Below are positions 1 to 53,279 of a stretch of DNA of 53,279 nucleotides, one piece after another. Source of the DNA: Oscillospiraceae bacterium. Its GTDB lineage: Bacteria; Bacillota; Clostridia; Oscillospirales; Oscillospiraceae. The notes under the pieces are model-generated. The model saw nothing but the letters and a program-made list of their open reading frames with translations, did not search any database and was not told the origin of the DNA. Both the position numbers and the translations under genes were made by a program. The DNA is taken from assembly GCA_017440925.1 (NCBI GenBank), contig JAFSAP010000041.1:1-53279 (forward strand), in the 5' to 3' direction. How positions within the stretch are numbered: the first letter of the stretch is position 1; each line of letters begins with the position of its first letter.

Positions 1-18
1 CACATTACCTGCTTGAGA

Positions 19-984
19 TTATTCTGCTGCTTCTAACATATTCTCTATAAATATCCCATAACCCCGTGTGGGATCATTTACCAGGACATGGGTCACCGCG
101 CCAATGAGTTTCCCATCCTGAATAATCGGACTGCCGCTCATTCCCTGGACGATGCCGCCGGTGGCATCAAGCAGGGCAGGGTCGGTGACCTTCAGAAGAA
201 AATTCCGGCCATCCGGCTTATCCTCTGGATAAATTTTCAGAATTTCCACAGAATATTCCCGAACGGTATTGCCTGCAACGGTGGAACGGATGACAGCCTG
301 GCCGGTGGCAACTTCGCTGTATGCGGCGGCGGGAAGCGGTTCTCCCTGCCAGGGCTGCCGGGTGATGCCGAATACACCTTGGGGCGTATTGCGCAGGATG
401 GTGCCGCAGGGAACGAGCCCATCTGCATTGCCCTTGAGCTGCCCAGGATCGCCGCTGGCACCTTTTCTGACGGAAATCACTTCTGCCGGAAATATGGTTC
501 CGGTTTTCAGCTTTACCAGATTGCCTTTGGGATCGTTGACACCGTGTCCCAGGGTGCCGAAGATTCCCGTTGACGGGTCATACCAGGTCACGGTGCCGAT
601 GCCGGCAATGCCCTGCTTCAGATAAATGCCCAGCCGGGGGCCGTCTGGAGTATCCACAGGTGCTATGCGCAGGGAGTGGGTCTTATTTCCCCGGCGGATG
701 GTCAGCGCCAGCGGCTCTCCGGAGCCGGCCAGAGAGGCGCGGACATCCTCAGCGGTGTGGGCAGGCGTACCGTTGATGGTCAGGATCGTGTCTCCGACAC
801 AAAGCCCCGCTGCCTTTGCGCTGCTGCCCAGTGTTTCGTCAAAGGCTGCCACGGTAACAGTATCATTCAGAAGCTGCAGGCCGATGACCTGGCCGCCGGG
901 AACCAGCAGCCGTGCAGCCTGGGCGCTGATGGGAAGCAATGTCAAAAATATGGTAAAAACAATGCAGCTGCATAGTCGTTTCAT
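19..984 (-). CDS. spoIVB: SpoIVB-type serine peptidase (S55)
   Basis: Forespore-secreted serine protease that in Bacillus cleaves SpoIVFA to trigger pro-sigma-K processing. The 321-aa product has a signal or anchor segment (residues 1-23), a PDZ domain (about 35-110) and an S55 peptidase domain. Visible catalytic features are His147 in GTLGHGV, an Asp near 268-273, and the GMSGSP serine motif at 281-286. It is about 100 residues shorter than B. subtilis SpoIVB, mostly at the N-terminus. Start chosen by an AAGGAGGG ribosome site just upstream. BofA, which acts in the same checkpoint, is also in this window at 11.9 kb. Confidence 0.92.
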   Translation of the reverse strand: MKRLCSCIVFTIFLTLLPISAQAARLLVPGGQVIGLQLLNDTVTVAAFDETLGSSAKAAGLCVGDTILTINGTPAHTAEDVRASLAGSGEPLALTIRRGNKTHSLRIAPVDTPDGPRLGIYLKQGIAGIGTVTWYDPSTGIFGTLGHGVNDPKGNLVKLKTGTIFPAEVISVRKGASGDPGQLKGNADGLVPCGTILRNTPQGVFGITRQPWQGEPLPAAAYSEVATGQAVIRSTVAGNTVREYSVEILKIYPEDKPDGRNFLLKVTDPALLDATGGIVQGMSGSPIIQDGKLIGAVTHVLVNDPTRGYGIFIENMLEAAE

Positions 985-1096
985 GTTCAGCCCTCCTTTT
1001 TTGGTCTGCTCTTTTAATATGACCCCGGCGTTGGATCATAACCGCTGTAAATGTCGAAAAAAGAGGGATAGCAGAACAAAAAAGGAAAAAAGTGGA

Positions 1097-1125
1097 TTGT
1101 AAAACAGCCCGCTTTCCTGTAAGAT
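1097..1125 (+). promoter_or_regulatory. Sigma-A-like promoter of the fRMsr gene
   Basis: TTGTAA, 17-bp spacer, TAAGAT, ending about 20 bp before the GAF-domain gene start. Confidence 0.5.
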
Positions 1126-1146
1126 GTAAAAACAGGAGGGATATCT

Positions 1147-1608
1147 ATGCAAAATACAGTGAATTATAAATTTGTTGCCCAGCGGTTGGTTGCGCTGACC
1201 GATGGCGTTCCCTATGAAACGGCAAATCTTGCCAATGCCTCAGCACTGCTCTGGCAGCATATGGAAAATATCAACTGGGTGGGTTTTTATAAAATGACCG
1301 ATGACCTGCTGGTACTGGGCCCCTTCCAGGGCAAGCCTGCCTGTGTCCGGATCCCTGTGGGCAAAGGTGTCTGCGGTACGGCTGTGGCGGAGGACGCTGC
1401 GCAGCTGGTGTACGATGTCCATGATTTCCCGGGACATATCGCCTGCGACAGCGCATCCAATTCGGAGATCGTTCTGCCCATCCATGTAAACGGCAGGATC
1501 TGGGGTGTTCTGGATATCGACAGCCCTTATGTGGGCCGTTTTACGGAGGAAGACCGGGCTGGTCTGGAAAGAATCGTAGCCATTCTGGAGGGCGTTCTGG
1601 CTGCGTGA
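1147..1608 (+). CDS. Free methionine-R-sulfoxide reductase (GAF domain)
   Basis: Reduces free Met-R-sulfoxide in the cytoplasm with thioredoxin-type donors. The 153-aa protein is a single GAF domain of normal family length. Cys66, Cys76 and Cys100 have the same spacing (10 and 24) as the three catalytic/resolving cysteines of E. coli fRMsr (84, 94, 118), and the surrounding GKGVCGTA and FPGHIACD segments are characteristic. Start fixed by AGGAGGG upstream. Monocistronic, 90 bp before the nifS promoter. Confidence 0.9.
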   Translation: MQNTVNYKFVAQRLVALTDGVPYETANLANASALLWQHMENINWVGFYKMTDDLLVLGPFQGKPACVRIPVGKGVCGTAVAEDAAQLVYDVHDFPGHIACDSASNSEIVLPIHVNGRIWGVLDIDSPYVGRFTEEDRAGLERIVAILEGVLAA

Positions 1609-1622
1609 CTTGGTCACCATTC

Positions 1623-1678
1623 ACCTATTGACATAGTAGGTAAATGATGGTATATTACCCACAGAATTAGTAGGTAAA
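1623..1678 (+). promoter_or_regulatory. nifS operon promoter with two inverted-repeat operators
   Basis: Near-consensus promoter TTGACA (1628-1633), 17 bp, TATATT (1651-1656). One inverted repeat, ACCTA-N9-TAGGT (1623-1641), covers the -35. A second, TTACC-N13-GGTAA (1655-1677), covers the -10 and the transcription start. An 11-bp direct repeat TAGTAGGTAAA occurs at 1634 and 1668. The Rrf2-family gene in the same operon is the obvious candidate repressor. Confidence 0.75.
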
Positions 1679-1697
1679 AACGATGGAGGAATCTGTT

Positions 1698-2888
1698 ATG
1701 CACGTTTATGCGGATAATGCGGCAACCACTGCCATGAGCCAGGTGGCTATCCAGGCAATGCTGCCCTATTTTGATAAAGTTTACGGCAATCCTTCCAGCC
1801 TGCATTCCGTGGGCCAGGTTGCCAAGGAAGCCCTGGACGAGGCCCGGAAAACCGTGGCAGACTGCCTGGGCTGCGAGCCCCGGGAGATCATCTTCACCTC
1901 CGGCGGCAGCGAGGCCGATAACCAGGCCATTATCTCTGCGGCCCGTTTCGGTGCACGTAAGGGCAAGAAGCACATCATCTCCACTGCCTTTGAGCACCAT
2001 GCTGTGCTGCATACCCTGCAGAAACTGGAAAAAGAGGGTTTTGAAGTTACCTATCTGGATGTGAACAATGCCAACCACAATGTTTCCGCCCAGCAGGTGA
2101 AGGATGCCATCCGGGAAGATACCTGCCTGGTGACAGTGATGTATGCCAACAATGAGATCGGTTCCGTTCTGCCCATTCCGGAGATCGGTGCCATCTGCAA
2201 GGAAGCCGGTATTCCCTTCCACACCGATGCTGTCCAGGCGGTGGGTCATATCAAGATCAACGTCCGGGAACAGAACATTGATATGCTGAGCCTGTCTGCC
2301 CATAAGTTCCATGGCCCCAAGGGAGTTGGTGCCCTGTATGTCCGCAAGGGATTCCCTCTGGTGAATGTTATTGAGGGTGGTGCCCAGGAGCGTGGCAAGC
2401 GTGCCGGTACTGAGAACATTGCCGGTATCTGCGGCATGGCAGCAGCCATGAAGGATGCCTGTGACCATATCGATGAAAATATGCCCCGGGTCACTGCCAT
2501 GCGGGACAAGCTGATCGAGGGCCTTTCCAAGATCCCCCACTGTGCCCTGAACGGCGACCGGGTGCACCGTCTGCCCAATAATGTCAGCTTCTGTTTTGAG
2601 GGCATCGAAGGTGAGAGCCTGCTGCTGTATCTGGATGCCAACGGCATCTGCGCTTCCTCCGGCTCTGCCTGCACCTCCGGCAGCCTGGATCCCAGCCACG
2701 TGCTGCTGGCCATCGGCCGGGTCCATGATGTTGCCCACGGCTCCCTGCGCCTTTCTCTGAGTGACTACAACACCATGGAGGAAATGGATCACATTCTGAC
2801 TGTGGTGCCTCAGATTGTGCAGCTGCTGCGGAACATGAGCCCTGTGTGGCGTGATCTGCAGACCGGTAAAAGAACGTATATTCTGTAA
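1698..2888 (+). CDS. nifS: Cysteine desulfurase (NifS/IscS family)
   Basis: PLP enzyme that takes sulfur from cysteine and passes it as persulfide to the NifU scaffold encoded next. In 396 aa it shows the N-terminal DNAATT motif, PLP-lysine Lys203 in SAHKFHGPKG, and active-site Cys325 in the loop ASSGSACTSG. An earlier in-frame ATG lies at 1683, but GGAGGA sits inside that extension, 7 bp before the ATG at 1698, so the shorter start is preferred. First gene of a nifS-nifU-rrf2 operon. Confidence 0.95.
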   Translation: MHVYADNAATTAMSQVAIQAMLPYFDKVYGNPSSLHSVGQVAKEALDEARKTVADCLGCEPREIIFTSGGSEADNQAIISAARFGARKGKKHIISTAFEHHAVLHTLQKLEKEGFEVTYLDVNNANHNVSAQQVKDAIREDTCLVTVMYANNEIGSVLPIPEIGAICKEAGIPFHTDAVQAVGHIKINVREQNIDMLSLSAHKFHGPKGVGALYVRKGFPLVNVIEGGAQERGKRAGTENIAGICGMAAAMKDACDHIDENMPRVTAMRDKLIEGLSKIPHCALNGDRVHRLPNNVSFCFEGIEGESLLLYLDANGICASSGSACTSGSLDPSHVLLAIGRVHDVAHGSLRLSLSDYNTMEEMDHILTVVPQIVQLLRNMSPVWRDLQTGKRTYIL

Positions 2889-2999
2889 GCGTGAAGTGTA
2901 TCGGGTGAAGGGAGGAGATGATGTTATCTTCACACTCCACTCTCCACTCTTAACTCTCCACACGCGGTATAATGTAACAAATTAAGGAGAACTGAAAAT

Positions 3000-3431
3000 A
3001 TGGCACTGTACAGCGAAAAAGTTATGGATCATCTGATGCATCCCCGGAATGTGGGTATCATTGAGGATGCCGACGGCATCGGTGAAGTGGGTAACGCCAA
3101 GTGCGGCGACATCATGAAGATCTATCTGAAAATTGAAAACGACATTATTGTGGATGTGAAGTTCGAGACCTTTGGCTGCGGCAGCGCCATTGCATCTTCC
3201 TCCATGGCCACAGAAATGATCAAGGGCAAGTCCATCAACGATGCCATGGCATTGACCAACCAGGCGGTTACCGAGGCTCTGGACGGCCTGCCTGCCGTGA
3301 AGATCCACTGCTCCGTTCTGGCCGAGGAAGCCATCAAGAACGCGCTGAAGGATTACTACGAAAAGAACAACATTCCCTACGACAAGAGCCAGTTCCCCGA
3401 CTGCGAGCACTGCGGTCACTGCCACGAATAA
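3000..3431 (+). CDS. nifU: Fe-S scaffold protein NifU/IscU type
   Basis: Scaffold on which Fe-S clusters are assembled using sulfur from NifS. The 143-aa protein has the three scaffold cysteines Cys35 (AKCGD, with the usual Asp37), Cys60 (FGCGSA) and Cys104 (IHCSVL). It ends in an unusual Cys/His-rich tail (CEHCGHCHE) that could bind metal. RBS AAGGAGA. A TATAAT at 2968-2973 could be a weak internal promoter. Only 3 bp separate it from the rrf2 gene. Confidence 0.93.
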   Translation: MALYSEKVMDHLMHPRNVGIIEDADGIGEVGNAKCGDIMKIYLKIENDIIVDVKFETFGCGSAIASSSMATEMIKGKSINDAMALTNQAVTEALDGLPAVKIHCSVLAEEAIKNALKDYYEKNNIPYDKSQFPDCEHCGHCHE

Positions 3432-3434
3432 GCC

Positions 3435-3851
3435 ATGATCGTTTCAACCAAGGGACGTTATGCCCTGCGGGTCATGGTCAGCTTTGCCCAGCGGGGCGGG
3501 GACGAGTACATCCCACTCAAAGAGATCGCGGAGGCCGAAGGTATTTCCCAAAAGTATCTGGAAACCATTATGACAACCCTTTCCAAAGCCGGATTTGTGG
3601 ATGCCGTCCACGGTAAGGGCGGCGGCTACCGCCTGAACCGGAAGCCGGAGGAATACACCATTGGCAGCATTCTGAAGCTGACAGAGGGCAGCCTTGCGGC
3701 GGTGTCCTGTACGGCCCAGGGTGCGGCGGCTTGCTCCCGGACGGAGTGCTGCCAGGCGAAGCCCATGTGGGACCGGCTGGAGAAAATGATCGATGACTTC
3801 TTTGAAGGGATCACACTGGCGGATCTGCTGAAGGACGGAAAAACAGAATAA
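3435..3851 (+). CDS. Rrf2/IscR-family transcriptional regulator
   Basis: Winged-helix repressor (138 aa) with the N-terminal motif STKGRYALR and a recognition helix near ISQKYLE. Cys92, Cys100, Cys105 and Cys106 resemble the [2Fe-2S] ligand cluster of IscR (Cys92, 98, 104), so it probably senses Fe-S status. As third gene of the nifS operon it probably represses the double operator at 1623-1678. CymR-like cysteine sensing is less likely because CymR lacks such cysteines. Confidence 0.88.
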   Translation: MIVSTKGRYALRVMVSFAQRGGDEYIPLKEIAEAEGISQKYLETIMTTLSKAGFVDAVHGKGGGYRLNRKPEEYTIGSILKLTEGSLAAVSCTAQGAAACSRTECCQAKPMWDRLEKMIDDFFEGITLADLLKDGKTE

Positions 3852-3852
3852 G

Positions 3853-3882
3853 AAAGAGGCTCTCTTTTGAGAGCCTCTTTTT
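3853..3882 (+). terminator. Rho-independent terminator of the nifS-nifU-rrf2 operon
   Basis: Perfect 12-bp stem AAAGAGGCTCTC / GAGAGCCTCTTT with a TTTT loop and flanking T residues. It may also serve the converging small gene on the minus strand. Confidence 0.88.
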
Positions 3883-4027
3883 ACTTTTTACGCAGATATT
3901 TCAGAATCAGAAGTGCAATGGCAACGGCCAGAGCGGTGGATACGATGGTGGAGATGGGGTCCCCGGCGACCAAGATGGCGGTGGGCCCATCGGCACCGCC
4001 GATGATACCAATGGATTGTGCTTCCAT
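3881..4027 (-). CDS. 48-aa membrane peptide resembling a Na+-decarboxylase beta-subunit segment
   Basis: Small ORF with RBS AGGAGGAAC lying across the stop codon of the DUF975 gene, so it is probably co-translated. The N-terminal half, MEAQSIGIIGGADGPTAILV, resembles the IGIIGGADGPT signature of the beta subunits of sodium-pumping decarboxylases (OadB/GcdB). The second half is one hydrophobic helix ending LKYLRKK. A full beta subunit is about 370-430 aa, so this is either a stand-alone micro-protein family or a relic. Function unknown. Confidence 0.65.
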   Translation of the reverse strand: MEAQSIGIIGGADGPTAILVAGDPISTIVSTALAVAIALLILKYLRKK

Positions 4028-4035
4028 AGTTCCTC

Positions 4036-5028
4036 CTACATCTGGAAAATGTTGCCCAGTACTACGCCGTTGTCCTGCTCCTTGGGACGGAGGATATCGT
4101 AGACCTGGATGTAGGCCACTTCCACCCGGTTGCGCAGGAAGTAGAAAATGGCAAACTGGGAGATCAGGAACAGACCATAGAACAGGAAGTAGGCAACCGT
4201 CTCACTCATGGGCAGGGAGATTCCCAGCAGAGGCAGCAGGCTGTCGCCATAACCCACCAGGCTGGAAAGGAAAGCCAGAGCATACCACCACCACAGGCCC
4301 AGATCCAGCTTGAAGAGACGGAACCGGTGGCCTTTCATCAGCTTTTTGCTTTCCCGCAGGATGGCACCGGCGCTGAAGCCGGGTTTGTCCACAATGATGT
4401 AATTGACCAGCCGGAAGGAATAGGTAATGGGGATCATCATCGCAGCATAAAGAATGCCGAAGATGGCGAAGACAGGCAGCATTGCCTGCAGCAGCTGGTT
4501 ATACAGGGTTTCATCCAGCAGAGCCTCCATAGGCAGCATGCCGTCTTCCATGACAGGCATCAGCAGTTCGGTGACAGATGCAGCCATAGGTGTGAAGGCG
4601 AAGATCTGGGAGGAAAGCCAGAAACAGGCCATGCAAATTGCCAGATAGATGCAGCTTTGCAGCAAAATGGTGCGCAGCAGCAGCCAGAACCGGTCAAAGC
4701 CCAGTTTCAGCGTCTGGGGAGAGGTATACTGCCGCCGGGAGACGCGCATCATGGCGGCGATATAGCCGATCTGCAGGCACATGCTCAGCATGCTTTGCAG
4801 CATGGGCAGAACAGACTGGATGGTGGACAGCACGGAGCGCAGGCCCATGCTGCTCAGACCGCCGGTTTTGGCGATCTGCAGATCCAGGCAGAAGTTGATG
4901 ACAGTGACCAGAATGGCGGTCAGTGTAATGATGCCGATGTATACAGAAACAACCTTTCCGGCATTTTCTGAGGCAGCTACCCGGCGGGCAGCATCCCCTT
5001 TCAGAACACGGTTGCTGGGAATACGCAT
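4036..5028 (-). CDS. DUF975 family integral membrane protein
   Basis: 330-aa polytopic membrane protein. After a short basic N-terminus (MRIPSNRVLKGDAARR) there are about six hydrophobic segments. The segment with AGAILRESKKLMKGHRFRLFKLDL before the last helices is typical of DUF975 proteins (only part of that motif is diagnostic). No catalytic residues are evident and the biochemical role is unknown. It is followed directly by the 48-aa peptide gene. Confidence 0.75.
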   Translation of the reverse strand: MRIPSNRVLKGDAARRVAASENAGKVVSVYIGIITLTAILVTVINFCLDLQIAKTGGLSSMGLRSVLSTIQSVLPMLQSMLSMCLQIGYIAAMMRVSRRQYTSPQTLKLGFDRFWLLLRTILLQSCIYLAICMACFWLSSQIFAFTPMAASVTELLMPVMEDGMLPMEALLDETLYNQLLQAMLPVFAIFGILYAAMMIPITYSFRLVNYIIVDKPGFSAGAILRESKKLMKGHRFRLFKLDLGLWWWYALAFLSSLVGYGDSLLPLLGISLPMSETVAYFLFYGLFLISQFAIFYFLRNRVEVAYIQVYDILRPKEQDNGVVLGNIFQM

Positions 5029-5146
5029 AACAAACCTCCAAAGGAAGATGGATTTCGAATAATACTATTGTTATAAACCAAACGAAGGGAAATAGCAAAT
5101 GAATTTTTTGTAACAGTGGAAAAAGCTGCGAAGATGTGGTATAGTT

Positions 5147-5165
5147 AGGTAAATCAAAATTACCT
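5147..5165 (+). promoter_or_regulatory. Inverted repeat upstream of the XRE-TPR gene
   Basis: AGGTAA-N7-TTACCT lies between a TATAGT -10-like hexamer (5140-5145) and the RBS. This is a good place for autoregulation by the XRE protein encoded immediately downstream. No convincing -35 was found. Confidence 0.5.
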
Positions 5166-5177
5166 GGGAGGCAGATT

Positions 5178-5978
5178 ATGGAATTGGGAGAAAAGCTTCT
5201 TCGTGCCCGGCAGGAGGCGGGGCTTTCCCAGCGGCAGCTCTGCGGGGATGTGATCACCCGGAATATGCTGTCTCAGATCGAGCATGGTACGGCCCATCCA
5301 TCGATGGATACCCTGCGGTATCTGGCGGGAAGGCTGGGAAAGCCGGTGAGCTATTTCCTGGAAGAGGATGTGGTTGTCTCTGCCAACCAGCCGCTGATGG
5401 AGCAGGCAAGGCAGGCGTGGCAGGCGGGGCAGACAGAACTGGCCCGGGAAATACTGAAGCAGTACCGGCAGCCGGATGCCATATTCGACTGGGAGTGGAA
5501 ATACCTGTCTGTGACGGCTGCCCTGGCGGCGGCGGAAAAGGCGTTGTCTGATGAAAAACCGTTGTATGCCCGGCAGCTGCTGGAGGAAGCGGCAGTCATT
5601 GAACAGGAAATTCCAGGGCTGGAGCGGCAGCGGCTGCTGCTTCTGGGACGGATCCCGGGGGCGGATCTGACAGCCATTTCTGCGAAGCTGCCTTCTCTGG
5701 ATGAAGAACTGCTGCTCCGGGCGGAAGCAGCGCTGACCAGGCAGGAGACAAGCCGGGCAGCGGGACTGCTGGCAGCAGCGGAAAACCGGGAGGATCCCCG
5801 TTGGAATCTGCTCCGGGGCCAGACGTATGTGCTGCAAAAGCAGCATGCCATGGCGGCAGAATGCCTGGAAAAGGCGGAAGCTGTCTATCCCAAAGAATGC
5901 TGGCCGTTGCTGGAAGTATGCTTCCGGGAAACGGGAGATTTCCAAAAGGCCTACGAATATGCCTGCAAACAGAGATAA
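5178..5978 (+). CDS. XRE-family HTH regulator with C-terminal TPR-like helices
   Basis: 266-aa cytoplasmic protein. Residues 1-60 form a Cro/CI-type HTH (LSQRQLCGDVITRNMLSQIE, then the SMDTLRYLA helix). The remainder is Ala/Leu/Glu-rich helical repeat sequence typical of the TPR sensor half of Rgg/PlcR-like or stress regulators. A peptide-responsive role is possible, but no signal-peptide gene was recognised nearby. RBS GGGAGG. The 19-bp inverted repeat upstream is its likely own operator. Confidence 0.8.
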   Translation: MELGEKLLRARQEAGLSQRQLCGDVITRNMLSQIEHGTAHPSMDTLRYLAGRLGKPVSYFLEEDVVVSANQPLMEQARQAWQAGQTELAREILKQYRQPDAIFDWEWKYLSVTAALAAAEKALSDEKPLYARQLLEEAAVIEQEIPGLERQRLLLLGRIPGADLTAISAKLPSLDEELLLRAEAALTRQETSRAAGLLAAAENREDPRWNLLRGQTYVLQKQHAMAAECLEKAEAVYPKECWPLLEVCFRETGDFQKAYEYACKQR

Positions 5979-5981
5979 AGG

Positions 5982-6010
5982 AAGGGACTGTTCCTGTTGA
6001 ACAGTCCCTT
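5982..6010 (+). terminator. Terminator hairpin between converging genes
   Basis: Perfect 12-bp arms AAGGGACTGTTC / GAACAGTCCCTT with a 5-nt loop. The T-tract is weak on both sides. It probably serves both the XRE gene and the capA-like gene. Confidence 0.7.
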
Positions 6011-6016
6011 GACTTA

Positions 6017-7519
6017 TTATTCGGTTGCGGCGGTGCTTTCTGCGAATGCCTCTGTGGCGGCTTCAGTGGGTGCTTCCGTTGCTTCGGTGGCGAACCGCTC
6101 GGGATAGAAGGCCAGGTCGTGGTAATACTGCTCCCGGGCATCATACTGCTCCTGCAGCCAGGTCTGGCAGGCAGTGAGGCCCTCCTCTACAATGGCCATG
6201 GTTCTGGCGTGGGAGTTCTTGGCGGCGTTGACGGTGTGTTCCTTCATGTTGAAAGTTTCCTGCCAGGTGTCCGCCTGGTCGATGTACAGGGGCAGCATGT
6301 TGTATTCATTGCCGGTGCCATCGGTGCGGCGGTAGACCCAGACGGGCAGCAGGTCGGTGCTTTCCAGATACACCGTACCGTCAGAATACTTGGAGAAGGT
6401 GACACTGAACAGCACACCGTCTTCGGTATGAGCGGTGGAAATGGCAGTCAGATTGCCCTGGCGCTGGTTGGAGACTGCATTGCCCATGGAGTACAGGCAG
6501 ACGGTCTTGTGTTCGGGATCCACGGTGCTTTCCAGCAGGGCCATGGGCTGCACCACGTGGGGATGGCCGCCGATGATCACATCGATGCCCAGGTCACAGA
6601 GCTTCTGGGCGATCTTGGTCTGGTTGGCATTCTGGGTCAGCTGGTATTCGTCGCCCCAGTGGATATAGAGGATAGTGGCCTCCGCACCGTCTGCCTTCAT
6701 GCTTTCCAGATGACCGGAAAGCTCATTGTAGAAGGTGTCCAGAGCGGTATAGTCAAAGGCGTTGACCAGGTTCTTATCCTCTGCCTTGACGGGCAGACCG
6801 TTCAGCGATACGCTGTCTGCGTTGGTGTTGGTTTCATAGGTGTAGCAGATCATGCCGATGTTGATGCCATTGATCTCCTTCACCAGATACCGCTTTTCTT
6901 CCTCCGTATCCACAATGCCGATGTGGTCAAGACCGCGGTCGCGGATGATCTCAATGGTGCGGTGCATGCCTACGGAGCTGGTATCATAGCTGTGGTTGTT
7001 GCCGTTGAGCAGCATGTCAAAACCGGCATTTTTGGCACCGTCCACGATCTCGTCGGGACAGTTGAAGTTGGGATAGCCAGAATACTGGTAACCGTTGGTG
7101 GTGCTGGCCAGAGTGGTTTCCAGATTGGCAACGGCATAGTCGGCAGCGGAAACATCCTCGGTGATATAGCGGAAGATGGATTCGAAATCATAGCTGCCGC
7201 TGGTTTTGTTCCAGTTTACATCGATGACAGGCTTGTGCATCAGAATGTCGCCGGTGGAAAGGATCGTGGCGGTGGACACCACATGCTCGGGAACCGGCAC
7301 AGTGGTTTCCGGAGGAGCCTCGGTGGTTTCCACTTCCGGTGCGGTGGGCAGGGTGATATCGCTGCTGCCTTCGCTGCGGATGACCACATCCTCCGTGGCA
7401 AGATCCAGGCTCAGCTTGATCATCAGAGCGCTGCCTGCAATGAAAATGAGCATCATCAGGATCAGAACGAGGATGACACCGGTATTTCTGCGGGGGGCTT
7501 TTTTGGGATTGCGGGACAT
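6017..7519 (-). CDS. CapA-family metallophosphatase-like membrane protein
   Basis: 500-aa protein with an N-terminal membrane anchor (about residues 18-40), a Thr/Glu/Pro-rich linker and a CapA domain of the metallophosphoesterase fold. Motifs seen are TGDILMHKPVID, NGNNHSYD and IGGHPHVVQP. CapA proteins are linked to poly-gamma-glutamate or surface polymer handling, but no other capsule genes are near, so the substrate is unknown. The C-terminus is low-complexity Ala/Thr/Glu. The start at 7519 is supported by AAGGAGGAT; an in-frame ATG at 7540 lacks an RBS. Confidence 0.82.
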   Translation of the reverse strand: MSRNPKKAPRRNTGVILVLILMMLIFIAGSALMIKLSLDLATEDVVIRSEGSSDITLPTAPEVETTEAPPETTVPVPEHVVSTATILSTGDILMHKPVIDVNWNKTSGSYDFESIFRYITEDVSAADYAVANLETTLASTTNGYQYSGYPNFNCPDEIVDGAKNAGFDMLLNGNNHSYDTSSVGMHRTIEIIRDRGLDHIGIVDTEEEKRYLVKEINGINIGMICYTYETNTNADSVSLNGLPVKAEDKNLVNAFDYTALDTFYNELSGHLESMKADGAEATILYIHWGDEYQLTQNANQTKIAQKLCDLGIDVIIGGHPHVVQPMALLESTVDPEHKTVCLYSMGNAVSNQRQGNLTAISTAHTEDGVLFSVTFSKYSDGTVYLESTDLLPVWVYRRTDGTGNEYNMLPLYIDQADTWQETFNMKEHTVNAAKNSHARTMAIVEEGLTACQTWLQEQYDAREQYYHDLAFYPERFATEATEAPTEAATEAFAESTAATE

Positions 7520-7532
7520 TGAGAGATCCTCC

Positions 7533-8702
7533 TTAAACAAAAGAGTCGGTCAGATAGTGGACAGTATGGACGGTTTTTCCGCCTTTGGTATAAATGCGGG
7601 GAACCCGGCGGCTGATGCCGGATACGAATTCATAGTTAAAGCTGTCAGCAGCGGCAGAAATTTGCTCCATGGTGATGGCTTCCCTGCCGAATTTTCCCAC
7701 CAGAACCACCCGGTCATTGACGGCCACATCGGGAATGCCGGTCACATCCACCATCATCTGGTCCATGCAGATGCGGCCCAGAATGGGGGCTTTCCGTCCG
7801 TGGATCAGCACATAAAACTTTCCGGACAGGTTCCGGCGGTAGCCGTCGGCATAGCCCACGGGAATGGTGGCCACAGTGGTGGGACGGGTGGTGACGTAGG
7901 TGCCGCCGTAGCTGATTTCCCGTCCGGCGGGCAGGGTCTTTACATGGGTCACGCGGCTGAGCCACTGCAGGGCAGGCTCCAGCTTCAGCAGGGCAGGATC
8001 CACTTCGCCGCTGGGATACATGCCATAGGTGATGATACCGGAGCGTACCATTTCATAGTGGCGGGAGAAGTTCATCAGTCCGGCAGAATTATTCAAATGC
8101 CGGATCGGAATGCGGACACCCCGCTGGCACAGCAGATCACAGAAATGGTCAAACCGGTCTGCCTGCTGCTTTGCCCGGGACAGGTCTGCGCAGTCGGCGG
8201 TGGCAAAGTGGCTGAAGATGCCCTCAGCATGGAGCAGAGGCAGGGCGGCGATCTTTGCGCAGAGGTCAGCATCTTCTTCCGTGACCTGGAATCCGATGCG
8301 GCTCATGCCGGTATCCACGGCAATGTGGAACCGGGCAGTAACACCCACCGACTGGGCGGCATCCGACAGGGCAAGCGCATCTTCGTACCGGTAGATGGTT
8401 GGACGGATGTTTTCCATAATGGCGGTGGGAAAAGCGTTCACCGGGGTATGGCCCAGGATCAGAATGGGGTTGCGCAGGCCGGCCCGCCGCAGTTCCATGG
8501 CTTCCAGCATAGAGCTGACGCCGAAAAAGCTGCATTTTTCCTGGAGCAGCCTGCCCACCTGGACAGCACCGTGGCCGTAGGCATCGGCTTTGATAACGGC
8601 CATTACCGGGACACCGGCCTTCCGGCAGACGGCATCAAAGTTCCGCTCAATGGCATCCAGGTCGATTTTGACCCGGGTATTGTCGAAATTCAAAAGAATC
8701 AT
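7533..8702 (-). CDS. alr: Alanine racemase
   Basis: PLP enzyme making D-alanine for peptidoglycan. The 389-aa product has PLP-lysine Lys38 in VMAVIKADAYGHG, an SRIGF motif, and the C-terminal barrel with catalytic Tyr in SYGGTYVTTRP and IGRICMDQMMVD. The ORF stays open far upstream, but homology begins at MILLNFDNTRVKIDLDAIERN, so 8702 is chosen. The RBS there (AGCGAG) is weak, so the start is less certain than the identity. Confidence 0.93.
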   Translation of the reverse strand: MILLNFDNTRVKIDLDAIERNFDAVCRKAGVPVMAVIKADAYGHGAVQVGRLLQEKCSFFGVSSMLEAMELRRAGLRNPILILGHTPVNAFPTAIMENIRPTIYRYEDALALSDAAQSVGVTARFHIAVDTGMSRIGFQVTEEDADLCAKIAALPLLHAEGIFSHFATADCADLSRAKQQADRFDHFCDLLCQRGVRIPIRHLNNSAGLMNFSRHYEMVRSGIITYGMYPSGEVDPALLKLEPALQWLSRVTHVKTLPAGREISYGGTYVTTRPTTVATIPVGYADGYRRNLSGKFYVLIHGRKAPILGRICMDQMMVDVTGIPDVAVNDRVVLVGKFGREAITMEQISAAADSFNYEFVSGISRRVPRIYTKGGKTVHTVHYLTDSFV

Positions 8703-8782
8703 CTCGCTTGGACATAGTTTTACCCATTTTAGCATAAAAACGCAGAAAAGTAAACCCGACAGTTTCTTAAAGAAAATATAAG

Positions 8783-8809
8783 AAGGCGCTGCCGTTACAG
8801 CAGCGCCTT
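8783..8809 (-). terminator. Terminator after the purine phosphoribosyltransferase gene
   Basis: 10-bp arms AAGGCGCTGC / GCAGCGCCTT. Read on the minus strand it follows the PRT stop and is trailed by an A/T-rich tract. Confidence 0.7.
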
Positions 8810-8823
8810 GTGGATGTATGGTA

Positions 8824-9378
8824 TTAGCCCATGATGGTGCCGTCGGGGTTGAACAGGGGCAGCTTTTCCAGATAGATGAGGTCGGGGCGCTCCTGGGCAT
8901 CGCCCTCAGCCAGAATGGCCATCCGGCCGCAGATCTCACCGCCAGCCTTTTCCACCAATGCTTCCAGAGCCTTCAGGCTTTCGCCGGTGGAGATGACATC
9001 GTCCACGACCAGAATTTTCTTGCCCTTCATCAGTGCAGCGTCGGCACCGTCCAGGTACAGCTTCTGCTCCTTGGCGGTGGTGATGGAGTTGACGGTGACG
9101 CTGAAAATGTCCCGCATGTACAGCTTGGGGCCTTTCCGGGCCAGAATGTACTTGGCATCGCCTGCCTGGCGGGCCATTTCGTGGGCCAGGGGAATGCCCT
9201 TGGCTTCGGCAGTGATGATGTAGTCGTATTCGGGGGCGCGGGCCAGCAGTTCCCGGGCACAGGCAACGGTCAGCTCCTGGTCGCCGAAGATGACGAAACC
9301 GGCAATGTACAGCTTGTCATTTACGGGGCAGATGGGCAGGTCCCGCTCCAGACCTGCAACGGTCATTCTGTAATACAT
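8824..9378 (-). CDS. Purine phosphoribosyltransferase (Apt/Xpt-like)
   Basis: Type I PRTase (184 aa) that would couple a purine base to PRPP. The PRPP-binding motif KILVVDDVISTGESL lies near residues 118-133, preceded by EAKGIPLAHEMAR and ARKGPKLY, an arrangement like adenine/xanthine PRTases. The base specificity cannot be told from the sequence. It lies 68 bp downstream of purine nucleoside phosphorylase, which supplies free bases, and has its own promoter. RBS AAAGGAGC. Confidence 0.82.
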   Translation of the reverse strand: MYYRMTVAGLERDLPICPVNDKLYIAGFVIFGDQELTVACARELLARAPEYDYIITAEAKGIPLAHEMARQAGDAKYILARKGPKLYMRDIFSVTVNSITTAKEQKLYLDGADAALMKGKKILVVDDVISTGESLKALEALVEKAGGEICGRMAILAEGDAQERPDLIYLEKLPLFNPDGTIMG

Positions 9379-9414
9379 GGAAAAATCGCTCCTTTTTTAT
9401 TCTCTTCAATAACG

Positions 9415-9442
9415 ATTATACTATCCATATTGGGAAAGTCAA
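9415..9442 (-). promoter_or_regulatory. Promoter of the purine PRT gene
   Basis: On the minus strand: TTGACT, 16-bp spacer, TATAAT. The layout is identical to the PNP promoter at 10302-10329. Confidence 0.7.
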
Positions 9443-9446
9443 GAAA

Positions 9447-10265
9447 TTACAGTGTCTTTATGATCACATCCATCAGATTTTGGAAGGTATCGTGAACCCG
9501 GGCGGCACTCTCCATCACATCACTGTGGTCCAGCTTCAGGGGCAGCACACCGGCAGCCATGTTGGTGACACAGCTGACACCCACCACCTGCATACCGCAG
9601 TGACCGGCCACCAGTGCCTCGGGTACAGTGGACATACCCACGGCATCTGCACCCAGCACCCGGAACATACGGATCTCCGCAGGGGTTTCGTAGTTGGGGC
9701 CGGAGTACATGGCATATACGCCCTCCTGCAGGGGAATGCCTGCCTCCTTTGCAGCCTCCCGGATGGCAGCCCGGAGGTCGGCAGTATACAGGTCGGACAT
9801 ATCCGGGAACCGGGGGCCGAAAGCATCCAGATTGGGTCCGATGAGGGGATTCATACCGGAATAGTTGATGTGGTCGGCAATCAGCATCAGATCACCGGGA
9901 TGGAAGGCGGTATTCACGCCGCCGGCGGCATTGGTCAGCACCAACTGCTTTACCCCCAGAGCGGCCAGCACACGAATGGGCAGGGTGATCTCCCGCATGG
10001 AAAGACCCTCGTAGTAATGGATCCGCCCCTGGAGCATGACCACGGTCTTTCCCTGTTTTCTGCCGAATACCAGAGCGCCGGTGTGTCCCTCAATGGTGGG
10101 CAGGGGGAAATTGGGAATGTCGGCAAAGGGGATGCAGATACGATCTTCCAGAGTATCGGCGTAGTCACCCAGGCCGCTGCCCAGCACAAGGCCAATGGTG
10201 GGTCTGAGATCCACATGCGCTTTCAGATACTCTGCTGCAGCAGTAATTTTTGCTGTGAGCTCCAT
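9447..10265 (-). CDS. Purine-nucleoside phosphorylase (trimeric PNP family)
   Basis: 272 aa, the usual length of PunA/PNP-II enzymes that phosphorolyse inosine and guanosine. Recognisable motifs are VLGSGLGDYAD (phosphate loop), GRIHYYEG, VLTNAAGGV and the family signature GADAVGMSTVPE with active-site Glu in SGPNYETPAE. RBS AAAGGAGTG. It forms a salvage pair with the downstream PRTase. Confidence 0.93.
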   Translation of the reverse strand: MELTAKITAAAEYLKAHVDLRPTIGLVLGSGLGDYADTLEDRICIPFADIPNFPLPTIEGHTGALVFGRKQGKTVVMLQGRIHYYEGLSMREITLPIRVLAALGVKQLVLTNAAGGVNTAFHPGDLMLIADHINYSGMNPLIGPNLDAFGPRFPDMSDLYTADLRAAIREAAKEAGIPLQEGVYAMYSGPNYETPAEIRMFRVLGADAVGMSTVPEALVAGHCGMQVVGVSCVTNMAAGVLPLKLDHSDVMESAARVHDTFQNLMDVIIKTL

Positions 10266-10301
10266 GGAAACACACTCCTTTTTACTGAATAATATAATTT
10301 T

Positions 10302-10329
10302 ATTATATGGGCCACCCCGGAAAAGTCAA
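10302..10329 (-). promoter_or_regulatory. Promoter of the PNP gene
   Basis: On the minus strand: TTGACT, 16-bp spacer, TATAAT, about 40 bp before the start codon. The short leader leaves no room for a purine riboswitch. Confidence 0.7.
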
Positions 10330-10388
10330 GTCCAGTCCTTAAACAACCCCAAAAGAGAGAATGAGGATATGATATATTTAGAAAATTA

Positions 10389-10417
10389 TTGCATTCACAG
10401 ACAGAGAACAGTATAAT
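10389..10417 (+). promoter_or_regulatory. Promoter of the DUF2703 gene
   Basis: TTGCAT, exactly 17-bp spacer, TATAAT; about 37 bp before the start codon. Confidence 0.7.
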
Positions 10418-10453
10418 TGATATATGAAAGAGAAAGCAAAGGAGGAACAAATC

Positions 10454-10954
10454 ATGGAGAAAAAAGTTGCGATTGAATATCTGTATCTGGATTTGAATAC
10501 CTGCGACCGTTGTGTGGGAACGGATGCTATTCTGGATGAGGTGGTATCCACCTTGCAGCCTGCACTGGAACTGGCAGGATATGAGGTCTGCTATGAAAAG
10601 CGGGAGATGACCACAGTCAAGGATGCGGTGAAATACGAATTCCTTTCTTCTCCTACCATCCGGGTGAATGGGGAAGATATCTGCGGTGCTGTGAAGGAAA
10701 ATGCCTGCGGCTGCTGCAGTGATATCAGCGGTACGGCTGTAACCTGCCGTGTTTTCACCTATGAGGGAAAGGACTATGAAGTGCCGCCCAAAGCAATGCT
10801 GGCGGAGGAAATTCTTCGCCGCGTATTTGGCGGAACCCTGGAAAAAACACCCAGGGAGGCCTATGTGCTGCCCCAGAATCTGAAGGATTTCTACAGAGGC
10901 AAGATGACAAAGAACGTAAAATGCTGCTGCGGCGGAAGCAGTGACTGTTGTTAA
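10454..10954 (+). CDS. DUF2703 thioredoxin-fold-like protein with Cys-rich C-terminus
   Basis: 166-aa cytoplasmic protein. The N-terminus IEYLYLDLNTCDRCVGTD carries a CxxC at about residues 17-20 after a beta strand, as in DUF2703/thioredoxin-like domains. A middle ENACGCC and a C-terminal CCCGGSSDCC make it very cysteine-rich, and it ends in Cys-Cys-COOH. A redox or soft-metal-binding role is inferred, not shown. Start at 10454 chosen because AAAGGAGG precedes it; an upstream ATG at 10424 lacks one. Confidence 0.72.
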   Translation: MEKKVAIEYLYLDLNTCDRCVGTDAILDEVVSTLQPALELAGYEVCYEKREMTTVKDAVKYEFLSSPTIRVNGEDICGAVKENACGCCSDISGTAVTCRVFTYEGKDYEVPPKAMLAEEILRRVFGGTLEKTPREAYVLPQNLKDFYRGKMTKNVKCCCGGSSDCC

Positions 10955-11042
10955 GAATCCGTGAAGCCTGCACCGGACTACTTGATATTTCTGGAATCTG
11001 TGGGTATAATGTCCCAAACAGAAAACAAAAAGGAGTATTGTG

Positions 11043-11837
11043 ATGCTGGATTTTGTAAAGTCGCTTTTTGACGGTGAAGTTTTGGAAAAACTGCTGTTTT
11101 CTCTGATTCTGCTGGTGATCGGCATTCTGGCAATCCGGATTGTTATGGTGATTCTGAAACGGGGACTGAAAAAGACAAAGCTGGAGAAGGCTGCCCATAC
11201 CCTGATCACCTCCCTTGCCAGTGTTGTGCTGTACATCCTTCTGGGACTGAGCGTTGCCTCTGCGGTGGGAATCGATGTCACCGGCATCGTGGCTCTGGCC
11301 AGTGTGCTGACCCTGTCCCTTTCCCTGGCCCTGCAGAATATGCTGGCCAATGTGATCGGCGGATTTACCCTGCTGTATACCCAGCCCTTCCATTCCGGCG
11401 ATTATGTGGAGATCGCCATGCAGGGCGGTACCGTTCAGGAGATCAACATGAGCTATACCAAGCTGCTGACGCCGGACAACAAAGCCATCTCCATCCCCAA
11501 TTCCGCTGTGGTGGCGGCCCAGATCGTCAATTATTCCGCAGAATCCACCCGCCGGGTGGATGTGCCGGTAACGGTTTCCCAGGAGATCCCCACCCAGAAG
11601 GTCATCGATGCCCTGGCTTTGGCAGGAACATTGGACAATGTGCTGCTGGAGCCGGCTCCCGGCGCGGTGGTCACTGGTTATGGGGAAGGTGTCATCAACT
11701 ACAGCCTCCGGGTCTGGGTGAAAACCGAGGATTACTGGGATGTGTTCTTTGCAGTGAACCAGCGGGTCAAGCAGATCTTTGACGAGCAGGGCATTGCCAT
11801 GGCCTATACGCACTTAAATGTGCATCTGCATCAGTAA
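11043..11837 (+). CDS. Small-conductance mechanosensitive channel (MscS family)
   Basis: 264-aa membrane channel that would release solutes on hypo-osmotic shock. It has TM1 (about 20-42), TM2 (58-80), and the pore helix/TM3 region with LALQNMLANVIGGFTL, then the MscS beta domain (HSGDYVEIAMQGGTVQEINMSYTKL is its family hallmark, only partly needed). The ATG at 11043 is preferred over the adjacent GTG at 11040 by spacing from AAGGAG. Confidence 0.92.
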   Translation: MLDFVKSLFDGEVLEKLLFSLILLVIGILAIRIVMVILKRGLKKTKLEKAAHTLITSLASVVLYILLGLSVASAVGIDVTGIVALASVLTLSLSLALQNMLANVIGGFTLLYTQPFHSGDYVEIAMQGGTVQEINMSYTKLLTPDNKAISIPNSAVVAAQIVNYSAESTRRVDVPVTVSQEIPTQKVIDALALAGTLDNVLLEPAPGAVVTGYGEGVINYSLRVWVKTEDYWDVFFAVNQRVKQIFDEQGIAMAYTHLNVHLHQ

Positions 11838-11842
11838 ACACC

Positions 11843-11870
11843 AAAAGGCACGCACAAAGCGTGCCTTTTT
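11843..11870 (+). terminator. Terminator of the MscS gene, converging with bofA
   Basis: 11-bp arms AAAAGGCACGC / GCGTGCCTTTT with loop ACAAA, followed by T residues. It abuts the bofA stop codon and is probably bidirectional. Confidence 0.85.
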
Positions 11871-12125
11871 CTATGCCCCCATTTCCAGCAGGGCGATCAG
11901 GCCGATTCCCGGCAGTCCGAAAAAACCTGCAACGGCTACTGTAACCGCATTGACGGGAAGATAGATCCCGGTGAAACCGGAGACGGTATTCAGCAGCCAC
12001 AGGCACAGAAAGCCGCAGGCGGCGTGGATGGTCAGCTTGCCTATCAGCTTTATGGGCAGCAGGAGCATCCGCACCAGAAAAATGCCAAGCAGAACGGGAA
12101 TCATCAGCGTTACAAAATTTTCCAT
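11871..12125 (-). CDS. bofA: Sigma-K processing inhibitor BofA
   Basis: 84-aa integral membrane protein with three hydrophobic stretches and the C-terminal signature NAVTVAVAGFFGLPGIGLI, typical of BofA, which holds the SpoIVFB protease inactive until SpoIVB cleaves SpoIVFA. Start at 12125 is supported by CGGAGG; an in-frame ATG at 12158 is not. In many Clostridia bofA persists even where SpoIVFA is absent. Confidence 0.88.
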   Translation of the reverse strand: MENFVTLMIPVLLGIFLVRMLLLPIKLIGKLTIHAACGFLCLWLLNTVSGFTGIYLPVNAVTVAVAGFFGLPGIGLIALLEMGA

Positions 12126-12149
12126 GAAAACCTCCGAATCATATGAAAA

Positions 12150-12359
12150 AACCGGCACATACTAAGTCCGGACAGCAAAGAAAACCGCAGCTTCCCCGTG
12201 ACGACGAAGGAATCCGCATTTTCGGCCCTGTCAAGTGTGTCACCGCAGATGCGCAGCGGTCTGGCGCGAAAAGCGGGTGAGTGGGGAACAGCTTGCCTGC
12301 GTACATTCTGCCACATGGACGATGCAAAAAAAGCAGAACCGGGGGATCCCCGGTTTTTT
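12150..12359 (+). ncRNA. Candidate structured RNA ending at an intrinsic terminator
   Basis: No ORF covers this part of the bofA-dnaD intergenic gap. It ends in a strong terminator (AACCGGGG / CCCCGGTT, 12337-12355, then T4). Upstream lie nested complementary segments: AGCTTCCCC pairs with GGGGAACAGCT (bulged), ACCGC pairs with GCGGT, and GTCC pairs with GGAC near the ends. The length (about 200 nt) suits a 6S-like RNA, but I could not match a conserved family, and no clear promoter was found. The opposite strand serves as bofA upstream region. Confidence 0.35.
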
Positions 12360-12456
12360 GCTGTTTTTAGGGGCTGAGAAGGGGCATTTCCACAATATCC
12401 TGTGGTGCAACAAAAAACGGAAAGGAATTTGGGGAAATTTCTCAGTTCATTTTTCG

Positions 12457-12485
12457 TTGTGAAAGGGGGGAAGCTATGGTATAAT
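12457..12485 (+). promoter_or_regulatory. Promoter of the primosome operon
   Basis: TTGTGA, 17-bp spacer containing a G6 run, TATAAT. The in-frame ATG at 12484 falls inside the -10, which argues for the start at 12520. Confidence 0.7.
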
Positions 12486-12519
12486 GACAGTGATTGACAA
12501 AAAACGCGAGGATACAAAG

Positions 12520-13404
12520 ATGATCACAGATGCAGTGGCAATTCCGCAGAGCGATGTGCGGAAACTCCTGTCTGCGGCCAGTGCCGATGCGGCGCTGCTG
12601 TACATATTTTTAAACAGCGGAAACCGGCCGGAGGAAGCAGGCAAAAATTTGAATATGAGCGAGGCGCGGCTTGGCTGTGCCGGGGCCACCCTGCGGCAGC
12701 TGGGCCTGTGGCCGGAGCAGCAGCCCAGCCATATCCTATCCGGAGAGCGGCCCAGCTATGGCGAAGCAGATGTACTGAAAGCCATGGATGGGGATGTGGA
12801 TTTCCGCAGCCTTTACGGGGAAGTGCAGCGGCTGCTGGGCAGAAGCCTGAATACAGAGGAACTGAAGATCCTTCTGGGGTTTGTCCGGTATCTGGGACTA
12901 TCCAATGATGTGATCTCTGTGCTGATCTGTTACTGCAAGGAGCGGGCCCGTCAGCGGGGCAGCTCCCGGAACCCCAGTCTGCGTACCATCGAGAAGGAAG
13001 CTTATGCCTGGGCAGAGCGGGGCATCGATACTGTGGAAGCGGCAGCAGCCTTTATCCAGACCCAGAATGTCCGCAATTCCCGGCTTCGCCGTTTGATGGA
13101 TCAGCTGCAGATCCGGGGCAGGAGTCTGACTCCGGCAGAGGAGCGGTATGCCCAAAGCTGGCTGGACATGGGCTTTGCAGAGGAAGTCATCGCCATGGCC
13201 TATGAGCGTACCTGTCTCAATACCGGCGGCCTCAACTGGGCCTATATGAATAAGATCTTGCAGCGCTGGCATGAGCAGAATCTGCATAGTGCCGAAGCTG
13301 TCCAGTCCGGCGACCGGAAGCAGGTGCCAAAGGGTGCATCCGGTCAGCTGGGGGATGCGGAAATGGAAGCCATCCAGCAGCTGCTGCGCAAACGGGAGGG
13401 ATAA
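12520..13404 (+). CDS. DnaD-domain primosome protein
   Basis: 294-aa protein with two winged-helix/DnaD-type regions. The C-terminal block (YAQSWLDMGFAEEVIAMAYE, then YMNKILQRWHEQ) is the DnaD/DnaB-II motif seen in replication-initiation and phage-type proteins. It would remodel DNA and help load the helicase via the DnaC-type ATPase encoded 3 bp downstream. Start by GAGGAT spacing. The pairing is the usual Clostridial arrangement for the DnaD/DnaI module. Confidence 0.87.
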   Translation: MITDAVAIPQSDVRKLLSAASADAALLYIFLNSGNRPEEAGKNLNMSEARLGCAGATLRQLGLWPEQQPSHILSGERPSYGEADVLKAMDGDVDFRSLYGEVQRLLGRSLNTEELKILLGFVRYLGLSNDVISVLICYCKERARQRGSSRNPSLRTIEKEAYAWAERGIDTVEAAAAFIQTQNVRNSRLRRLMDQLQIRGRSLTPAEERYAQSWLDMGFAEEVIAMAYERTCLNTGGLNWAYMNKILQRWHEQNLHSAEAVQSGDRKQVPKGASGQLGDAEMEAIQQLLRKREG

Positions 13405-13407
13405 CCT

Positions 13408-14391
13408 ATGGCATACAGTGCAGAAGTGGTCAACCGTGCCCGGGCAAGACTGGCCCAGGCGAGGGAGGACCGGGAATCCGAAAACCGGCAGCATCTGGCA
13501 GAAGGCTATGCCAGGGTGCCCCGAATCCGGGAAATCGATATGGAACTGCGCCGCACCATGGCCCAGGCAGCCCAGGCGGCTTTTCTCCAGGGCAGTGACG
13601 GCCGTGCGGAGATGGACAGTGTGCGGCAGCGGAATCTGAAGCTGCAGCAGGAGCGGGCAGCTCTGGCAGCCATGTATTTTGAAGAGGGCTATCTGGATGA
13701 CAGCCCCATCTGTGACCGCTGCGGCGGCAGCGGCTATGTGGGCAGCACCATGTGCGAGTGTTTGCAGGAACTGTGCCGCCAGGAACAGAAAAAGGAAGTT
13801 TCCATCCTCTCCGGCAATAAGGATACCTTTCAGCAGTTCCGGTTGGACTATTATTCCGACCGGATCGATCCCAAGCTGGGATTCAGTCACCGGGAAATCA
13901 TGGCAGAGACTTTGCATACCTGCCGGAACTATGCGGCAACATTCAGCGCAAGATCCGGAAATCTGCTGTTTGTGGGTGGAACGGGCCTGGGTAAGACCTA
14001 CCTTTCCGCCTGCATTGCCCGGGTCGTGGCAGACCGGGGATACGGCGTGGTATATGAAACAGCCTCCCATCTGTTTGCCAAGCTGGAACGGGCAAAATTC
14101 GGCGGCGATGAGCAGGCCAGAAAAGAGACGGAGAAATATACTGCCTGTGACTTGCTGATCATCGATGATCTGGGCACAGAGATGCCCGGGCAGTTTGTGA
14201 CGGCTGCACTCTACAGCCTGGTGAATGACCGGCTTTTGGAGGGAAAGCCCATGGTGATCTCCACCAATCTGAATGTGAACGAGATGGGGCTGCGTTATTC
14301 TCCCCAGATCGCCTCCCGGCTCCATGGTGGTTTTACCCGGCTGACCTTTGTGGGGGATGATATCCGCATCCAGAAAAGCAAGGAGCGATAA
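13408..14391 (+). CDS. DnaC/DnaI-type helicase loader ATPase
   Basis: 327-aa AAA+ protein that would deliver the DnaB-type helicase. The N-terminal half is helical and contains a zinc-finger-like CDRCGGSGYVGSTMCEC (about residues 103-119). The ATPase half has Walker A GGTGLGKTY, Walker B DLLIIDDLGTE and a sensor region ISTNLN. It lacks the transposase context of IstB and sits directly after the DnaD gene, so replication loading is the best call. Confidence 0.9.
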   Translation: MAYSAEVVNRARARLAQAREDRESENRQHLAEGYARVPRIREIDMELRRTMAQAAQAAFLQGSDGRAEMDSVRQRNLKLQQERAALAAMYFEEGYLDDSPICDRCGGSGYVGSTMCECLQELCRQEQKKEVSILSGNKDTFQQFRLDYYSDRIDPKLGFSHREIMAETLHTCRNYAATFSARSGNLLFVGGTGLGKTYLSACIARVVADRGYGVVYETASHLFAKLERAKFGGDEQARKETEKYTACDLLIIDDLGTEMPGQFVTAALYSLVNDRLLEGKPMVISTNLNVNEMGLRYSPQIASRLHGGFTRLTFVGDDIRIQKSKER

Positions 14392-14392
14392 T

Positions 14393-15037
14393 ATGACGGG
14401 AATCCTGTTTGATTTGGACGGAACCTTACTGAATACCCTGGAAGACCTGACCGATGCCACCAATCATGCCCTCCGGCACTTTGGCTTTCCCCAGCAGACG
14501 CTGGAACAGGTTCGGCGGGCAGTGGGAAATGGCGCGGCCAATCAGATCCGCAGATGCACTCCGGCGGGAACGGCCGAGGAAACGGTGCAGCAGATCCTTT
14601 CTGTGTATAAGCCCTACTATACGGAGCATTGCCAGATCAAAACCAGAGCCTATGATGGGATTCTGGAAGCGCTGGAGGTGCTGTGTCAGCGGTATCCTGT
14701 GGCCATCGTATCCAATAAGCCGGACAGTGCAGTGAAAACCCTTTGCGGGGAATATTTTCCCGGCATCTATGCACAGGGAGAAACCCCGGACTGTCCCCGG
14801 AAACCGGCACCGGATATGGTACATAAGGCGATGCAGTCTATCGGCGTTGACCGCTGCATCTATGTGGGTGACAGTGAGGTGGATGTGCTGACGGCACAGA
14901 ATGCAGAAGTTCCCTGCCTCAGTGTTCTGTGGGGATTCCGGGACAAAGAGGATATGGAAGCGGTGGGTGCAGTTCATTTCTGTGAAGAACCCAGCCAAAT
15001 GGTAGAAAAATTAGAGGAAATGATCCATGGCAAATGA
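14393..15037 (+). CDS. HAD-superfamily phosphatase (phosphoglycolate phosphatase-like)
   Basis: 214-aa HAD hydrolase with motif I LFDLDGTLLNT, motif II IVSNKP, a motif III Lys in PRKPAPDM and motif IV YVGDSEVDV, plus a C1-type helical cap. The substrate is not determined; Gph/PGP-like or nucleotide-phosphate activity is possible. It overlaps the following YfbR-like gene by 11 bp and follows the loader gene by 1 bp. RBS AAGGAGCG. Confidence 0.87.
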   Translation: MTGILFDLDGTLLNTLEDLTDATNHALRHFGFPQQTLEQVRRAVGNGAANQIRRCTPAGTAEETVQQILSVYKPYYTEHCQIKTRAYDGILEALEVLCQRYPVAIVSNKPDSAVKTLCGEYFPGIYAQGETPDCPRKPAPDMVHKAMQSIGVDRCIYVGDSEVDVLTAQNAEVPCLSVLWGFRDKEDMEAVGAVHFCEEPSQMVEKLEEMIHGK

Positions 15038-15602
15038 ATTTTACGCCCTGATGGGCAGAATGCGCTATATCACCCGCTGGGGCCTGATGCGCAATTCCTT
15101 TTCGGAAAATATCCAGGAGCACAGCCACCAGGTGGCAGTCCTGGCCCATGCCCTGGCGCTGATCCGCCGGGATATTCTGAAGCTGGATACCCCTGATCCC
15201 GATAAATGCGCCGTGGCGGCGTTATACCACGATGCTTCGGAGATCCTCACCGGTGACCTGCCTACCCCCATCAAGTACTACAATCCTGATATCAAGGACG
15301 CCTACAAGCAGGTGGAGCGAATCGCCGGAAACCGGCTTCTGGATATGCTGCCGCCGGAACTGCGCTCCAGCTATGAGCACTATGTTTTGGAGGATGATGC
15401 GGCGCTGGAGCCCTTTGTGAAGGCAGCGGATAAGCTGTCGGCCCATATCAAGTGCCTGGAGGAGCAGAAAGCAGGGAATACGGAATTTGATTCCGCTGCC
15501 AAGCAGACCTGGGATTCCATGAAAGCCATGGGCAGGCCTGAACTGGACTGGTTTCTGGAGAACTGCCTGGGTGCCTTCGCACTGAACATCGACCAGCTTT
15601 AA
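15027..15602 (+). CDS. HD-domain 5'-deoxynucleotidase, YfbR type
   Basis: 191-aa metal-dependent HD phosphohydrolase acting on deoxyribonucleoside 5'-monophosphates in the family. Visible signatures are RMRYITRWGLMRN, ENIQEHSHQVA, the HD motif ALYHDASEILTGDLPTPIK and the distal Asp in KAADKLSAHIKCLEE. The full family length suggests it is intact. Last gene of the primosome operon, upstream of tRNA-Leu. Confidence 0.9.
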   Translation: MANEFYALMGRMRYITRWGLMRNSFSENIQEHSHQVAVLAHALALIRRDILKLDTPDPDKCAVAALYHDASEILTGDLPTPIKYYNPDIKDAYKQVERIAGNRLLDMLPPELRSSYEHYVLEDDAALEPFVKAADKLSAHIKCLEEQKAGNTEFDSAAKQTWDSMKAMGRPELDWFLENCLGAFALNIDQL

Positions 15603-15666
15603 TGGCTTTTTTTGCCGCTTTACTTGACGAAAAACGAATAATGTGCTATTATTTTTGAGCGGTAAT

Positions 15667-15753
15667 GCCGTTGTGGTGGAATCGGTAGACACAGGGGACT
15701 TAAAATCCCCCGGTGGCGACACTGTACGGGTTCGAGTCCCGTCAACGGCACCA
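15667..15753 (+). tRNA. tRNA-Leu (anticodon TAA)
   Basis: 87 nt including an encoded CCA. Acceptor GCCGTTG pairs with CAACGGC. The anticodon loop is CTTAAAA in stem GGGGA/TCCCC. It has a class II long variable arm and TTCGAGTC in the T arm. Confidence 0.96.
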
Positions 15754-15763
15754 AATAAAAAAA

Positions 15764-15785
15764 GGAGGCACTAGCCTCCTTTTTT
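15764..15785 (+). terminator. Terminator after tRNA-Leu
   Basis: GGAGGC / GCCTCC with ACTA loop, flanked by an A-tract before and six T after. Confidence 0.85.
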
Positions 15786-15900
15786 ATTTAGTATCGACAA
15801 GGGCAGGGAAAATGCAATTTTTTCTGGTTATCCGGTTTCCGATATGCTAGAATAAAGATGAGAGGAGTTAGGTGAATTCGAATTTGTGGAGGTATGCATT

Positions 15901-16461
15901 ATGAAAAAATGGATGGTATGCATGGTATGCCTTGTGTTCCTGTTATCAGCCGCAGGATGCGGTTCTCCATCAAAAACAGCTGAAGCCGCTGAGGAAATGA
16001 TAACGCTGACAATCACTCCCCAATATGCTCCAAACATTACGGATGAATGGTTAGAAGAAAATATTGGCACCTATCATCAATCTTTCGAGAAACAGACGGA
16101 TGGCTCTGTTGTTCTGAAAATGACGAAGGAACAATACGCTGATTATATAGATTACATACGATCCGGTGTCCTTTCTGTTGCCCAGAATATGGCCGCCAAT
16201 GAACACAACAATATCACAGACATTTCCTATAACGACGATTTTTCTGAGTTCCGGGTTACTGTCAAAACGGATACCCTTTATCGTTCTGATGCCGATGCGG
16301 CATATTATGTGTTTACCGAATATGGAAGATTCTATCATTACCTGACCACCCATCAATATCTGACCTCTGGTTTAGAAGAAGGATTAGAAGATTGGCCGGT
16401 TATCTTTACCTTTTTGGATGCTGATGGAAACATCCTTGAAGAAGACTATGCCCCTGAATAA
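15901..16461 (+). CDS. Hypothetical lipoprotein
   Basis: 186 aa. A signal peptide with lipobox LSAAGC puts Cys20 at the mature N-terminus, so it should sit on the outer face of the membrane. The mature part is acidic, with mixed alpha/beta character, many Tyr residues, and no motif I recognise. RBS GGAGG at 15889-15893; the in-frame ATG at 15886 overlaps that RBS. Base composition is more AT-rich than its neighbours, which may indicate a recent arrival. Confidence 0.75.
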   Translation: MKKWMVCMVCLVFLLSAAGCGSPSKTAEAAEEMITLTITPQYAPNITDEWLEENIGTYHQSFEKQTDGSVVLKMTKEQYADYIDYIRSGVLSVAQNMAANEHNNITDISYNDDFSEFRVTVKTDTLYRSDADAAYYVFTEYGRFYHYLTTHQYLTSGLEEGLEDWPVIFTFLDADGNILEEDYAPE

Positions 16462-16516
16462 CAGGCATGATAATAAATTCCCATATGCCAAATGGGTTGC
16501 AGCGAAATAAATTGAA

Positions 16517-16557
16517 CCCCCCTGCGGTGTGATGATCCACATACCGCAGGGGGTTTT
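16517..16557 (+). terminator. Terminator after the lipoprotein gene
   Basis: Long stem CCCCCTGCGGT / ACCGCAGGGGG with extra GTG/CAC pairs in the loop side, followed by TTTT. Confidence 0.85.
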
Positions 16558-16599
16558 CTGTAAAAACAGTCAGACAGCACCCGGCTGCCATTTTTTCTA

Positions 16600-16896
16600 T
16601 CAGTGGGTGGTAAAGTGCATTTCTCCCGGAAGAATGGCTTTCCACTCCGGATGTGTGCCGATGTACTGCTGTGCAAAGGGGCAGGTTAGTGCCGCTTTCA
16701 GATTCTGACTGGTCAGATGGGGAAGCAGTGCATCCATCATGGCAGATTCCACATTCTGGCCACGGAATTTGGGATGAATCATCATCTGGCTGATATTTAC
16801 CAGTCCGGCCCGCACACGGGGAAAGGCAATATGGCCCATAGGCATACCGTCATCGCTGATGGCTCGGATCCGTTCTTTTTCAAATGCAAAGGTCAT
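16600..16896 (-). CDS. Small GNAT-like N-acetyltransferase (YidJ/Gcn5-CG type)
   Basis: 98-aa minimal acetyltransferase fold. ISQMMIHPKFRGQNVESAM is the acetyl-CoA loop region, and the C-terminal LTCPFAQQYIGTHPEWKAIL matches the conserved CPF-x-x-x-Y-x-x-x-HPE block of pfam14542-type enzymes. Substrate unknown. The ORF is open to 16959, but the start at 16896 has AAAGGGTG in front and homology begins there. Confidence 0.8.
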   Translation of the reverse strand: MTFAFEKERIRAISDDGMPMGHIAFPRVRAGLVNISQMMIHPKFRGQNVESAMMDALLPHLTSQNLKAALTCPFAQQYIGTHPEWKAILPGEMHFTTH

Positions 16897-16929
16897 ATTA
16901 TCACCCTTTCCTGTGGATATTTTGGAAAA

Positions 16930-16957
16930 GCCCTCCGGCGTTTTGTCACCGGAGGGC
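16930..16957 (-). terminator. Terminator after the SDR gene
   Basis: GCCCTCCGG / CCGGAGGGC arms, followed on the minus strand by CTTTTCC. Confidence 0.72.
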
Positions 16958-16970
16958 AAAGGGAAGTCAA

Positions 16971-17771
16971 TTAGGGACGCTGGCCCATGCCGCCTTCCAG
17001 AGTCAGGGTTTCACCGGACATGTACTTGAAGTCGGGAGATGCCAGAGCCACGCAGGCACGGCCGATGTCCAGTTCGGGGTTGCCGAAGTAACCCATGGGG
17101 GGCATATGCACGTTGGCCTTGAAAGCCTCGGGATATGCCTTCTGGAAGTTCTCCAGCTGAGCAGTCCAGGCCAGAGGCGCAATGATGTTGACGTTGATGC
17201 CATCCTTGCCCCACTCGGTAGCAGCTACGCGGGACAGGCCACGGATACCTTCCTTGGCAGCGGCGTAAGCGCACTGACCATAGTTGCCAAACAGACCTGC
17301 ACCGGAAGCGAAGTTGATGACGCTGCCCTTGGTCTCCTTCAGGTAGGGGTATGCAGCCTGCATGTAGTGGAAGGTTGCATACAGACCGGAGTAGACAGCC
17401 AGATCGAACTGAGCCAGAGTGTGGTCAGCCAGAGTAACACCGGAAGCGGAAGCCTGAGCGCAGTTGATCAGAACATCCAGACGGCCAAATTCAGCAATGG
17501 CCTTGGCAACAACGTCCTTTGCGGTGGCAGCGTTGTCAGCGCCGGCAGCTACGTCTGCCTGAACGGGCAGAACCTTCACGCCGTACAGACGCTCCAGCTC
17601 TTCCTTGGCATCCAGCAGTTTCTGCAGGTTACGGCCGGTGATAACGATGTTGGCGCCTTCCTTGGCGTAAGCAACGGCGATGCCGTAGCCGATGGAGCCG
17701 GCAGTGCCGTCGGACAGAACAGAACGGCCGCCGCCGGTCAGAAGCAGGGTCTTACCTTTTAAGAAACTCAT
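16971..17771 (-). CDS. SDR-family oxidoreductase
   Basis: 266-aa short-chain dehydrogenase/reductase. The N-terminal cofactor motif is extended (LTGGGRSVLSDGTAGSIGYG), with an insertion between the glycines as in enoyl-ACP-reductase-like or divergent SDRs. The catalytic Ser is in INFASGAG and Tyr/Lys in CAYAAAKEGI, while the usual NNAG is NCAQ. The C-terminus (GETLTLEGGMG) resembles SDRs of the 3-oxoacyl reductase type. Substrate unknown. Codon use suggests high expression. RBS AGGAGG. Its upstream region is long and rich in palindromes. Confidence 0.85.
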   Translation of the reverse strand: MSFLKGKTLLLTGGGRSVLSDGTAGSIGYGIAVAYAKEGANIVITGRNLQKLLDAKEELERLYGVKVLPVQADVAAGADNAATAKDVVAKAIAEFGRLDVLINCAQASASGVTLADHTLAQFDLAVYSGLYATFHYMQAAYPYLKETKGSVINFASGAGLFGNYGQCAYAAAKEGIRGLSRVAATEWGKDGINVNIIAPLAWTAQLENFQKAYPEAFKANVHMPPMGYFGNPELDIGRACVALASPDFKYMSGETLTLEGGMGQRP

Positions 17772-17806
17772 AATGTTACCTCCTAAGTGTGTTTTGAAAC
17801 AAGTGG

Positions 17807-17835
17807 ATTATACAATGGTGAATAGAAAAAGTAAA
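17807..17835 (-). promoter_or_regulatory. Promoter of the SDR gene
   Basis: Minus strand TTTACT, 17-bp spacer, TATAAT, about 36 bp before the ATG. Confidence 0.65.
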
Positions 17836-17878
17836 TAGCAAAAATGGAACTTTTTACAATTATTTAAACGTAGTTTCG

Positions 17879-17914
17879 TATCGATATTATTATATTCTTA
17901 CAATAAAATCGATA
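17879..17914. promoter_or_regulatory. Two TATCGATA-type palindromes upstream of the SDR promoter
   Basis: TATCGATAT at 17879-17887 and ATCGATA at 17908-17914; a further TATCGATT is at 18078-18085. Similar elements occur upstream of the operons at 24.7, 27.4 and 43.7 kb. Confidence 0.4.
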
Positions 17915-18015
17915 AAAAAGAATGGATAAAAAGGGGAGAAAACCGGCGGTGGATTTAGGGGATATGTGCTTTTCTTTTGTAATTGCAGTATAGCACATTT
18001 TCTGCCGGAAAGTAA

Positions 18016-18059
18016 GTGACTTAGTCACCAGAAAATATCGGTATAATAATACCGATATT
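18016..18059. repeat. Pair of adjacent perfect palindromes in a 378-bp gene-free stretch
   Basis: GTGACT-T-AGTCAC (18016-18028) is followed 5 bp later by AATATCGGTAT-N4-ATACCGATATT (18034-18059). The stretch 17772-18149 has no ORF that I would call. On the minus strand a possible promoter TTACTT-N17-TATACT lies just beyond these palindromes, so they look like operators rather than terminators (no T-tract). Confidence 0.5.
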
Positions 18060-18120
18060 ATTTAATCTATACAAATGTATCGATTAAAGAGGCAAAAAAG
18101 CGCGGTTTTCACAAAAAATA

Positions 18121-18143
18121 CCCCCTCCGGAGTACGGAGGGGG
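18121..18143 (-). terminator. Terminator of the leucine-rich-repeat-like lipoprotein gene
   Basis: CCCCCTCCG / CGGAGGGGG arms, followed on the minus strand by TATTTTTTG. Confidence 0.85.
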
Positions 18144-18149
18144 ACTGAT

Positions 18150-19919
18150 TTATGTTTCCGGCGTGGAATTTACAGGAGCTTCCGGCGCAGGTGGTGTTTC
18201 GGGTGTGGCTGCTGGGGGGGTGGTCGCCGGAGGGGTGGTTGCCGGAGGGGTAGTTGCCGGAGGGGTAGTTGCCGGGGGAGTGGTTGCTGGGGGTGTGGTT
18301 GCCGGAGGTGTGGTCGCAGGAGGCGTGGTTGCCGGAGGCGTGGTCGCAGGAGGGGTAGTCTCCGGAGGTGTGGTTTCCACGGGACGGTTGGCTTCCTCTT
18401 CCCGGCGTTTGGCTTCTTCCTGGGCAGCGACCCGGCGGTCAACACCATCATAATCGAAAATTTCCCGGATTTTCAGATAGTAGTCGAACATGGTCATGCC
18501 AATGTCATTGTACCGCCAGCCCAGGCTGTAAGGATCGGAACCGGTGAACCGGACCCAGCAGTCGGGATGGTTTTCTTCAAAGGCTTTCCGGGTTTCCCAG
18601 TTGATTTGGGGATTCAGATACAGGAACCGTTCCAGGGGCAGGTTTTCAATGGGGGTCAGGTCAGATACCTTGGCAAAAGCAATGTTGAGAAAACGCAGAT
18701 TCTCGCAGCTTTCCAAGGCGCTGATATCTGACAGGGCATAACAGTTGGCAAGTTCCAGCCATTCCAGCTTCTTGTGGTTGGCAAAGGGTTCCAAATCCGT
18801 CATGGAGGCGCCGGAGAGGATGACGATCTCCAGATCCGGCATATATTCAATGAAACTGATGTCCGTCAGATCCGGATTGTGGCCCATGTCAATATATTTC
18901 AGGCTGGTGCAGTATTTCAGCGTGTCTGCATGGCTGTTGTAAACGCCGTAAACGGTACGCATGGTTTCTGCGTCGGTGAGGACGGAGTACTGTCCGCCAA
19001 AATGGACACGCCATACCACCTTGGTATCGGGGTAATCATCCCGGATGGAGGCCAGGACTTCATTGCTCATACCGCAGTCTTCCAGCTTGAGGTAGGTACA
19101 TTTGGGCAGGATATCCAGGGCAGCACGGACTTCTCCTTCTCCGTCGTCGCCAATATTGACATCCTTCAGTTCCACAGTTTCGTCGGCACAGGAGATGGTC
19201 TTGCCGAAGAAATCAAAGGTGTAGTGGAACTCGGCCTGGGGAACAGCTTCCATCAGCTGCTTTACGTGCTCTTTGGTCAGACTGCTTTTTCCGTTGCTGT
19301 CCATCAGCTCCACTTCTGTCAAACCGGGGAGGAGGGCAAGCCTTGCGGCAACTTCCTCGATCTGTCCGGCGGAAAGTCCGGATAAATCGACACTGGTGTC
19401 TGTGGGAGCATACTCCCTGCCCATAAATTCCACAGTGCAGGAGACGGAGAGCCCGGGATATGCCTGCTGCAGGGCAGCCAATTCTTCTGCTGTCAGACTG
19501 GTTTTGGGCAGTTCCAGGACAGAGAGGCTGGGCAGATATTTCAGCTGCTTCAGCAGGGTATCTGCCTGGTAGGAATCCTGAGCAAGTGTGGCTTTGGTTT
19601 CAAAATTGGAAAGGGTCAGATTTCCCAGGGGGACGGTATAAACGACATCGACCTCCGGATGCCGGGCAATATAGTCCAGGATGGCATCGTAGCAGGTGCT
19701 GCCGGAAAGATCCAGATATTCCAGATTTATGCATTCTTCCAGTGCTGCAAAATCTTCCTCTGTGACGGTCACTGCCAGGTACTCCGCCTTTTCCCGGAGC
19801 CATTTGAACTGGGGAATGGTCGGCGTTGCCGCTTCATCCTTGCTGCAGCCGCTGAGGCAGAGCAAAAGGGAGAAAAGGCAGAGCAGCACAGAAAAGGCAG
19901 ATCGGGCTGCAGGTTTCAT
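18150..19919 (-). CDS. Leucine-rich-repeat-like lipoprotein with Thr/Pro repeat tail
   Basis: 589 aa. A signal peptide with lipobox LCLSGC anchors it outside the cell. The body contains irregular leucine-rich units (LEYLDLSG, LKYIDMGHN, LEWLELANC, LRFLNIAFA), suggesting a protein- or polymer-binding surface. The tail has ten TTPPA pentapeptides plus one TTPPE, probably a wall-spanning spacer, although it is at the end distal to the lipid anchor. The ORF is open to 20186; the start at 19919 has CGGAGG and begins the signal peptide. Ligand unknown. Confidence 0.82.
   Translation of the reverse strand: MKPAARSAFSVLLCLFSLLLCLSGCSKDEAATPTIPQFKWLREKAEYLAVTVTEEDFAALEECINLEYLDLSGSTCYDAILDYIARHPEVDVVYTVPLGNLTLSNFETKATLAQDSYQADTLLKQLKYLPSLSVLELPKTSLTAEELAALQQAYPGLSVSCTVEFMGREYAPTDTSVDLSGLSAGQIEEVAARLALLPGLTEVELMDSNGKSSLTKEHVKQLMEAVPQAEFHYTFDFFGKTISCADETVELKDVNIGDDGEGEVRAALDILPKCTYLKLEDCGMSNEVLASIRDDYPDTKVVWRVHFGGQYSVLTDAETMRTVYGVYNSHADTLKYCTSLKYIDMGHNPDLTDISFIEYMPDLEIVILSGASMTDLEPFANHKKLEWLELANCYALSDISALESCENLRFLNIAFAKVSDLTPIENLPLERFLYLNPQINWETRKAFEENHPDCWVRFTGSDPYSLGWRYNDIGMTMFDYYLKIREIFDYDGVDRRVAAQEEAKRREEEANRPVETTPPETTPPATTPPATTPPATTPPATTPPATTPPATTPPATTPPATTPPATTPPAATPETPPAPEAPVNSTPET
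18210..18374 (-). repeat. 15-bp tandem repeat (11 units) encoding TTPPA/TTPPE
   Basis: Eleven consecutive 15-bp units with third-position differences only, inside the lipoprotein gene. It is in frame, so unit-number change by slippage would alter tail length without breaking the frame. Confidence 0.9.
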
Positions 19920-20044
19920 AAAACAACCTCCGGTCAACATAATACATGCAGTATACCATACCCCTATCGGAAAAGCAAGAAATCTGCCGGGGCAGAAAAA
20001 GAAAAACACACACCGGCAGTACCGGTGTGTGTCGGAAGCGTTTT

Positions 20045-21202
20045 TTATGAAAGATCCAGAGAAAGCAGTTCGGGGCGGAAATAGTGCGCAACAGTTTCGG
20101 AACCGCCGATGGTATAGCGCAGGAGAATGTCCACCCGGCTGCCGGTAATGGCTGCAATCTCCACGCTGTATTCTTTTTCGCCGCATTCTGTGAAGAAAGC
20201 TGCATTTTCAGCGGCATATTCCTCGGGGAGCAGTTGGAAATTCCGGATGATGTCATCCAGTACTGCAGGATCCGGTACGGCTATTTGATCCGGAGTCAGA
20301 AGCAGGGCGTGCTTTTCCTCTCCCAGCCAACCGAAAGCGGGGGAGCGGTAACGGGCGGTTCCGGCTTTTTTCAAACAGTGGCATGTGCCCAGGGTAAAAT
20401 CTGTGTCGATATCCGAGGAAAATGCGATCCACGTGTTTTCGGCCGGAAGTGCGTTCAGGTCGATCCGGACGAAGCTCTGCCAGTTTGCCCGCTTTGTACA
20501 GGCGGGGATCAGCGGGATGCCGGAGGCGGTATATTGGTATTTATAGAGGCCATATTTGGGATCCTGCAGATTTCTGGCAGCCACCAGGATGAAGCCCAGC
20601 CGGGAAAGCTGTTTCTCTGTGCCGCCTCGGAGCTGGGCATAGAGTTCATACTGGGAGGAATCACCACTGTCAACGGCCTGTGTGAAAGTGGAGAGCAGCG
20701 CTTCATATTCCGCATCCGTCAGACCGGCAGGAACAGGATCCCGGAAAAGGCACAGCATTTTTTTGGCATCTTCAATGCCGAGACGATGGGCTTTTTCCAG
20801 ATGGGAAAGACCGGCGGGAATATCTGTGCTGCCGCCTGTGCCGTCGCAAAGGAAGCATCCTGTCAGATAGCAGGCCAGGGGATGGTCAAGCTCCGCTGCT
20901 TTGCGGTACCATTCCAATGCGGCGGGATAGTCTGGTTCTTCCCAGGTGACAGTATTCCAGGGAAAAGAGGGAATGCCCTGGCGCATCAGATCCCAAAGAT
21001 TGGACTGCTGGCGCATCCGGAATTTCTTCACGGCATACAGATGACCGATGGCAACCATGGCATCGGCACTGCCAAGCTGGGCGGCCTGCTGGTATTGCTC
21101 AAATGCGGCTTCCAGATCGCTGCGTGTTTCCGCTTCCTGACCGGCAGCGAGCAATTTTCGGATGGTGTATTTGGTGCCCCGTAATTTGTCGAGAAATCCC
21201 AT
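20045..21202 (-). CDS. Sel1/TPR-repeat cytoplasmic protein
   Basis: 385 aa. Residues about 20-150 hold Sel1-like repeats (AAFEQYQQAAQLGSADAMVAIG and ALEWYRKAAELDHPLACYLTG-type units). The C-terminal half is a mixed alpha/beta region with no family I recognise. Sel1 proteins generally act as protein-binding scaffolds. Start at 21202 chosen by GGGAGGAT; the ORF is open further but without an RBS. It is divergent from the Rossmann/RyR protein gene. Confidence 0.75.
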   Translation of the reverse strand: MGFLDKLRGTKYTIRKLLAAGQEAETRSDLEAAFEQYQQAAQLGSADAMVAIGHLYAVKKFRMRQQSNLWDLMRQGIPSFPWNTVTWEEPDYPAALEWYRKAAELDHPLACYLTGCFLCDGTGGSTDIPAGLSHLEKAHRLGIEDAKKMLCLFRDPVPAGLTDAEYEALLSTFTQAVDSGDSSQYELYAQLRGGTEKQLSRLGFILVAARNLQDPKYGLYKYQYTASGIPLIPACTKRANWQSFVRIDLNALPAENTWIAFSSDIDTDFTLGTCHCLKKAGTARYRSPAFGWLGEEKHALLLTPDQIAVPDPAVLDDIIRNFQLLPEEYAAENAAFFTECGEKEYSVEIAAITGSRVDILLRYTIGGSETVAHYFRPELLSLDLS

Positions 21203-21311
21203 TTTGTATCCTCCCTGTTTTTTACACGGTTTGAAACATGCAGAATTTTTCTTTATTATACCAGATTGCAGGCGGAATGCAATATTCTGCACCAGAGAAT
21301 GGGGGATGCTG

Positions 21312-21340
21312 TTGCATTTTTCAGTAGTTTCCTGTATGAT
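21312..21340 (+). promoter_or_regulatory. Promoter of the Rossmann/RyR membrane protein gene
   Basis: TTGCAT, 17-bp spacer, TATGAT. Confidence 0.6.
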
Positions 21341-21361
21341 AAAGAAAAACGCCGGGGATAC

Positions 21362-23425
21362 ATGAAAGCTCCCGGCAGAGCATATTCGGACATAAAATGC
21401 AGAAGGTGTTCTGCAGAGGAAGGGAGACTGGGTACAGTGTATTTTGAAATATGTGTGGTTGTGGCACTGGCGGTCATGTTGGTGTTTGCAGGCTTTGCCA
21501 TTAAGGAGCGGCATACTGCCAGCAAATGCATCAGTATGATTTTGCTGGGAATCTGCGTGTCCAGTATATTTTTGTTTTTCCCGGTTTACTGGGCAGACTC
21601 TGCGGGCGTAGAATATCAGCCGTTCCGTGCAGCGGTCTTTTCCCTGTATTACGGTGTGAAGGCGCTGGCAGGCGGCCAGGAGATCCGGCTGCTGGAAAAA
21701 TATAAAGAGGTTTTCCCGGCATTCCGGTTTGTTTTTCTGCTGCTGAACTATGTTTATTTCCTTGCAGCGCCGCTGCTGACCTCCAGTTTGATCCTTTCCT
21801 TCATGGGAGATTTTCTGGACCGGTTCCGCTACCGGTTCAGCTGGAAACGGAACTATTATATCTTCTCAGAGCTGAGTGCATCGGCACTCCATGCAGCCCG
21901 GCAGATCCACAAAAGACATCCGAAGGGAATGATCGTTTTTTGCGGAACCAAAAATGCGGACAAAACAAATCTGGCAAAGGCCCGGACTTTGGGAGCTGTC
22001 AACCTGTATGCAGCCTGTGAGGCGCTGCGCATTCCTTTCAAAGGGAAAAATCTGGAATTTCACCTCCTTTCTGAGGACGAGGATCAAAACCTTGGAATTG
22101 CAGAGCAGCTGATTGTCAGACACAGGGACAAAACCGGGGTAAACATTCTGATCAATGCATTTGCCGAAAGCGGCACAGGCATCCAGGTGGTGGAAAGCAT
22201 AGACAAAGGCGGGATCAGTGTCCGGTTTATTGACAGTACGGCCCTGCTCTGCAACAATCTGCTGCTGAAATATCCCTTATATGAGCTGCCAGCTGATCAG
22301 AAAACCATCTCTGTGGTCTTGGTCGGCTGCGGTAAGACCGGTATCCGCATGCTGAAAACCATTGCCTGGTGCGGACAGATGGAGGATATCGGCCTGAAGA
22401 TCCGGATCTATGACAACGATGCGGCACGTATCGGGCAGAAAGTCCTGGCCCAGTGTCCGGAGCTGCAAAGCAGTTATGATATTGTGTTTGTAGAAACTGA
22501 TGTGGAAACAGCAGCCTTTGAAGCAGCGGTGCTGGATCCGGAACAGGGAAGTCCGGATGCAACCTATGTGGTGGTGGCGCTGGGGGATGATGAGCAGAAT
22601 ATTGCTGTGGCAGAACGTCTGTTCCGGATATTCCGCCATGCCAATGGATACAGGTGGACGCCCCGGATCCTGGCGCGGATCCGTTCCGGCGCAAAATCCG
22701 CTGTTTATTCCCACAAGGATAACAGCTTCCTGGAAAAACGCAGGATATGCCTGTTTGGGGATGTGGAAGAGGTGCTTTCCTCCAATACCTTGTTCCACTC
22801 CTATCTGGAACGTTTGGCGCTGGCGGTGAATCTCAGCTACAGTGACCTGCTTCCCGATAAGGACGCAGATCTTCTGACAGAATTAGAACTGCTGAAGTAC
22901 TTTGGTTCGGCAGAAGTGAGAGCATGCTGCAAGAGCTTCCTGGATTCGGAGTATTCCCGCCGGTCCTCCATGGCATCGGCATTGCATATTCCGGTGAAAC
23001 TCCATAACTGCGGCCTTCTGCCTGCCGGGGAGATCATTCCGTCCGACGAGACGGTAAAAAACTTTTACCGGATCGTTTCGAATGACCCGCAGCTGATGGA
23101 CAAGCTTGCGAAGAATGAGCACCGCCGCTGGAACAGCTTTATGCGCAGCGAAGGTTATTGCACAGCCACCTGGGAGGATCTGCAGAATTTCTATCCCGTT
23201 CTGGAAAAGAAGAACAACCAGGATCAGCTGACCAAGCGGCATTTATGCCTGGTGGACGACTGGGATCAGTTGGACGATCTTTACAGTAAATATATGTCCC
23301 TGAATCCGCCCTATAAGCCGGATTTCAAAGACAGCGACCGGAAGATGATCGAAAATATCCACAGGATCGTCATGCTGGCAAACCGGCTGGAAAGAACCAG
23401 CATTGATGAGTTTTTCCTTTCATAA
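21362..23425 (+). CDS. Membrane protein with NAD-binding (TrkA-like) and RyR-like domains
   Basis: About 687 aa. The N-terminal third holds three or four membrane helices. Then come a degenerate Rossmann-like segment (YYIFSELSASALHAARQI) and a clear one (VVLVGCGKTGIRMLKTI) followed by acidic strand ends, as in RCK/TrkA-N domains. The C-terminus has LAKNEHRRWNSFMRSEGY, the hallmark of RyR domains. Such RyR/TrkA-N membrane proteins are thought to be nucleotide-gated channels or stress sensors; the ligand is unknown. Start uncertain: ATG 21362 follows the promoter best, and GTG 21437 is an alternative with GGGAGA. Confidence 0.72.
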   Translation: MKAPGRAYSDIKCRRCSAEEGRLGTVYFEICVVVALAVMLVFAGFAIKERHTASKCISMILLGICVSSIFLFFPVYWADSAGVEYQPFRAAVFSLYYGVKALAGGQEIRLLEKYKEVFPAFRFVFLLLNYVYFLAAPLLTSSLILSFMGDFLDRFRYRFSWKRNYYIFSELSASALHAARQIHKRHPKGMIVFCGTKNADKTNLAKARTLGAVNLYAACEALRIPFKGKNLEFHLLSEDEDQNLGIAEQLIVRHRDKTGVNILINAFAESGTGIQVVESIDKGGISVRFIDSTALLCNNLLLKYPLYELPADQKTISVVLVGCGKTGIRMLKTIAWCGQMEDIGLKIRIYDNDAARIGQKVLAQCPELQSSYDIVFVETDVETAAFEAAVLDPEQGSPDATYVVVALGDDEQNIAVAERLFRIFRHANGYRWTPRILARIRSGAKSAVYSHKDNSFLEKRRICLFGDVEEVLSSNTLFHSYLERLALAVNLSYSDLLPDKDADLLTELELLKYFGSAEVRACCKSFLDSEYSRRSSMASALHIPVKLHNCGLLPAGEIIPSDETVKNFYRIVSNDPQLMDKLAKNEHRRWNSFMRSEGYCTATWEDLQNFYPVLEKKNNQDQLTKRHLCLVDDWDQLDDLYSKYMSLNPPYKPDFKDSDRKMIENIHRIVMLANRLERTSIDEFFLS

Positions 23426-23448
23426 TTGTGCCCCAGTGGGGCAATGTA

Positions 23449-23478
23449 AAAAGAGAGACTGCAAAGTCTCTCTTTTTT
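23449..23478 (+). terminator. Terminator of the Rossmann/RyR gene
   Basis: AAAGAGAGACT / AGTCTCTCTTT with a short GCAA loop and T-tract. A smaller GCCCC/GGGGC hairpin precedes it at about 23430. Confidence 0.82.
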
Positions 23479-23528
23479 GCATGCGGCTGAAAACGGACTT
23501 ACCGGAAGAGGTATCCTTTTTGAAAAAG

Positions 23529-23556
23529 AAGCGGACAGTCCGAAGACTGCCCGCTT
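23529..23556 (-). terminator. Terminator of SASP gene 1
   Basis: AAGCGGACAGTC / GACTGCCCGCTT arms (one mismatch) with TTCG-type loop, then CTTTTTC on the minus strand. Confidence 0.82.
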
Positions 23557-23562
23557 TTGGAG

Positions 23563-23763
23563 TTACTGCATATTCTGCTCGTAGGCCTCGATCATCTTCT
23601 TGACCATCTGGCCGCCGACGGAGCCTGCCTCACGGGAGGTCAGATGACCGTTGTAGCCGTTAGTCAGGTTGACACCCACTTCCTGGGCAGCCTGCATCTT
23701 GAAACGGTCCATGGCCTCACGAGCCTGAGGGATATTCAGCTGGTTGTTATTAGAGTTGCTCAT
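23563..23763 (-). CDS. Alpha/beta-type small acid-soluble spore protein (copy 1)
   Basis: 66-aa DNA-binding spore protein that coats spore DNA in the forespore. It has the N-terminal Asn-rich MSNSNNNQLNIPQAREAMD, then the conserved blocks (GVNLTNGYNGHLTSREAGSVGGQMVKKMI) including the Glu-x-x-Gly-type GPR-like region. The C-terminus EAYEQNMQ is normal for the family, unlike copies 2 and 3. RBS AAAGGAGAG. It lies behind a sigma-G-like promoter. Confidence 0.95.
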   Translation of the reverse strand: MSNSNNNQLNIPQAREAMDRFKMQAAQEVGVNLTNGYNGHLTSREAGSVGGQMVKKMIEAYEQNMQ

Positions 23764-23842
23764 TGTAATTCTCTCCTTTTTCGTTTTCCGGAAAGCAAGA
23801 TGCCTTCCGGTTTGGAGAACATCTTTTTTCTTTCCGTACACC

Positions 23843-23871
23843 TAGTTTGACCAGAGTCGAAAGTTGTATGA
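23843..23871 (-). promoter_or_regulatory. Sigma-G-like forespore promoter of SASP 1
   Basis: Minus strand TCATA (-35), 17 bp, CAAACTA (-10), close to GHATR/CATNHTA. The surrounding block AACATTCATACA is shared with SASP 2. From 23872 to about 24100 I see no gene. Confidence 0.6.
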
Positions 23872-24102
23872 ATGTTAAGTGACGGAAAGAATGGTACAAT
23901 CTGCAAAGAGAACAGCCGGCGGAGCAGTCACATTTGGAGGAATATTTAACTGGTTGCGACTGAGGGCGTTTATCCTGGTTTGTTCCTTTTCTAATTGCAT
24001 CAGAAAATCAAAAAAGACAAGTCCACAATAATTTGATGAAATAAGAATATACCATTAGCATATTGATAAATCTGCTTCGGGTATTTAAAAGAATAATATG
24101 AT

Positions 24103-24130
24103 TTGACTTTCTTGCTTTTTGCGTTATAAT
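24103..24130 (+). promoter_or_regulatory. Promoter of the ArsR-type regulator gene
   Basis: TTGACT, 16-bp spacer, TATAAT. Confidence 0.7.
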
Positions 24131-24160
24131 ATCTTAAAAACAGAGGTGGTGAAGGCAGGT

Positions 24161-24484
24161 TTGCAGGTAACGGAGAAGGAACTGGCCTTGGTTTTCAAGG
24201 CCCTCAGTGATGAAAACAGAATCCGGATTGTAAATTACCTGTGGGATGGTGAAAAATCTGCCCGCAGACTGCTGGCGATGATGGATATCAGTCAGTCGAC
24301 ATTGTCCCATCATATGAAGATATTATGTGATTCGGGAATTGTGGCGGGCCGCAAAGTTGGAACCTGGATGATTTACAAGCTGTCACTGGAAGGTGTGAAG
24401 ATGGTGCAGGAATATCTGGACTATTTGGCCCGCGCCAGAACGATCTGCCTGGAAAAGTTGATATATGATGAACCGTGCAACTGA
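24161..24484 (+). CDS. ArsR/SmtB-family transcriptional regulator
   Basis: About 107-aa winged helix repressor: LVFKALSDENRIRIVNYL is the ArsR hallmark and STLSHHMKILCDSGIV the recognition helix. The classic CxCxxC metal motif is absent; Cys appears in KILCDSG, in ARTICLE near the C-terminus, and in the terminal EPCN, so any metal(loid) site would be of another ArsR type. Start uncertain (TTG 24161 after GAAGG, or GTG 24149). It leads the double-cubane and sao-like blocks, whose promoters carry TCGATA inverted repeats, and is the likely regulator. Confidence 0.8.
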   Translation: MQVTEKELALVFKALSDENRIRIVNYLWDGEKSARRLLAMMDISQSTLSHHMKILCDSGIVAGRKVGTWMIYKLSLEGVKMVQEYLDYLARARTICLEKLIYDEPCN

Positions 24485-24573
24485 GGATGCTCCTTGGTTG
24501 CACATTTTGTGTTGTCAGGGAAAAACTATCTGAATAATTTGAAGATCACACTTCATTTATCGCGAATACAAAT

Positions 24574-24625
24574 TTGACTATGTAAAATTGATATTGTACA
24601 CTTAAAAAAATTCGATAAATATCGA
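24574..24625 (+). promoter_or_regulatory. Promoter plus TCGATA inverted repeat of the double-cubane operon
   Basis: TTGACT (24574-24579), 17 bp, TACACT (24597-24602). The perfect inverted repeat TCGATA-AA-TATCGA (24612-24625) lies at the likely transcription start, a repressor position. Confidence 0.7.
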
Positions 24626-24709
24626 TATTATGCCTGATGGATACAGTGGGAAAAAGATGCGGTAAAGCGGTGTTTTTCTGATCCGGACAGGCAAAAGGAG
24701 ATGTGTAAC

Positions 24710-25903
24710 ATGTCAATTTCACTCCCGGAGCATTTTGAAGAATTCGCAGATGCCTGCCGGAAAGGTTTTTTGGCGGTTAAGGAGCTGAAGGAAAGCGGAC
24801 AGACCATTTGCGGTACGTTTTGTCAGTATACTCCCACGGAGATTCTTCGAGCTGCCGGACTGTATGAAGTTGGTCTGTGCGGCAAAAGCGCAGCCCCTAT
24901 CAAAACGGCGGAAACCCGGCTGCCGGCCAATCTTTGCCCTCTGATTAAGGCAAGCTACGGCCATGCGCTGGAGGACAGCTGCCCCTATGCTTATTTCTCC
25001 GATATTGTGGTTGGTGAAACCACCTGCGATGGCAAAAAGAAAATGTATGAGCTGCTGGGTGAACTGAAGCCCATGCAGGTTATTCATCTTCCCAATGTTC
25101 CGGATCCGGAACGTTCCATGGAGATGTGGGTCACAGAACTCCGGGAATTTGCCAGAGGCCTGGAGGAAAAGCTGGGCGTTGAGATCACGGAAGAAAAGCT
25201 CAATGAAGCCATCGAATGGAGCAACAAGGAGCGCCGTCAGGCTGCCCGCATCTATGAGCTGGGCCGATATGATCCTCCTGCCATCACCGGAACCCGGATG
25301 CGGGATGTGATGGAAGGCGAGCAGTACATCTTCAACCGAAAAGTGAAATATGAAAAGATGGATGCCATTCTGAACCAGTGCGAAGCAGACTGGCACGCAG
25401 GAAAAGGTCCTTTCAAGCCGGATCCCAACCGTCCCCGGATCATTATTTCCGGCGCTGGTTTGGGCGGCTCTGCCGGCAAGACTGTGAAGGTGCTGGAAGA
25501 ACTGGGCGGCGCTGTGGTTTGTTATGAAGGCTGCAGCGGCATCGTTTCCCGCCGCCGTCTCATCGATGAGGACCGGAGCCGGGATCCCATTGTCCGTATT
25601 GCGGAAAAGTATATTGAGGTTCCCTGTGCTGTGGTTTCTCCCAATCATAAACGGATGGATCAGGTCGAAGCCACCATCAAGGAGTGGAAGGCGGACGGTG
25701 TTGTCAGTGTGACCCTGCATTCCTGCAATCCGTTTGCCATTGAGACAGAAAATATCCGCCGTGTCTGTGAGAAGTGCGGAGTTCCTCTGCTGCACATCGA
25801 AACGGATTTCGGCACAGAAGACCAGGGTCAAATCCGCACCCGACTGGAGGCCTATCTGGAGATGATCCGGGCTCAGAAGGAGGCACACAATGGAAAAAAG
25901 TAA
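24710..25903 (+). CDS. Double-cubane-cluster anaerobic reductase-like protein (2-hydroxyacyl-CoA dehydratase D-component family), copy 1
   Basis: 397-aa homologue of E. coli YjiM and of HgdB/BcrB-type subunits. Conserved features: NLCPLIKASYG, VVGETTCDGKKKMYELL, VVCYEGCSG, VVSVTLHSCNPFAIE and a C-terminal ETDFGTEDQGQIRTRLEA. Cysteines in the NLCP, TTCDG and HSCNP blocks are expected cluster ligands. Family members couple ATP-driven electron transfer to very low-potential reductions; the substrate here is unknown. No HgdC/YjiL-type activator ATPase is in the window. ATG 24710 is spaced correctly from AAAAGGAG; ATG 24701 abuts it. Confidence 0.85.
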   Translation: MSISLPEHFEEFADACRKGFLAVKELKESGQTICGTFCQYTPTEILRAAGLYEVGLCGKSAAPIKTAETRLPANLCPLIKASYGHALEDSCPYAYFSDIVVGETTCDGKKKMYELLGELKPMQVIHLPNVPDPERSMEMWVTELREFARGLEEKLGVEITEEKLNEAIEWSNKERRQAARIYELGRYDPPAITGTRMRDVMEGEQYIFNRKVKYEKMDAILNQCEADWHAGKGPFKPDPNRPRIIISGAGLGGSAGKTVKVLEELGGAVVCYEGCSGIVSRRRLIDEDRSRDPIVRIAEKYIEVPCAVVSPNHKRMDQVEATIKEWKADGVVSVTLHSCNPFAIETENIRRVCEKCGVPLLHIETDFGTEDQGQIRTRLEAYLEMIRAQKEAHNGKK

Positions 25904-26978
25904 GCTGAAGCAGATGATCCGGGACTGCCATGCCCAGAACCGGCCTGTGGCAGTGTCCTTCTGCTCTCATGTGCCCCAGGAAATCCTGGAGGCTGCGGGA
26001 GTGTGTTCCCTTCGTGTTTTGCATACCGATGGCGTGGAGGATATTGCCGGCCAGGCGCTGCCCAGCAATCTGTGTCCACTGGTAAAAGAATGCTATTCCC
26101 TGTGCCAGGGAGACGCGCTGGAGGAAGCGGATCTGATCATCGCGGAAACCTCTTGCGATGGCAAGAAGAAAATGTATGAGCTTCTGACCCGGCAGGAGCA
26201 GCTGTACTACTATCAGGTGCCCCAGGGTGAGGACCGTTCCTATGTCAATCCCCTGATTCGTTCAGAGTGCGGCTGGCTGATCCGGATGCTGCAAAAGCGG
26301 TTCGGCGGGGAAGTGACCGAAGAAAAGCTGCGGACTGCCGCTGAAGCGCTCAATCGGGAGCGACAGAGTGTTATGGATCTGATGGCGATCCAGCAGCAGA
26401 TTCCTCCCGCTGCCTGGGGTAGTGAGATCCTGGAGGCACTGGAAAAGAACCGTCATCATCTGAATCCTGCAGATCGCGCGAAAGCCAATGAGAATACCAG
26501 GGAAATTCTGCTTTCCAGGGGTACCCTTGTGCCGAAGTCTGCCTGCCGTATACTGGTGACAGGCTGTCCTGCCAGCGCGGTTTACCGCAAGCTGGTGGGC
26601 GCAGTGGAAGAGAACGGCGGCTTTGTGGTGTGCTTCGAAAACTGTGAAGTGGTAAAATCCAACCGCCGTCATGTGGACACATCCGCGGCGGATATCATCG
26701 GCGCCATTGCCGACTGCTACCAGGATACGGCCTGTGCCATTATGGCCCCCAATCAGCTGCGGTTCCAGATTCTGGAGCAGCTGATTGAAGCGTATCATGT
26801 GGATGGTATCATTGATCTTGCCTTCCAGACTTGCCATGCCTATACCGTGGAACGGGACAAGATGCGCCGCTTTTGCGCCGAAAAGGACATGCCTTATCTG
26901 GCTATTGAAACCGGATTTACCGATGCCGACCTGGGTCAGATCATCACTCGTGTATCCGCATTTATTGAAATGCTCTAA
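25890..26978 (+). CDS. Double-cubane-cluster anaerobic reductase-like protein, copy 2
   Basis: 362-aa paralogue of the preceding gene, overlapping it by 14 bp. Shared blocks: SNLCPLVKECY, ETSCDGKKKMYELL, ILVTGCPASAVYRKLV, VVCFENCEVV, QTCHAYTVE and ETGFTDADLGQI. The N-terminus is shorter. The C-terminal motifs resemble YjiM more closely than copy 1 does. Tandem, diverged copies suggest an alpha/beta heterodimer like true dehydratases rather than the YjiM homodimer, which is inference. Confidence 0.85.
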   Translation: MEKSKLKQMIRDCHAQNRPVAVSFCSHVPQEILEAAGVCSLRVLHTDGVEDIAGQALPSNLCPLVKECYSLCQGDALEEADLIIAETSCDGKKKMYELLTRQEQLYYYQVPQGEDRSYVNPLIRSECGWLIRMLQKRFGGEVTEEKLRTAAEALNRERQSVMDLMAIQQQIPPAAWGSEILEALEKNRHHLNPADRAKANENTREILLSRGTLVPKSACRILVTGCPASAVYRKLVGAVEENGGFVVCFENCEVVKSNRRHVDTSAADIIGAIADCYQDTACAIMAPNQLRFQILEQLIEAYHVDGIIDLAFQTCHAYTVERDKMRRFCAEKDMPYLAIETGFTDADLGQIITRVSAFIEML

Positions 26979-27000
26979 TAATGAATAAAGGAGAACAACA

Positions 27001-27231
27001 ATGGAAAATCATGAACTGGTATGCTACTGCGACCATGTTACCAAGGGTGAGATCATCGCAGCCATGGAGCAGGGTGCCAAGACTCTGTCTGACATTAAGA
27101 AAATGACCGGTGCCTGCACCAGCTGCAAGTGTGAAGAGATGAATCCCAGCGGCAAGTGCTGCGGCCGGGACATTGCAGCTGTGATGAAGGAATACTGGGA
27201 CGCAAACCCCGATAAGAAGCCCAAGAAGTAA
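27001..27231 (+). CDS. Bfd-like [2Fe-2S]-binding protein
   Basis: 76 aa. VCYCDHVTKGEI, then TGACTSCKC matches the CxC...CxxC pattern of Bfd-like [2Fe-2S] domains found alone or in NirB, NasB and copper chaperones. Extra cysteines follow (CKCEEMNPSGKCC). It ends the operon with the two double-cubane proteins and could be their electron donor or a cluster carrier (inference). RBS AAAGGAG. Confidence 0.82.
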   Translation: MENHELVCYCDHVTKGEIIAAMEQGAKTLSDIKKMTGACTSCKCEEMNPSGKCCGRDIAAVMKEYWDANPDKKPKK

Positions 27232-27243
27232 ACAGATGAATGC

Positions 27244-27276
27244 GCTCCCTGTACAGAAATCCTCTGTACAGGGAGC
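27244..27276 (+). terminator. Terminator between the double-cubane and sao-like operons
   Basis: Perfect 14-bp arms GCTCCCTGTACAGA / TCTGTACAGGGAGC with a 5-nt loop, then TTATTTG. Confidence 0.8.
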
Positions 27277-27323
27277 TTATTTGCGGTTGGAATAAATAAG
27301 GGATATATATTGACGAATGCTTT

Positions 27324-27352
27324 TTGACAATCGATAATTGTCGATATATAAT
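27324..27352 (+). promoter_or_regulatory. Consensus promoter with TCGATA/TGTCGA operator in the spacer
   Basis: TTGACA (27324-27329), exactly 17 bp, TATAAT (27347-27352): a perfect consensus promoter. The spacer contains TCGATAATTGTCGA (27331-27344), the same arrangement of half-sites as at 24612. A bound repressor would block RNA polymerase. A leader of about 90 nt follows. Confidence 0.8.
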
Positions 27353-27445
27353 CATGGTGATTAAATACGTCTGCATGGATAAAATGTTTATTTACTCACT
27401 ATCTGATATCTAATTGCGGTCGTTTGCAGGAAGAGGTGATCCGGA

Positions 27446-27700
27446 ATGAAGCATCCCTGCATTGAATTCATCACTGCCTGCAACTGATGTGAGATCTTTG
27501 GGGAATTCGTGCAATCCCTGGCTCCGGACTTTCCTCAGATTGAAGTACGCTGCTATGAAGCGGGCGTGGATTTTGATTATATTCCCAAATACGGAATGGT
27601 TACCGCCAGCATTATGATCGTCAATGAGTCGGAGGCCATTACGGATCTGAGCAAGTCTGTTATTCGCAAAACATTTAAAAAACTGGCCAAAGTCAGATAG
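27446..27700 (+). CDS. saoT: Thioredoxin-like selenoprotein with CxUC motif (SaoT-like)
   Basis: 84 aa only if the TGA at 27485-27487 is read as selenocysteine. The first codons give IEFITACNUCEIFGEFVQSL, placing Cys12, Sec14 and Cys15 at the end of the first strand, exactly where thioredoxin-fold proteins keep their redox cysteines. The frame continues without a stop to 27700 with plausible fold sequence. RBS AAGAGGTGAT before ATG 27446. A small stem GGGGA-N10-TCCCT starts 12 nt after the TGA and could serve as SECIS. Conventional translation would give 13 residues. First gene of the sao-like operon. Confidence 0.82.
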
Positions 27701-27723
27701 TTGGCCTTCAGGTGGCTTTTATC

Positions 27724-28812
27724 ATGAGCAGTATCATCCAATTTGTATCTGATGTTTTTATGTCTGCCATCAGCATGCTGAACAGCGCATCCGCCTGGAT
27801 GCTCTTCAGCTTCTTTGTGGCAGGCGTCATTCATGAGTTTGTAGGCCCGGACAGAATGCAGAAGTCTGCCATCGGCTCCACCAAGCTGTCCGGCCTTCTC
27901 TGGACAACCTTTACCGGCATGTGTCTGCCAATCTGCAGCTGCGGCACCATCCCCCTGGGCATCAGTATGTATTATTCCGGTGCTTATCTGGGTCCGGTGC
28001 TGACCTTTATGACCTCCACCCCTATGATCAATCCCATCGCCATCATTCTGGCCTACGGATTGCTGGGCAAGGAGATCGCGACCATTTATGTGCTCACCGG
28101 TTTCTTTGCTCCTTTGCTGATCGGTCTGATTGCCAACCGCTTTGGCGGCGATGAGCTTTACTACAAGCCTGCCTATGAAAAGCAGGAGCAGCCCAAAATC
28201 AAGCTGGTCTTTCAGAAACCTCCGGTGTGGAAGCGGATTCTGAAGGGCATCCGCTGGGCATTCACCGAACTGGCAGTGACCATCAGCAAGTACACCGTTT
28301 CCGGTATGCTGATGGCAGGTGTCCTCTTTACCGTGGTTCCCCAGAGTGCCATTTCCCGTTACCTGGGCGATCCCGGCATGGTTTCCTTGCTGGGTATCAC
28401 CGTTGTGGCGGCACTGATGTATGTCTGCGCTGTGGGCCATATCCCCTTCATTGCGGCACTGGTTGCCAGTGGTGCTGCCCCCGGTGTTGCTGTTACTTTC
28501 CTGATGGCCGGCTGCGCCACCAATATCGCGGAGCTTCTGACCATCCGCCGCACCATCGGCAAGCGCAGCATGTGGCTGTACAGTGGTCTCGTGATCCTCT
28601 TTTCCCAGATCGCAGGTTATATCACCAACCGTCTGCTGACCGATTTCGTTCCTGTGCTGGACTATGACTCCGTCAGCAAGAGCATCAGCAGCGCCAACAC
28701 TCTGATCATAGAGACGCCGGACTGGCTGCAGCTGGGATGCAGCATTATCCTCATTGGTTATGCCTGTATCGCACTGTTCCGCTGGCTGAAAAAGCAGCTG
28801 ACCGAAGAATAA
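27724..28812 (+). CDS. saoE: ArsP/DUF318-type permease (SaoE-like efflux transporter)
   Basis: 362-aa inner membrane permease with 8-10 helices and a central loop (about 135-170). Signatures of the ArsP family are TGMCLPICSCGTIPLG (Cys67, Cys71, Cys73) and the second-half repeat CAVGHIPFIAALVASGAAPG followed by MAGCATNIAEL. ArsP exports trivalent organoarsenicals in Campylobacter; thiol-reactive organometal(loid) export is therefore plausible. ATG 27724 is preferred for spacing from AGGTGG. Confidence 0.87.
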   Translation: MSSIIQFVSDVFMSAISMLNSASAWMLFSFFVAGVIHEFVGPDRMQKSAIGSTKLSGLLWTTFTGMCLPICSCGTIPLGISMYYSGAYLGPVLTFMTSTPMINPIAIILAYGLLGKEIATIYVLTGFFAPLLIGLIANRFGGDELYYKPAYEKQEQPKIKLVFQKPPVWKRILKGIRWAFTELAVTISKYTVSGMLMAGVLFTVVPQSAISRYLGDPGMVSLLGITVVAALMYVCAVGHIPFIAALVASGAAPGVAVTFLMAGCATNIAELLTIRRTIGKRSMWLYSGLVILFSQIAGYITNRLLTDFVPVLDYDSVSKSISSANTLIIETPDWLQLGCSIILIGYACIALFRWLKKQLTEE

Positions 28813-28865
28813 TAACGTATATCTGGGCAAGTGTCCTGAAATAAAAAATGTTAGGAGATAACACT

Positions 28866-29198
28866 ATGAAAGTCGCTTACCTGTTTGAATCCACCAACTC
28901 CAGAGAGATCCTGGAAAACATGATCATCCCCCAGATGGAAAAGGGTATCCACGGTGCTGACGTTGTTGGCATGATGTTCTTCTTTGACAACTGCTACATG
29001 CTGGTTGAGGGCAATGACATTGCTGACCGTCTGTCCGCTCTGGCTGAGAAGACCGGCATGCTGCTGATGTGCTGCGACCGTTGCTGCTATCAGCGTGAGA
29101 TCGACAAGAAGCTGGTTTCCCCCGCTGGCATCGGCTGCTTCCCCAACGTTTACGCAGCTCTGGGCGGCGTCGGCGTAGACCAGGTTATTACCCTGTAA
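28866..29198 (+). CDS. saoD: DsrE-related protein (SaoD-like)
   Basis: 110-aa cytoplasmic protein of the DsrE/YchN fold. KVAYLFESTN is the first strand, MMFFFDNCYML carries one Cys, and MLLMCCDRCCYQRE a cluster of four cysteines in the region where DsrE-like proteins bind persulfide. A thiol/selenol relay role is inferred. RBS TTAGGAGA; biased codons indicate good expression. The DUF3343 gene follows in the same reading frame only 9 bp after the stop. Confidence 0.82.
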   Translation: MKVAYLFESTNSREILENMIIPQMEKGIHGADVVGMMFFFDNCYMLVEGNDIADRLSALAEKTGMLLMCCDRCCYQREIDKKLVSPAGIGCFPNVYAALGGVGVDQVITL

Positions 29199-29207
29199 TT
29201 TCTTCCT

Positions 29208-29483
29208 GTGGAAGATTACCTGATCGCTGTGTTCCAGCGGCCCGGCGATGCGGCAATAGCGCAAAGAGACCTGATGGAACGAAATATCAAGGTTGCAATG
29301 ATGCCAACTCCCCGGGGAATCAGTGTATCCTGCGGATTGTCTTTGCGCATTGCTGTTCAGGAGTATGAGACGATAAAACCTGTTTTGCTGGAGATGTTTC
29401 CCGAGAAAGACCGGTGCTGCTTCTTTGCTGCATACAAAGATGGCAAGCGACACGAATTCCACCCGGTTGTATCAGAAACATAG
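29208..29483 (+). CDS. DUF3343 (putative Se/S carrier-like) protein
   Basis: 91 aa. DYLIAVFQRPGDAAIAQRDL, then MMPTPRGISVSCGLSLRI matches the DUF3343 pattern (PTPR-x-IS-x-x-CG) of small Se/S-carrier-like proteins near selenium genes. A pair CC occurs near residue 66. The only workable start is GTG 29208, with no good RBS. It is in frame with the DsrE gene across a TAA, so translation may depend on reinitiation. Confidence 0.8.
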   Translation: MEDYLIAVFQRPGDAAIAQRDLMERNIKVAMMPTPRGISVSCGLSLRIAVQEYETIKPVLLEMFPEKDRCCFFAAYKDGKRHEFHPVVSET

Positions 29484-29504
29484 AACAGTTTGCACTTCAA
29501 AATT

Positions 29505-29537
29505 GGATCCGGCATAGGTGTTCATAATTGTCGGATC
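29505..29537 (+). terminator. Hairpin between DUF3343 and PHP genes
   Basis: GGATCCGGCA pairs with TGTCGGATCC (one G-T), followed by TATTTTAT. A leaky terminator or processing site inside the operon. Confidence 0.45.
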
Positions 29538-29590
29538 CTATTTTATCGTAATTTATATCATTTTTACACGAGAAAGAGGTGTAAATTATA

Positions 29591-30220
29591 ATGTTTGTTG
29601 ATCTTCATGTTCATGAGCGGGCCTTTTCCCTGGATAGCAAGATGTCCTTGGCGGAATTGGTCGACCGCGCAAGGGAAATGGGTATGGGTGCCGTTTGCGT
29701 GACGGACCATGACAGCCTGGGAATCCGGGAAGAAGCAGAGCGTTACTCGAAGGAAGTCGGCTTCCCGATTTTTGTCGGTGTTGAGGTGCTGACCATCCAG
29801 GGTGATATTGTTGCCTTTGGTATTCCCTATGCATTCCAGCCCAGAACCATTGATGCCCAGGAGTTTATCAATTACGTGCATTGCAATGGCGGTGCCTGCT
29901 TCAGTGCCCATCCCTTCCGCAATAACCAGCGGGGACTGGAGGAGCACCTGGCAGTAGTCCGCCGACTGGATGGCGTGGAGGTGCTGAATGGAAGCACTAC
30001 TCTGGAAGCCAACCGGACGGCCCTGGAGTATGCCCACAAATACGGCATTCAGCCTCTGGGCGCGAGTGATGCCCATCATACTGGCCAGCTTGGCAAGTAT
30101 GTGACCTGGCTGCCGGAAGACCCCACCGACCTGCAGTCCTTTATTCGGATTCTGCGGTCCGGTAAGTGCCGCCCGGCGATTTGGGAAAATAACGAATTCC
30201 GCATTGTGGATTCGTTTTAA
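29591..30220 (+). CDS. PHP-domain metal-dependent phosphoesterase
   Basis: 209-aa PHP protein: DLHVHERAFSLDSKMS (HxH motif I), VTDHDSLGIREE (motif II), a Glu in VGVEVLT, SAHPFRNN and GASDAHHTGQLGKYV (motifs III/IV). All metal ligands appear present, so a trinuclear-metal phosphodiesterase or nucleotidase activity is likely. Its link to the surrounding transport genes is unknown. RBS AAAGAGGTG. Confidence 0.85.
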   Translation: MFVDLHVHERAFSLDSKMSLAELVDRAREMGMGAVCVTDHDSLGIREEAERYSKEVGFPIFVGVEVLTIQGDIVAFGIPYAFQPRTIDAQEFINYVHCNGGACFSAHPFRNNQRGLEEHLAVVRRLDGVEVLNGSTTLEANRTALEYAHKYGIQPLGASDAHHTGQLGKYVTWLPEDPTDLQSFIRILRSGKCRPAIWENNEFRIVDSF

Positions 30221-30232
30221 GAGGTTTACCGT

Positions 30233-31078
30233 ATGCCAATCGTTGTAGATCATATTTCAAAAAGCTTTTCCGAGCGTAAGAACAAAAAAATTCGCAAGCA
30301 AGTGCTGAAAGATGTCAGCTTTGAGGTGCCGGATGGCTGCTTCGTGAGCCTTCTTGGTCCGTCAGGTTGCGGCAAAACCACAACCCTGACCATCATTGCC
30401 GGCTTTCAGGACAAAGACAGTGGCGAGATCCTGGTAAACGGCAAGAGTGTCAACGCGCCGGGACCTGACCGTGCCTTCGTGTTTCAGGATTATGCCCTGC
30501 TTCCCTGGCTGCGAGTGGGTGAAAACATCACATACCCCATGAAAAAGCAGAAGATGTCCAAAGCAGATCAGGAAAAACGGCTTGCGGAGCTTCTGGAACT
30601 GGCACAGCTCCAGAACAATAAGAACAGCTATATTTATGAGCTGTCCGGCGGCATGAAGCAGCGCGTCGCCTTGCTTCGGGCGCTGGCCTGCGACCCCAAT
30701 ATTCTATTGATGGATGAGCCTCTGGGTGCTGTGGACTTTCAGATGAGAAAACTGCTGCAGATCCAGTTGGAAGCCATCCTGATGAAACGGAAGATTACCA
30801 CACTGATGGTGACCCATGATGTGGATGAAGCTGTTTATCTCAGCGACCGGGTCATCGTTATGGGACGGGATCATGGCAATATTCTCGCAGATGTAACCAT
30901 TGACCTGCCCAGACCCAGAAACCGCAGCAATCCTGCCTACCATGCCTATGCTGACCAACTGACAGAACTGTTGAAAAAAGCACTGGATGGTGCGGTGTTT
31001 ACCAAGGAAGACGAAGACATTATGAATTTTATCAGAAATTCCGAACATGAGGCACGGGGAGGTGGCAGTGCAGAATGA
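30233..31078 (+). CDS. saoA: ABC transporter ATP-binding protein (SsuB/TauB type; SaoA-like)
   Basis: 281 aa. Walker A LLGPSGCGKTTT, Q-loop FQDYALLPW, signature ELSGGMKQRV, Walker B ILLMDEPLGAVD and the H-loop VTHDVDEAV. It is of the nitrate/sulfonate/taurine importer class and would energise the permease with which it overlaps by 4 bp (ATGA). RBS AAGAGG. Confidence 0.9.
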   Translation: MPIVVDHISKSFSERKNKKIRKQVLKDVSFEVPDGCFVSLLGPSGCGKTTTLTIIAGFQDKDSGEILVNGKSVNAPGPDRAFVFQDYALLPWLRVGENITYPMKKQKMSKADQEKRLAELLELAQLQNNKNSYIYELSGGMKQRVALLRALACDPNILLMDEPLGAVDFQMRKLLQIQLEAILMKRKITTLMVTHDVDEAVYLSDRVIVMGRDHGNILADVTIDLPRPRNRSNPAYHAYADQLTELLKKALDGAVFTKEDEDIMNFIRNSEHEARGGGSAE

Positions 31079-31893
31079 AGACGGCACCGAACAGCCATCT
31101 GAAATCACTTTCACAGTCATCCCAGACCCAGCGGAATGCCAGCAAGTTTGTCAAAAAATTCAACCTGCCGGCGCTGATCCTGCTCGCCATAGTCTGTATC
31201 GGATGGTTTTTGGGCGCACATCTGTATAAGAAACCCTTTGTGTTCCCCTATTTTGAAGAGGTCATTGGCAGTATCGCCTACGCATTGTCGGACCTGGCTG
31301 TGCTGCGTGCCATCGGCATTACTGTCCGACGGGTGCTTCTGGGTACTTTTTATGGTGTCCTCATCGGTGTTCCCATTGGTATGGCCATGGGATTCTCCAC
31401 CACAATCATGAATGCACTGGCGCCCTATGTCAATGCGCTGCGCCAGATCCCCACTACTGCATGGGTCCCTATGGCAATCATCTGGTTTGGCCTGGGTGAT
31501 GGACCTACCTTATTTGTCCTGGCACTGCACGGCGTGTTTATCGTCATTTTGAATACGGCCGCTGGTGTGCTTGAGATCAATAAAGAATATTACAATGCTG
31601 TTCGCAGTATGGGCGCGAACACATTGGAAGTGATCACGGATGTTGTCCTGCCCGGTTCTCTGCCGGGTATCATCACAGGTATTCGTCTGGCTCTGGGCAT
31701 GGGCTGGATGACCGTTGTGTGAGCGGAGTTCATTGCAACGAACTCCGGCTTTGGCTACATGATCCACTATGCGCAGATGGATATGAGTACATCTACAGTG
31801 ATGGCTTATATGATGATTACCGGCATGCTGGGTTTCCTGCAGGACCGCCTGCTGGTATTCCTGGAATCTGCCTTGCTGCGCTGGAAGCGGTAG
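31075..31893 (+). CDS. saoP: ABC transporter permease, selenoprotein (SaoP-like)
   Basis: 272 aa with Sec216, if TGA 31720-31722 is read through to TAG 31891. The N-terminal 215 residues hold five membrane helices and the EAA-type cytoplasmic loop (AVRSMGANTLEVITDVVLPGSLPGI). They stop exactly at GWMTVV, where SsuC/TauC-type permeases continue with an Ala-Glu motif. After the TGA the frame gives AEFIATNSGFGYMIHYAQ and a last helix, which are conserved in the family. Thus the TGA replaces a residue inside the last membrane region. A perfect hairpin begins 1 nt after the TGA. Confidence 0.85.
31724..31747 (+). promoter_or_regulatory. Candidate bacterial SECIS hairpin
   Basis: CGGAGTTC-ATTGCAAC-GAACTCCG: 8-bp perfect stem, 8-nt loop, starting 1 nt after TGA 31720-31722. 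It is inside the coding sequence, as bacterial SECIS elements are. The loop begins 9 nt after the TGA, somewhat closer than in E. coli fdhF. Confidence 0.65.
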
Positions 31894-31964
31894 CCTTTGG
31901 ATCGTTGTATACTTCCCAGTGTGGGAAGCTGCAATAAAAGTAAATATATAAGAGGAGATTTGAC

Positions 31965-33350
31965 ATGAAAAGAAAGCAATTTATTGCTCTGCTACTGGCA
32001 TGCGCAATGCTTTTGCTGGCACTGAGCGGCTGCCATGACAGCAGCCAGAAAACAAACATCAAGCAGACGGACTATGATCCTGCTGCCGCTGCAGAACCCT
32101 ATCTGAAAAACCTGCTGGAGATGACTGACGCCGACAAGGAATACGTCATCGAAATGGGCTACAATGACTGCGATCACATGGTCACTGCTATCATTGGTCA
32201 GGAAGCCGGTATTTATGAAACCCTGGGTCTGACTGTCAATGTTACCAAGACCAGCAAGACCAAGGACGGCCTGGTTTCCGGTGAAATGGACGTGGGTTAC
32301 GCCAGCCTGACCGGCATGATTAAGGCAGGCGCTGAGGGCGCTCCCGTCATTATTCCCGCCGGCAGCCATCTGGGCGGCTCCAAGTACCTGGTTGTCCGTC
32401 CCGACATCGAGACCCCTGCAGACATGCTGGGCAAGAAGCTGGTTGTTGGTGCTACCGATATGACCCAGCCCAACTGGCGTTCCTTCTGCAACCAGCTGGG
32501 TATTCCCTTCATCGTTGATTACTACGATCAGTTCGATATGTCTTCCTCCGAGAAGAATACCGCACTGAAGGCTGGCGTTATTGACGGCTATATCGAATGT
32601 GACCCCTATGCATCCATTGCCGAGATGGAAGGCTTCGGTAAGATCGTCGGCACCGAATGGGGCGCCGCCAATGTTTCCGAGGACCGTACCGAAGGCTGGG
32701 GTGTCCACTGCGGTTACTATCTGAATACCGACTTCGTGGCTGCCCATCCTGCACTGGCACAGCGTCTGGTTCTGGCTCACTGCCTGGCTATCCAGTATAT
32801 GTACCTGCATCCCTATAACGCAGGCATGATGTTCGCTGATAGCTTCGGCGTGGATCCCACTGTTGGTCTGCGTACCATTTACATCAAGCTCTGTGCAGAA
32901 GGCCGTACCATCTGCTACAAGATCGACGACACCAACATTCAGAACTACAAGGATTACTTTGCAAGCTTCGCTATCGCTGAGACAGACCGTCCTCAGGTAG
33001 AATTCCTGGATGACTTTGTGGATACCACCATTTATGAGACTCTGAACATGGTGGACTTCTATGAATTCATCGCCAATGAGATTGATCCCCTCTATGCCAT
33101 CGGCACTTCCTATGCGGACTTCCTGGAGATCGCCGAAGACATCGACGGCGTTGACCATTCCAGCACTGTCGGCAAGACTGTTGAGAAGTGGATGGATGGC
33201 AGCACCATCGTCTCTCCCCTGGACCAGACCCAGCGTCTGTGCGAGTATGACTTCAGCGAAGGTTATATCAACATGACCTGGACTGTGGATCCCGCAAGCC
33301 TCGGCCTGGAGGATCTGTTTGAAAACTATGTGGCAGGCGAACTGCAGTAA
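31965..33350 (+). CDS. saoX: ABC transporter substrate-binding lipoprotein (NMT1/TauA-like; SaoX-like)
   Basis: 461-aa lipoprotein (lipobox LALSGC, Cys23). The binding domain starts at YVIEMGYNDCDHMVTAIIGQEAGIY (only part is diagnostic), followed by VNVTKTSKTKDGLVSGEMDVGYAS, as in periplasmic-binding fold II proteins for sulfonates or thiamine precursors. It is about 130 residues longer than TauA, with an acidic C-terminal extension. The Cys in NDCDH sits in the presumed ligand cleft, and a soft-metal ligand is possible. Strong codon bias suggests high expression. RBS GAGGAG. Confidence 0.85.
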   Translation: MKRKQFIALLLACAMLLLALSGCHDSSQKTNIKQTDYDPAAAAEPYLKNLLEMTDADKEYVIEMGYNDCDHMVTAIIGQEAGIYETLGLTVNVTKTSKTKDGLVSGEMDVGYASLTGMIKAGAEGAPVIIPAGSHLGGSKYLVVRPDIETPADMLGKKLVVGATDMTQPNWRSFCNQLGIPFIVDYYDQFDMSSSEKNTALKAGVIDGYIECDPYASIAEMEGFGKIVGTEWGAANVSEDRTEGWGVHCGYYLNTDFVAAHPALAQRLVLAHCLAIQYMYLHPYNAGMMFADSFGVDPTVGLRTIYIKLCAEGRTICYKIDDTNIQNYKDYFASFAIAETDRPQVEFLDDFVDTTIYETLNMVDFYEFIANEIDPLYAIGTSYADFLEIAEDIDGVDHSSTVGKTVEKWMDGSTIVSPLDQTQRLCEYDFSEGYINMTWTVDPASLGLEDLFENYVAGELQ

Positions 33351-33375
33351 GCTGTCATTATGATGTAAACAAAGG

Positions 33376-33403
33376 CTCCCTTCCGCCTTTTGGCGGAAGG
33401 GAG
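33376..33403 (+). promoter_or_regulatory. Strong hairpin between saoX-like and saoC-like genes
   Basis: Perfect 12-bp arms CTCCCTTCCGCC / GGCGGAAGGGAG with TTTT loop but no following T-run. Probably mRNA stabilisation or partial attenuation, giving more binding protein than downstream products. Confidence 0.55.
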
Positions 33404-33456
33404 GCTTCTGCGCATATAGAGCAAATTCGAAAACCAAAAGAGTGGTGAAAAACAAT

Positions 33457-33969
33457 ATGCGGAAATGGAAAAAACAGCTTCTTTGCTTTGTTCTGTCCAT
33501 AGCTGCGTTGGTGGGTCTGGTATACCTGCGGGACTTTTTGAAAGAGAAGGATGAGGCCGCGGAAATGCAGTCCAGCAATGGCCGCCAGTACGCGCCTTTT
33601 GTGGACAAGGCTGATCCTATGTATCAGTTCTACGTGGCTGCGCATCCGGAACAGGAGATCATTCTCGCTAGTATTGGCGATATAACGGATGATGGTGTGG
33701 ATGAGTTGGTGGTCATTTACCGTGCCAATGCTGATGGCGCCTGTGAAACGGTGGTTCTGGTGAACGAGAACGGTAATTACTATGAGACCACTCCCACCCC
33801 AGCGCCCCGGGAGAACCAGAAGATGCGTTTCTTCAACATGGATAAAAAGGATGTTATGGAGCTTCTGATCACCGGCAGTAAAGACGGCGAGGTGGGCTAT
33901 GCCATCTATCGGATTATTGACCGGGAACTGATCAATTTCTTCGGAGAGGGCATGGAGGACTGCTGCTAA
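33457..33969 (+). CDS. saoC: Membrane-anchored Cys-Cys-COOH protein (SaoC-like)
   Basis: 170 aa. One N-terminal membrane helix (about 8-25) follows a basic KWKK, then an extracytoplasmic domain with an FG-GAP/EF-hand-like acidic strand (IGDITDDGVDELVVIYR). It ends MEDCC, that is Cys-Cys at the free C-terminus, which would be a flexible dithiol for soft metal or redox exchange. Homologues named SaoC can carry Sec here. GTG codons at 33442 and 33445 are alternative starts. Confidence 0.8.
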   Translation: MRKWKKQLLCFVLSIAALVGLVYLRDFLKEKDEAAEMQSSNGRQYAPFVDKADPMYQFYVAAHPEQEIILASIGDITDDGVDELVVIYRANADGACETVVLVNENGNYYETTPTPAPRENQKMRFFNMDKKDVMELLITGSKDGEVGYAIYRIIDRELINFFGEGMEDCC

Positions 33970-33985
33970 TCGGAGGACATTTGCT

Positions 33986-34774
33986 TTGGATATGTCTTTA
34001 AACCAGAGAATCAAGATTGTTCTTGCGCTGGCCGCGGTGATCTTTGCAATACTCTATTTCTTCTTTCCCCGGGACGAGGAAAAGGAGATCGGTGCCATCC
34101 GTGTAGGTGCCGGTAAGGACATCACCGGTGTGCTGCTGGAAAGCATTATTGCGGAAGCGGAGCAGGATAATAATCAGGATTCGATTTTAACAGCCTATAT
34201 TTTCGTGGATTGCTGCTCCAACACAGCCCAGTGGGCGCTGCAGGTGGAGGAAATCGATATGGGGTTCTACTGCTCTTCTGCCGCTATTGCCATGTTGAAT
34301 CAGGTGGATGGCTTTGAACTCTATGCACCCATTATCATGAACAGCGAAGTAATCGCCACCCTGCCGGAAACCAACGAAATTGCTTCTGTGGGAATTCCCA
34401 GAAAACGTACATTTCTGGGAAGTTTGGTATCCCAGAACTATCCGGAAGTCGAGGAGATCCGTGAGATCGACCGCACCTATTTTGGTTATTCTGTAAAGCT
34501 GGAAGAGGTAAATGGTGCAGTTCTGGATGTGATGGATGCTGCATCAAATGCGGAAGACTTCACATATCGACCCCTGACAAACCAGCCCTATATTTCCTAT
34601 TGCATGGTAGTGCGGGAAGATCTGATCGGAACAGATACCTTCAACGATTTTCTGCGGTATTATGAAAGAGCGATCGAAAAACTGAATACTACGGAAGAGA
34701 AGGTCCGACTGATGAAGATGGATGAAGAATTCTGGGAAATGTCCATGCTGGAATTTCTTCCCATATCTGATTAA
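33986..34774 (+). CDS. saoB: Second binding-protein-like membrane-anchored protein (SaoB-like)
   Basis: 262 aa from TTG 33986 (GGAGGA 8 bp upstream; ATG 33992 is too far). One N-terminal helix (11-27) with no lipobox, then a periplasmic-binding-fold-like domain: AIRVGAGKDITGVLLESI, then TAYIFVDCCSNTAQWALQVEEIDMGF (only its VDCC core is notable, Cys76-Cys77). Adjacent cysteines at this point fit a position that can be Cys-Sec in relatives. It may hand substrate to, or take it from, the ABC importer (inference). Confidence 0.78.
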   Translation: MDMSLNQRIKIVLALAAVIFAILYFFFPRDEEKEIGAIRVGAGKDITGVLLESIIAEAEQDNNQDSILTAYIFVDCCSNTAQWALQVEEIDMGFYCSSAAIAMLNQVDGFELYAPIIMNSEVIATLPETNEIASVGIPRKRTFLGSLVSQNYPEVEEIREIDRTYFGYSVKLEEVNGAVLDVMDAASNAEDFTYRPLTNQPYISYCMVVREDLIGTDTFNDFLRYYERAIEKLNTTEEKVRLMKMDEEFWEMSMLEFLPISD

Positions 34775-34809
34775 AAAAGCATCGGATTTTCTGAAATCCG
34801 ATGCTTTTT
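34774..34809 (+). terminator. Terminator of the sao-like operon, shared with SASP 2
   Basis: 16-bp perfect arms AAAAAGCATCGGATTT / AAATCCGATGCTTTTT with a 4-nt loop; works on both strands. Confidence 0.9.
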
Positions 34810-34821
34810 ATAGATTGATGA

Positions 34822-35085
34822 TTAAATACAGATAGTCGCTATGTATTTAATCTTATTCTTGTGCCCTATGGCAATTCTGCTTTGTCTGTCATATCTCGCA
34901 GTTCGCACGGGACAAATGTTCTTTACCATCTGGCCTCCGACGCTACCTGCCTCACGGGAAGTCAGGTGACCGTTGTAGCCATTGGTCAGGTTAACGCCGA
35001 CTTCCTGGGCAGCCTGCATCTTGAAACGGTCCATGGCCTCACGAGCCTGGGGGACATTGATCTGATTGTTGTTGGAATTGCTCAT
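34822..35085 (-). CDS. Alpha/beta-type SASP (copy 2) with replaced C-terminal tail
   Basis: 87 aa. The first 56 residues match copy 1 almost residue for residue, but after QMVK the usual KMIEAYEQ tail is replaced by NICPVRTARYDRQ and a basic, Cys-containing extension of about 30 residues. Copy 3 has a homologous tail, so it was inherited, not a random frameshift. The conserved SASP C-terminal helix is therefore altered, and DNA binding or function may differ. RBS AAAGGAGAG. Confidence 0.88.
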   Translation of the reverse strand: MSNSNNNQINVPQAREAMDRFKMQAAQEVGVNLTNGYNGHLTSREAGSVGGQMVKNICPVRTARYDRQSRIAIGHKNKIKYIATICI

Positions 35086-35102
35086 TTCGATTCTCTCCTT
35101 TT

Positions 35103-35137
35103 GCTTTCTTCGGAAGAAGTTGCTTTCCGAAGAAAGC
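35103..35137 (-). repeat. 5'-UTR hairpin of SASP 2
   Basis: 13-bp perfect arms GCTTTCTTCGGAA / TTCCGAAGAAAGC with 9-nt loop, between the sigma-G-like promoter and RBS. The same arms occur in the SASP 3 leader at 53249-53279, and a shorter CCGGAA/TTCCGG version precedes SASP 1. Confidence 0.75.
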
Positions 35138-35155
35138 ATTTTCGTTCCGTACTCC

Positions 35156-35184
35156 CAGTTTGCCCAAAGAGAAAAAGTGTATGA
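35156..35184 (-). promoter_or_regulatory. Sigma-G-like promoter of SASP 2
   Basis: Minus strand TCATA, 17 bp, CAAACTG, embedded in a block nearly identical to the SASP 1 upstream region. Confidence 0.6.
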
Positions 35185-35308
35185 ATGTTAAGTGGCGGAA
35201 AGGGTGACAATGACTTCCAGAATAAAATCGCAGTTTCAAGTATTTTTGTAAAGTTACAGAGTTCACTCTAACTTGAATACTTCAAGCGGAGACTGGGTTT
35301 TCTTTCCT

Positions 35309-36385
35309 TTACGATTTGGGCAGAGCATCTGAAATCAGATTTCGGTACATCTCGTCCATCAAATCGCAGTCATAGAACAGCTTATAATATGCAATCACTT
35401 CTTTTTGTAAATCGTATTCGGTGTATTCCGGGTATAGCAACTGCCCCAGCCAGAGCATACCTAAATACCGCTGCACAGCAGGCGGCGAAGACAGCCATCC
35501 GTAAGGGCCTGTGGGTGTCTTATAGAAATTGCCCTGAGCCACAGCCCCTACGCTCTGCCACTGGGGGGAAAGCGCAATATCTTCATAGCAGCTGTCAGGC
35601 GCAAAAATAATTACTTCGGGGTTCCAGACCAGGATCTGCTCCAAATCTACTTCGTTGCCTGCGCCGCTGGACACCACTTCCTCCAGAACGGCAAGATTCT
35701 TACCCATCATGTTGATGGTTTCGGCGTGGAAGGAGCCTTCCGCGATGACATTGACACCCTTATCGCCGAGGCAGTACAGCAGGCTTTTCCGGGCATTGGC
35801 AGCATCGACGCGTTCCATCATGGCGGTCATCATGGCATAGGTTTTTTCGCACCAAACGGCCAGTTCTGCTGCTTTATCTTCACGGTTCAGCAGCTTGCCT
35901 AAGGTTCGGTAGGCATCCGGGGCAGTGGCCACGGTGGCATCGATATGGATAAAAGGAATGCCGGTCTGCTCTGTCAGGGCCGTCAGGTCATCGGCTGTGG
36001 TTTTCTTGGGTTCGCCAATGTCGATGACCACATCGGGATCTGCTGCCAGCAGGGCTTCCAGATCCATTTCCCCCTTGCCGCCGTAAAGCTGGCCGATCTC
36101 CGTTTTCTCCCAGATATAGCTGGGCAGATAGGGGGCTGCATCCTCCGTATAGGCATTGCTGACACCCACCAGCATATCTCCTGCAAGGGGCAGAATGTAG
36201 ATCTGGGACAGAGGGCCGGAGATGGCAATGGTTTCAATCTGTTCTGGAAGAGATACGGTTCTTCCGGTGGAGTCGGTAAACTCTCGGAGTGTTTCCAGCG
36301 TATCCGCCTCCGGTGCCTGAGCAGTTGCCCCACAGCCGCAAAGCAGTAAGGACAGAATCAAAAACATAACAGTCAGCTTTTTCAT
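35309..36385 (-). CDS. ABC transporter substrate-binding lipoprotein (BtuF/FecB/MolA class)
   Basis: 358 aa, lipobox LLLCGC. Class III binding protein: DSTGRTVSLPEQIETIAISG start strand, LLAADPDVVIDIGE (linker helix region) and LVWNPEVIIFAPDSC. Such proteins bind cobalamin, haem, siderophores, or (MolA of Haemophilus) molybdate/tungstate. Being the last gene of an operon that starts with molybdenum-cofactor genes favours oxyanion uptake. Cys in APDSCYED and YDCDL are unusual. Confidence 0.85.
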   Translation of the reverse strand: MKKLTVMFLILSLLLCGCGATAQAPEADTLETLREFTDSTGRTVSLPEQIETIAISGPLSQIYILPLAGDMLVGVSNAYTEDAAPYLPSYIWEKTEIGQLYGGKGEMDLEALLAADPDVVIDIGEPKKTTADDLTALTEQTGIPFIHIDATVATAPDAYRTLGKLLNREDKAAELAVWCEKTYAMMTAMMERVDAANARKSLLYCLGDKGVNVIAEGSFHAETINMMGKNLAVLEEVVSSGAGNEVDLEQILVWNPEVIIFAPDSCYEDIALSPQWQSVGAVAQGNFYKTPTGPYGWLSSPPAVQRYLGMLWLGQLLYPEYTEYDLQKEVIAYYKLFYDCDLMDEMYRNLISDALPKS

Positions 36386-36397
36386 GGATTTTCCTCC

Positions 36398-37177
36398 TTA
36401 TGCGGTAATGTGGGCCGGGATGCAGATCCGGGCCTTGTCATGATACAGGCTTACCACTTCCACCTCCACGCCGTAAAGGGCACGGATGGTTTCTTCCGTG
36501 AGAACTTCTTCCGGGGTACCTTCCTTCAGGACCCGGCCATCCTGAATGGTGAGGATCCGGTCGGAGAACAGGTAGCTCTGCTCCGGGTGGTGGGTGGTCT
36601 GGATGACGGTGTAGCCCTCCCGGGCCAGACTTCGTGCCTGCTCCAGCACCCGCAGCTGATTGCCGAAGTCCAGATTGGCCGTGGGTTCATCCAGCATCAG
36701 CACCGGAGCCTTCTGCACCAGCGCCCGGGCAATGAGCACCAGCTGCTGCTCGCCGCCGGAGAGCCGGTGGAAGCACCGCAGAGCCAAATGGGAAATGCCC
36801 ACCTTCTCCATGGCCCACTGGCAGATTTCCACATCCTGCTTTTTGGGACTGCGGAAGGTAGAAAGGCCGCTGGTACGGCCCATAAGGACGATGTCGGAAA
36901 CGCTGTAATTGAAAATGGGATGGCTGGACTGAGGGATGTAGGCAATGTGCTTTGCCATTTCCCGGACAGAAAAGCTGCGCACATCGGTGCCGTCCACGCT
37001 CACTGTGCCCGTATAACCGGAAAGCAATCCCAGAACACAGCGGAACAAGGTGCTTTTGCCCACACCGTTGGGGCCCAGGATGGAGAGAAATTCGCCGCTG
37101 TTTGCTGTAAAGCTGATATCATGGAGCACCTGACGGTATCCATAGGAAAAATTCAGGTTTCTGACCTCAATGCTCAT
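36398..37177 (-). CDS. ABC transporter ATP-binding protein (FecE/BtuD class)
   Basis: 259 aa: Walker A LGPNGVGKSTLF, Q-loop IPQSSHPIF, signature RLSGGEQQLVL, Walker B VLMLDEPTANLD, H-loop TTHHPEQ. Start at 37177 (AAAGGTGG) overlaps the permease end by 11 bp; the ORF is open to 37222. Probable energiser of molybdate/tungstate uptake. Confidence 0.9.
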   Translation of the reverse strand: MSIEVRNLNFSYGYRQVLHDISFTANSGEFLSILGPNGVGKSTLFRCVLGLLSGYTGTVSVDGTDVRSFSVREMAKHIAYIPQSSHPIFNYSVSDIVLMGRTSGLSTFRSPKKQDVEICQWAMEKVGISHLALRCFHRLSGGEQQLVLIARALVQKAPVLMLDEPTANLDFGNQLRVLEQARSLAREGYTVIQTTHHPEQSYLFSDRILTIQDGRVLKEGTPEEVLTEETIRALYGVEVEVVSLYHDKARICIPAHITA

Positions 37178-38192
37178 AGTGATCCACCTTTCCCATGATG
37201 AGCCACAGAAAGAAGGGCGCACCGATGAAGGCTGTTAAAATGCCGATGGGGATGCCGGCAGTGGTGACGTTTCTCGAAACATTGTCCACCACCAGCAGGA
37301 AGAGGCTGCCGCCCAGCATGGAGGCAGGCATGAGGAACCGATAATCGCTGCCCACCAAACGCCGCATCATGTGGGGGATCACCAGGCCCACCCAGCCGAT
37401 CATACCGCTGACAGAAACTGCCGAAGCCGTCACCAGAGTAGAGCAGACCACGATGCCAAACCGGATACGGGGCGCATTGACACCCATGGCCCGGGCCTCA
37501 TCGTCACCCATGGTGATAACGTTTAACTGCCACCGCAGCAGAAGCAGAGGGATCAGGCCGAAGAGCATGGCAGGCAGAACAAAGAGGATATCCCCCCATT
37601 TGGCACCGCTGAGGCTGCCCATGAGCCAGTAGGTGATCTGGGGCAGCTGGTTGTTAGGGTCTGCCACCAGTTTCAGGAAAGAAGTTCCTGACTGAAAGAG
37701 GGACGATACCATGATGCCCGCCAGCACCAGACCCAGCACCCGGTCACCTCTCGCATGGCGGCTGACGGTGAATACCAGCGCCACGGTAGCAAGGCTTGCT
37801 GCAAAGGCACCCACAGTGATACCCACACTGGATGCCCCCAGCAGAATGGCAAGTGCGGCACCGAAACCTGCACCGGCGGAGGCACCCAGAATGTCAGGAG
37901 AAGCCATGGGATTCTGGAACACGCCCTGATAGGCGGCACCGGCGGATGCCAGACAGGCACCCACCAGAACACTCAGGAGCACTCTGGGCAAACGGATATT
38001 CCAGACGGCAGTCTCCACGGAAGCAGACCAGAAGGAAGAAACCGGAAGGCCCAGCTTCGCACCCAGAACCCCCAGAAGTTCTCCGATGGAAACAGGATAC
38101 CGGCCCAATGTAAAGGAAGCGAGAATACAGATCATCAGCCCAGCCGCCATGACCCACAGGGTCCGGCGGTGCTTTTTTTCGATGTTATTCAT
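37167..38192 (-). CDS. ABC transporter permease (FecCD family)
   Basis: 341-aa permease with about ten membrane helices and the FecCD blocks GACLASAGAAYQGVFQNPMASPDILGASAGAGFG (its core PMASPDILGAS is diagnostic) and VSVSGMIGWVGLVIPHMMRR. It pairs with the ATPase and binding protein downstream and overlaps the DUF364 gene upstream by 8 bp. Confidence 0.92.
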   Translation of the reverse strand: MNNIEKKHRRTLWVMAAGLMICILASFTLGRYPVSIGELLGVLGAKLGLPVSSFWSASVETAVWNIRLPRVLLSVLVGACLASAGAAYQGVFQNPMASPDILGASAGAGFGAALAILLGASSVGITVGAFAASLATVALVFTVSRHARGDRVLGLVLAGIMVSSLFQSGTSFLKLVADPNNQLPQITYWLMGSLSGAKWGDILFVLPAMLFGLIPLLLLRWQLNVITMGDDEARAMGVNAPRIRFGIVVCSTLVTASAVSVSGMIGWVGLVIPHMMRRLVGSDYRFLMPASMLGGSLFLLVVDNVSRNVTTAGIPIGILTAFIGAPFFLWLIMGKVDHYEH

Positions 38193-38931
38193 AGCAGTTC
38201 CTCTTCAGCAGAAAGGGCTTTCCCATGGGATAGGGCGGGCCGGGGATCTCATGGATGATTTTGTATTTCATGCCTTCTGTATCCGTAATGACCAGGCCTG
38301 CGATCCGATCGATACCCAGATCCAGCAATTCCGGGCACAGGGGTGCGCTGGGGCCTGCCAGAATGGTATAGGCATTTTTACACAGGTCCAGCAGATGAGG
38401 CAGGGTTTTATTGACCAGGGTACTGGCAGTCATGATGACGATGTCGCATTTCGGAAGAAGGAAATCACAGGCAGAATCCGGATAATCCCCGGGCCGGGGA
38501 TTTCGTTCCAGAATGAAGATTTCTTTCGCCTGCTGCCGGATGTGCTCCGGCATATTCAGGTGGCCGATGATGCCGATGGTCTTATCTTTCAAATCCAGAC
38601 CGTCGGTGCAGTAATTGTCGAAGGGCTCAAAGGCACCCAAAGCTTCCAGCCGCTGTGGGGTGTTGTAGAATGCATTGATGGCGGCCATGCCGAAGCCGGC
38701 TTCCGTCAGATTCCAGCTTTTGGCAGCCAGAGCTATTTCCTTGATAGACTTACCAATATAATCTCCGGAGAGCATCCGGGGCGTAGTATCCACCGGAGTG
38801 GTCATGGCCATACCGAAATGGTCAGCCGTCTCCACTGCCGTCCAGCATTCTCCGCAGAGGGTATTGGTGACGACGGCATCGGAAGTCACACCGCCGATGA
38901 GAATGTCGTAAAGTTCAAAAAAATCAGTCAT
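38185..38931 (-). CDS. DUF364/DUF4213 protein (putative heavy-metal chelation domain)
   Basis: 248 aa. It has an N-terminal DUF4213-like part (TNTLCGECWTAVETADHFGMAM) and a C-terminal Rossmann-like DUF364 part (KDKTIGIIGHLNMPEHIRQ, KCDIVIMTASTLVNKTLPHLL, LAGPSAPLCPELLDLGIDRIAG cores). Members often sit beside metal-oxyanion ABC transporters. Biochemical role unproven. ATG 38931 is spaced from AAAGGAG; ATG 38937 is too close. Confidence 0.82.
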   Translation of the reverse strand: MTDFFELYDILIGGVTSDAVVTNTLCGECWTAVETADHFGMAMTTPVDTTPRMLSGDYIGKSIKEIALAAKSWNLTEAGFGMAAINAFYNTPQRLEALGAFEPFDNYCTDGLDLKDKTIGIIGHLNMPEHIRQQAKEIFILERNPRPGDYPDSACDFLLPKCDIVIMTASTLVNKTLPHLLDLCKNAYTILAGPSAPLCPELLDLGIDRIAGLVITDTEGMKYKIIHEIPGPPYPMGKPFLLKRNCYE

Positions 38932-39478
38932 GGGCATACTCCTTTACCCATGCACGGGCCAGTTCCAGTGCATGGGGATCGTATTGTCCGCAGGTGTAAA
39001 GAAGGGTATGTTCGTCCTGTAACAGCCGGTCCCGAAGTGCATGGGCAGCAGCTTCGTATTCGGTTGAAAGGCCCAGACGGCGGATCATGGCATTGGCTGC
39101 GGTGTCCCCCTTCAGCACACCGAGGATGGGGATATCGGTTTCCAGAAGGGCGTTCAGTGCTGCCATAAATTCCGGGCACAGCAGCTCCATGCCGCCGATC
39201 TCATCCAAAATCACAATCTTTCCGGTCATCAGCTCCGGTGCCAGGGCTTGAAAGACCTCCCAATGGATGACAGGCGTCCCGGAAGTGCAGTCCAGAAACA
39301 TTGCCTCCCGGCTGCCGTTGGGAGCACAGAGGGTGAAGGCTGCCGCATGGCCCCCTTCGTCCCAGATGCGTTTGGTGAGAAAGCCGTCGAAAGCGGGAAG
39401 TTTGTCCCCAATGGCCGTTAAAATAGCCGTACTTTTGCCGCAGCCGATATTTCCCGTTAAGAAGAGACGTCGTCTCAC
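38924..39478 (-). CDS. P-loop NTPase (THEP1-like/MobB-like)
   Basis: 184 aa. Walker A LFLTGNIGCGKSTAI and Walker B VILDEIGGMELL place it with nucleoside-triphosphatase THEP1-like proteins (pfam03266). In molybdenum-hydroxylase operons such NTPases are taken as cofactor maturation or insertion factors (inference). Start is GTG 39478, overlapping the XdhC stop by 4 bp (GTGA). The longer open frame has no homology. Confidence 0.82.
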   Translation of the reverse strand: MRRRLFLTGNIGCGKSTAILTAIGDKLPAFDGFLTKRIWDEGGHAAAFTLCAPNGSREAMFLDCTSGTPVIHWEVFQALAPELMTGKIVILDEIGGMELLCPEFMAALNALLETDIPILGVLKGDTAANAMIRRLGLSTEYEAAAHALRDRLLQDEHTLLYTCGQYDPHALELARAWVKEYAHD

Positions 39479-40473
39479 AGGCCGTTCCTCTCGGCCCGAT
39501 GGAGGATCATCTGGGCGGCAATGGAGATGGCGATCTCCGCGGGAGTTTCGCCCTTGATGGGAAGGCCGATTGGAGTAGTCACCAGATCCAGTTCTTCCAC
39601 CGTCAGGCCGTATTCCTCTTTCAGCGTCTTTCTTACACCGGCGGCCTTGAACTTGCTGCCGATAACACCGCAGTAGGTGGGATGACACTTCAGCACCTGG
39701 GCCTGCACAACGGTATCAAACGCATGGCCCCGGGTCATGACGCAGACGTAGTCCTCTGCGCCGATGGTGCAGTAGTCGCTGATCTTCCGGAAGTCACCCA
39801 GAATGATCTCTTCCGCTGTGGGGAACAGTTCCTTCTTTGTAAATTCCTCCCGATCGTCCATGACCACACACCGGAAGCCCACATGGGTCAGCACCGGCAC
39901 CAGCTCCTGAGCCACATGGCCGCCGCCGAAGACATAGACCCGGCCGGAGGTGTTGATCTGCTCGGCGAAGATATCTCCGGTCCGTTCCGGATGCCGGGAT
40001 AAAACCAGACCTTGGGGAACTTCAATTCCCCAATAGCCGCTGTCAGATGTATAGAGTCCCATGACATCCTGCTGCCCCACATCGGTCAGCAGCCACAGGT
40101 CGCTGCCCTTTCGAAATTCGGTTTCTGCCTTTTCGCAGAGGGTGATGGTATGCTTATCCCCGGCAGGGATGTAGTGAAAAAATACATTGCAGGCACCGCC
40201 GCAGATCATACCCAGATTCTGTACATCATCCTTGGTCAGGGTAAAATCGTGGCCCAGAGAGGACTTTTCTTCCAACACCTTTGCAGCGATCTGCTCAGAG
40301 CGGTATTCCACTGCACCGCCGCCGATGGTGCCCCAGAGGCGGCCTTCCTTGGCAATCAGCATCCGGGCACCGGCACCCCGGGGGGTTGCCCCGGAGGAGG
40401 CGATGACCGTCACCAGCACCAGATCTTCTCCGGTGAAAAGCCGGGCTTTGATGGTCTTCAGCATTTTTCTCAT
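39475..40473 (-). CDS. xdhC: XdhC/CoxI-family molybdenum hydroxylase maturation protein
   Basis: 332 aa. Residues 1-70 are the XdhC_CoxI domain (VIASSGATPRGAGARML, GTIGGGAVE). About 178-310 form a Rossmann domain (VYVFGGGHVAQELV, VMDDR, VIGSKFKAAGVRK). XdhC binds sulfurated Mo cofactor and inserts it into xanthine-dehydrogenase-type enzymes, so its client is probably the MOP-type enzyme at 44.0 kb. ATG overlaps the previous stop (ATGA). RBS AAAGGAG. Confidence 0.92.
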   Translation of the reverse strand: MRKMLKTIKARLFTGEDLVLVTVIASSGATPRGAGARMLIAKEGRLWGTIGGGAVEYRSEQIAAKVLEEKSSLGHDFTLTKDDVQNLGMICGGACNVFFHYIPAGDKHTITLCEKAETEFRKGSDLWLLTDVGQQDVMGLYTSDSGYWGIEVPQGLVLSRHPERTGDIFAEQINTSGRVYVFGGGHVAQELVPVLTHVGFRCVVMDDREEFTKKELFPTAEEIILGDFRKISDYCTIGAEDYVCVMTRGHAFDTVVQAQVLKCHPTYCGVIGSKFKAAGVRKTLKEEYGLTVEELDLVTTPIGLPIKGETPAEIAISIAAQMILHRAERNGL

Positions 40474-41513
40474 GGTATAAGCTCCTTTCCGCAGAGGGAG
40501 TTGATTTTCTTTTTTAAGACAAGGGCAGCTTCCAGCCGGCGCCCATGGGCATCCCTTGCTGCTTCTGTGGTACATTTGGAAAAGCTGCGGGAGAACCGCT
40601 CTTCAAGCGGCAGCTTGTCTGCCAGAAAGACAACGGTTTTTTCGCAGATTTCATCAGTGTCCGGATCATGGTGGGTCCTGACGATGTCAGCAATCTCCGG
40701 ATAGCCCAGAGCATCCATCCATTGAGCACCTGCATCGGTGTGATTCTGTTCTTTCCGGGCAATATCGTGGAGCAGTGCACCGAAATGGATCTGTTCCCGG
40801 TCCAGAGAAATACCTGCCGCCATGAGTTCTCGGGTGATCCGGTCTGCCGTTTCTGCCACATTCCGGCAGTGTTCCAGCGGCGCTCCGGCAGCAGTCAGCA
40901 GCGATTCGCACAGGGCATCCGTCAGGGGAACAACAGGGATTTCGTTCATATCCAAAACGGAATACCCGCCATGGTCATAGCCAATGGTACAAATTCCAGT
41001 GTAGTCCAGCCGGTAGTCCCGACATTTTTTTACATCGGTTCCCAGCACAAAACTGAGAAAGCTCTGGATCACGGTGCAGTGGGCGACGATGGCAATGTCT
41101 CCCCCTGTTTTTTGCAGAATGGCTTCCACTGCACCTGCAAACCGGATCTGCCCCTGCTCTATGGCTTCCGCACCGGGAATGGGATAATTGGGGTCGGTGC
41201 CCCGCTTTTCATAAATCTCCGGCCATTTCTGCCGGATCTCATCAAAAAGCAGCCCATCCCACTCTCCGGCATCCATTTCCCGCAGATCAGGAACAATGAT
41301 GGGGTCTTGAGAAATGGCACGGGCCGTTTCCATGGCACGGCTCAGGCCGCTGCAAAACACCTCCGAAACCGGTTTGGTTTTCATGTATTCCCCCAGCCGT
41401 ACAGCCTGCAGCTTTCCCAGTGTTCCCAGCGGAACATCGGTGCTGCCGATGCACCGTTTTTTACCCGGGGGCTGGTCCGGAAGGGCATGGCGGATCAGAT
41501 AAATTCTTCGCAT
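40470..41513 (-). CDS. Histidine phosphatase / HD-domain fusion protein
   Basis: 347 aa. The N-terminal half is a phosphoglycerate-mutase-like histidine phosphatase: RHALP catalytic motif at residue 8, VFCSGLSRAMETA, EMDAGEWDG and distal His in IVAHCTV. The C-terminal half is an HD hydrolase (FGALLHDIARKEQNH, ADIVRTHHDPDTD). The fusion recurs in molybdenum hydroxylase loci. Its substrate, perhaps a cofactor precursor or nucleotide, is unknown. Confidence 0.88.
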   Translation of the reverse strand: MRRIYLIRHALPDQPPGKKRCIGSTDVPLGTLGKLQAVRLGEYMKTKPVSEVFCSGLSRAMETARAISQDPIIVPDLREMDAGEWDGLLFDEIRQKWPEIYEKRGTDPNYPIPGAEAIEQGQIRFAGAVEAILQKTGGDIAIVAHCTVIQSFLSFVLGTDVKKCRDYRLDYTGICTIGYDHGGYSVLDMNEIPVVPLTDALCESLLTAAGAPLEHCRNVAETADRITRELMAAGISLDREQIHFGALLHDIARKEQNHTDAGAQWMDALGYPEIADIVRTHHDPDTDEICEKTVVFLADKLPLEERFSRSFSKCTTEAARDAHGRRLEAALVLKKKINSLCGKELIP

Positions 41514-42436
41514 CAGAACACCTCTTTGAAATACTTTCCGAAGAGGATATCTGCCTGGGTCCGCAATTCGTTCTGATAGCAGTTGAACAGCTGCAGAAGC
41601 TTTCTGCCATCCTCGGACAAAATGCTCATTCCACCGCCGATACCGCCCTGAGAGCGCAGGATCAGAGAAAACTTCAGCTGAGATTCCAGTGTCCGGATCA
41701 GATTCCAGCCGCTGGAGTAAGAGATCTGCATCCGCTGACAGGCAGTCCGGACAGAACTGGTTTCATCGATAAGGGTCAGCAGAACAGCCACCCGGCTGTC
41801 AAAAAAGGGCATTTCCCTTGCCAGCGCCACATTCACCACCGGCCGCACCAGCTGGGAATTGTGATAGTCCACCAAAGAGGCATAATCCTCTGGGGTGTCC
41901 GCATCATGGATGGTGCCGGGATCCTCCACATCGATCCGGACAAGGGGCTCGCTGCACCGGTCCATAGCGCCTTTCAGACCCTGTTCGCCGCAGTCCAGCA
42001 GGATCTCCTGGATCAGGGATTCCGCAATCAGAATGGGGTGGCCCTGTTTGCCCTCACACATGGGGCAGGCAAGGGAGGCTCCCGAATCCAGAATGCTTCT
42101 CACCGTGTGGGCGGTAAATAGAGGTACATCCACCGGCGTGAACAGGACCCGGTCGCATTTGCCCTTCAGATACCGCAGACCGATGCGGACGGAGTCAAAC
42201 ATCTGGGTGGTCTCATAGTGGTCATTGCGCAGAAAAATCACACCGTTTCCGGATAAATGCCGTTCCAATGCAGTGGCATTGTAGCCGGTGACCATGACGA
42301 TCTTGCTGACACCGGACTGCTGCAATGTGGCAATGACACGCTGGGCAATGGAGATGGAGCCGATGCTGAGCATGGGCTTGAATTCTCCCATCCGTTTGGA
42401 CATGCCGGCGGCGACGATGAGGGCAGCGGTCTGCAT
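41513..42436 (-). CDS. MobA/MocA-like nucleotidyltransferase fused to a ModE-like HTH domain
   Basis: 307 aa. The N-terminal 190 residues are a MobA/MocA-type transferase (LIVAAGMSKRMGEFKPM, FTPVDVPLFT, GHPIL) that would attach CMP or GMP to molybdopterin. The C-terminal 90 residues are a ModE-like winged helix (TACQRMQISYSSGWNLIRTLE, GGIGGGMSIL), so the protein may also sense molybdate or cofactor and regulate its own operon. It resembles the DVU_1551 type. RBS GAGGAGG; 1-bp overlap with the next gene. Confidence 0.88.
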   Translation of the reverse strand: MQTAALIVAAGMSKRMGEFKPMLSIGSISIAQRVIATLQQSGVSKIVMVTGYNATALERHLSGNGVIFLRNDHYETTQMFDSVRIGLRYLKGKCDRVLFTPVDVPLFTAHTVRSILDSGASLACPMCEGKQGHPILIAESLIQEILLDCGEQGLKGAMDRCSEPLVRIDVEDPGTIHDADTPEDYASLVDYHNSQLVRPVVNVALAREMPFFDSRVAVLLTLIDETSSVRTACQRMQISYSSGWNLIRTLESQLKFSLILRSQGGIGGGMSILSEDGRKLLQLFNCYQNELRTQADILFGKYFKEVF

Positions 42437-42450
42437 AAGAGGTTCCTCCT

Positions 42451-42527
42451 CGAATTGTTTTGAAAAGCGAATTGTTTTTAAAAACAAGTCTTTTGGACAG
42501 CATACCAGACAACCGGCAAAATAGCAA
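42451..42527 (-). promoter_or_regulatory. Promoter and repeat elements of the leftward molybdenum operon
   Basis: Minus strand TTGCTA, 17 bp, TATGCT (42499-42527). In the leader: direct repeat CGAATTGTTTT at 42451-42461 and 42468-42478, and the perfect 16-bp palindrome TTGTTTTTAAAAACAA at 42472-42487. These are good candidates for binding by the ModE-like domain encoded downstream. Confidence 0.6.
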
Positions 42528-42539
42528 CAAATAATAAAA

Positions 42540-42573
42540 TATCGATTGCTTTTTTGTGCAAATTTGATATAAT
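42540..42573 (+). promoter_or_regulatory. Promoter of the TylF-like methyltransferase gene with TATCGATT element
   Basis: TATCGATT (42540-42547) overlaps the -35 TTGCTT (42546-42551); 16-bp spacer; TATAAT (42568-42573). Confidence 0.5.
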
Positions 42574-42605
42574 GAAACCAATCTTTTTATGGGAGGTTCC
42601 GGAAA

Positions 42606-43553
42606 TTGGGTATTTATATCTGGGGTACCGGCTGCGGCGCATCGGAGCTGCTGGAGCAGGGAATGGAACTTGAACGGATCACTGCCTTTGTGGACAGTTT
42701 TCCCGGGGGCACGGAATTTCTGGGAAAACCGGTGTTGCTGCCGCAGCAGCTCACCGCAGCGGACTGTGATCTTCTGATCATCACGGCCCGTCATGCCGAT
42801 GCCATCGGGCAAACTTGCCGGGAACTGGGAATTCCGGAGAGAAAATGCCTGTTTCTGAAAAACAACAGTTTCCTCACCGACCGCAACTCGGAATGCAGCG
42901 CGGCGGAAGAGATCCTGGGAAAGGAACTGCTGCAAAGACTGCTGCCCCGGCAGCACATCGTTCCCACACCGGCCCAGCTTGCGGCGGGAATCCTGCCGGA
43001 ACAGGAACTGACCAACGATTATGTACGCCTTGCCACCCTGGAGCTGCTGTGCCGGAAACTGGCGGCTGTTCCCGGTGCGGCAGCAGAACTGGGTGTCTAC
43101 CGGGGATTTTTTGCCCGGTGCATCAATCTGCTGCTGCCGGAGAGAACGCTGTACCTCTTCGACAGCTTTGCAGGCTTCGGAGAAATGGCCGGCGCTTCCG
43201 AATCCTTCCAGGCAGCCCATGCCAATACCACCGTGCAGAAGGTTCTGGACATCATGCCTTACCCGGACAGGATCACAGTGAAGCCTGGATTTTTCCCGGC
43301 ATCTCTGGATGGACTGGAGGAACGGTTCTGCCTGGTCTCACTGGATGTGGATTTTTATGAAACGACCCTGGAAGGCCTGCGGTATTTCTGGCCCCGGCTG
43401 GAAAAGGGCGGTTATCTTCTCCTGCATGACTGGGGAAATCCGAAACTGCCTGGTGTTTCGGAAGCGCTGAAGCAGTACGAAAAGGAGACCGGTGCATCAC
43501 TTCCTGCAGTTCCTCTCTGCGATGTGAGTGGAACTCTGGTTCTTAGCAAATAG
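42606..43553 (+). CDS. TylF/MycF-like methyltransferase with N-terminal Rossmann-like domain
   Basis: 315 aa from TTG 42606 (GGGAGG 9 bp upstream). The N-terminal 90 residues look like a sugar-nucleotide or CoA-type Rossmann fragment (GIYIWGTGCGASELLEQG, LLIITARHA). The C-terminal 190 residues are a class I SAM methyltransferase of the macrocin-O-methyltransferase type (AELGVYRGFFARCINLLLP, LYLFDSFAGFGE, SLDVDFYETTLEGLRYFWPR cores, LLHDWGNPKLPGV). Target unknown. It is divergent from the Mo operon and not clearly part of it. Confidence 0.8.
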   Translation: MGIYIWGTGCGASELLEQGMELERITAFVDSFPGGTEFLGKPVLLPQQLTAADCDLLIITARHADAIGQTCRELGIPERKCLFLKNNSFLTDRNSECSAAEEILGKELLQRLLPRQHIVPTPAQLAAGILPEQELTNDYVRLATLELLCRKLAAVPGAAAELGVYRGFFARCINLLLPERTLYLFDSFAGFGEMAGASESFQAAHANTTVQKVLDIMPYPDRITVKPGFFPASLDGLEERFCLVSLDVDFYETTLEGLRYFWPRLEKGGYLLLHDWGNPKLPGVSEALKQYEKETGASLPAVPLCDVSGTLVLSK

Positions 43554-43573
43554 TTTGCACAAATAGATCAAAA

Positions 43574-43585
43574 TATATCGATATA
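43574..43585. promoter_or_regulatory. TATATCGATATA palindrome
   Basis: Perfect 12-bp palindrome in the gap between the methyltransferase and the molybdenum hydroxylase operon; it shares the ATCGAT core with sites at 17.9, 24.6, 27.3 and 42.5 kb. Confidence 0.4.
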
Positions 43586-43635
43586 AAAGGTGATTAAATT
43601 ATACATAATGCACAATCGGTTCCTGCCCATTTCTG

Positions 43636-43686
43636 CAAGTTGTAATTCATTACAACTTGTAAAGAAAAGGAGGCCTGGGATAAAAT
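43636..43686 (+). promoter_or_regulatory. 24-bp palindromic operator and promoter of the molybdenum hydroxylase operon
   Basis: CAAGTTGTAAT-TC-ATTACAACTTG (43636-43659) is perfect over 11-bp arms. Its right end overlaps the -35 TTGTAA (43657-43662); 18-bp spacer; TAAAAT (43681-43686). It looks like a GntR- or LacI-type dimer site; no such regulator is in the window. Confidence 0.65.
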
Positions 43687-43732
43687 AAAAATGTGGCAAG
43701 GTATGCCCAATGCCGGAAGAGAAGGTGAACAG

Positions 43733-43987
43733 ATGGAAGACAAGGTTTTTGAAATCTCTGCCAAAGAGGTTACCATTGAAGTGGTGGACGAAGCGACCGG
43801 GAAAACCTACCGCCGGACTCTCCCCATCGATTATTTTGAGAACGCCAATGGTCTGGTTCTTCGGGGAGAAAATCTGGACGGAAGTATTTCCCAGCTGGTA
43901 TTTTACTCGGCAAGGGGTATGCAGCGCATGCGGGATCTGACAGGCGGAGGACCTGACGAAGATCCCTGCGGTTCCCACAAGCATTAG
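43733..43987 (+). CDS. Small conserved-looking protein preceding the molybdenum hydroxylase
   Basis: 84 aa, mostly beta: EDKVFEISAKEVTIEVVDEA, then RRTLPIDYFENANGLVLRGE, ending GGGPDEDPCGSHKH, a Cys/His tail. No family recognised. GAAGGTGA precedes ATG 43733; the frame is open back to 43691, but that lies next to the -10. First gene of the operon, 36 bp before the enzyme gene, so an accessory or regulatory role is likely. Confidence 0.7.
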   Translation: MEDKVFEISAKEVTIEVVDEATGKTYRRTLPIDYFENANGLVLRGENLDGSISQLVFYSARGMQRMRDLTGGGPDEDPCGSHKH

Positions 43988-44023
43988 AACCCCCAAAAAA
44001 CCAACTTTAGGGAGGAACGCATT

Positions 44024-46777
44024 ATGATTAGAAAGACATTCGTTATCAACGGCGTACAGCGCACCATGATGGTCAATGAGAATGAGACTCTGGCCACCTT
44101 CCTGCGGGAACGCCTGCTGCTGACCGGCTGTAAGATCGGCTGCGGCCAGGGCCACTGCGGTGCCTGTAACGTCATCGTGGACGGCAAGGTCACCCGTTCC
44201 TGCATTGTCAAGCTGAGCAAGATCGCTGACGGCGCTGAGATCACCACCATCGAAGGCATTGGTACTCTGAACGATATGCATCCCCTGCAGGTCGCATGGA
44301 TGGCCCATGGCTGTGCACAGTGCGGCTTCTGCTCCCCCGGTTTCATCATGACCGCCAAGGTCCTGCTGGACAACAACAATGCTCCCACCCGTGAGGAAGT
44401 CCGTGACTGGTTCCAGAAGAACCGCAACCTGTGCCGCTGCACCGGTTACAAGCCTCTGGTCGATGCTGTTATGGATGCTGCCCGTGTTATCCGCGGTGAG
44501 ATCACCAAGGAAGACCTGATGTTCAAGCCCACCGGTGACTCCATTGTGGGCACCAAGTACATCCGTCCTTCTGCTGCTCAGAAGGTTACCGGTACCTGGG
44601 ACTTTGGTGCTGACGATGCACTGAAGATGCCTGAAGGCACATTGCGTCTGGCTCTGGTTCAGGCCAATGTTTCCCATGCTCTGCTGAAGGGTGTGGACAC
44701 CTCTGAAGCCGAAAAGATGCCCGGTGTTGAGCGGATCATCACCGCCAAGGACATCATCGCAGCCGGCGGCAAGAACCGGATCAACGGCCTGGTCATGCTG
44801 CCTCTGAACAACAAGTGCGACGGCTGGGACCGTCCCGTTCTGTGTGACGAGAAGATCTTCCAGTTCGGCGATGCCATTGCCATCGTTGCCGCTGACACCG
44901 AGGCTCATGCCCGTGCCGCTGCCGATGCCGTCAAGGTGGACATCGAGCTGCTGCCTGCTTACATGAACGCCATGGATGCCATTGCGGAAGACGCCATCGA
45001 GATCCATCCCGGCGTTCCCAATGCTTACTACGAGACCAACTGTATCAAGGGTCCCGACTTTGACTTTGATTCTGCTCCCAACGTGGTGGAGATCGAGTCC
45101 TACTGCTCCCGTCAGCCCCACCTGCATCTGGAGCCTGACTGCGGCTATGCCTATATTGACGAAGACGGCATGGTCACCGTCCACTCCAAGTCCATCGGTA
45201 TCCACTTGCACATGCCCATGATCGCTGACGGCATCGGCGTTCCCATGGAAAAGCTGAGAATCGTTCAGAACCACGCCGGCGGTACCTTCGGCTACAAGTT
45301 CTCCCCCACCAACGAAGCTCTGCTGGGCGCTGCCGCCAAGATCATCGGCAAGCCCGTCTCCCTGGTCTTCAACCAGTTCCAGAACATCACCTACACCGGC
45401 AAGCGCAGCCCCGGCTTCATGAACATCAAGCTGGCTGCTGACGAGAAGGGCAAGCTGCTGGGCCTGTGGGGAAACAACTACATCGACCATGGTCCTTACT
45501 CCGAGTTCGGTGACCTGCTGACCCACCGTCTGAGCCAGTTCGTCGGCGCAGGCTACCACATCCCCACCATCCGCAACAAGTCCACCACCGTCTTCACCAA
45601 CCACGCCTGGGGTTCTGCCTTCCGTGCCTACGGTTCTCCCCAGTCCTTCATGGGTTCCGAAATCGCCATCGATGTGCTGGCTGCCAAGATGGGCGTGGAT
45701 CCCTTCGACATCCGTGAGCTGAACTGCTACAAGGAGTCCGAGGCTTCCACCATTCCCACCGGCTATGCACCTGATGTCTACTGCCTGGAAGAGATGTACA
45801 AGATGGCCCGTCCCCTGTACGAGGCAGGTAAGAAGAGAGTTGCTGAGAAGAATGCAGCCTCTGATGGCCGCTTCAAGTATGGTATCGGCGTTGCTTCCGG
45901 TGTTTACGGCTGCGGTCTGGACGGCGTTGACTCCTCCCAGGCTTATGCAGAGCTGAATCCCGACGGCACCGTCACCATGTACACCTGCTGGGAGGACCAT
46001 GGCCAGGGCGCTGATATGGGTACTCTGGTATCTGCTCATGAAACCCTGCGTCAGGCTGGTATCCGTCCCGATCAGATCAAGCTGGTGATGAACGACACCA
46101 AGCTGGCTCCCAACTCCGGCCCCGCCGGCGGTTCCCGCTCTCAGGTCATGTCCGGCAATGCCTGCCGCCTGGCTGCTGAAAACCTGCTGGCTGCCATGCG
46201 CAAGGAGGACGGCACCTATCGTACTTATGACGAAATGAAGGCTGAAGGCATCGAGACCAAGGTTCTGGGCAACTGGGTCTGCGACTACTGCGCAACCCAT
46301 CCCGTGGATCAGGCCACCTCTCAGGGCGAGCCCTTCGCAACCTACATGTACACCCTGTTCCTGCCTGAAGTCTGCGTCGACACCGAGACCGGTAAGGTGA
46401 CCGTTGAAAAGTTCACCTGCGTGGCTGACGTTGGTACCATCATGAACCGTCTGCTGGTTGACGGCAACTTCTACGGCGGTCTGGCACAGGGCATCGGCCT
46501 GGCACTGACCGAAGACTTCGAGGATCTGACCAAGCACACCAGCCTGTTGAAGTGCGGTATTCCTTACCCCAAGGATATCCCCGATGACATCGAACTGCAC
46601 TATCTGGAGACTCCTCGTCCCAATGGTCCTTACGGCGCTGCCGGCTGCGGCGAGGCTCCTCTGGATGCGCCTCACCCCGCCATCCTGAACGCCATCTACA
46701 ACGCCACCGGCGCCCGGATCACCCGCGTGCCCGCGCTGCCCGAAGTCGTTCTGGCTGCTCTGGCTGAGCTGAAGTAA
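44024..46777 (+). CDS. Molybdenum hydroxylase, MOP/aldehyde oxidoreductase type (xanthine oxidase family)
   Basis: 917-aa single-chain enzyme. Distal [2Fe-2S] ligands Cys40, 45, 48, 60 and proximal ligands Cys100, 103, 137, 139 fall at the same residue numbers as in Desulfovibrio gigas aldehyde oxidoreductase (907 aa). There is no FAD domain. Mo-domain motifs include GGTFGYKFSP, AFRAYGSPQ and GPAGGSRSQ, with the active-site Glu in GAAGCGEAPL near the C-terminus. Aldehyde to acid oxidation is the family guess; purine or N-heterocycle hydroxylation is possible. Extreme codon bias (CTG, ATC, AAG, GGC) suggests very high expression. RBS GGGAGG. Confidence 0.92.
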   Translation: MIRKTFVINGVQRTMMVNENETLATFLRERLLLTGCKIGCGQGHCGACNVIVDGKVTRSCIVKLSKIADGAEITTIEGIGTLNDMHPLQVAWMAHGCAQCGFCSPGFIMTAKVLLDNNNAPTREEVRDWFQKNRNLCRCTGYKPLVDAVMDAARVIRGEITKEDLMFKPTGDSIVGTKYIRPSAAQKVTGTWDFGADDALKMPEGTLRLALVQANVSHALLKGVDTSEAEKMPGVERIITAKDIIAAGGKNRINGLVMLPLNNKCDGWDRPVLCDEKIFQFGDAIAIVAADTEAHARAAADAVKVDIELLPAYMNAMDAIAEDAIEIHPGVPNAYYETNCIKGPDFDFDSAPNVVEIESYCSRQPHLHLEPDCGYAYIDEDGMVTVHSKSIGIHLHMPMIADGIGVPMEKLRIVQNHAGGTFGYKFSPTNEALLGAAAKIIGKPVSLVFNQFQNITYTGKRSPGFMNIKLAADEKGKLLGLWGNNYIDHGPYSEFGDLLTHRLSQFVGAGYHIPTIRNKSTTVFTNHAWGSAFRAYGSPQSFMGSEIAIDVLAAKMGVDPFDIRELNCYKESEASTIPTGYAPDVYCLEEMYKMARPLYEAGKKRVAEKNAASDGRFKYGIGVASGVYGCGLDGVDSSQAYAELNPDGTVTMYTCWEDHGQGADMGTLVSAHETLRQAGIRPDQIKLVMNDTKLAPNSGPAGGSRSQVMSGNACRLAAENLLAAMRKEDGTYRTYDEMKAEGIETKVLGNWVCDYCATHPVDQATSQGEPFATYMYTLFLPEVCVDTETGKVTVEKFTCVADVGTIMNRLLVDGNFYGGLAQGIGLALTEDFEDLTKHTSLLKCGIPYPKDIPDDIELHYLETPRPNGPYGAAGCGEAPLDAPHPAILNAIYNATGARITRVPALPEVVLAALAELK

Positions 46778-46812
46778 TTCATTCACAAATAACGCAAGTT
46801 ATGATACAATGG

Positions 46813-46837
46813 AGAGGCGGCCCCCGCGGCCGCCTCT
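46813..46837 (+). terminator. GC-rich hairpin after the molybdenum hydroxylase gene
   Basis: AGAGGCGGCC / GGCCGCCTCT with 5-nt loop and only three T after. Probably partial termination, reducing downstream expression relative to the enzyme. Confidence 0.65.
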
Positions 46838-46871
46838 TTCCTAATATTCTACCCGCAGGGGAGTGACCTGT

Positions 46872-49139
46872 ATGATCATCAAAGAACGGGAATCCACCCA
46901 TGTTTACCGCCAGAAACGTCTGTTTACCAAAGAAGAACTGGAAGCGCGGGAGGTGCTCTGCGTCCATGAGCAGCCTGCTTACTGCAATGCTGCCTGCCCC
47001 CTGAAGCTGGATACCAAGGCCATGGTGGCGGCCATTGCGGAGGGGGATTTCACAAAGGCGCGGGCCTTATATGAGAAAATAACCCCCTTCCCCCATATTC
47101 TGTCTGCCGGCTGTGAAGCACCCTGCGAAGGAAAATGCAAGCTTTGTTCTCTGGGCGAAGGCATTGCCGTCCGGGAACTGGAAGTGGCAGCTGTTCGCTG
47201 GGGCGAAGCCTCCAAAAAGCGGGGACTGCTGCGGAAAAAGACGAAAAAGGCAGTCCTGTACGGCATGGACCTGTTCACCCTGTTTTTGGCCGGTGAACTT
47301 GCGAAAAAAATGTATCCTGTGACTGTTTTTTGTGCGCAGGAAGATTATGCCGCTGTGATCGCGGCATGTACCGCGGATCTGCCGGAGGAAGCGCAGGCTG
47401 CCTCTGCCGCATCCCTTGCCAAAATGGATATCAAATTTGAATGGAATGCAGATCCGGCAAGCGCCCTTGCCGAAACTGCTTTGAAATATGACCTGGTCTG
47501 TGCTTCCTGGGAGGTGGCAAATCAGGTATATCCCGGACTGGAAATTGACGAAGCTGTCATGGTATGCCGGGAAAAGAAACTCATCACCGGGAAGACGGAA
47601 GGTGTTTTGGGTGCGGCTTTCGGTGCCAAAAAGGCGGCGCTTTCTGCTGACCGTCTGGCCCAGAATCTGGATCCTGCCAATACCCGGGGAGAAGAGGGCA
47701 GCGTGGAAACAAAGCTCTACACCAATCTGGAGGGGGTGGAGCCTTCCGTCCGGGTCCCCTGTGACACAAAAGAAAATGCGATGGCAGAGGCACAGCGGTG
47801 CATCCAGTGCCACTGCGATGAATGCATCAAGGGCTGCGCCTATTTGCAGCATTACAACAAATTCCCCCGGGTATTGACCCGTGAGATTTACAATAACGTC
47901 TCCATCATCATGGGTGACCACATGATGAACAAGCCCATCAACGCCTGCTCCCTTTGCGGACAGTGCAGCGTCCTGTGTCCTAACGGCTATGACATGGCAG
48001 AAATATGCCACATGGCCCGGCAGAACATGGTGTCCACCGGCAAGATGCCACTGGCACCCCATGAATTTGCCCTGATGGACATGGTCTTCTCCAACAGCGA
48101 AGCCTTCCTGTGCCGCAAGCAGCCTGGTTTTGACACCTGCAAGTATGTATTCTTCCCTGGCTGCCAGGCTACTGCCATTGCTCCGGCTACTGTTAGGGCT
48201 GCCTATCTGGATCTGTGCAACCGTCTGGAAGGCGGTGTGGCTCTGATGCTGGGCTGCTGCGGCGCTATCTGTGACTGGGCCGGCCGGTATGAAATGCATG
48301 AGAATACCGTGAAGTTCCTGAATGAAAAAATGGCGGAATTGGGCAACCCCACCATTATTGCAGGGTGCCCCACCTGTAAAAAAGAGCTTTCCACCCATGA
48401 AAATGTGGAGATTCTGGGCATCTGGGAGATTCTGGAAGAGATCGGTCTGCCGGAAAAAGCGAAGCGTCTGGACAAGCCCATTGCCGTCCACGATGCCTGC
48501 GGTGCAAGAGGGGATACGGAAACACAACAGAGTATCCGCCGGATTGCAGAAACTCTGGGCTGTATCGTGGAAGACACACCCTACAGCGGCGACAAATCTC
48601 CCTGCTGCGGCTATGGTGGCCTAACCCAGTTTACCAACCGGGAAGTGGCGAAAAAGATGACGGACAAGTGTCTGGAACGTAGCGGACTGCCTTACCTCAG
48701 TTACTGCATGGCCTGCCGGGACCAGTTCGCCCGGGAGGGTCGGGAATCCATGCACCTGCTGGAACTGGTGTATGGGACTTCTGCGGATCATTGTCCCGAT
48801 ATCAGCGAAAAGCGGTTTAACCGCCTGAGCCTGCGAAACGAACTACTGAAAGACGTTTGGAAAGAAGAGGTGGAAGAAGTGGAACTGGGCTTCGCCATTG
48901 ACTATACTCCCGAAGCCATTGCCATGATGGATAACCGGATGATCCTGAAGACGGATGTGATTCGGGTTCTGCAGAACCTGAAGGAGACCGGCGAAGCCAT
49001 TTTCGATGGGGACTCCGGCCTTTGCGTCACCCGGGCGCGGCTGGGCAACGTCACCTTCTGGGTGAAATACACGGAAACAGAAACAGGCTTCATGGTTCAC
49101 CGGGCATACAGCCACCGAATGAACGTTCAGACACGGTAA
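46872..49139 (+). CDS. Dicluster/CCG-domain Fe-S redox protein (DVU_1558-like)
   Basis: 755 aa. The N-terminus has a glutamate-synthase-type dicluster arrangement (NAACPLKLDTKAM, GCEAPCEGKCKLCSLG). A middle region resembles a degenerate nucleotide-binding domain, then a second ferredoxin-like region (RCIQCHCDECIKGCAY, NACSLCGQCSVLCPNGYD). The C-terminal third has two CCG-like motifs (LMLGCCGAICDWAG, SPCCGYGGL), as in heterodisulfide reductase HdrB. It is probably the electron partner of the Mo enzyme. Start ATG 46872 after GGGGAG. Confidence 0.85.
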   Translation: MIIKERESTHVYRQKRLFTKEELEAREVLCVHEQPAYCNAACPLKLDTKAMVAAIAEGDFTKARALYEKITPFPHILSAGCEAPCEGKCKLCSLGEGIAVRELEVAAVRWGEASKKRGLLRKKTKKAVLYGMDLFTLFLAGELAKKMYPVTVFCAQEDYAAVIAACTADLPEEAQAASAASLAKMDIKFEWNADPASALAETALKYDLVCASWEVANQVYPGLEIDEAVMVCREKKLITGKTEGVLGAAFGAKKAALSADRLAQNLDPANTRGEEGSVETKLYTNLEGVEPSVRVPCDTKENAMAEAQRCIQCHCDECIKGCAYLQHYNKFPRVLTREIYNNVSIIMGDHMMNKPINACSLCGQCSVLCPNGYDMAEICHMARQNMVSTGKMPLAPHEFALMDMVFSNSEAFLCRKQPGFDTCKYVFFPGCQATAIAPATVRAAYLDLCNRLEGGVALMLGCCGAICDWAGRYEMHENTVKFLNEKMAELGNPTIIAGCPTCKKELSTHENVEILGIWEILEEIGLPEKAKRLDKPIAVHDACGARGDTETQQSIRRIAETLGCIVEDTPYSGDKSPCCGYGGLTQFTNREVAKKMTDKCLERSGLPYLSYCMACRDQFAREGRESMHLLELVYGTSADHCPDISEKRFNRLSLRNELLKDVWKEEVEEVELGFAIDYTPEAIAMMDNRMILKTDVIRVLQNLKETGEAIFDGDSGLCVTRARLGNVTFWVKYTETETGFMVHRAYSHRMNVQTR

Positions 49140-49150
49140 GGAGGGACACC

Positions 49151-49372
49151 ATGGCAACAGAAAAGACTTACTATACCATTGACCCGGAGGGTAAGCTCAC
49201 CTGCATGAAATGCCGGGTGCCTCTGCACAAGGGCAAGGCCAAGTTCATGTACCTGGACAATGGATTCCCGGTGGAACTACCGGTGTGCCCCAAGTGCGGC
49301 TTTGTCTATGTTCCGGAAGAATTGGCGCTGGGCAAGGTGCTTTCCGTAGAGAAAGCCCTGGAGGATAAGTGA
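49151..49372 (+). CDS. Small redox/zinc-ribbon-like protein (DVU_1557-like)
   Basis: 73 aa with two CxxC pairs: LTCMKCRVPL and LPVCPKCGFVYVPEEL, a rubredoxin/zinc-ribbon arrangement. RBS AAGGAGG. Its stop overlaps the next start (TGATG). In the Desulfovibrio-type cluster the homologue is called a redox protein; metal and partner unknown. Confidence 0.8.
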   Translation: MATEKTYYTIDPEGKLTCMKCRVPLHKGKAKFMYLDNGFPVELPVCPKCGFVYVPEELALGKVLSVEKALEDK

Positions 49373-49887
49373 TGCTGGGGCATCCGGGCGGCGAAGCACA
49401 CAGCCGCTACCTGATCGAACTTAGCTTTCTGGAACCCGGCAGCAAATGGCTGGATATGGGTGCCGGTGACGGAGAGACTGTACGGATCCTCCGCCAGCTG
49501 GGCCATTGGGCAGAGGGCATCGACCTTCTCCCCAGAGGAGAGGATGTTGCGCAGGGGGATTATCTTCATGCCCCCTATGCAGACAATACCTTCGACGGTA
49601 TTATTTCCCAGTGCAGTTTTTATGTATCCGGAGATGTGCCCGGTGCATTGTGTGAAGCCGGACGAATGCTCCGCAAGGGAGGCAAGCTGGTATTTTCTGA
49701 TGTGACGGAGGATGTTGTGAAGCTTCTGAACCACTGCCGTCAGGCAGGGTTCGCTGTGCGGCATCTGGAGGACCTGACGGATGCCTGGAAAGAATATTAT
49801 CTGGAAGCCCTGTGGACGCAGGACAATGTCTGTCTGCCCCAGGGAAAGAAATTCAGTTATGTACTGTTCATTTGTGAAAGGGTGTGA
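49372..49887 (+). CDS. Class I SAM-dependent methyltransferase (DVU_1556-like, TrsM)
   Basis: 171 aa. Motif I WLDMGAGDGETVRILRQLG, acidic end GIDLLPRGEDV, then NTFDGIISQCSFYVSGD and GRMLRKGGKLVFSDV as in UbiE/methyltransferase-11 enzymes. The short N-terminus retains GGEAHSRYLI. Substrate unknown; translational coupling to the flanking genes implies joint function. Confidence 0.82.
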   Translation: MLGHPGGEAHSRYLIELSFLEPGSKWLDMGAGDGETVRILRQLGHWAEGIDLLPRGEDVAQGDYLHAPYADNTFDGIISQCSFYVSGDVPGALCEAGRMLRKGGKLVFSDVTEDVVKLLNHCRQAGFAVRHLEDLTDAWKEYYLEALWTQDNVCLPQGKKFSYVLFICERV

Positions 49888-49891
49888 GCGC

Positions 49892-50317
49892 ATGGACCTG
49901 GAAGAGAGAATCCTGGAACTGAGCCGGTATGGCTATGCCTGCGGTCAGATTCTGGCGATTTTGCTGCTGGAAACCATCGGAGAGGAAAATCCGGCTTTGG
50001 TTCGCTGTATGCAGGGCCTCAACGGCGGCATCGGATCAAGCGGTGATGTCTGCGGCTGCATGGCGGCAGGTTGTTGTCTGATCTCTTATTTTACCGGAAA
50101 ACCCGGTGACACGGAATATGACAGCCCCCATCACAAGGGTGCCATGGGTGAATTTACCCGGTGGTTCACCGATGAAATGGAGATGGAGCATATGTCCATC
50201 GACTGCCGGGATATTGTGGGCACCAGTCCTGCCAAAAAGGTGCAGTACTGTCCCGGCATCATTGCGGCTACCTATGAAAAATGTATGGAGATTCTGGAAA
50301 ACAGAGGGCTGATCTGA
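49892..50317 (+). CDS. C-GCAxxG-C-C family protein (DVU_1555-like)
   Basis: 141 aa. It has the conserved C-GCAxxG-C-C layout, modified here as YACGQILA, GLNGGIGSSGDVCGCMAAGCCL and a distal C(R/K)D...C, as in IDCRDIVG and YCPGIIA. The family is thought to bind a metal or cluster through these cysteines. ATG 49892 after AAGGGTGTGAG. It overlaps the radical SAM gene by 1 bp. Confidence 0.85.
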   Translation: MDLEERILELSRYGYACGQILAILLLETIGEENPALVRCMQGLNGGIGSSGDVCGCMAAGCCLISYFTGKPGDTEYDSPHHKGAMGEFTRWFTDEMEMEHMSIDCRDIVGTSPAKKVQYCPGIIAATYEKCMEILENRGLI

Positions 50318-51633
50318 TGGAAATCGGAAAAACCATGTCCGTCTGCCCTGTCTGTCTGGGACGGATACCTGCGAGAAAGATCGTGGGAGAAGACGGAAAT
50401 ATCTATATGGAGAAAAAATGCTGGGAGCATGGCGTTTTCCGAACCTTGATCTGGGAAGGAGATCTTGCCAGCTACAAAGCCTGGGCTGAGGACGATGCCA
50501 ACGGCACAGTAGTCCCCGTCCGGGCACAGCCGGCGGAAAAGGGCTGCCCCTATGACTGCGGCCTGTGCCAGAGCCATGAACGGGACGGCTGCTGCGTGCT
50601 GCTGGAACTGACCAACCGGTGCAACCTGCGCTGTCCGGTCTGCTTTGCCTCTGCCGGGGAGCAGAAGCCCCATGACCTGCCTCTGGAAGAGATCGGAAGG
50701 CAGTATGACCTGCTGATGGAGCGGGGCGGCCCCTTTAACATCCAGCTATCCGGCGGCGAACCCACCATGCGCTCTGATCTGGACAGGATCATTGCCCTTG
50801 GAAAGGAAAAAGGCTTCACCTTTTTCCAGCTGAACACCAACGGTATCCGTATTGCACAGGAAGATGGCTATGCGGAACATCTGGCCGAGGCTGGTGTCAG
50901 CGTAGTATTCCTGCAGTTTGACGGTCTGGAGGATGACATTTACCGTGCCCTCCGGGGTGCACCGTTGACGGAAATAAAAATCAAAGCCATCGACAACTGC
51001 AAAGCAGCCGGTCTTCCTGTGGTACTGGTGCCCACGGTGGCCCCCGGTGTCAATGACCATACATTGGGAGATATTCTGAAGTTTGCCTTGTCCCGGGCAC
51101 CCCATATCCGGGGCGTTCATATCCAGCCCATTTCCTATTTTGGCCGCTGTGGTCTGGAAGAACCGGAAGTCCGGCTGACCATTCCGGCAGTTCTGCGCCG
51201 GATGGAAGCGCAGACCCATGGGTTGATGAAAATGACGGACTTTGGCGGCGGCGGTGCGGAAAGTCCCTACTGCTCCTTCCATGCCAGTTTTATGCGCAAA
51301 CCAGACGGCTCCCTGAAAGCTCTGCCCAGGCGCAGGAGCCAGTGCTACTGTGTAAAGAGCAGTGAAGCAAGGGACTTTGTCTCCCAGCAGTGGAGCGGTA
51401 AAGCGGCAAACTGTGATGGAGACGAGGCCACCTCCGCACTGGATGAATTTTTGCAGAAGACTGTGGAAAATACCTTCACCGTTTCCGGCATGGTGTTCCA
51501 GGATGCTTACAACTTGGATCTTGACCGGCTGCGCCGGTGCTATATCTGTGAAGTGGATTCGAAATATGGCATGGTACCTTTCTGTGCCTATAATCTGACG
51601 GACAGCCAGGGACGTGCCCTGTACAGAAAATGA
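50317..51633 (+). CDS. Radical SAM protein (TrsS-like)
   Basis: 438 aa. The N-terminal zinc-binding-like part (CPVCLGRIP, KKCWEHG, CPYDCGLC) precedes the radical SAM site CNLRCPVC (Cys102, 106, 109) and the SAM-binding IQLSGGEPTMR. A long C-terminal Cys-rich region (SQCYCVKSS, RRCYICEVDSKYG) may hold auxiliary clusters. Relatives annotated TrsS can be selenoproteins; here no in-frame TGA was seen. Reaction unknown. Confidence 0.85.
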   Translation: MEIGKTMSVCPVCLGRIPARKIVGEDGNIYMEKKCWEHGVFRTLIWEGDLASYKAWAEDDANGTVVPVRAQPAEKGCPYDCGLCQSHERDGCCVLLELTNRCNLRCPVCFASAGEQKPHDLPLEEIGRQYDLLMERGGPFNIQLSGGEPTMRSDLDRIIALGKEKGFTFFQLNTNGIRIAQEDGYAEHLAEAGVSVVFLQFDGLEDDIYRALRGAPLTEIKIKAIDNCKAAGLPVVLVPTVAPGVNDHTLGDILKFALSRAPHIRGVHIQPISYFGRCGLEEPEVRLTIPAVLRRMEAQTHGLMKMTDFGGGGAESPYCSFHASFMRKPDGSLKALPRRRSQCYCVKSSEARDFVSQQWSGKAANCDGDEATSALDEFLQKTVENTFTVSGMVFQDAYNLDLDRLRRCYICEVDSKYGMVPFCAYNLTDSQGRALYRK

Positions 51634-52838
51634 AAAGAACGGCATTAGACCATTGGATCGAGAAAACCGAGGCCCTCCCGAACATTACCCGGGAGGGTCT
51701 GGAAGCCTTGCAGCTGCAGCGGCTGAATGAAACATTGGCAAGACTGAAGCAGCGGGGAGGATTTTACAGGGATTATCCGGAAAAACTGGAATCTCTGTCT
51801 GATTTGCAGAAATTACCTTTTACCACAGCAGATGATCTGGCTGCATATCCGGGAAAGTTTCTGCTGACCTCCCAGTCGGAGGTTAGCAGGGTCATCTCCG
51901 GTGCCACCTCCGGAACCACCGGCCCGGCAAAACGGGTGTTTTACACAGCAGCAGATACGGAATATACCATTGGTTTCTTTGCTGCCGGCATTTCGGAGAT
52001 GCTATCAGCAGGTGAAAAATGCTTTATCGCCTTTCCCTTTACCGGTCCCTTTGGTCTGGGGGATCTGATCGCAAAGGCGGTGGAGCGGTTGGGGGGGATT
52101 CCCATCCGGGCAGGATTTGGTCAGACCTGGGAAGAAATGATCGGCCTTGTGCAGCAGACCCTGCCGGAAACCTATATTGGATTCCCGGTGACGCTATTGA
52201 GCCTCAGCCGGATATATGGAGAGGATTTCCCCATAAAAAGGGCATTGGTTTCCGGAGATGCCTGCCCGGCAGGTGTTATGGCAGAACTGGAAAAAGCATT
52301 GGGCACGAAACTCTATCCCCACTACGGCAGCCGGGAGTGCGGCCTTGGAGGCGCGGTGACCTGTCCGGCCTTCGAAGGGATGCACTTGCGTGAGAACCAT
52401 ATCATTCCCGAGATCATTGATGAACAGGGCAATGTGTTGCCGGATGGGCAGTTTGGGGAACTGGTCATCACCACCATCGGTGCCGATGCGATGCCTTTGA
52501 TTCGTTATCGCACAGGAGATTTTACCCGTATCCTGCCGAAGTGTCCCTGCGGCGGTATCACCATACGGATCGATACCGTTTCCCGCCGGGAAGGGGATGT
52601 TTCCATGGAAGCGCTGGACAGTGCTCTGTTCCGAATCCCGGCGTTTGTGGATTACCAGGCATCTTTTGATGGGCAGTTGAATATTGCGGCGCGGACACTG
52701 GATGCTGGGTTGGAAGAGAAGATATTTGATGTAGCAAAGGGACTGTATTCCAACATGAAAATTTCGGTTTACACGGCGCTTTTCCGGCCTTCTGACTGCC
52801 CCATGTATTTGGGAAAGCGGCACATTATACGGAAATAA
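51630..52838 (+). CDS. AMP-dependent CoA ligase, PaaK-like (DVU_1553-like)
   Basis: 402 aa adenylate-forming enzyme. P-loop-like SGATSGTTGPAKRV, YGSRECGLGG (A5-type motif) and the C-terminal RTGDFTRILPKCPCGG with a Cys-rich loop as in phenylacetate-CoA ligases. An acid made by the Mo enzyme could be activated here, although the true substrate is not evident. It overlaps the radical SAM gene by 4 bp (ATGA). Confidence 0.85.
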   Translation: MKRTALDHWIEKTEALPNITREGLEALQLQRLNETLARLKQRGGFYRDYPEKLESLSDLQKLPFTTADDLAAYPGKFLLTSQSEVSRVISGATSGTTGPAKRVFYTAADTEYTIGFFAAGISEMLSAGEKCFIAFPFTGPFGLGDLIAKAVERLGGIPIRAGFGQTWEEMIGLVQQTLPETYIGFPVTLLSLSRIYGEDFPIKRALVSGDACPAGVMAELEKALGTKLYPHYGSRECGLGGAVTCPAFEGMHLRENHIIPEIIDEQGNVLPDGQFGELVITTIGADAMPLIRYRTGDFTRILPKCPCGGITIRIDTVSRREGDVSMEALDSALFRIPAFVDYQASFDGQLNIAARTLDAGLEEKIFDVAKGLYSNMKISVYTALFRPSDCPMYLGKRHIIRK

Positions 52839-52927
52839 ATGATGGCAGACTGGTATGATTTCACGCAGCTTCGTATGCCGGATGCCATAAAAATACCCTG
52901 TAAATGCAGGGTTACCATTACAACAGA

Positions 52928-52961
52928 ACCACCTGACCGAGTGTAGACTCCGTCAGGTGGT
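52928..52961. terminator. Bidirectional terminator between the CoA ligase and SASP 3
   Basis: ACCACCTGAC / GTCAGGTGGT outer arms with an inner GAGT/ACTC stem, then TTTCCCTTT on the plus strand. A smaller CCCTG/CAGGG hairpin precedes it near 52899. Confidence 0.75.
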
Positions 52962-52967
52962 TTCCCT

Positions 52968-53231
52968 TTATATGCTGATGGATGCTATGTACTGTGCGGT
53001 TTGCAGATGTCCCCTGGCAATCCGGTTATGCCGCTCATATCTCGCTGTTCGTACGGGACAAATCTTCTTTACCATCTGCCCACCGACGGAGCCTGCTTCG
53101 CGAGAGGTCAGGTGGCCGTTGTAGCCATTGGTCAGGTTGACGCCCACTTCCTGGGCGGCCTGCATCTTGAAACGGTCCATAGCCTCACGAGCCTGGGGAA
53201 TGTTGATCTGGTTGTTGTTAGAGTTGCTCAT
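52968..53231 (-). CDS. Alpha/beta-type SASP (copy 3) with replaced C-terminal tail
   Basis: 87 aa. The SASP core is nearly identical to copies 1 and 2; the tail KKICPVRTARYERHN and onward is homologous to that of copy 2, with one conserved Cys and many Arg/His. It shares the leader hairpin arms GCTTTCTTCGGAA (53249-53261) with SASP 2; the window ends inside the second arm, so the promoter is not visible. Confidence 0.88.
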   Translation of the reverse strand: MSNSNNNQINIPQAREAMDRFKMQAAQEVGVNLTNGYNGHLTSREAGSVGGQMVKKICPVRTARYERHNRIARGHLQTAQYIASISI

Positions 53232-53279
53232 TTCGATTCTCTCCTTTTGCTTTCTTCGGAAGAACCTGCTTTCCGAAGA

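Follow-up and report, generated by a model that had tools for sequence, protein, structure and literature searches.

The block at positions 24119-34774 of the Oscillospiraceae bacterium window (the whole 53,279-nt stretch of DNA analysed here) is, judged from its genes and their homologs, a genuine Sao system (SaoABCDEPTX) that adjoins a two-gene double-cubane reductase and for which no SaoL was found. The Sao (selenocysteine-assisted organometallic) system was reportedly described by Haft and Gwadz in 2023; our search of the literature, as far as its text was accessible, found no functional test of Sao, which stands there as a predicted system.

An eight-gene Sao system in one block

SaoT, SaoE, SaoD, SaoA, SaoP, SaoX, SaoC and SaoB all (8/8) scored over the NCBI curated cut-offs and lie on one strand, in one block (27446-34774). 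The models (NCBIfam, between NF040727 and NF040736) gave E-values from 6e-29 to 2e-157, excluding chance matches for these eight genes, and the block is thus the Sao system of Haft and Gwadz. The original prediction had spoken of a system resembling Sao; the HMM search bears this out and allows it to be put more strongly, and every gene it named was recovered by ORF calls and family profiles.

All genes are on the forward strand. SaoT (27446..27700), a thioredoxin-like selenoprotein with a CNUC (CxUC) motif, is followed by the ArsP-family efflux permease SaoE (27712..28812; 524 bits against a cut-off of 325) and the DsrE-related protein SaoD, which carries CC..CC (28848..29198; 186 bits against 169). 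Next come a DUF3343 protein, or putative Se-S carrier, with a GTG start (29208..29483; PF11823) and a PHP-family hydrolase (29591..30220; identified by family profile). The ABC ATPase SaoA (30233..31078; 412 bits against 360) and the ABC permease SaoP (31075..31893; 311 bits against 295) precede the predicted substrate-binding lipoprotein SaoX (31965..33350), the Cys-Cys-COOH protein SaoC (33442..33969) and the binding-protein-like SaoB (33986..34774), the last three likewise over their NCBIfam cut-offs.

Two of the Sao proteins, SaoT (Sec14; TGA at 27485-27487) and SaoP (Sec216; TGA at 31720-31722), are in Sec form here. In alignments, both in-frame TGAs fall at columns holding Sec or Cys in relatives (SaoT: 36 U, 18 C and 25 other residues, n = 79; SaoP: 60 U and 15 C, n = 75), and SelB and tRNA-Sec both score over cut-off in the same genome. 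No SECIS element was detected just 3’ of the two TGAs, where the RNA folds were not better than those of shuffled sequences (z = 0.24 for SaoT, -1.05 for SaoP), so that the case for Sec at these codons comes from homology and the Sec machinery. SaoC, SaoB and SaoX are Cys forms here; the SaoB site, Cys-Cys here, is Cys-Sec in 34/70 copies from relatives. Read by eye, further ORFs of the same contig look like SelA, YedE and a Sec-lyase/cysteine desulfurase.

The adjoining double-cubane reductase pair

The original prediction had named two ATP-class reductases in the block. The pair is present, upstream of SaoT, and its assignment can be refined to double-cubane (2-hydroxyglutaryl-CoA dehydratase D-component) proteins; these function together with a distinct, ATP-dependent activase. 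HgdA (a working name; 24701..25903) scores 447 bits against a family cut-off of 350; its overlapping partner HgdB (also a working name; 25890..26978) belongs to the same family and, at 311 bits, falls under that cut-off as a diverged relative. A Bfd-like [2Fe-2S] protein, a candidate electron donor, is encoded directly after them (27001..27231; PF04324). No activase gene was found within the block; the genome has one TIGR00241 match, on another contig (C46), beside another double-cubane gene.

HgdA possesses every one of the 8 cysteines conserved among the HgdA-like sequences of Sao loci, and its C41, C79, C109, C278, C309 and C342 each pair with a cysteine of DCCP (in the printed alignment of HgdA with BzdN, C109 and C309 stand one residue off). 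HgdB keeps the six cysteines common to DCCP and BzdN (C25, C62, C89, C252, C282 and C315) and is without two further ones. Loss of a sub-cluster from HgdB, as in BzdO, was considered and rejected, because the two missing cysteines are absent from the double-cubane BzdN too and the six shared ones are kept. Six irons of the double cubane are described as ligated by cysteines (PMC11971306), and we infer that the six shared cysteines are ligands of an [8Fe-9S] cluster.

In the reductase tree, HgdA groups with 11 further sequences in a 12-member clade. These 11 share 60-94% identity with it, against 35-45% for the three other double-cubane copies of the genome; since the tree holds only sequences from Sao loci and these three copies, a "Sao clade" could dissolve with wider sampling. 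HgdB-like genes adjoin HgdA-like genes in 5 loci, this one included.

A motif shared by two promoter regions

The first gene of the block encodes an ArsR/SmtB-family regulator (24119..24484; NF033788, 79 bits against a cut-off of 55), at which a promoter-like TTGACT-16-TATAAT occurs (24103-24130). A putative operator, TCGATAAATATCGATAT, lies upstream of the reductase pair (24612..24628, forward strand) with 0 mismatches to a pattern derived from this site and the second one, TCGATAATTGTCGATAT (27331..27347, forward strand), which is inside a promoter-like site before SaoT (TTGACA-17-TATAAT, 27324-27352; consensus match 12/12). A 17-mer common to both intergenic regions at 15/17 positions or more arose in 16/3000 shuffles of the two regions. 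The exact 16-base form of the operator was found at 3/138 loci, all of them pieces of this window, each listed with one of the two sites; L039 and L043 have matches only with 2-3 mismatches, and the 3 matches of L043 were reached by 7/200 shuffles.

The expected ArsR control is supported only indirectly, by the 17-base motif common to two promoters, and few other Sao loci have the ArsR gene: matches to its profile came from four places, namely the window, L052, L094 and L118, a non-Sao locus. The classical ArsR/SmtB Cys pair at the DNA-binding helix was not seen in the translation, where by eye EKSARRLLAMMDIS contains no Cys; the cysteines of the protein are in ILCDSG, in TICLEK and close to the C-terminal end. 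Since other sites serve in many sensors of the ArsR family, the missing pair bears on the ligand site only.

Double-cubane reductases accompany Sao across genomes

Gene neighbourhoods and genome searches together demonstrate a recurrent linkage of Sao with double-cubane reductases. A match to the double-cubane family lay at most 8 kb from Sao core genes in 29/57 non-redundant loci; the other 28 had none within 8 kb, though many of these end at contig edges, and only 19 of the 57 extend 5 kb on both sides. At the level of whole genomes, a reductase over the NCBIfam cut-off was present in 48/50 Sao genomes other than this one, as compared with 19/195 other genomes of the class. Sixteen of these 19 were among the 32 genomes with SelB, and the difference between Sao genomes (48/50) and SelB-bearing genomes without Sao (16/32) was significant (Fisher, p = 1e-6) in sets that differ in phylogeny. 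Double-cubane genes also follow SelB itself (17/33 genomes with it, 3/163 without).

These counts bear on whether HgdA, HgdB and the Bfd-like protein form an independent neighbouring operon without a role in Sao. Such an arrangement would account for the terminator-like hairpin after the Bfd-like gene (27244-27276), for the separate promoter-like site before SaoT and for the 28 loci that have no nearby reductase. We consider it improbable, because the adjacency recurs in loci whose records are titled as several phyla, because Sao genomes exceed the SelB-bearing controls, and because both promoters have the motif in common. Among other neighbours, a molybdopterin oxidoreductase occurs near Sao in 9/57 loci and together with the reductase in 1, a hint that the two are seldom together (Fisher, p = 0.012 post hoc; p = 0.044 when restricted to the 19 loci that extend 5 kb either way). 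Beyond this block, the Bfd profile matched at only three loci and the PHP profile at a single Sao locus, L039.

No SaoL match in part of the Sao genomes

A search elsewhere in the genome for SaoL, the MerB-like lyase, had been proposed along with the prediction, and it returned no match in this assembly, which is 68% complete. SaoL was likewise not found in 9/10 genomes with the nearest SaoE. Over all searched Sao genomes, 26/79 (this one included) gave no match and 4 gave only weak ones, indicating that SaoL is not part of every Sao set. Two of the loci, L037 and L058, seem to be fragments of a single genome, G544 and G687 having given an identical position for SaoL, so that the 57 loci represent at most 56 genomes and the 79 at most 78.

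Replacement of SaoL by the reductase everywhere was rejected, there being no negative association over the 57 loci (Fisher, p = 0.59 with SaoL scored per genome and 1.0 per locus). As a locus or genome may have both SaoL and an adjacent reductase, the idea of replacement draws its backing only from co-occurrence in the near group, in which L039 and L042 are without SaoL and without a nearby reductase and the contig of L047 is short. It is conceivable, if doubtful, that in a Sao lineage lacking SaoL a double-cubane reductase of two subunits, each bearing the [8Fe-9S] cysteines, is dedicated to the task and would cleave C-metal(loid) or C-Se bonds by ATP-driven low-potential reduction and not by MerB-type protonolysis.

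Inheritance and host of the block

Co-inheritance of the genes in relatives, named beforehand as the point on which the prediction could fail, held: each of the 79 loci has at least two Sao families. This count leaves out L115-L118, with a distant SaoE-like match only, and the fragment L111, and 75 of the 79 loci entered through SaoE. Record titles of the Sao loci include Clostridia-type bacteria, Actinobacteria, Desulfobacteraceae, Syntrophobacteraceae, Synergistaceae and Brachyspira. Carriage on plasmids was rejected, as no SaoE match at E 1e-60 was found in 72,556 plasmid records.

Within the genus the block occurs in 1/101 genomes (searched by SaoX), and among 295 genomes of the order only this one has SaoE over cut-off. 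An empty insertion site was not found in the genus because the flanking gene is too rare, the neighbouring 719-aa gene having only partial, weak matches in 3/19 other relatives. This rarity of both block and neighbour is what one would expect if the contig had been binned from another organism, which we nevertheless regard as very unlikely: the tetranucleotide profile of both flanks fits that of eleven stretches elsewhere in the assembly (r = 0.98), and that of the block (r = 0.95) lies inside the range of those stretches (0.93-0.98), as compared with 0.32-0.90 for eleven foreign Sao loci.

A proposed route from uptake to export

Judged from the gene content, the block most likely takes up an organometal(loid) or organoselenium compound of thiophilic character, processes it reductively and exports the product. 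In SaoX, Cys69, Asp70, Met72, His135, Cys212 and Asp213 are conserved in 68/68 sequences (the Cys212 column being Sec in 7), and its invariant Cys, His and Met would suit a soft metal(loid) or selenium ligand. SaoX, SaoP and SaoA fall within the SsuABC/TauABC group, as they would in an ordinary sulfonate- or taurine-type import operon with a redundant exporter. That reading is most improbable, given these invariant residues, the Sec in the permease and the regular partnership with SaoE, SaoT, SaoD and SaoC.

The best explanation, tentative and a little short of even confidence, is that Sao and HgdA-HgdB together import a thiophilic compound, process it reductively and export the product. SaoX, through its soft Cys/His/Met/Asp residues, and SaoB and SaoC, whose Cys-Cys sites are probably outside the membrane, would capture the compound, most likely an organometal(loid). 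SaoP and SaoA would import it, Sec216 in SaoP perhaps serving as a soft ligand en route, and SaoT (through CxUC) and SaoD may strip or exchange its ligand. HgdA-HgdB, charged by the ATP-dependent activase encoded on C46 and perhaps fed by the Bfd-like protein, would then reduce the compound or cleave the bond on which SaoL would act elsewhere. SaoE would export the product, the DUF3343 protein may carry released Se or S, and the ArsR protein is the candidate regulator at the motif before HgdA and before SaoT.

A possible though rather unlikely alternative is that the block serves selenium supply, the importer taking up organoselenium (e.g., methylated selenium), HgdAB freeing selenide, the DUF3343 protein and SaoD carrying it to SelD and SaoE removing the by-product. 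The proposed Se-carrier role of DUF3343 and the association of double-cubane genes with SelB fit such a scheme, as does the match of a selenium-metabolism LysR model to 7/93 neighbour ORFs at E 1e-40 or better (one of that family over cut-off). In the available text of the sources, genes for 2-hydroxyglutaryl-CoA-dehydratase-like proteins and for activase are listed alongside Sec lyase, YedF and DUF3343 by Lin et al. 2015 (PMC5322559), and methyl-selenium gene clusters include Sao and double-cubane genes (PMC10418091). On the other hand, the kinship of SaoL with MerB and of SaoE with ArsP points to metals, and since Sao proteins themselves contain Sec, the link to Sec is in part trivial. Recurrent methyltransferase partners were rejected as candidates, with none among the families listed for 168 scanned of 210 selected neighbour ORFs; in particular, no corrinoid methyltransferase recurred among the 25 commonest families of each scan, a listing in which isolated occurrences might escape notice.

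The biological function of archetypal double-cubane proteins is stated as unknown in the available text of a 2025 paper (PMC11971306). Reductive cleavage of C-metal(loid) or C-Se bonds, if true, would give these proteins a physiological role, and the Sao/double-cubane linkage repeated across phyla offers each a concrete functional test. Should Sao handle organomercury or organoarsenic, it would also bear on how anaerobes process these compounds.

Comparison with known systems

The block resembles known Sao systems in its eight families, in its conserved neighbourhood and in having Sec in SaoT and SaoP at Sec/Cys columns; it differs in that SaoL was not found, in the Cys forms of SaoB, SaoC and SaoX, and in also holding the reductase pair and the Bfd-like, DUF3343 and PHP genes. 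SaoE shares Pfam ArsP_1 with the ArsP and SO_0444 efflux permeases and matches the SO_0444 model at 186 bits, under the cut-off of 300 for that model but far over that of SaoE.

Likeness to DCCP (PDB 6ENO, 7YYL) with its ATP-dependent activase lies in HgdA scoring over cut-off, in the six cysteines of HgdA and HgdB and in the activase of the genome. Here, however, two unlike, overlapping genes stand in place of the one gene and homodimer of DCCP, HgdB is without two further cysteines which most HgdA-like relatives keep, and the activase gene is unlinked. Class I benzoyl-CoA reductase BzdNO likewise consists of two dissimilar subunits that belong to this fold family, and its BzdN subunit carries a double cubane (PMC11971306). 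The single cluster of BzdO has three cysteines, and HgdB, which keeps all six, is in this respect unlike it.

A Sao block with a paired double-cubane reductase

The block at 24103-34809 was originally predicted to hold an ArsR-controlled gene set resembling Sao, the predicted selenocysteine (Sec)-assisted organometallic system, and all of the described genes were found to be present. Eight products exceeded the cut-offs of the NCBIfam Sao families, in agreement with that prediction: SaoT (99.6 bits; cut-off 65), the ArsP-family permease SaoE (524; 325), SaoD (186; 169), SaoA (412; 360), SaoP (311; 295), the binding lipoprotein SaoX (394; 300), SaoC (148; 80) and SaoB (207; 140). The ArsR family regulator scored 79 bits (cut-off 55), and a Bfd-like domain, DUF3343/Se_S_carrier and PHP were each also found in the block by profile. 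Judged from these sequence matches, the membership of the block in Sao is secure.

Upstream of SaoT lie two reductase genes, named HgdA (24701-25903) and HgdB (25890-26978) in the present analysis, which overlap by 14 bases; against the double_cubane model (cut-off 350) HgdA scored 447 bits and HgdB, below the cut-off, 311 bits. We detected no match to SaoL, the MerB-like lyase of the system, in the window's own genome, which is 68% complete. A Sao variant with no detected SaoL and a paired double-cubane reductase is worth testing.

The original description of Sao is reportedly that of Haft and Gwadz in 2023, in which the reductase neighbours may already have been reported. A 2026 review describes the operon and, in the portion available, states that the precise roles need further work (PMC13188914). 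In the literature searched, a single work, likewise available in part, combines "double-cubane" with selenium and selenocysteine, and its figure legend on the selenium genes of methyl-selenium clusters names both Sao and dicubane genes (PMC10418091); the accessible part of Lin et al. 2015 lists dehydratase-like and activase genes alongside selenium genes (PMC5322559).

Neighbors of Sao genes in related genomes

Scanning species genomes with a SaoE alignment yielded 81 loci, of which the best 80 were taken; after exclusion of L115-L118 (a distant SaoE-like match alone) and L111 (a fragment), the remaining loci, three further loci and the window made up the 79 rows studied, or 57 non-redundant loci when merged at a SaoE identity of at least 85%. 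Within 8 kb of the Sao core genes, as counted with our own profiles rather than NCBI models, the double-cubane family and SaoL each occurred at 29/57 loci, DUF3343 at 19/57, an activase at 12/57 and a molybdopterin oxidoreductase at 9/57; absence of a neighbor often reflects a contig end, because in only 19 of the 57 loci does the sequence extend 5 kb beyond the Sao genes in both directions.

SaoL exceeded the cut-off in 49 of the 79 genomes, with weak matches in 4 and none in 26. It was found at one of the ten loci nearest by SaoE (65-74% identity) as compared with 45/65 other named loci (p = 0.0006, on counts that are not independent because the genomes are related). A double-cubane gene was nearby in 8/11 of the ten nearest loci and the window; when all 57 loci were compared, the presence of SaoL was independent of that of the reductase (p = 0.59).

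Several other genes were seen beside Sao. The molybdopterin oxidoreductase family occurred at L059, L063, L068, L069, L071, L073, L074, L084, L086, L090, L100, L101 and L109, in some cases close to MoeA/MobA-type genes and seldom together with a double-cubane reductase. A LysR regulator recurred near Sao in records of Lachnospiraceae, Dorea-like ones included (e.g., L111, 7687-8625), and the single one scanned scored over cut-off for NF040786, a model of selenium metabolism. A small protein resembling a heavy-metal-associated domain by eye adjoined Sao at L055 (13776-13982) and six more loci, with no NCBIfam match at E 1e-10. Elsewhere, distant SaoE-like permeases occurred at L115 and L117 (Aminicenantes), L116 and L118, where no further Sao genes were found in the stretches examined.

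Double-cubane genes are frequent in Sao genomes

The genome-wide double-cubane search took in 51 of the 79 genomes, namely the window's genome, all 25 named genomes in which SaoL had no match at all and 25 SaoL-bearing ones chosen for diversity, the rest lying outside it. A gene over the NCBI cut-off was found in 49/51 (48/50 without the window's genome); the two exceptions, L095 and L107, both had partial matches. In control genomes of the class the count was 20/196 (19/195 without the window's genome). Because Sec use is a confounder, SelB was searched in the same 196 genomes and exceeded its cut-off in 33, of which 17 carried a double-cubane gene, as compared with 3 of the 163 lacking SelB. 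The gene was still commoner in Sao genomes (48/50) than in SelB genomes without Sao (16/32), at a p of 1e-6 that serves as a guide only, since the two groups differ in phylogeny; G544, G553 and G583, the only SaoX-bearing genomes besides the window's in a 391-genome class sample, are absent from this control.

Selenocysteine and putative SaoX ligand positions

When aligned with relatives, the SaoT TGA column contained Sec in 36 of 79 sequences, Cys in 18 and other residues in 25, and the SaoP TGA column Sec in 60 of 75 and Cys in 15. SaoB has Cys in the window at a position that is Sec in 34/70. Genes for SelB and tRNA-Sec, both over cut-off, adjoin on contig C25 of the same genome, together with ORFs of SelA, YedE, Sec-lyase/cysteine desulfurase and glycine-reductase type, identified by eye. 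RNA folds 3' of the SaoT and SaoP TGAs were no better than those of shuffles.

In SaoX, Cys69, Asp70, Met72, His135, Cys212 and Asp213 were invariant in 68/68 sequences (counting Sec as Cys; the Cys212 column is Sec in 7/68), and His71 was found in 67/68; the same six were invariant in a second alignment (n = 47). As read from these alignments, such a residue set would suit soft metals or selenium.

Distribution, origin and regulation of the block

SaoE exceeded the cut-off in 1/295 genomes of the order, that of the window (64 had weaker ArsP-type matches), and SaoX was found in 1/101 genomes of the genus and 4/391 of the class (the window's, G544, G553 and G583); the block is therefore patchy. 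Its tetranucleotide profile correlated at 0.95 with the rest of the assembly, as compared with 0.98 for both flanks, and its G+C was slightly lower (0.51 vs 0.54-0.55). The block was likely gained horizontally; an empty insertion site was sought in relatives and not found. The block is flanked by two alpha/beta SASP spore-protein genes that resemble each other and share an orientation (23563-23841 and 34822-35139, both on the minus strand); alignable as DNA over about 310 columns and differing at the C-terminus of the second, they might mark a recombination through which the block entered. Immediately downstream is an iron-siderophore/B12-type ABC importer (35309-38192, minus strand; binding protein by Pfam, ATPase and permease by eye).

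A 17-base pattern occurs twice in the window with zero mismatches, before HgdA and within a promoter-like site (12 of 12) before SaoT, which suggests that the reductase and Sao units share a regulator. A comparable shared stretch arose in 16/3000 shuffles of both intergenic regions, a post hoc test because the pattern was first spotted by eye; it was not found in the relatives searched.

The HgdA-HgdB pair compared with known double-cubane proteins

HgdA is 94% identical to its L043 counterpart, 60-78% to ten others of its clade and 35-45% to three other over-cut-off copies in its own genome; the tree does not show a tie of the clade to Sao, because it holds only Sao-locus reductases and those three copies. 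An indirect sign of such a bond is that ten of the twelve clade members placed in the genome search scored 434-472 bits, as compared with at least 484 bits for control over-cut-off genes outside the window's genome. HgdB groups with the partners beside HgdA-like genes in L043, L064, L066 and L099.

The single activase found in the genome lies on C46, next to a further double-cubane gene and a second SsuABC-like importer (the latter identified by eye), and the pairing of reductase and importer may be a wider theme. At this locus (L130, 6792-11888) the double-cubane gene and activase are convergent to the importer; aligned with SaoX, the importer's binding protein shows a His opposite His135 and, three columns past Cys69, a Cys.

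Double-cubane cluster proteins (DCCPs), whose biological function is stated to be unknown in the part of the source available, are homodimers with one double cubane per monomer; in class I benzoyl-CoA reductase, the BzdN subunit has a double cubane in which cysteines ligate six irons, and BzdO has one [4Fe-4S] cluster with three Cys (PMC11971306). Because the six cysteines common to DCCP and BzdN are kept in both HgdA and HgdB (two of those in HgdA falling one residue off in the BzdN alignment as printed), the pair may form a heterodimer with two double cubanes. Two further cysteines, each kept in 45/49 HgdA-like relatives, are absent from HgdB and BzdN.
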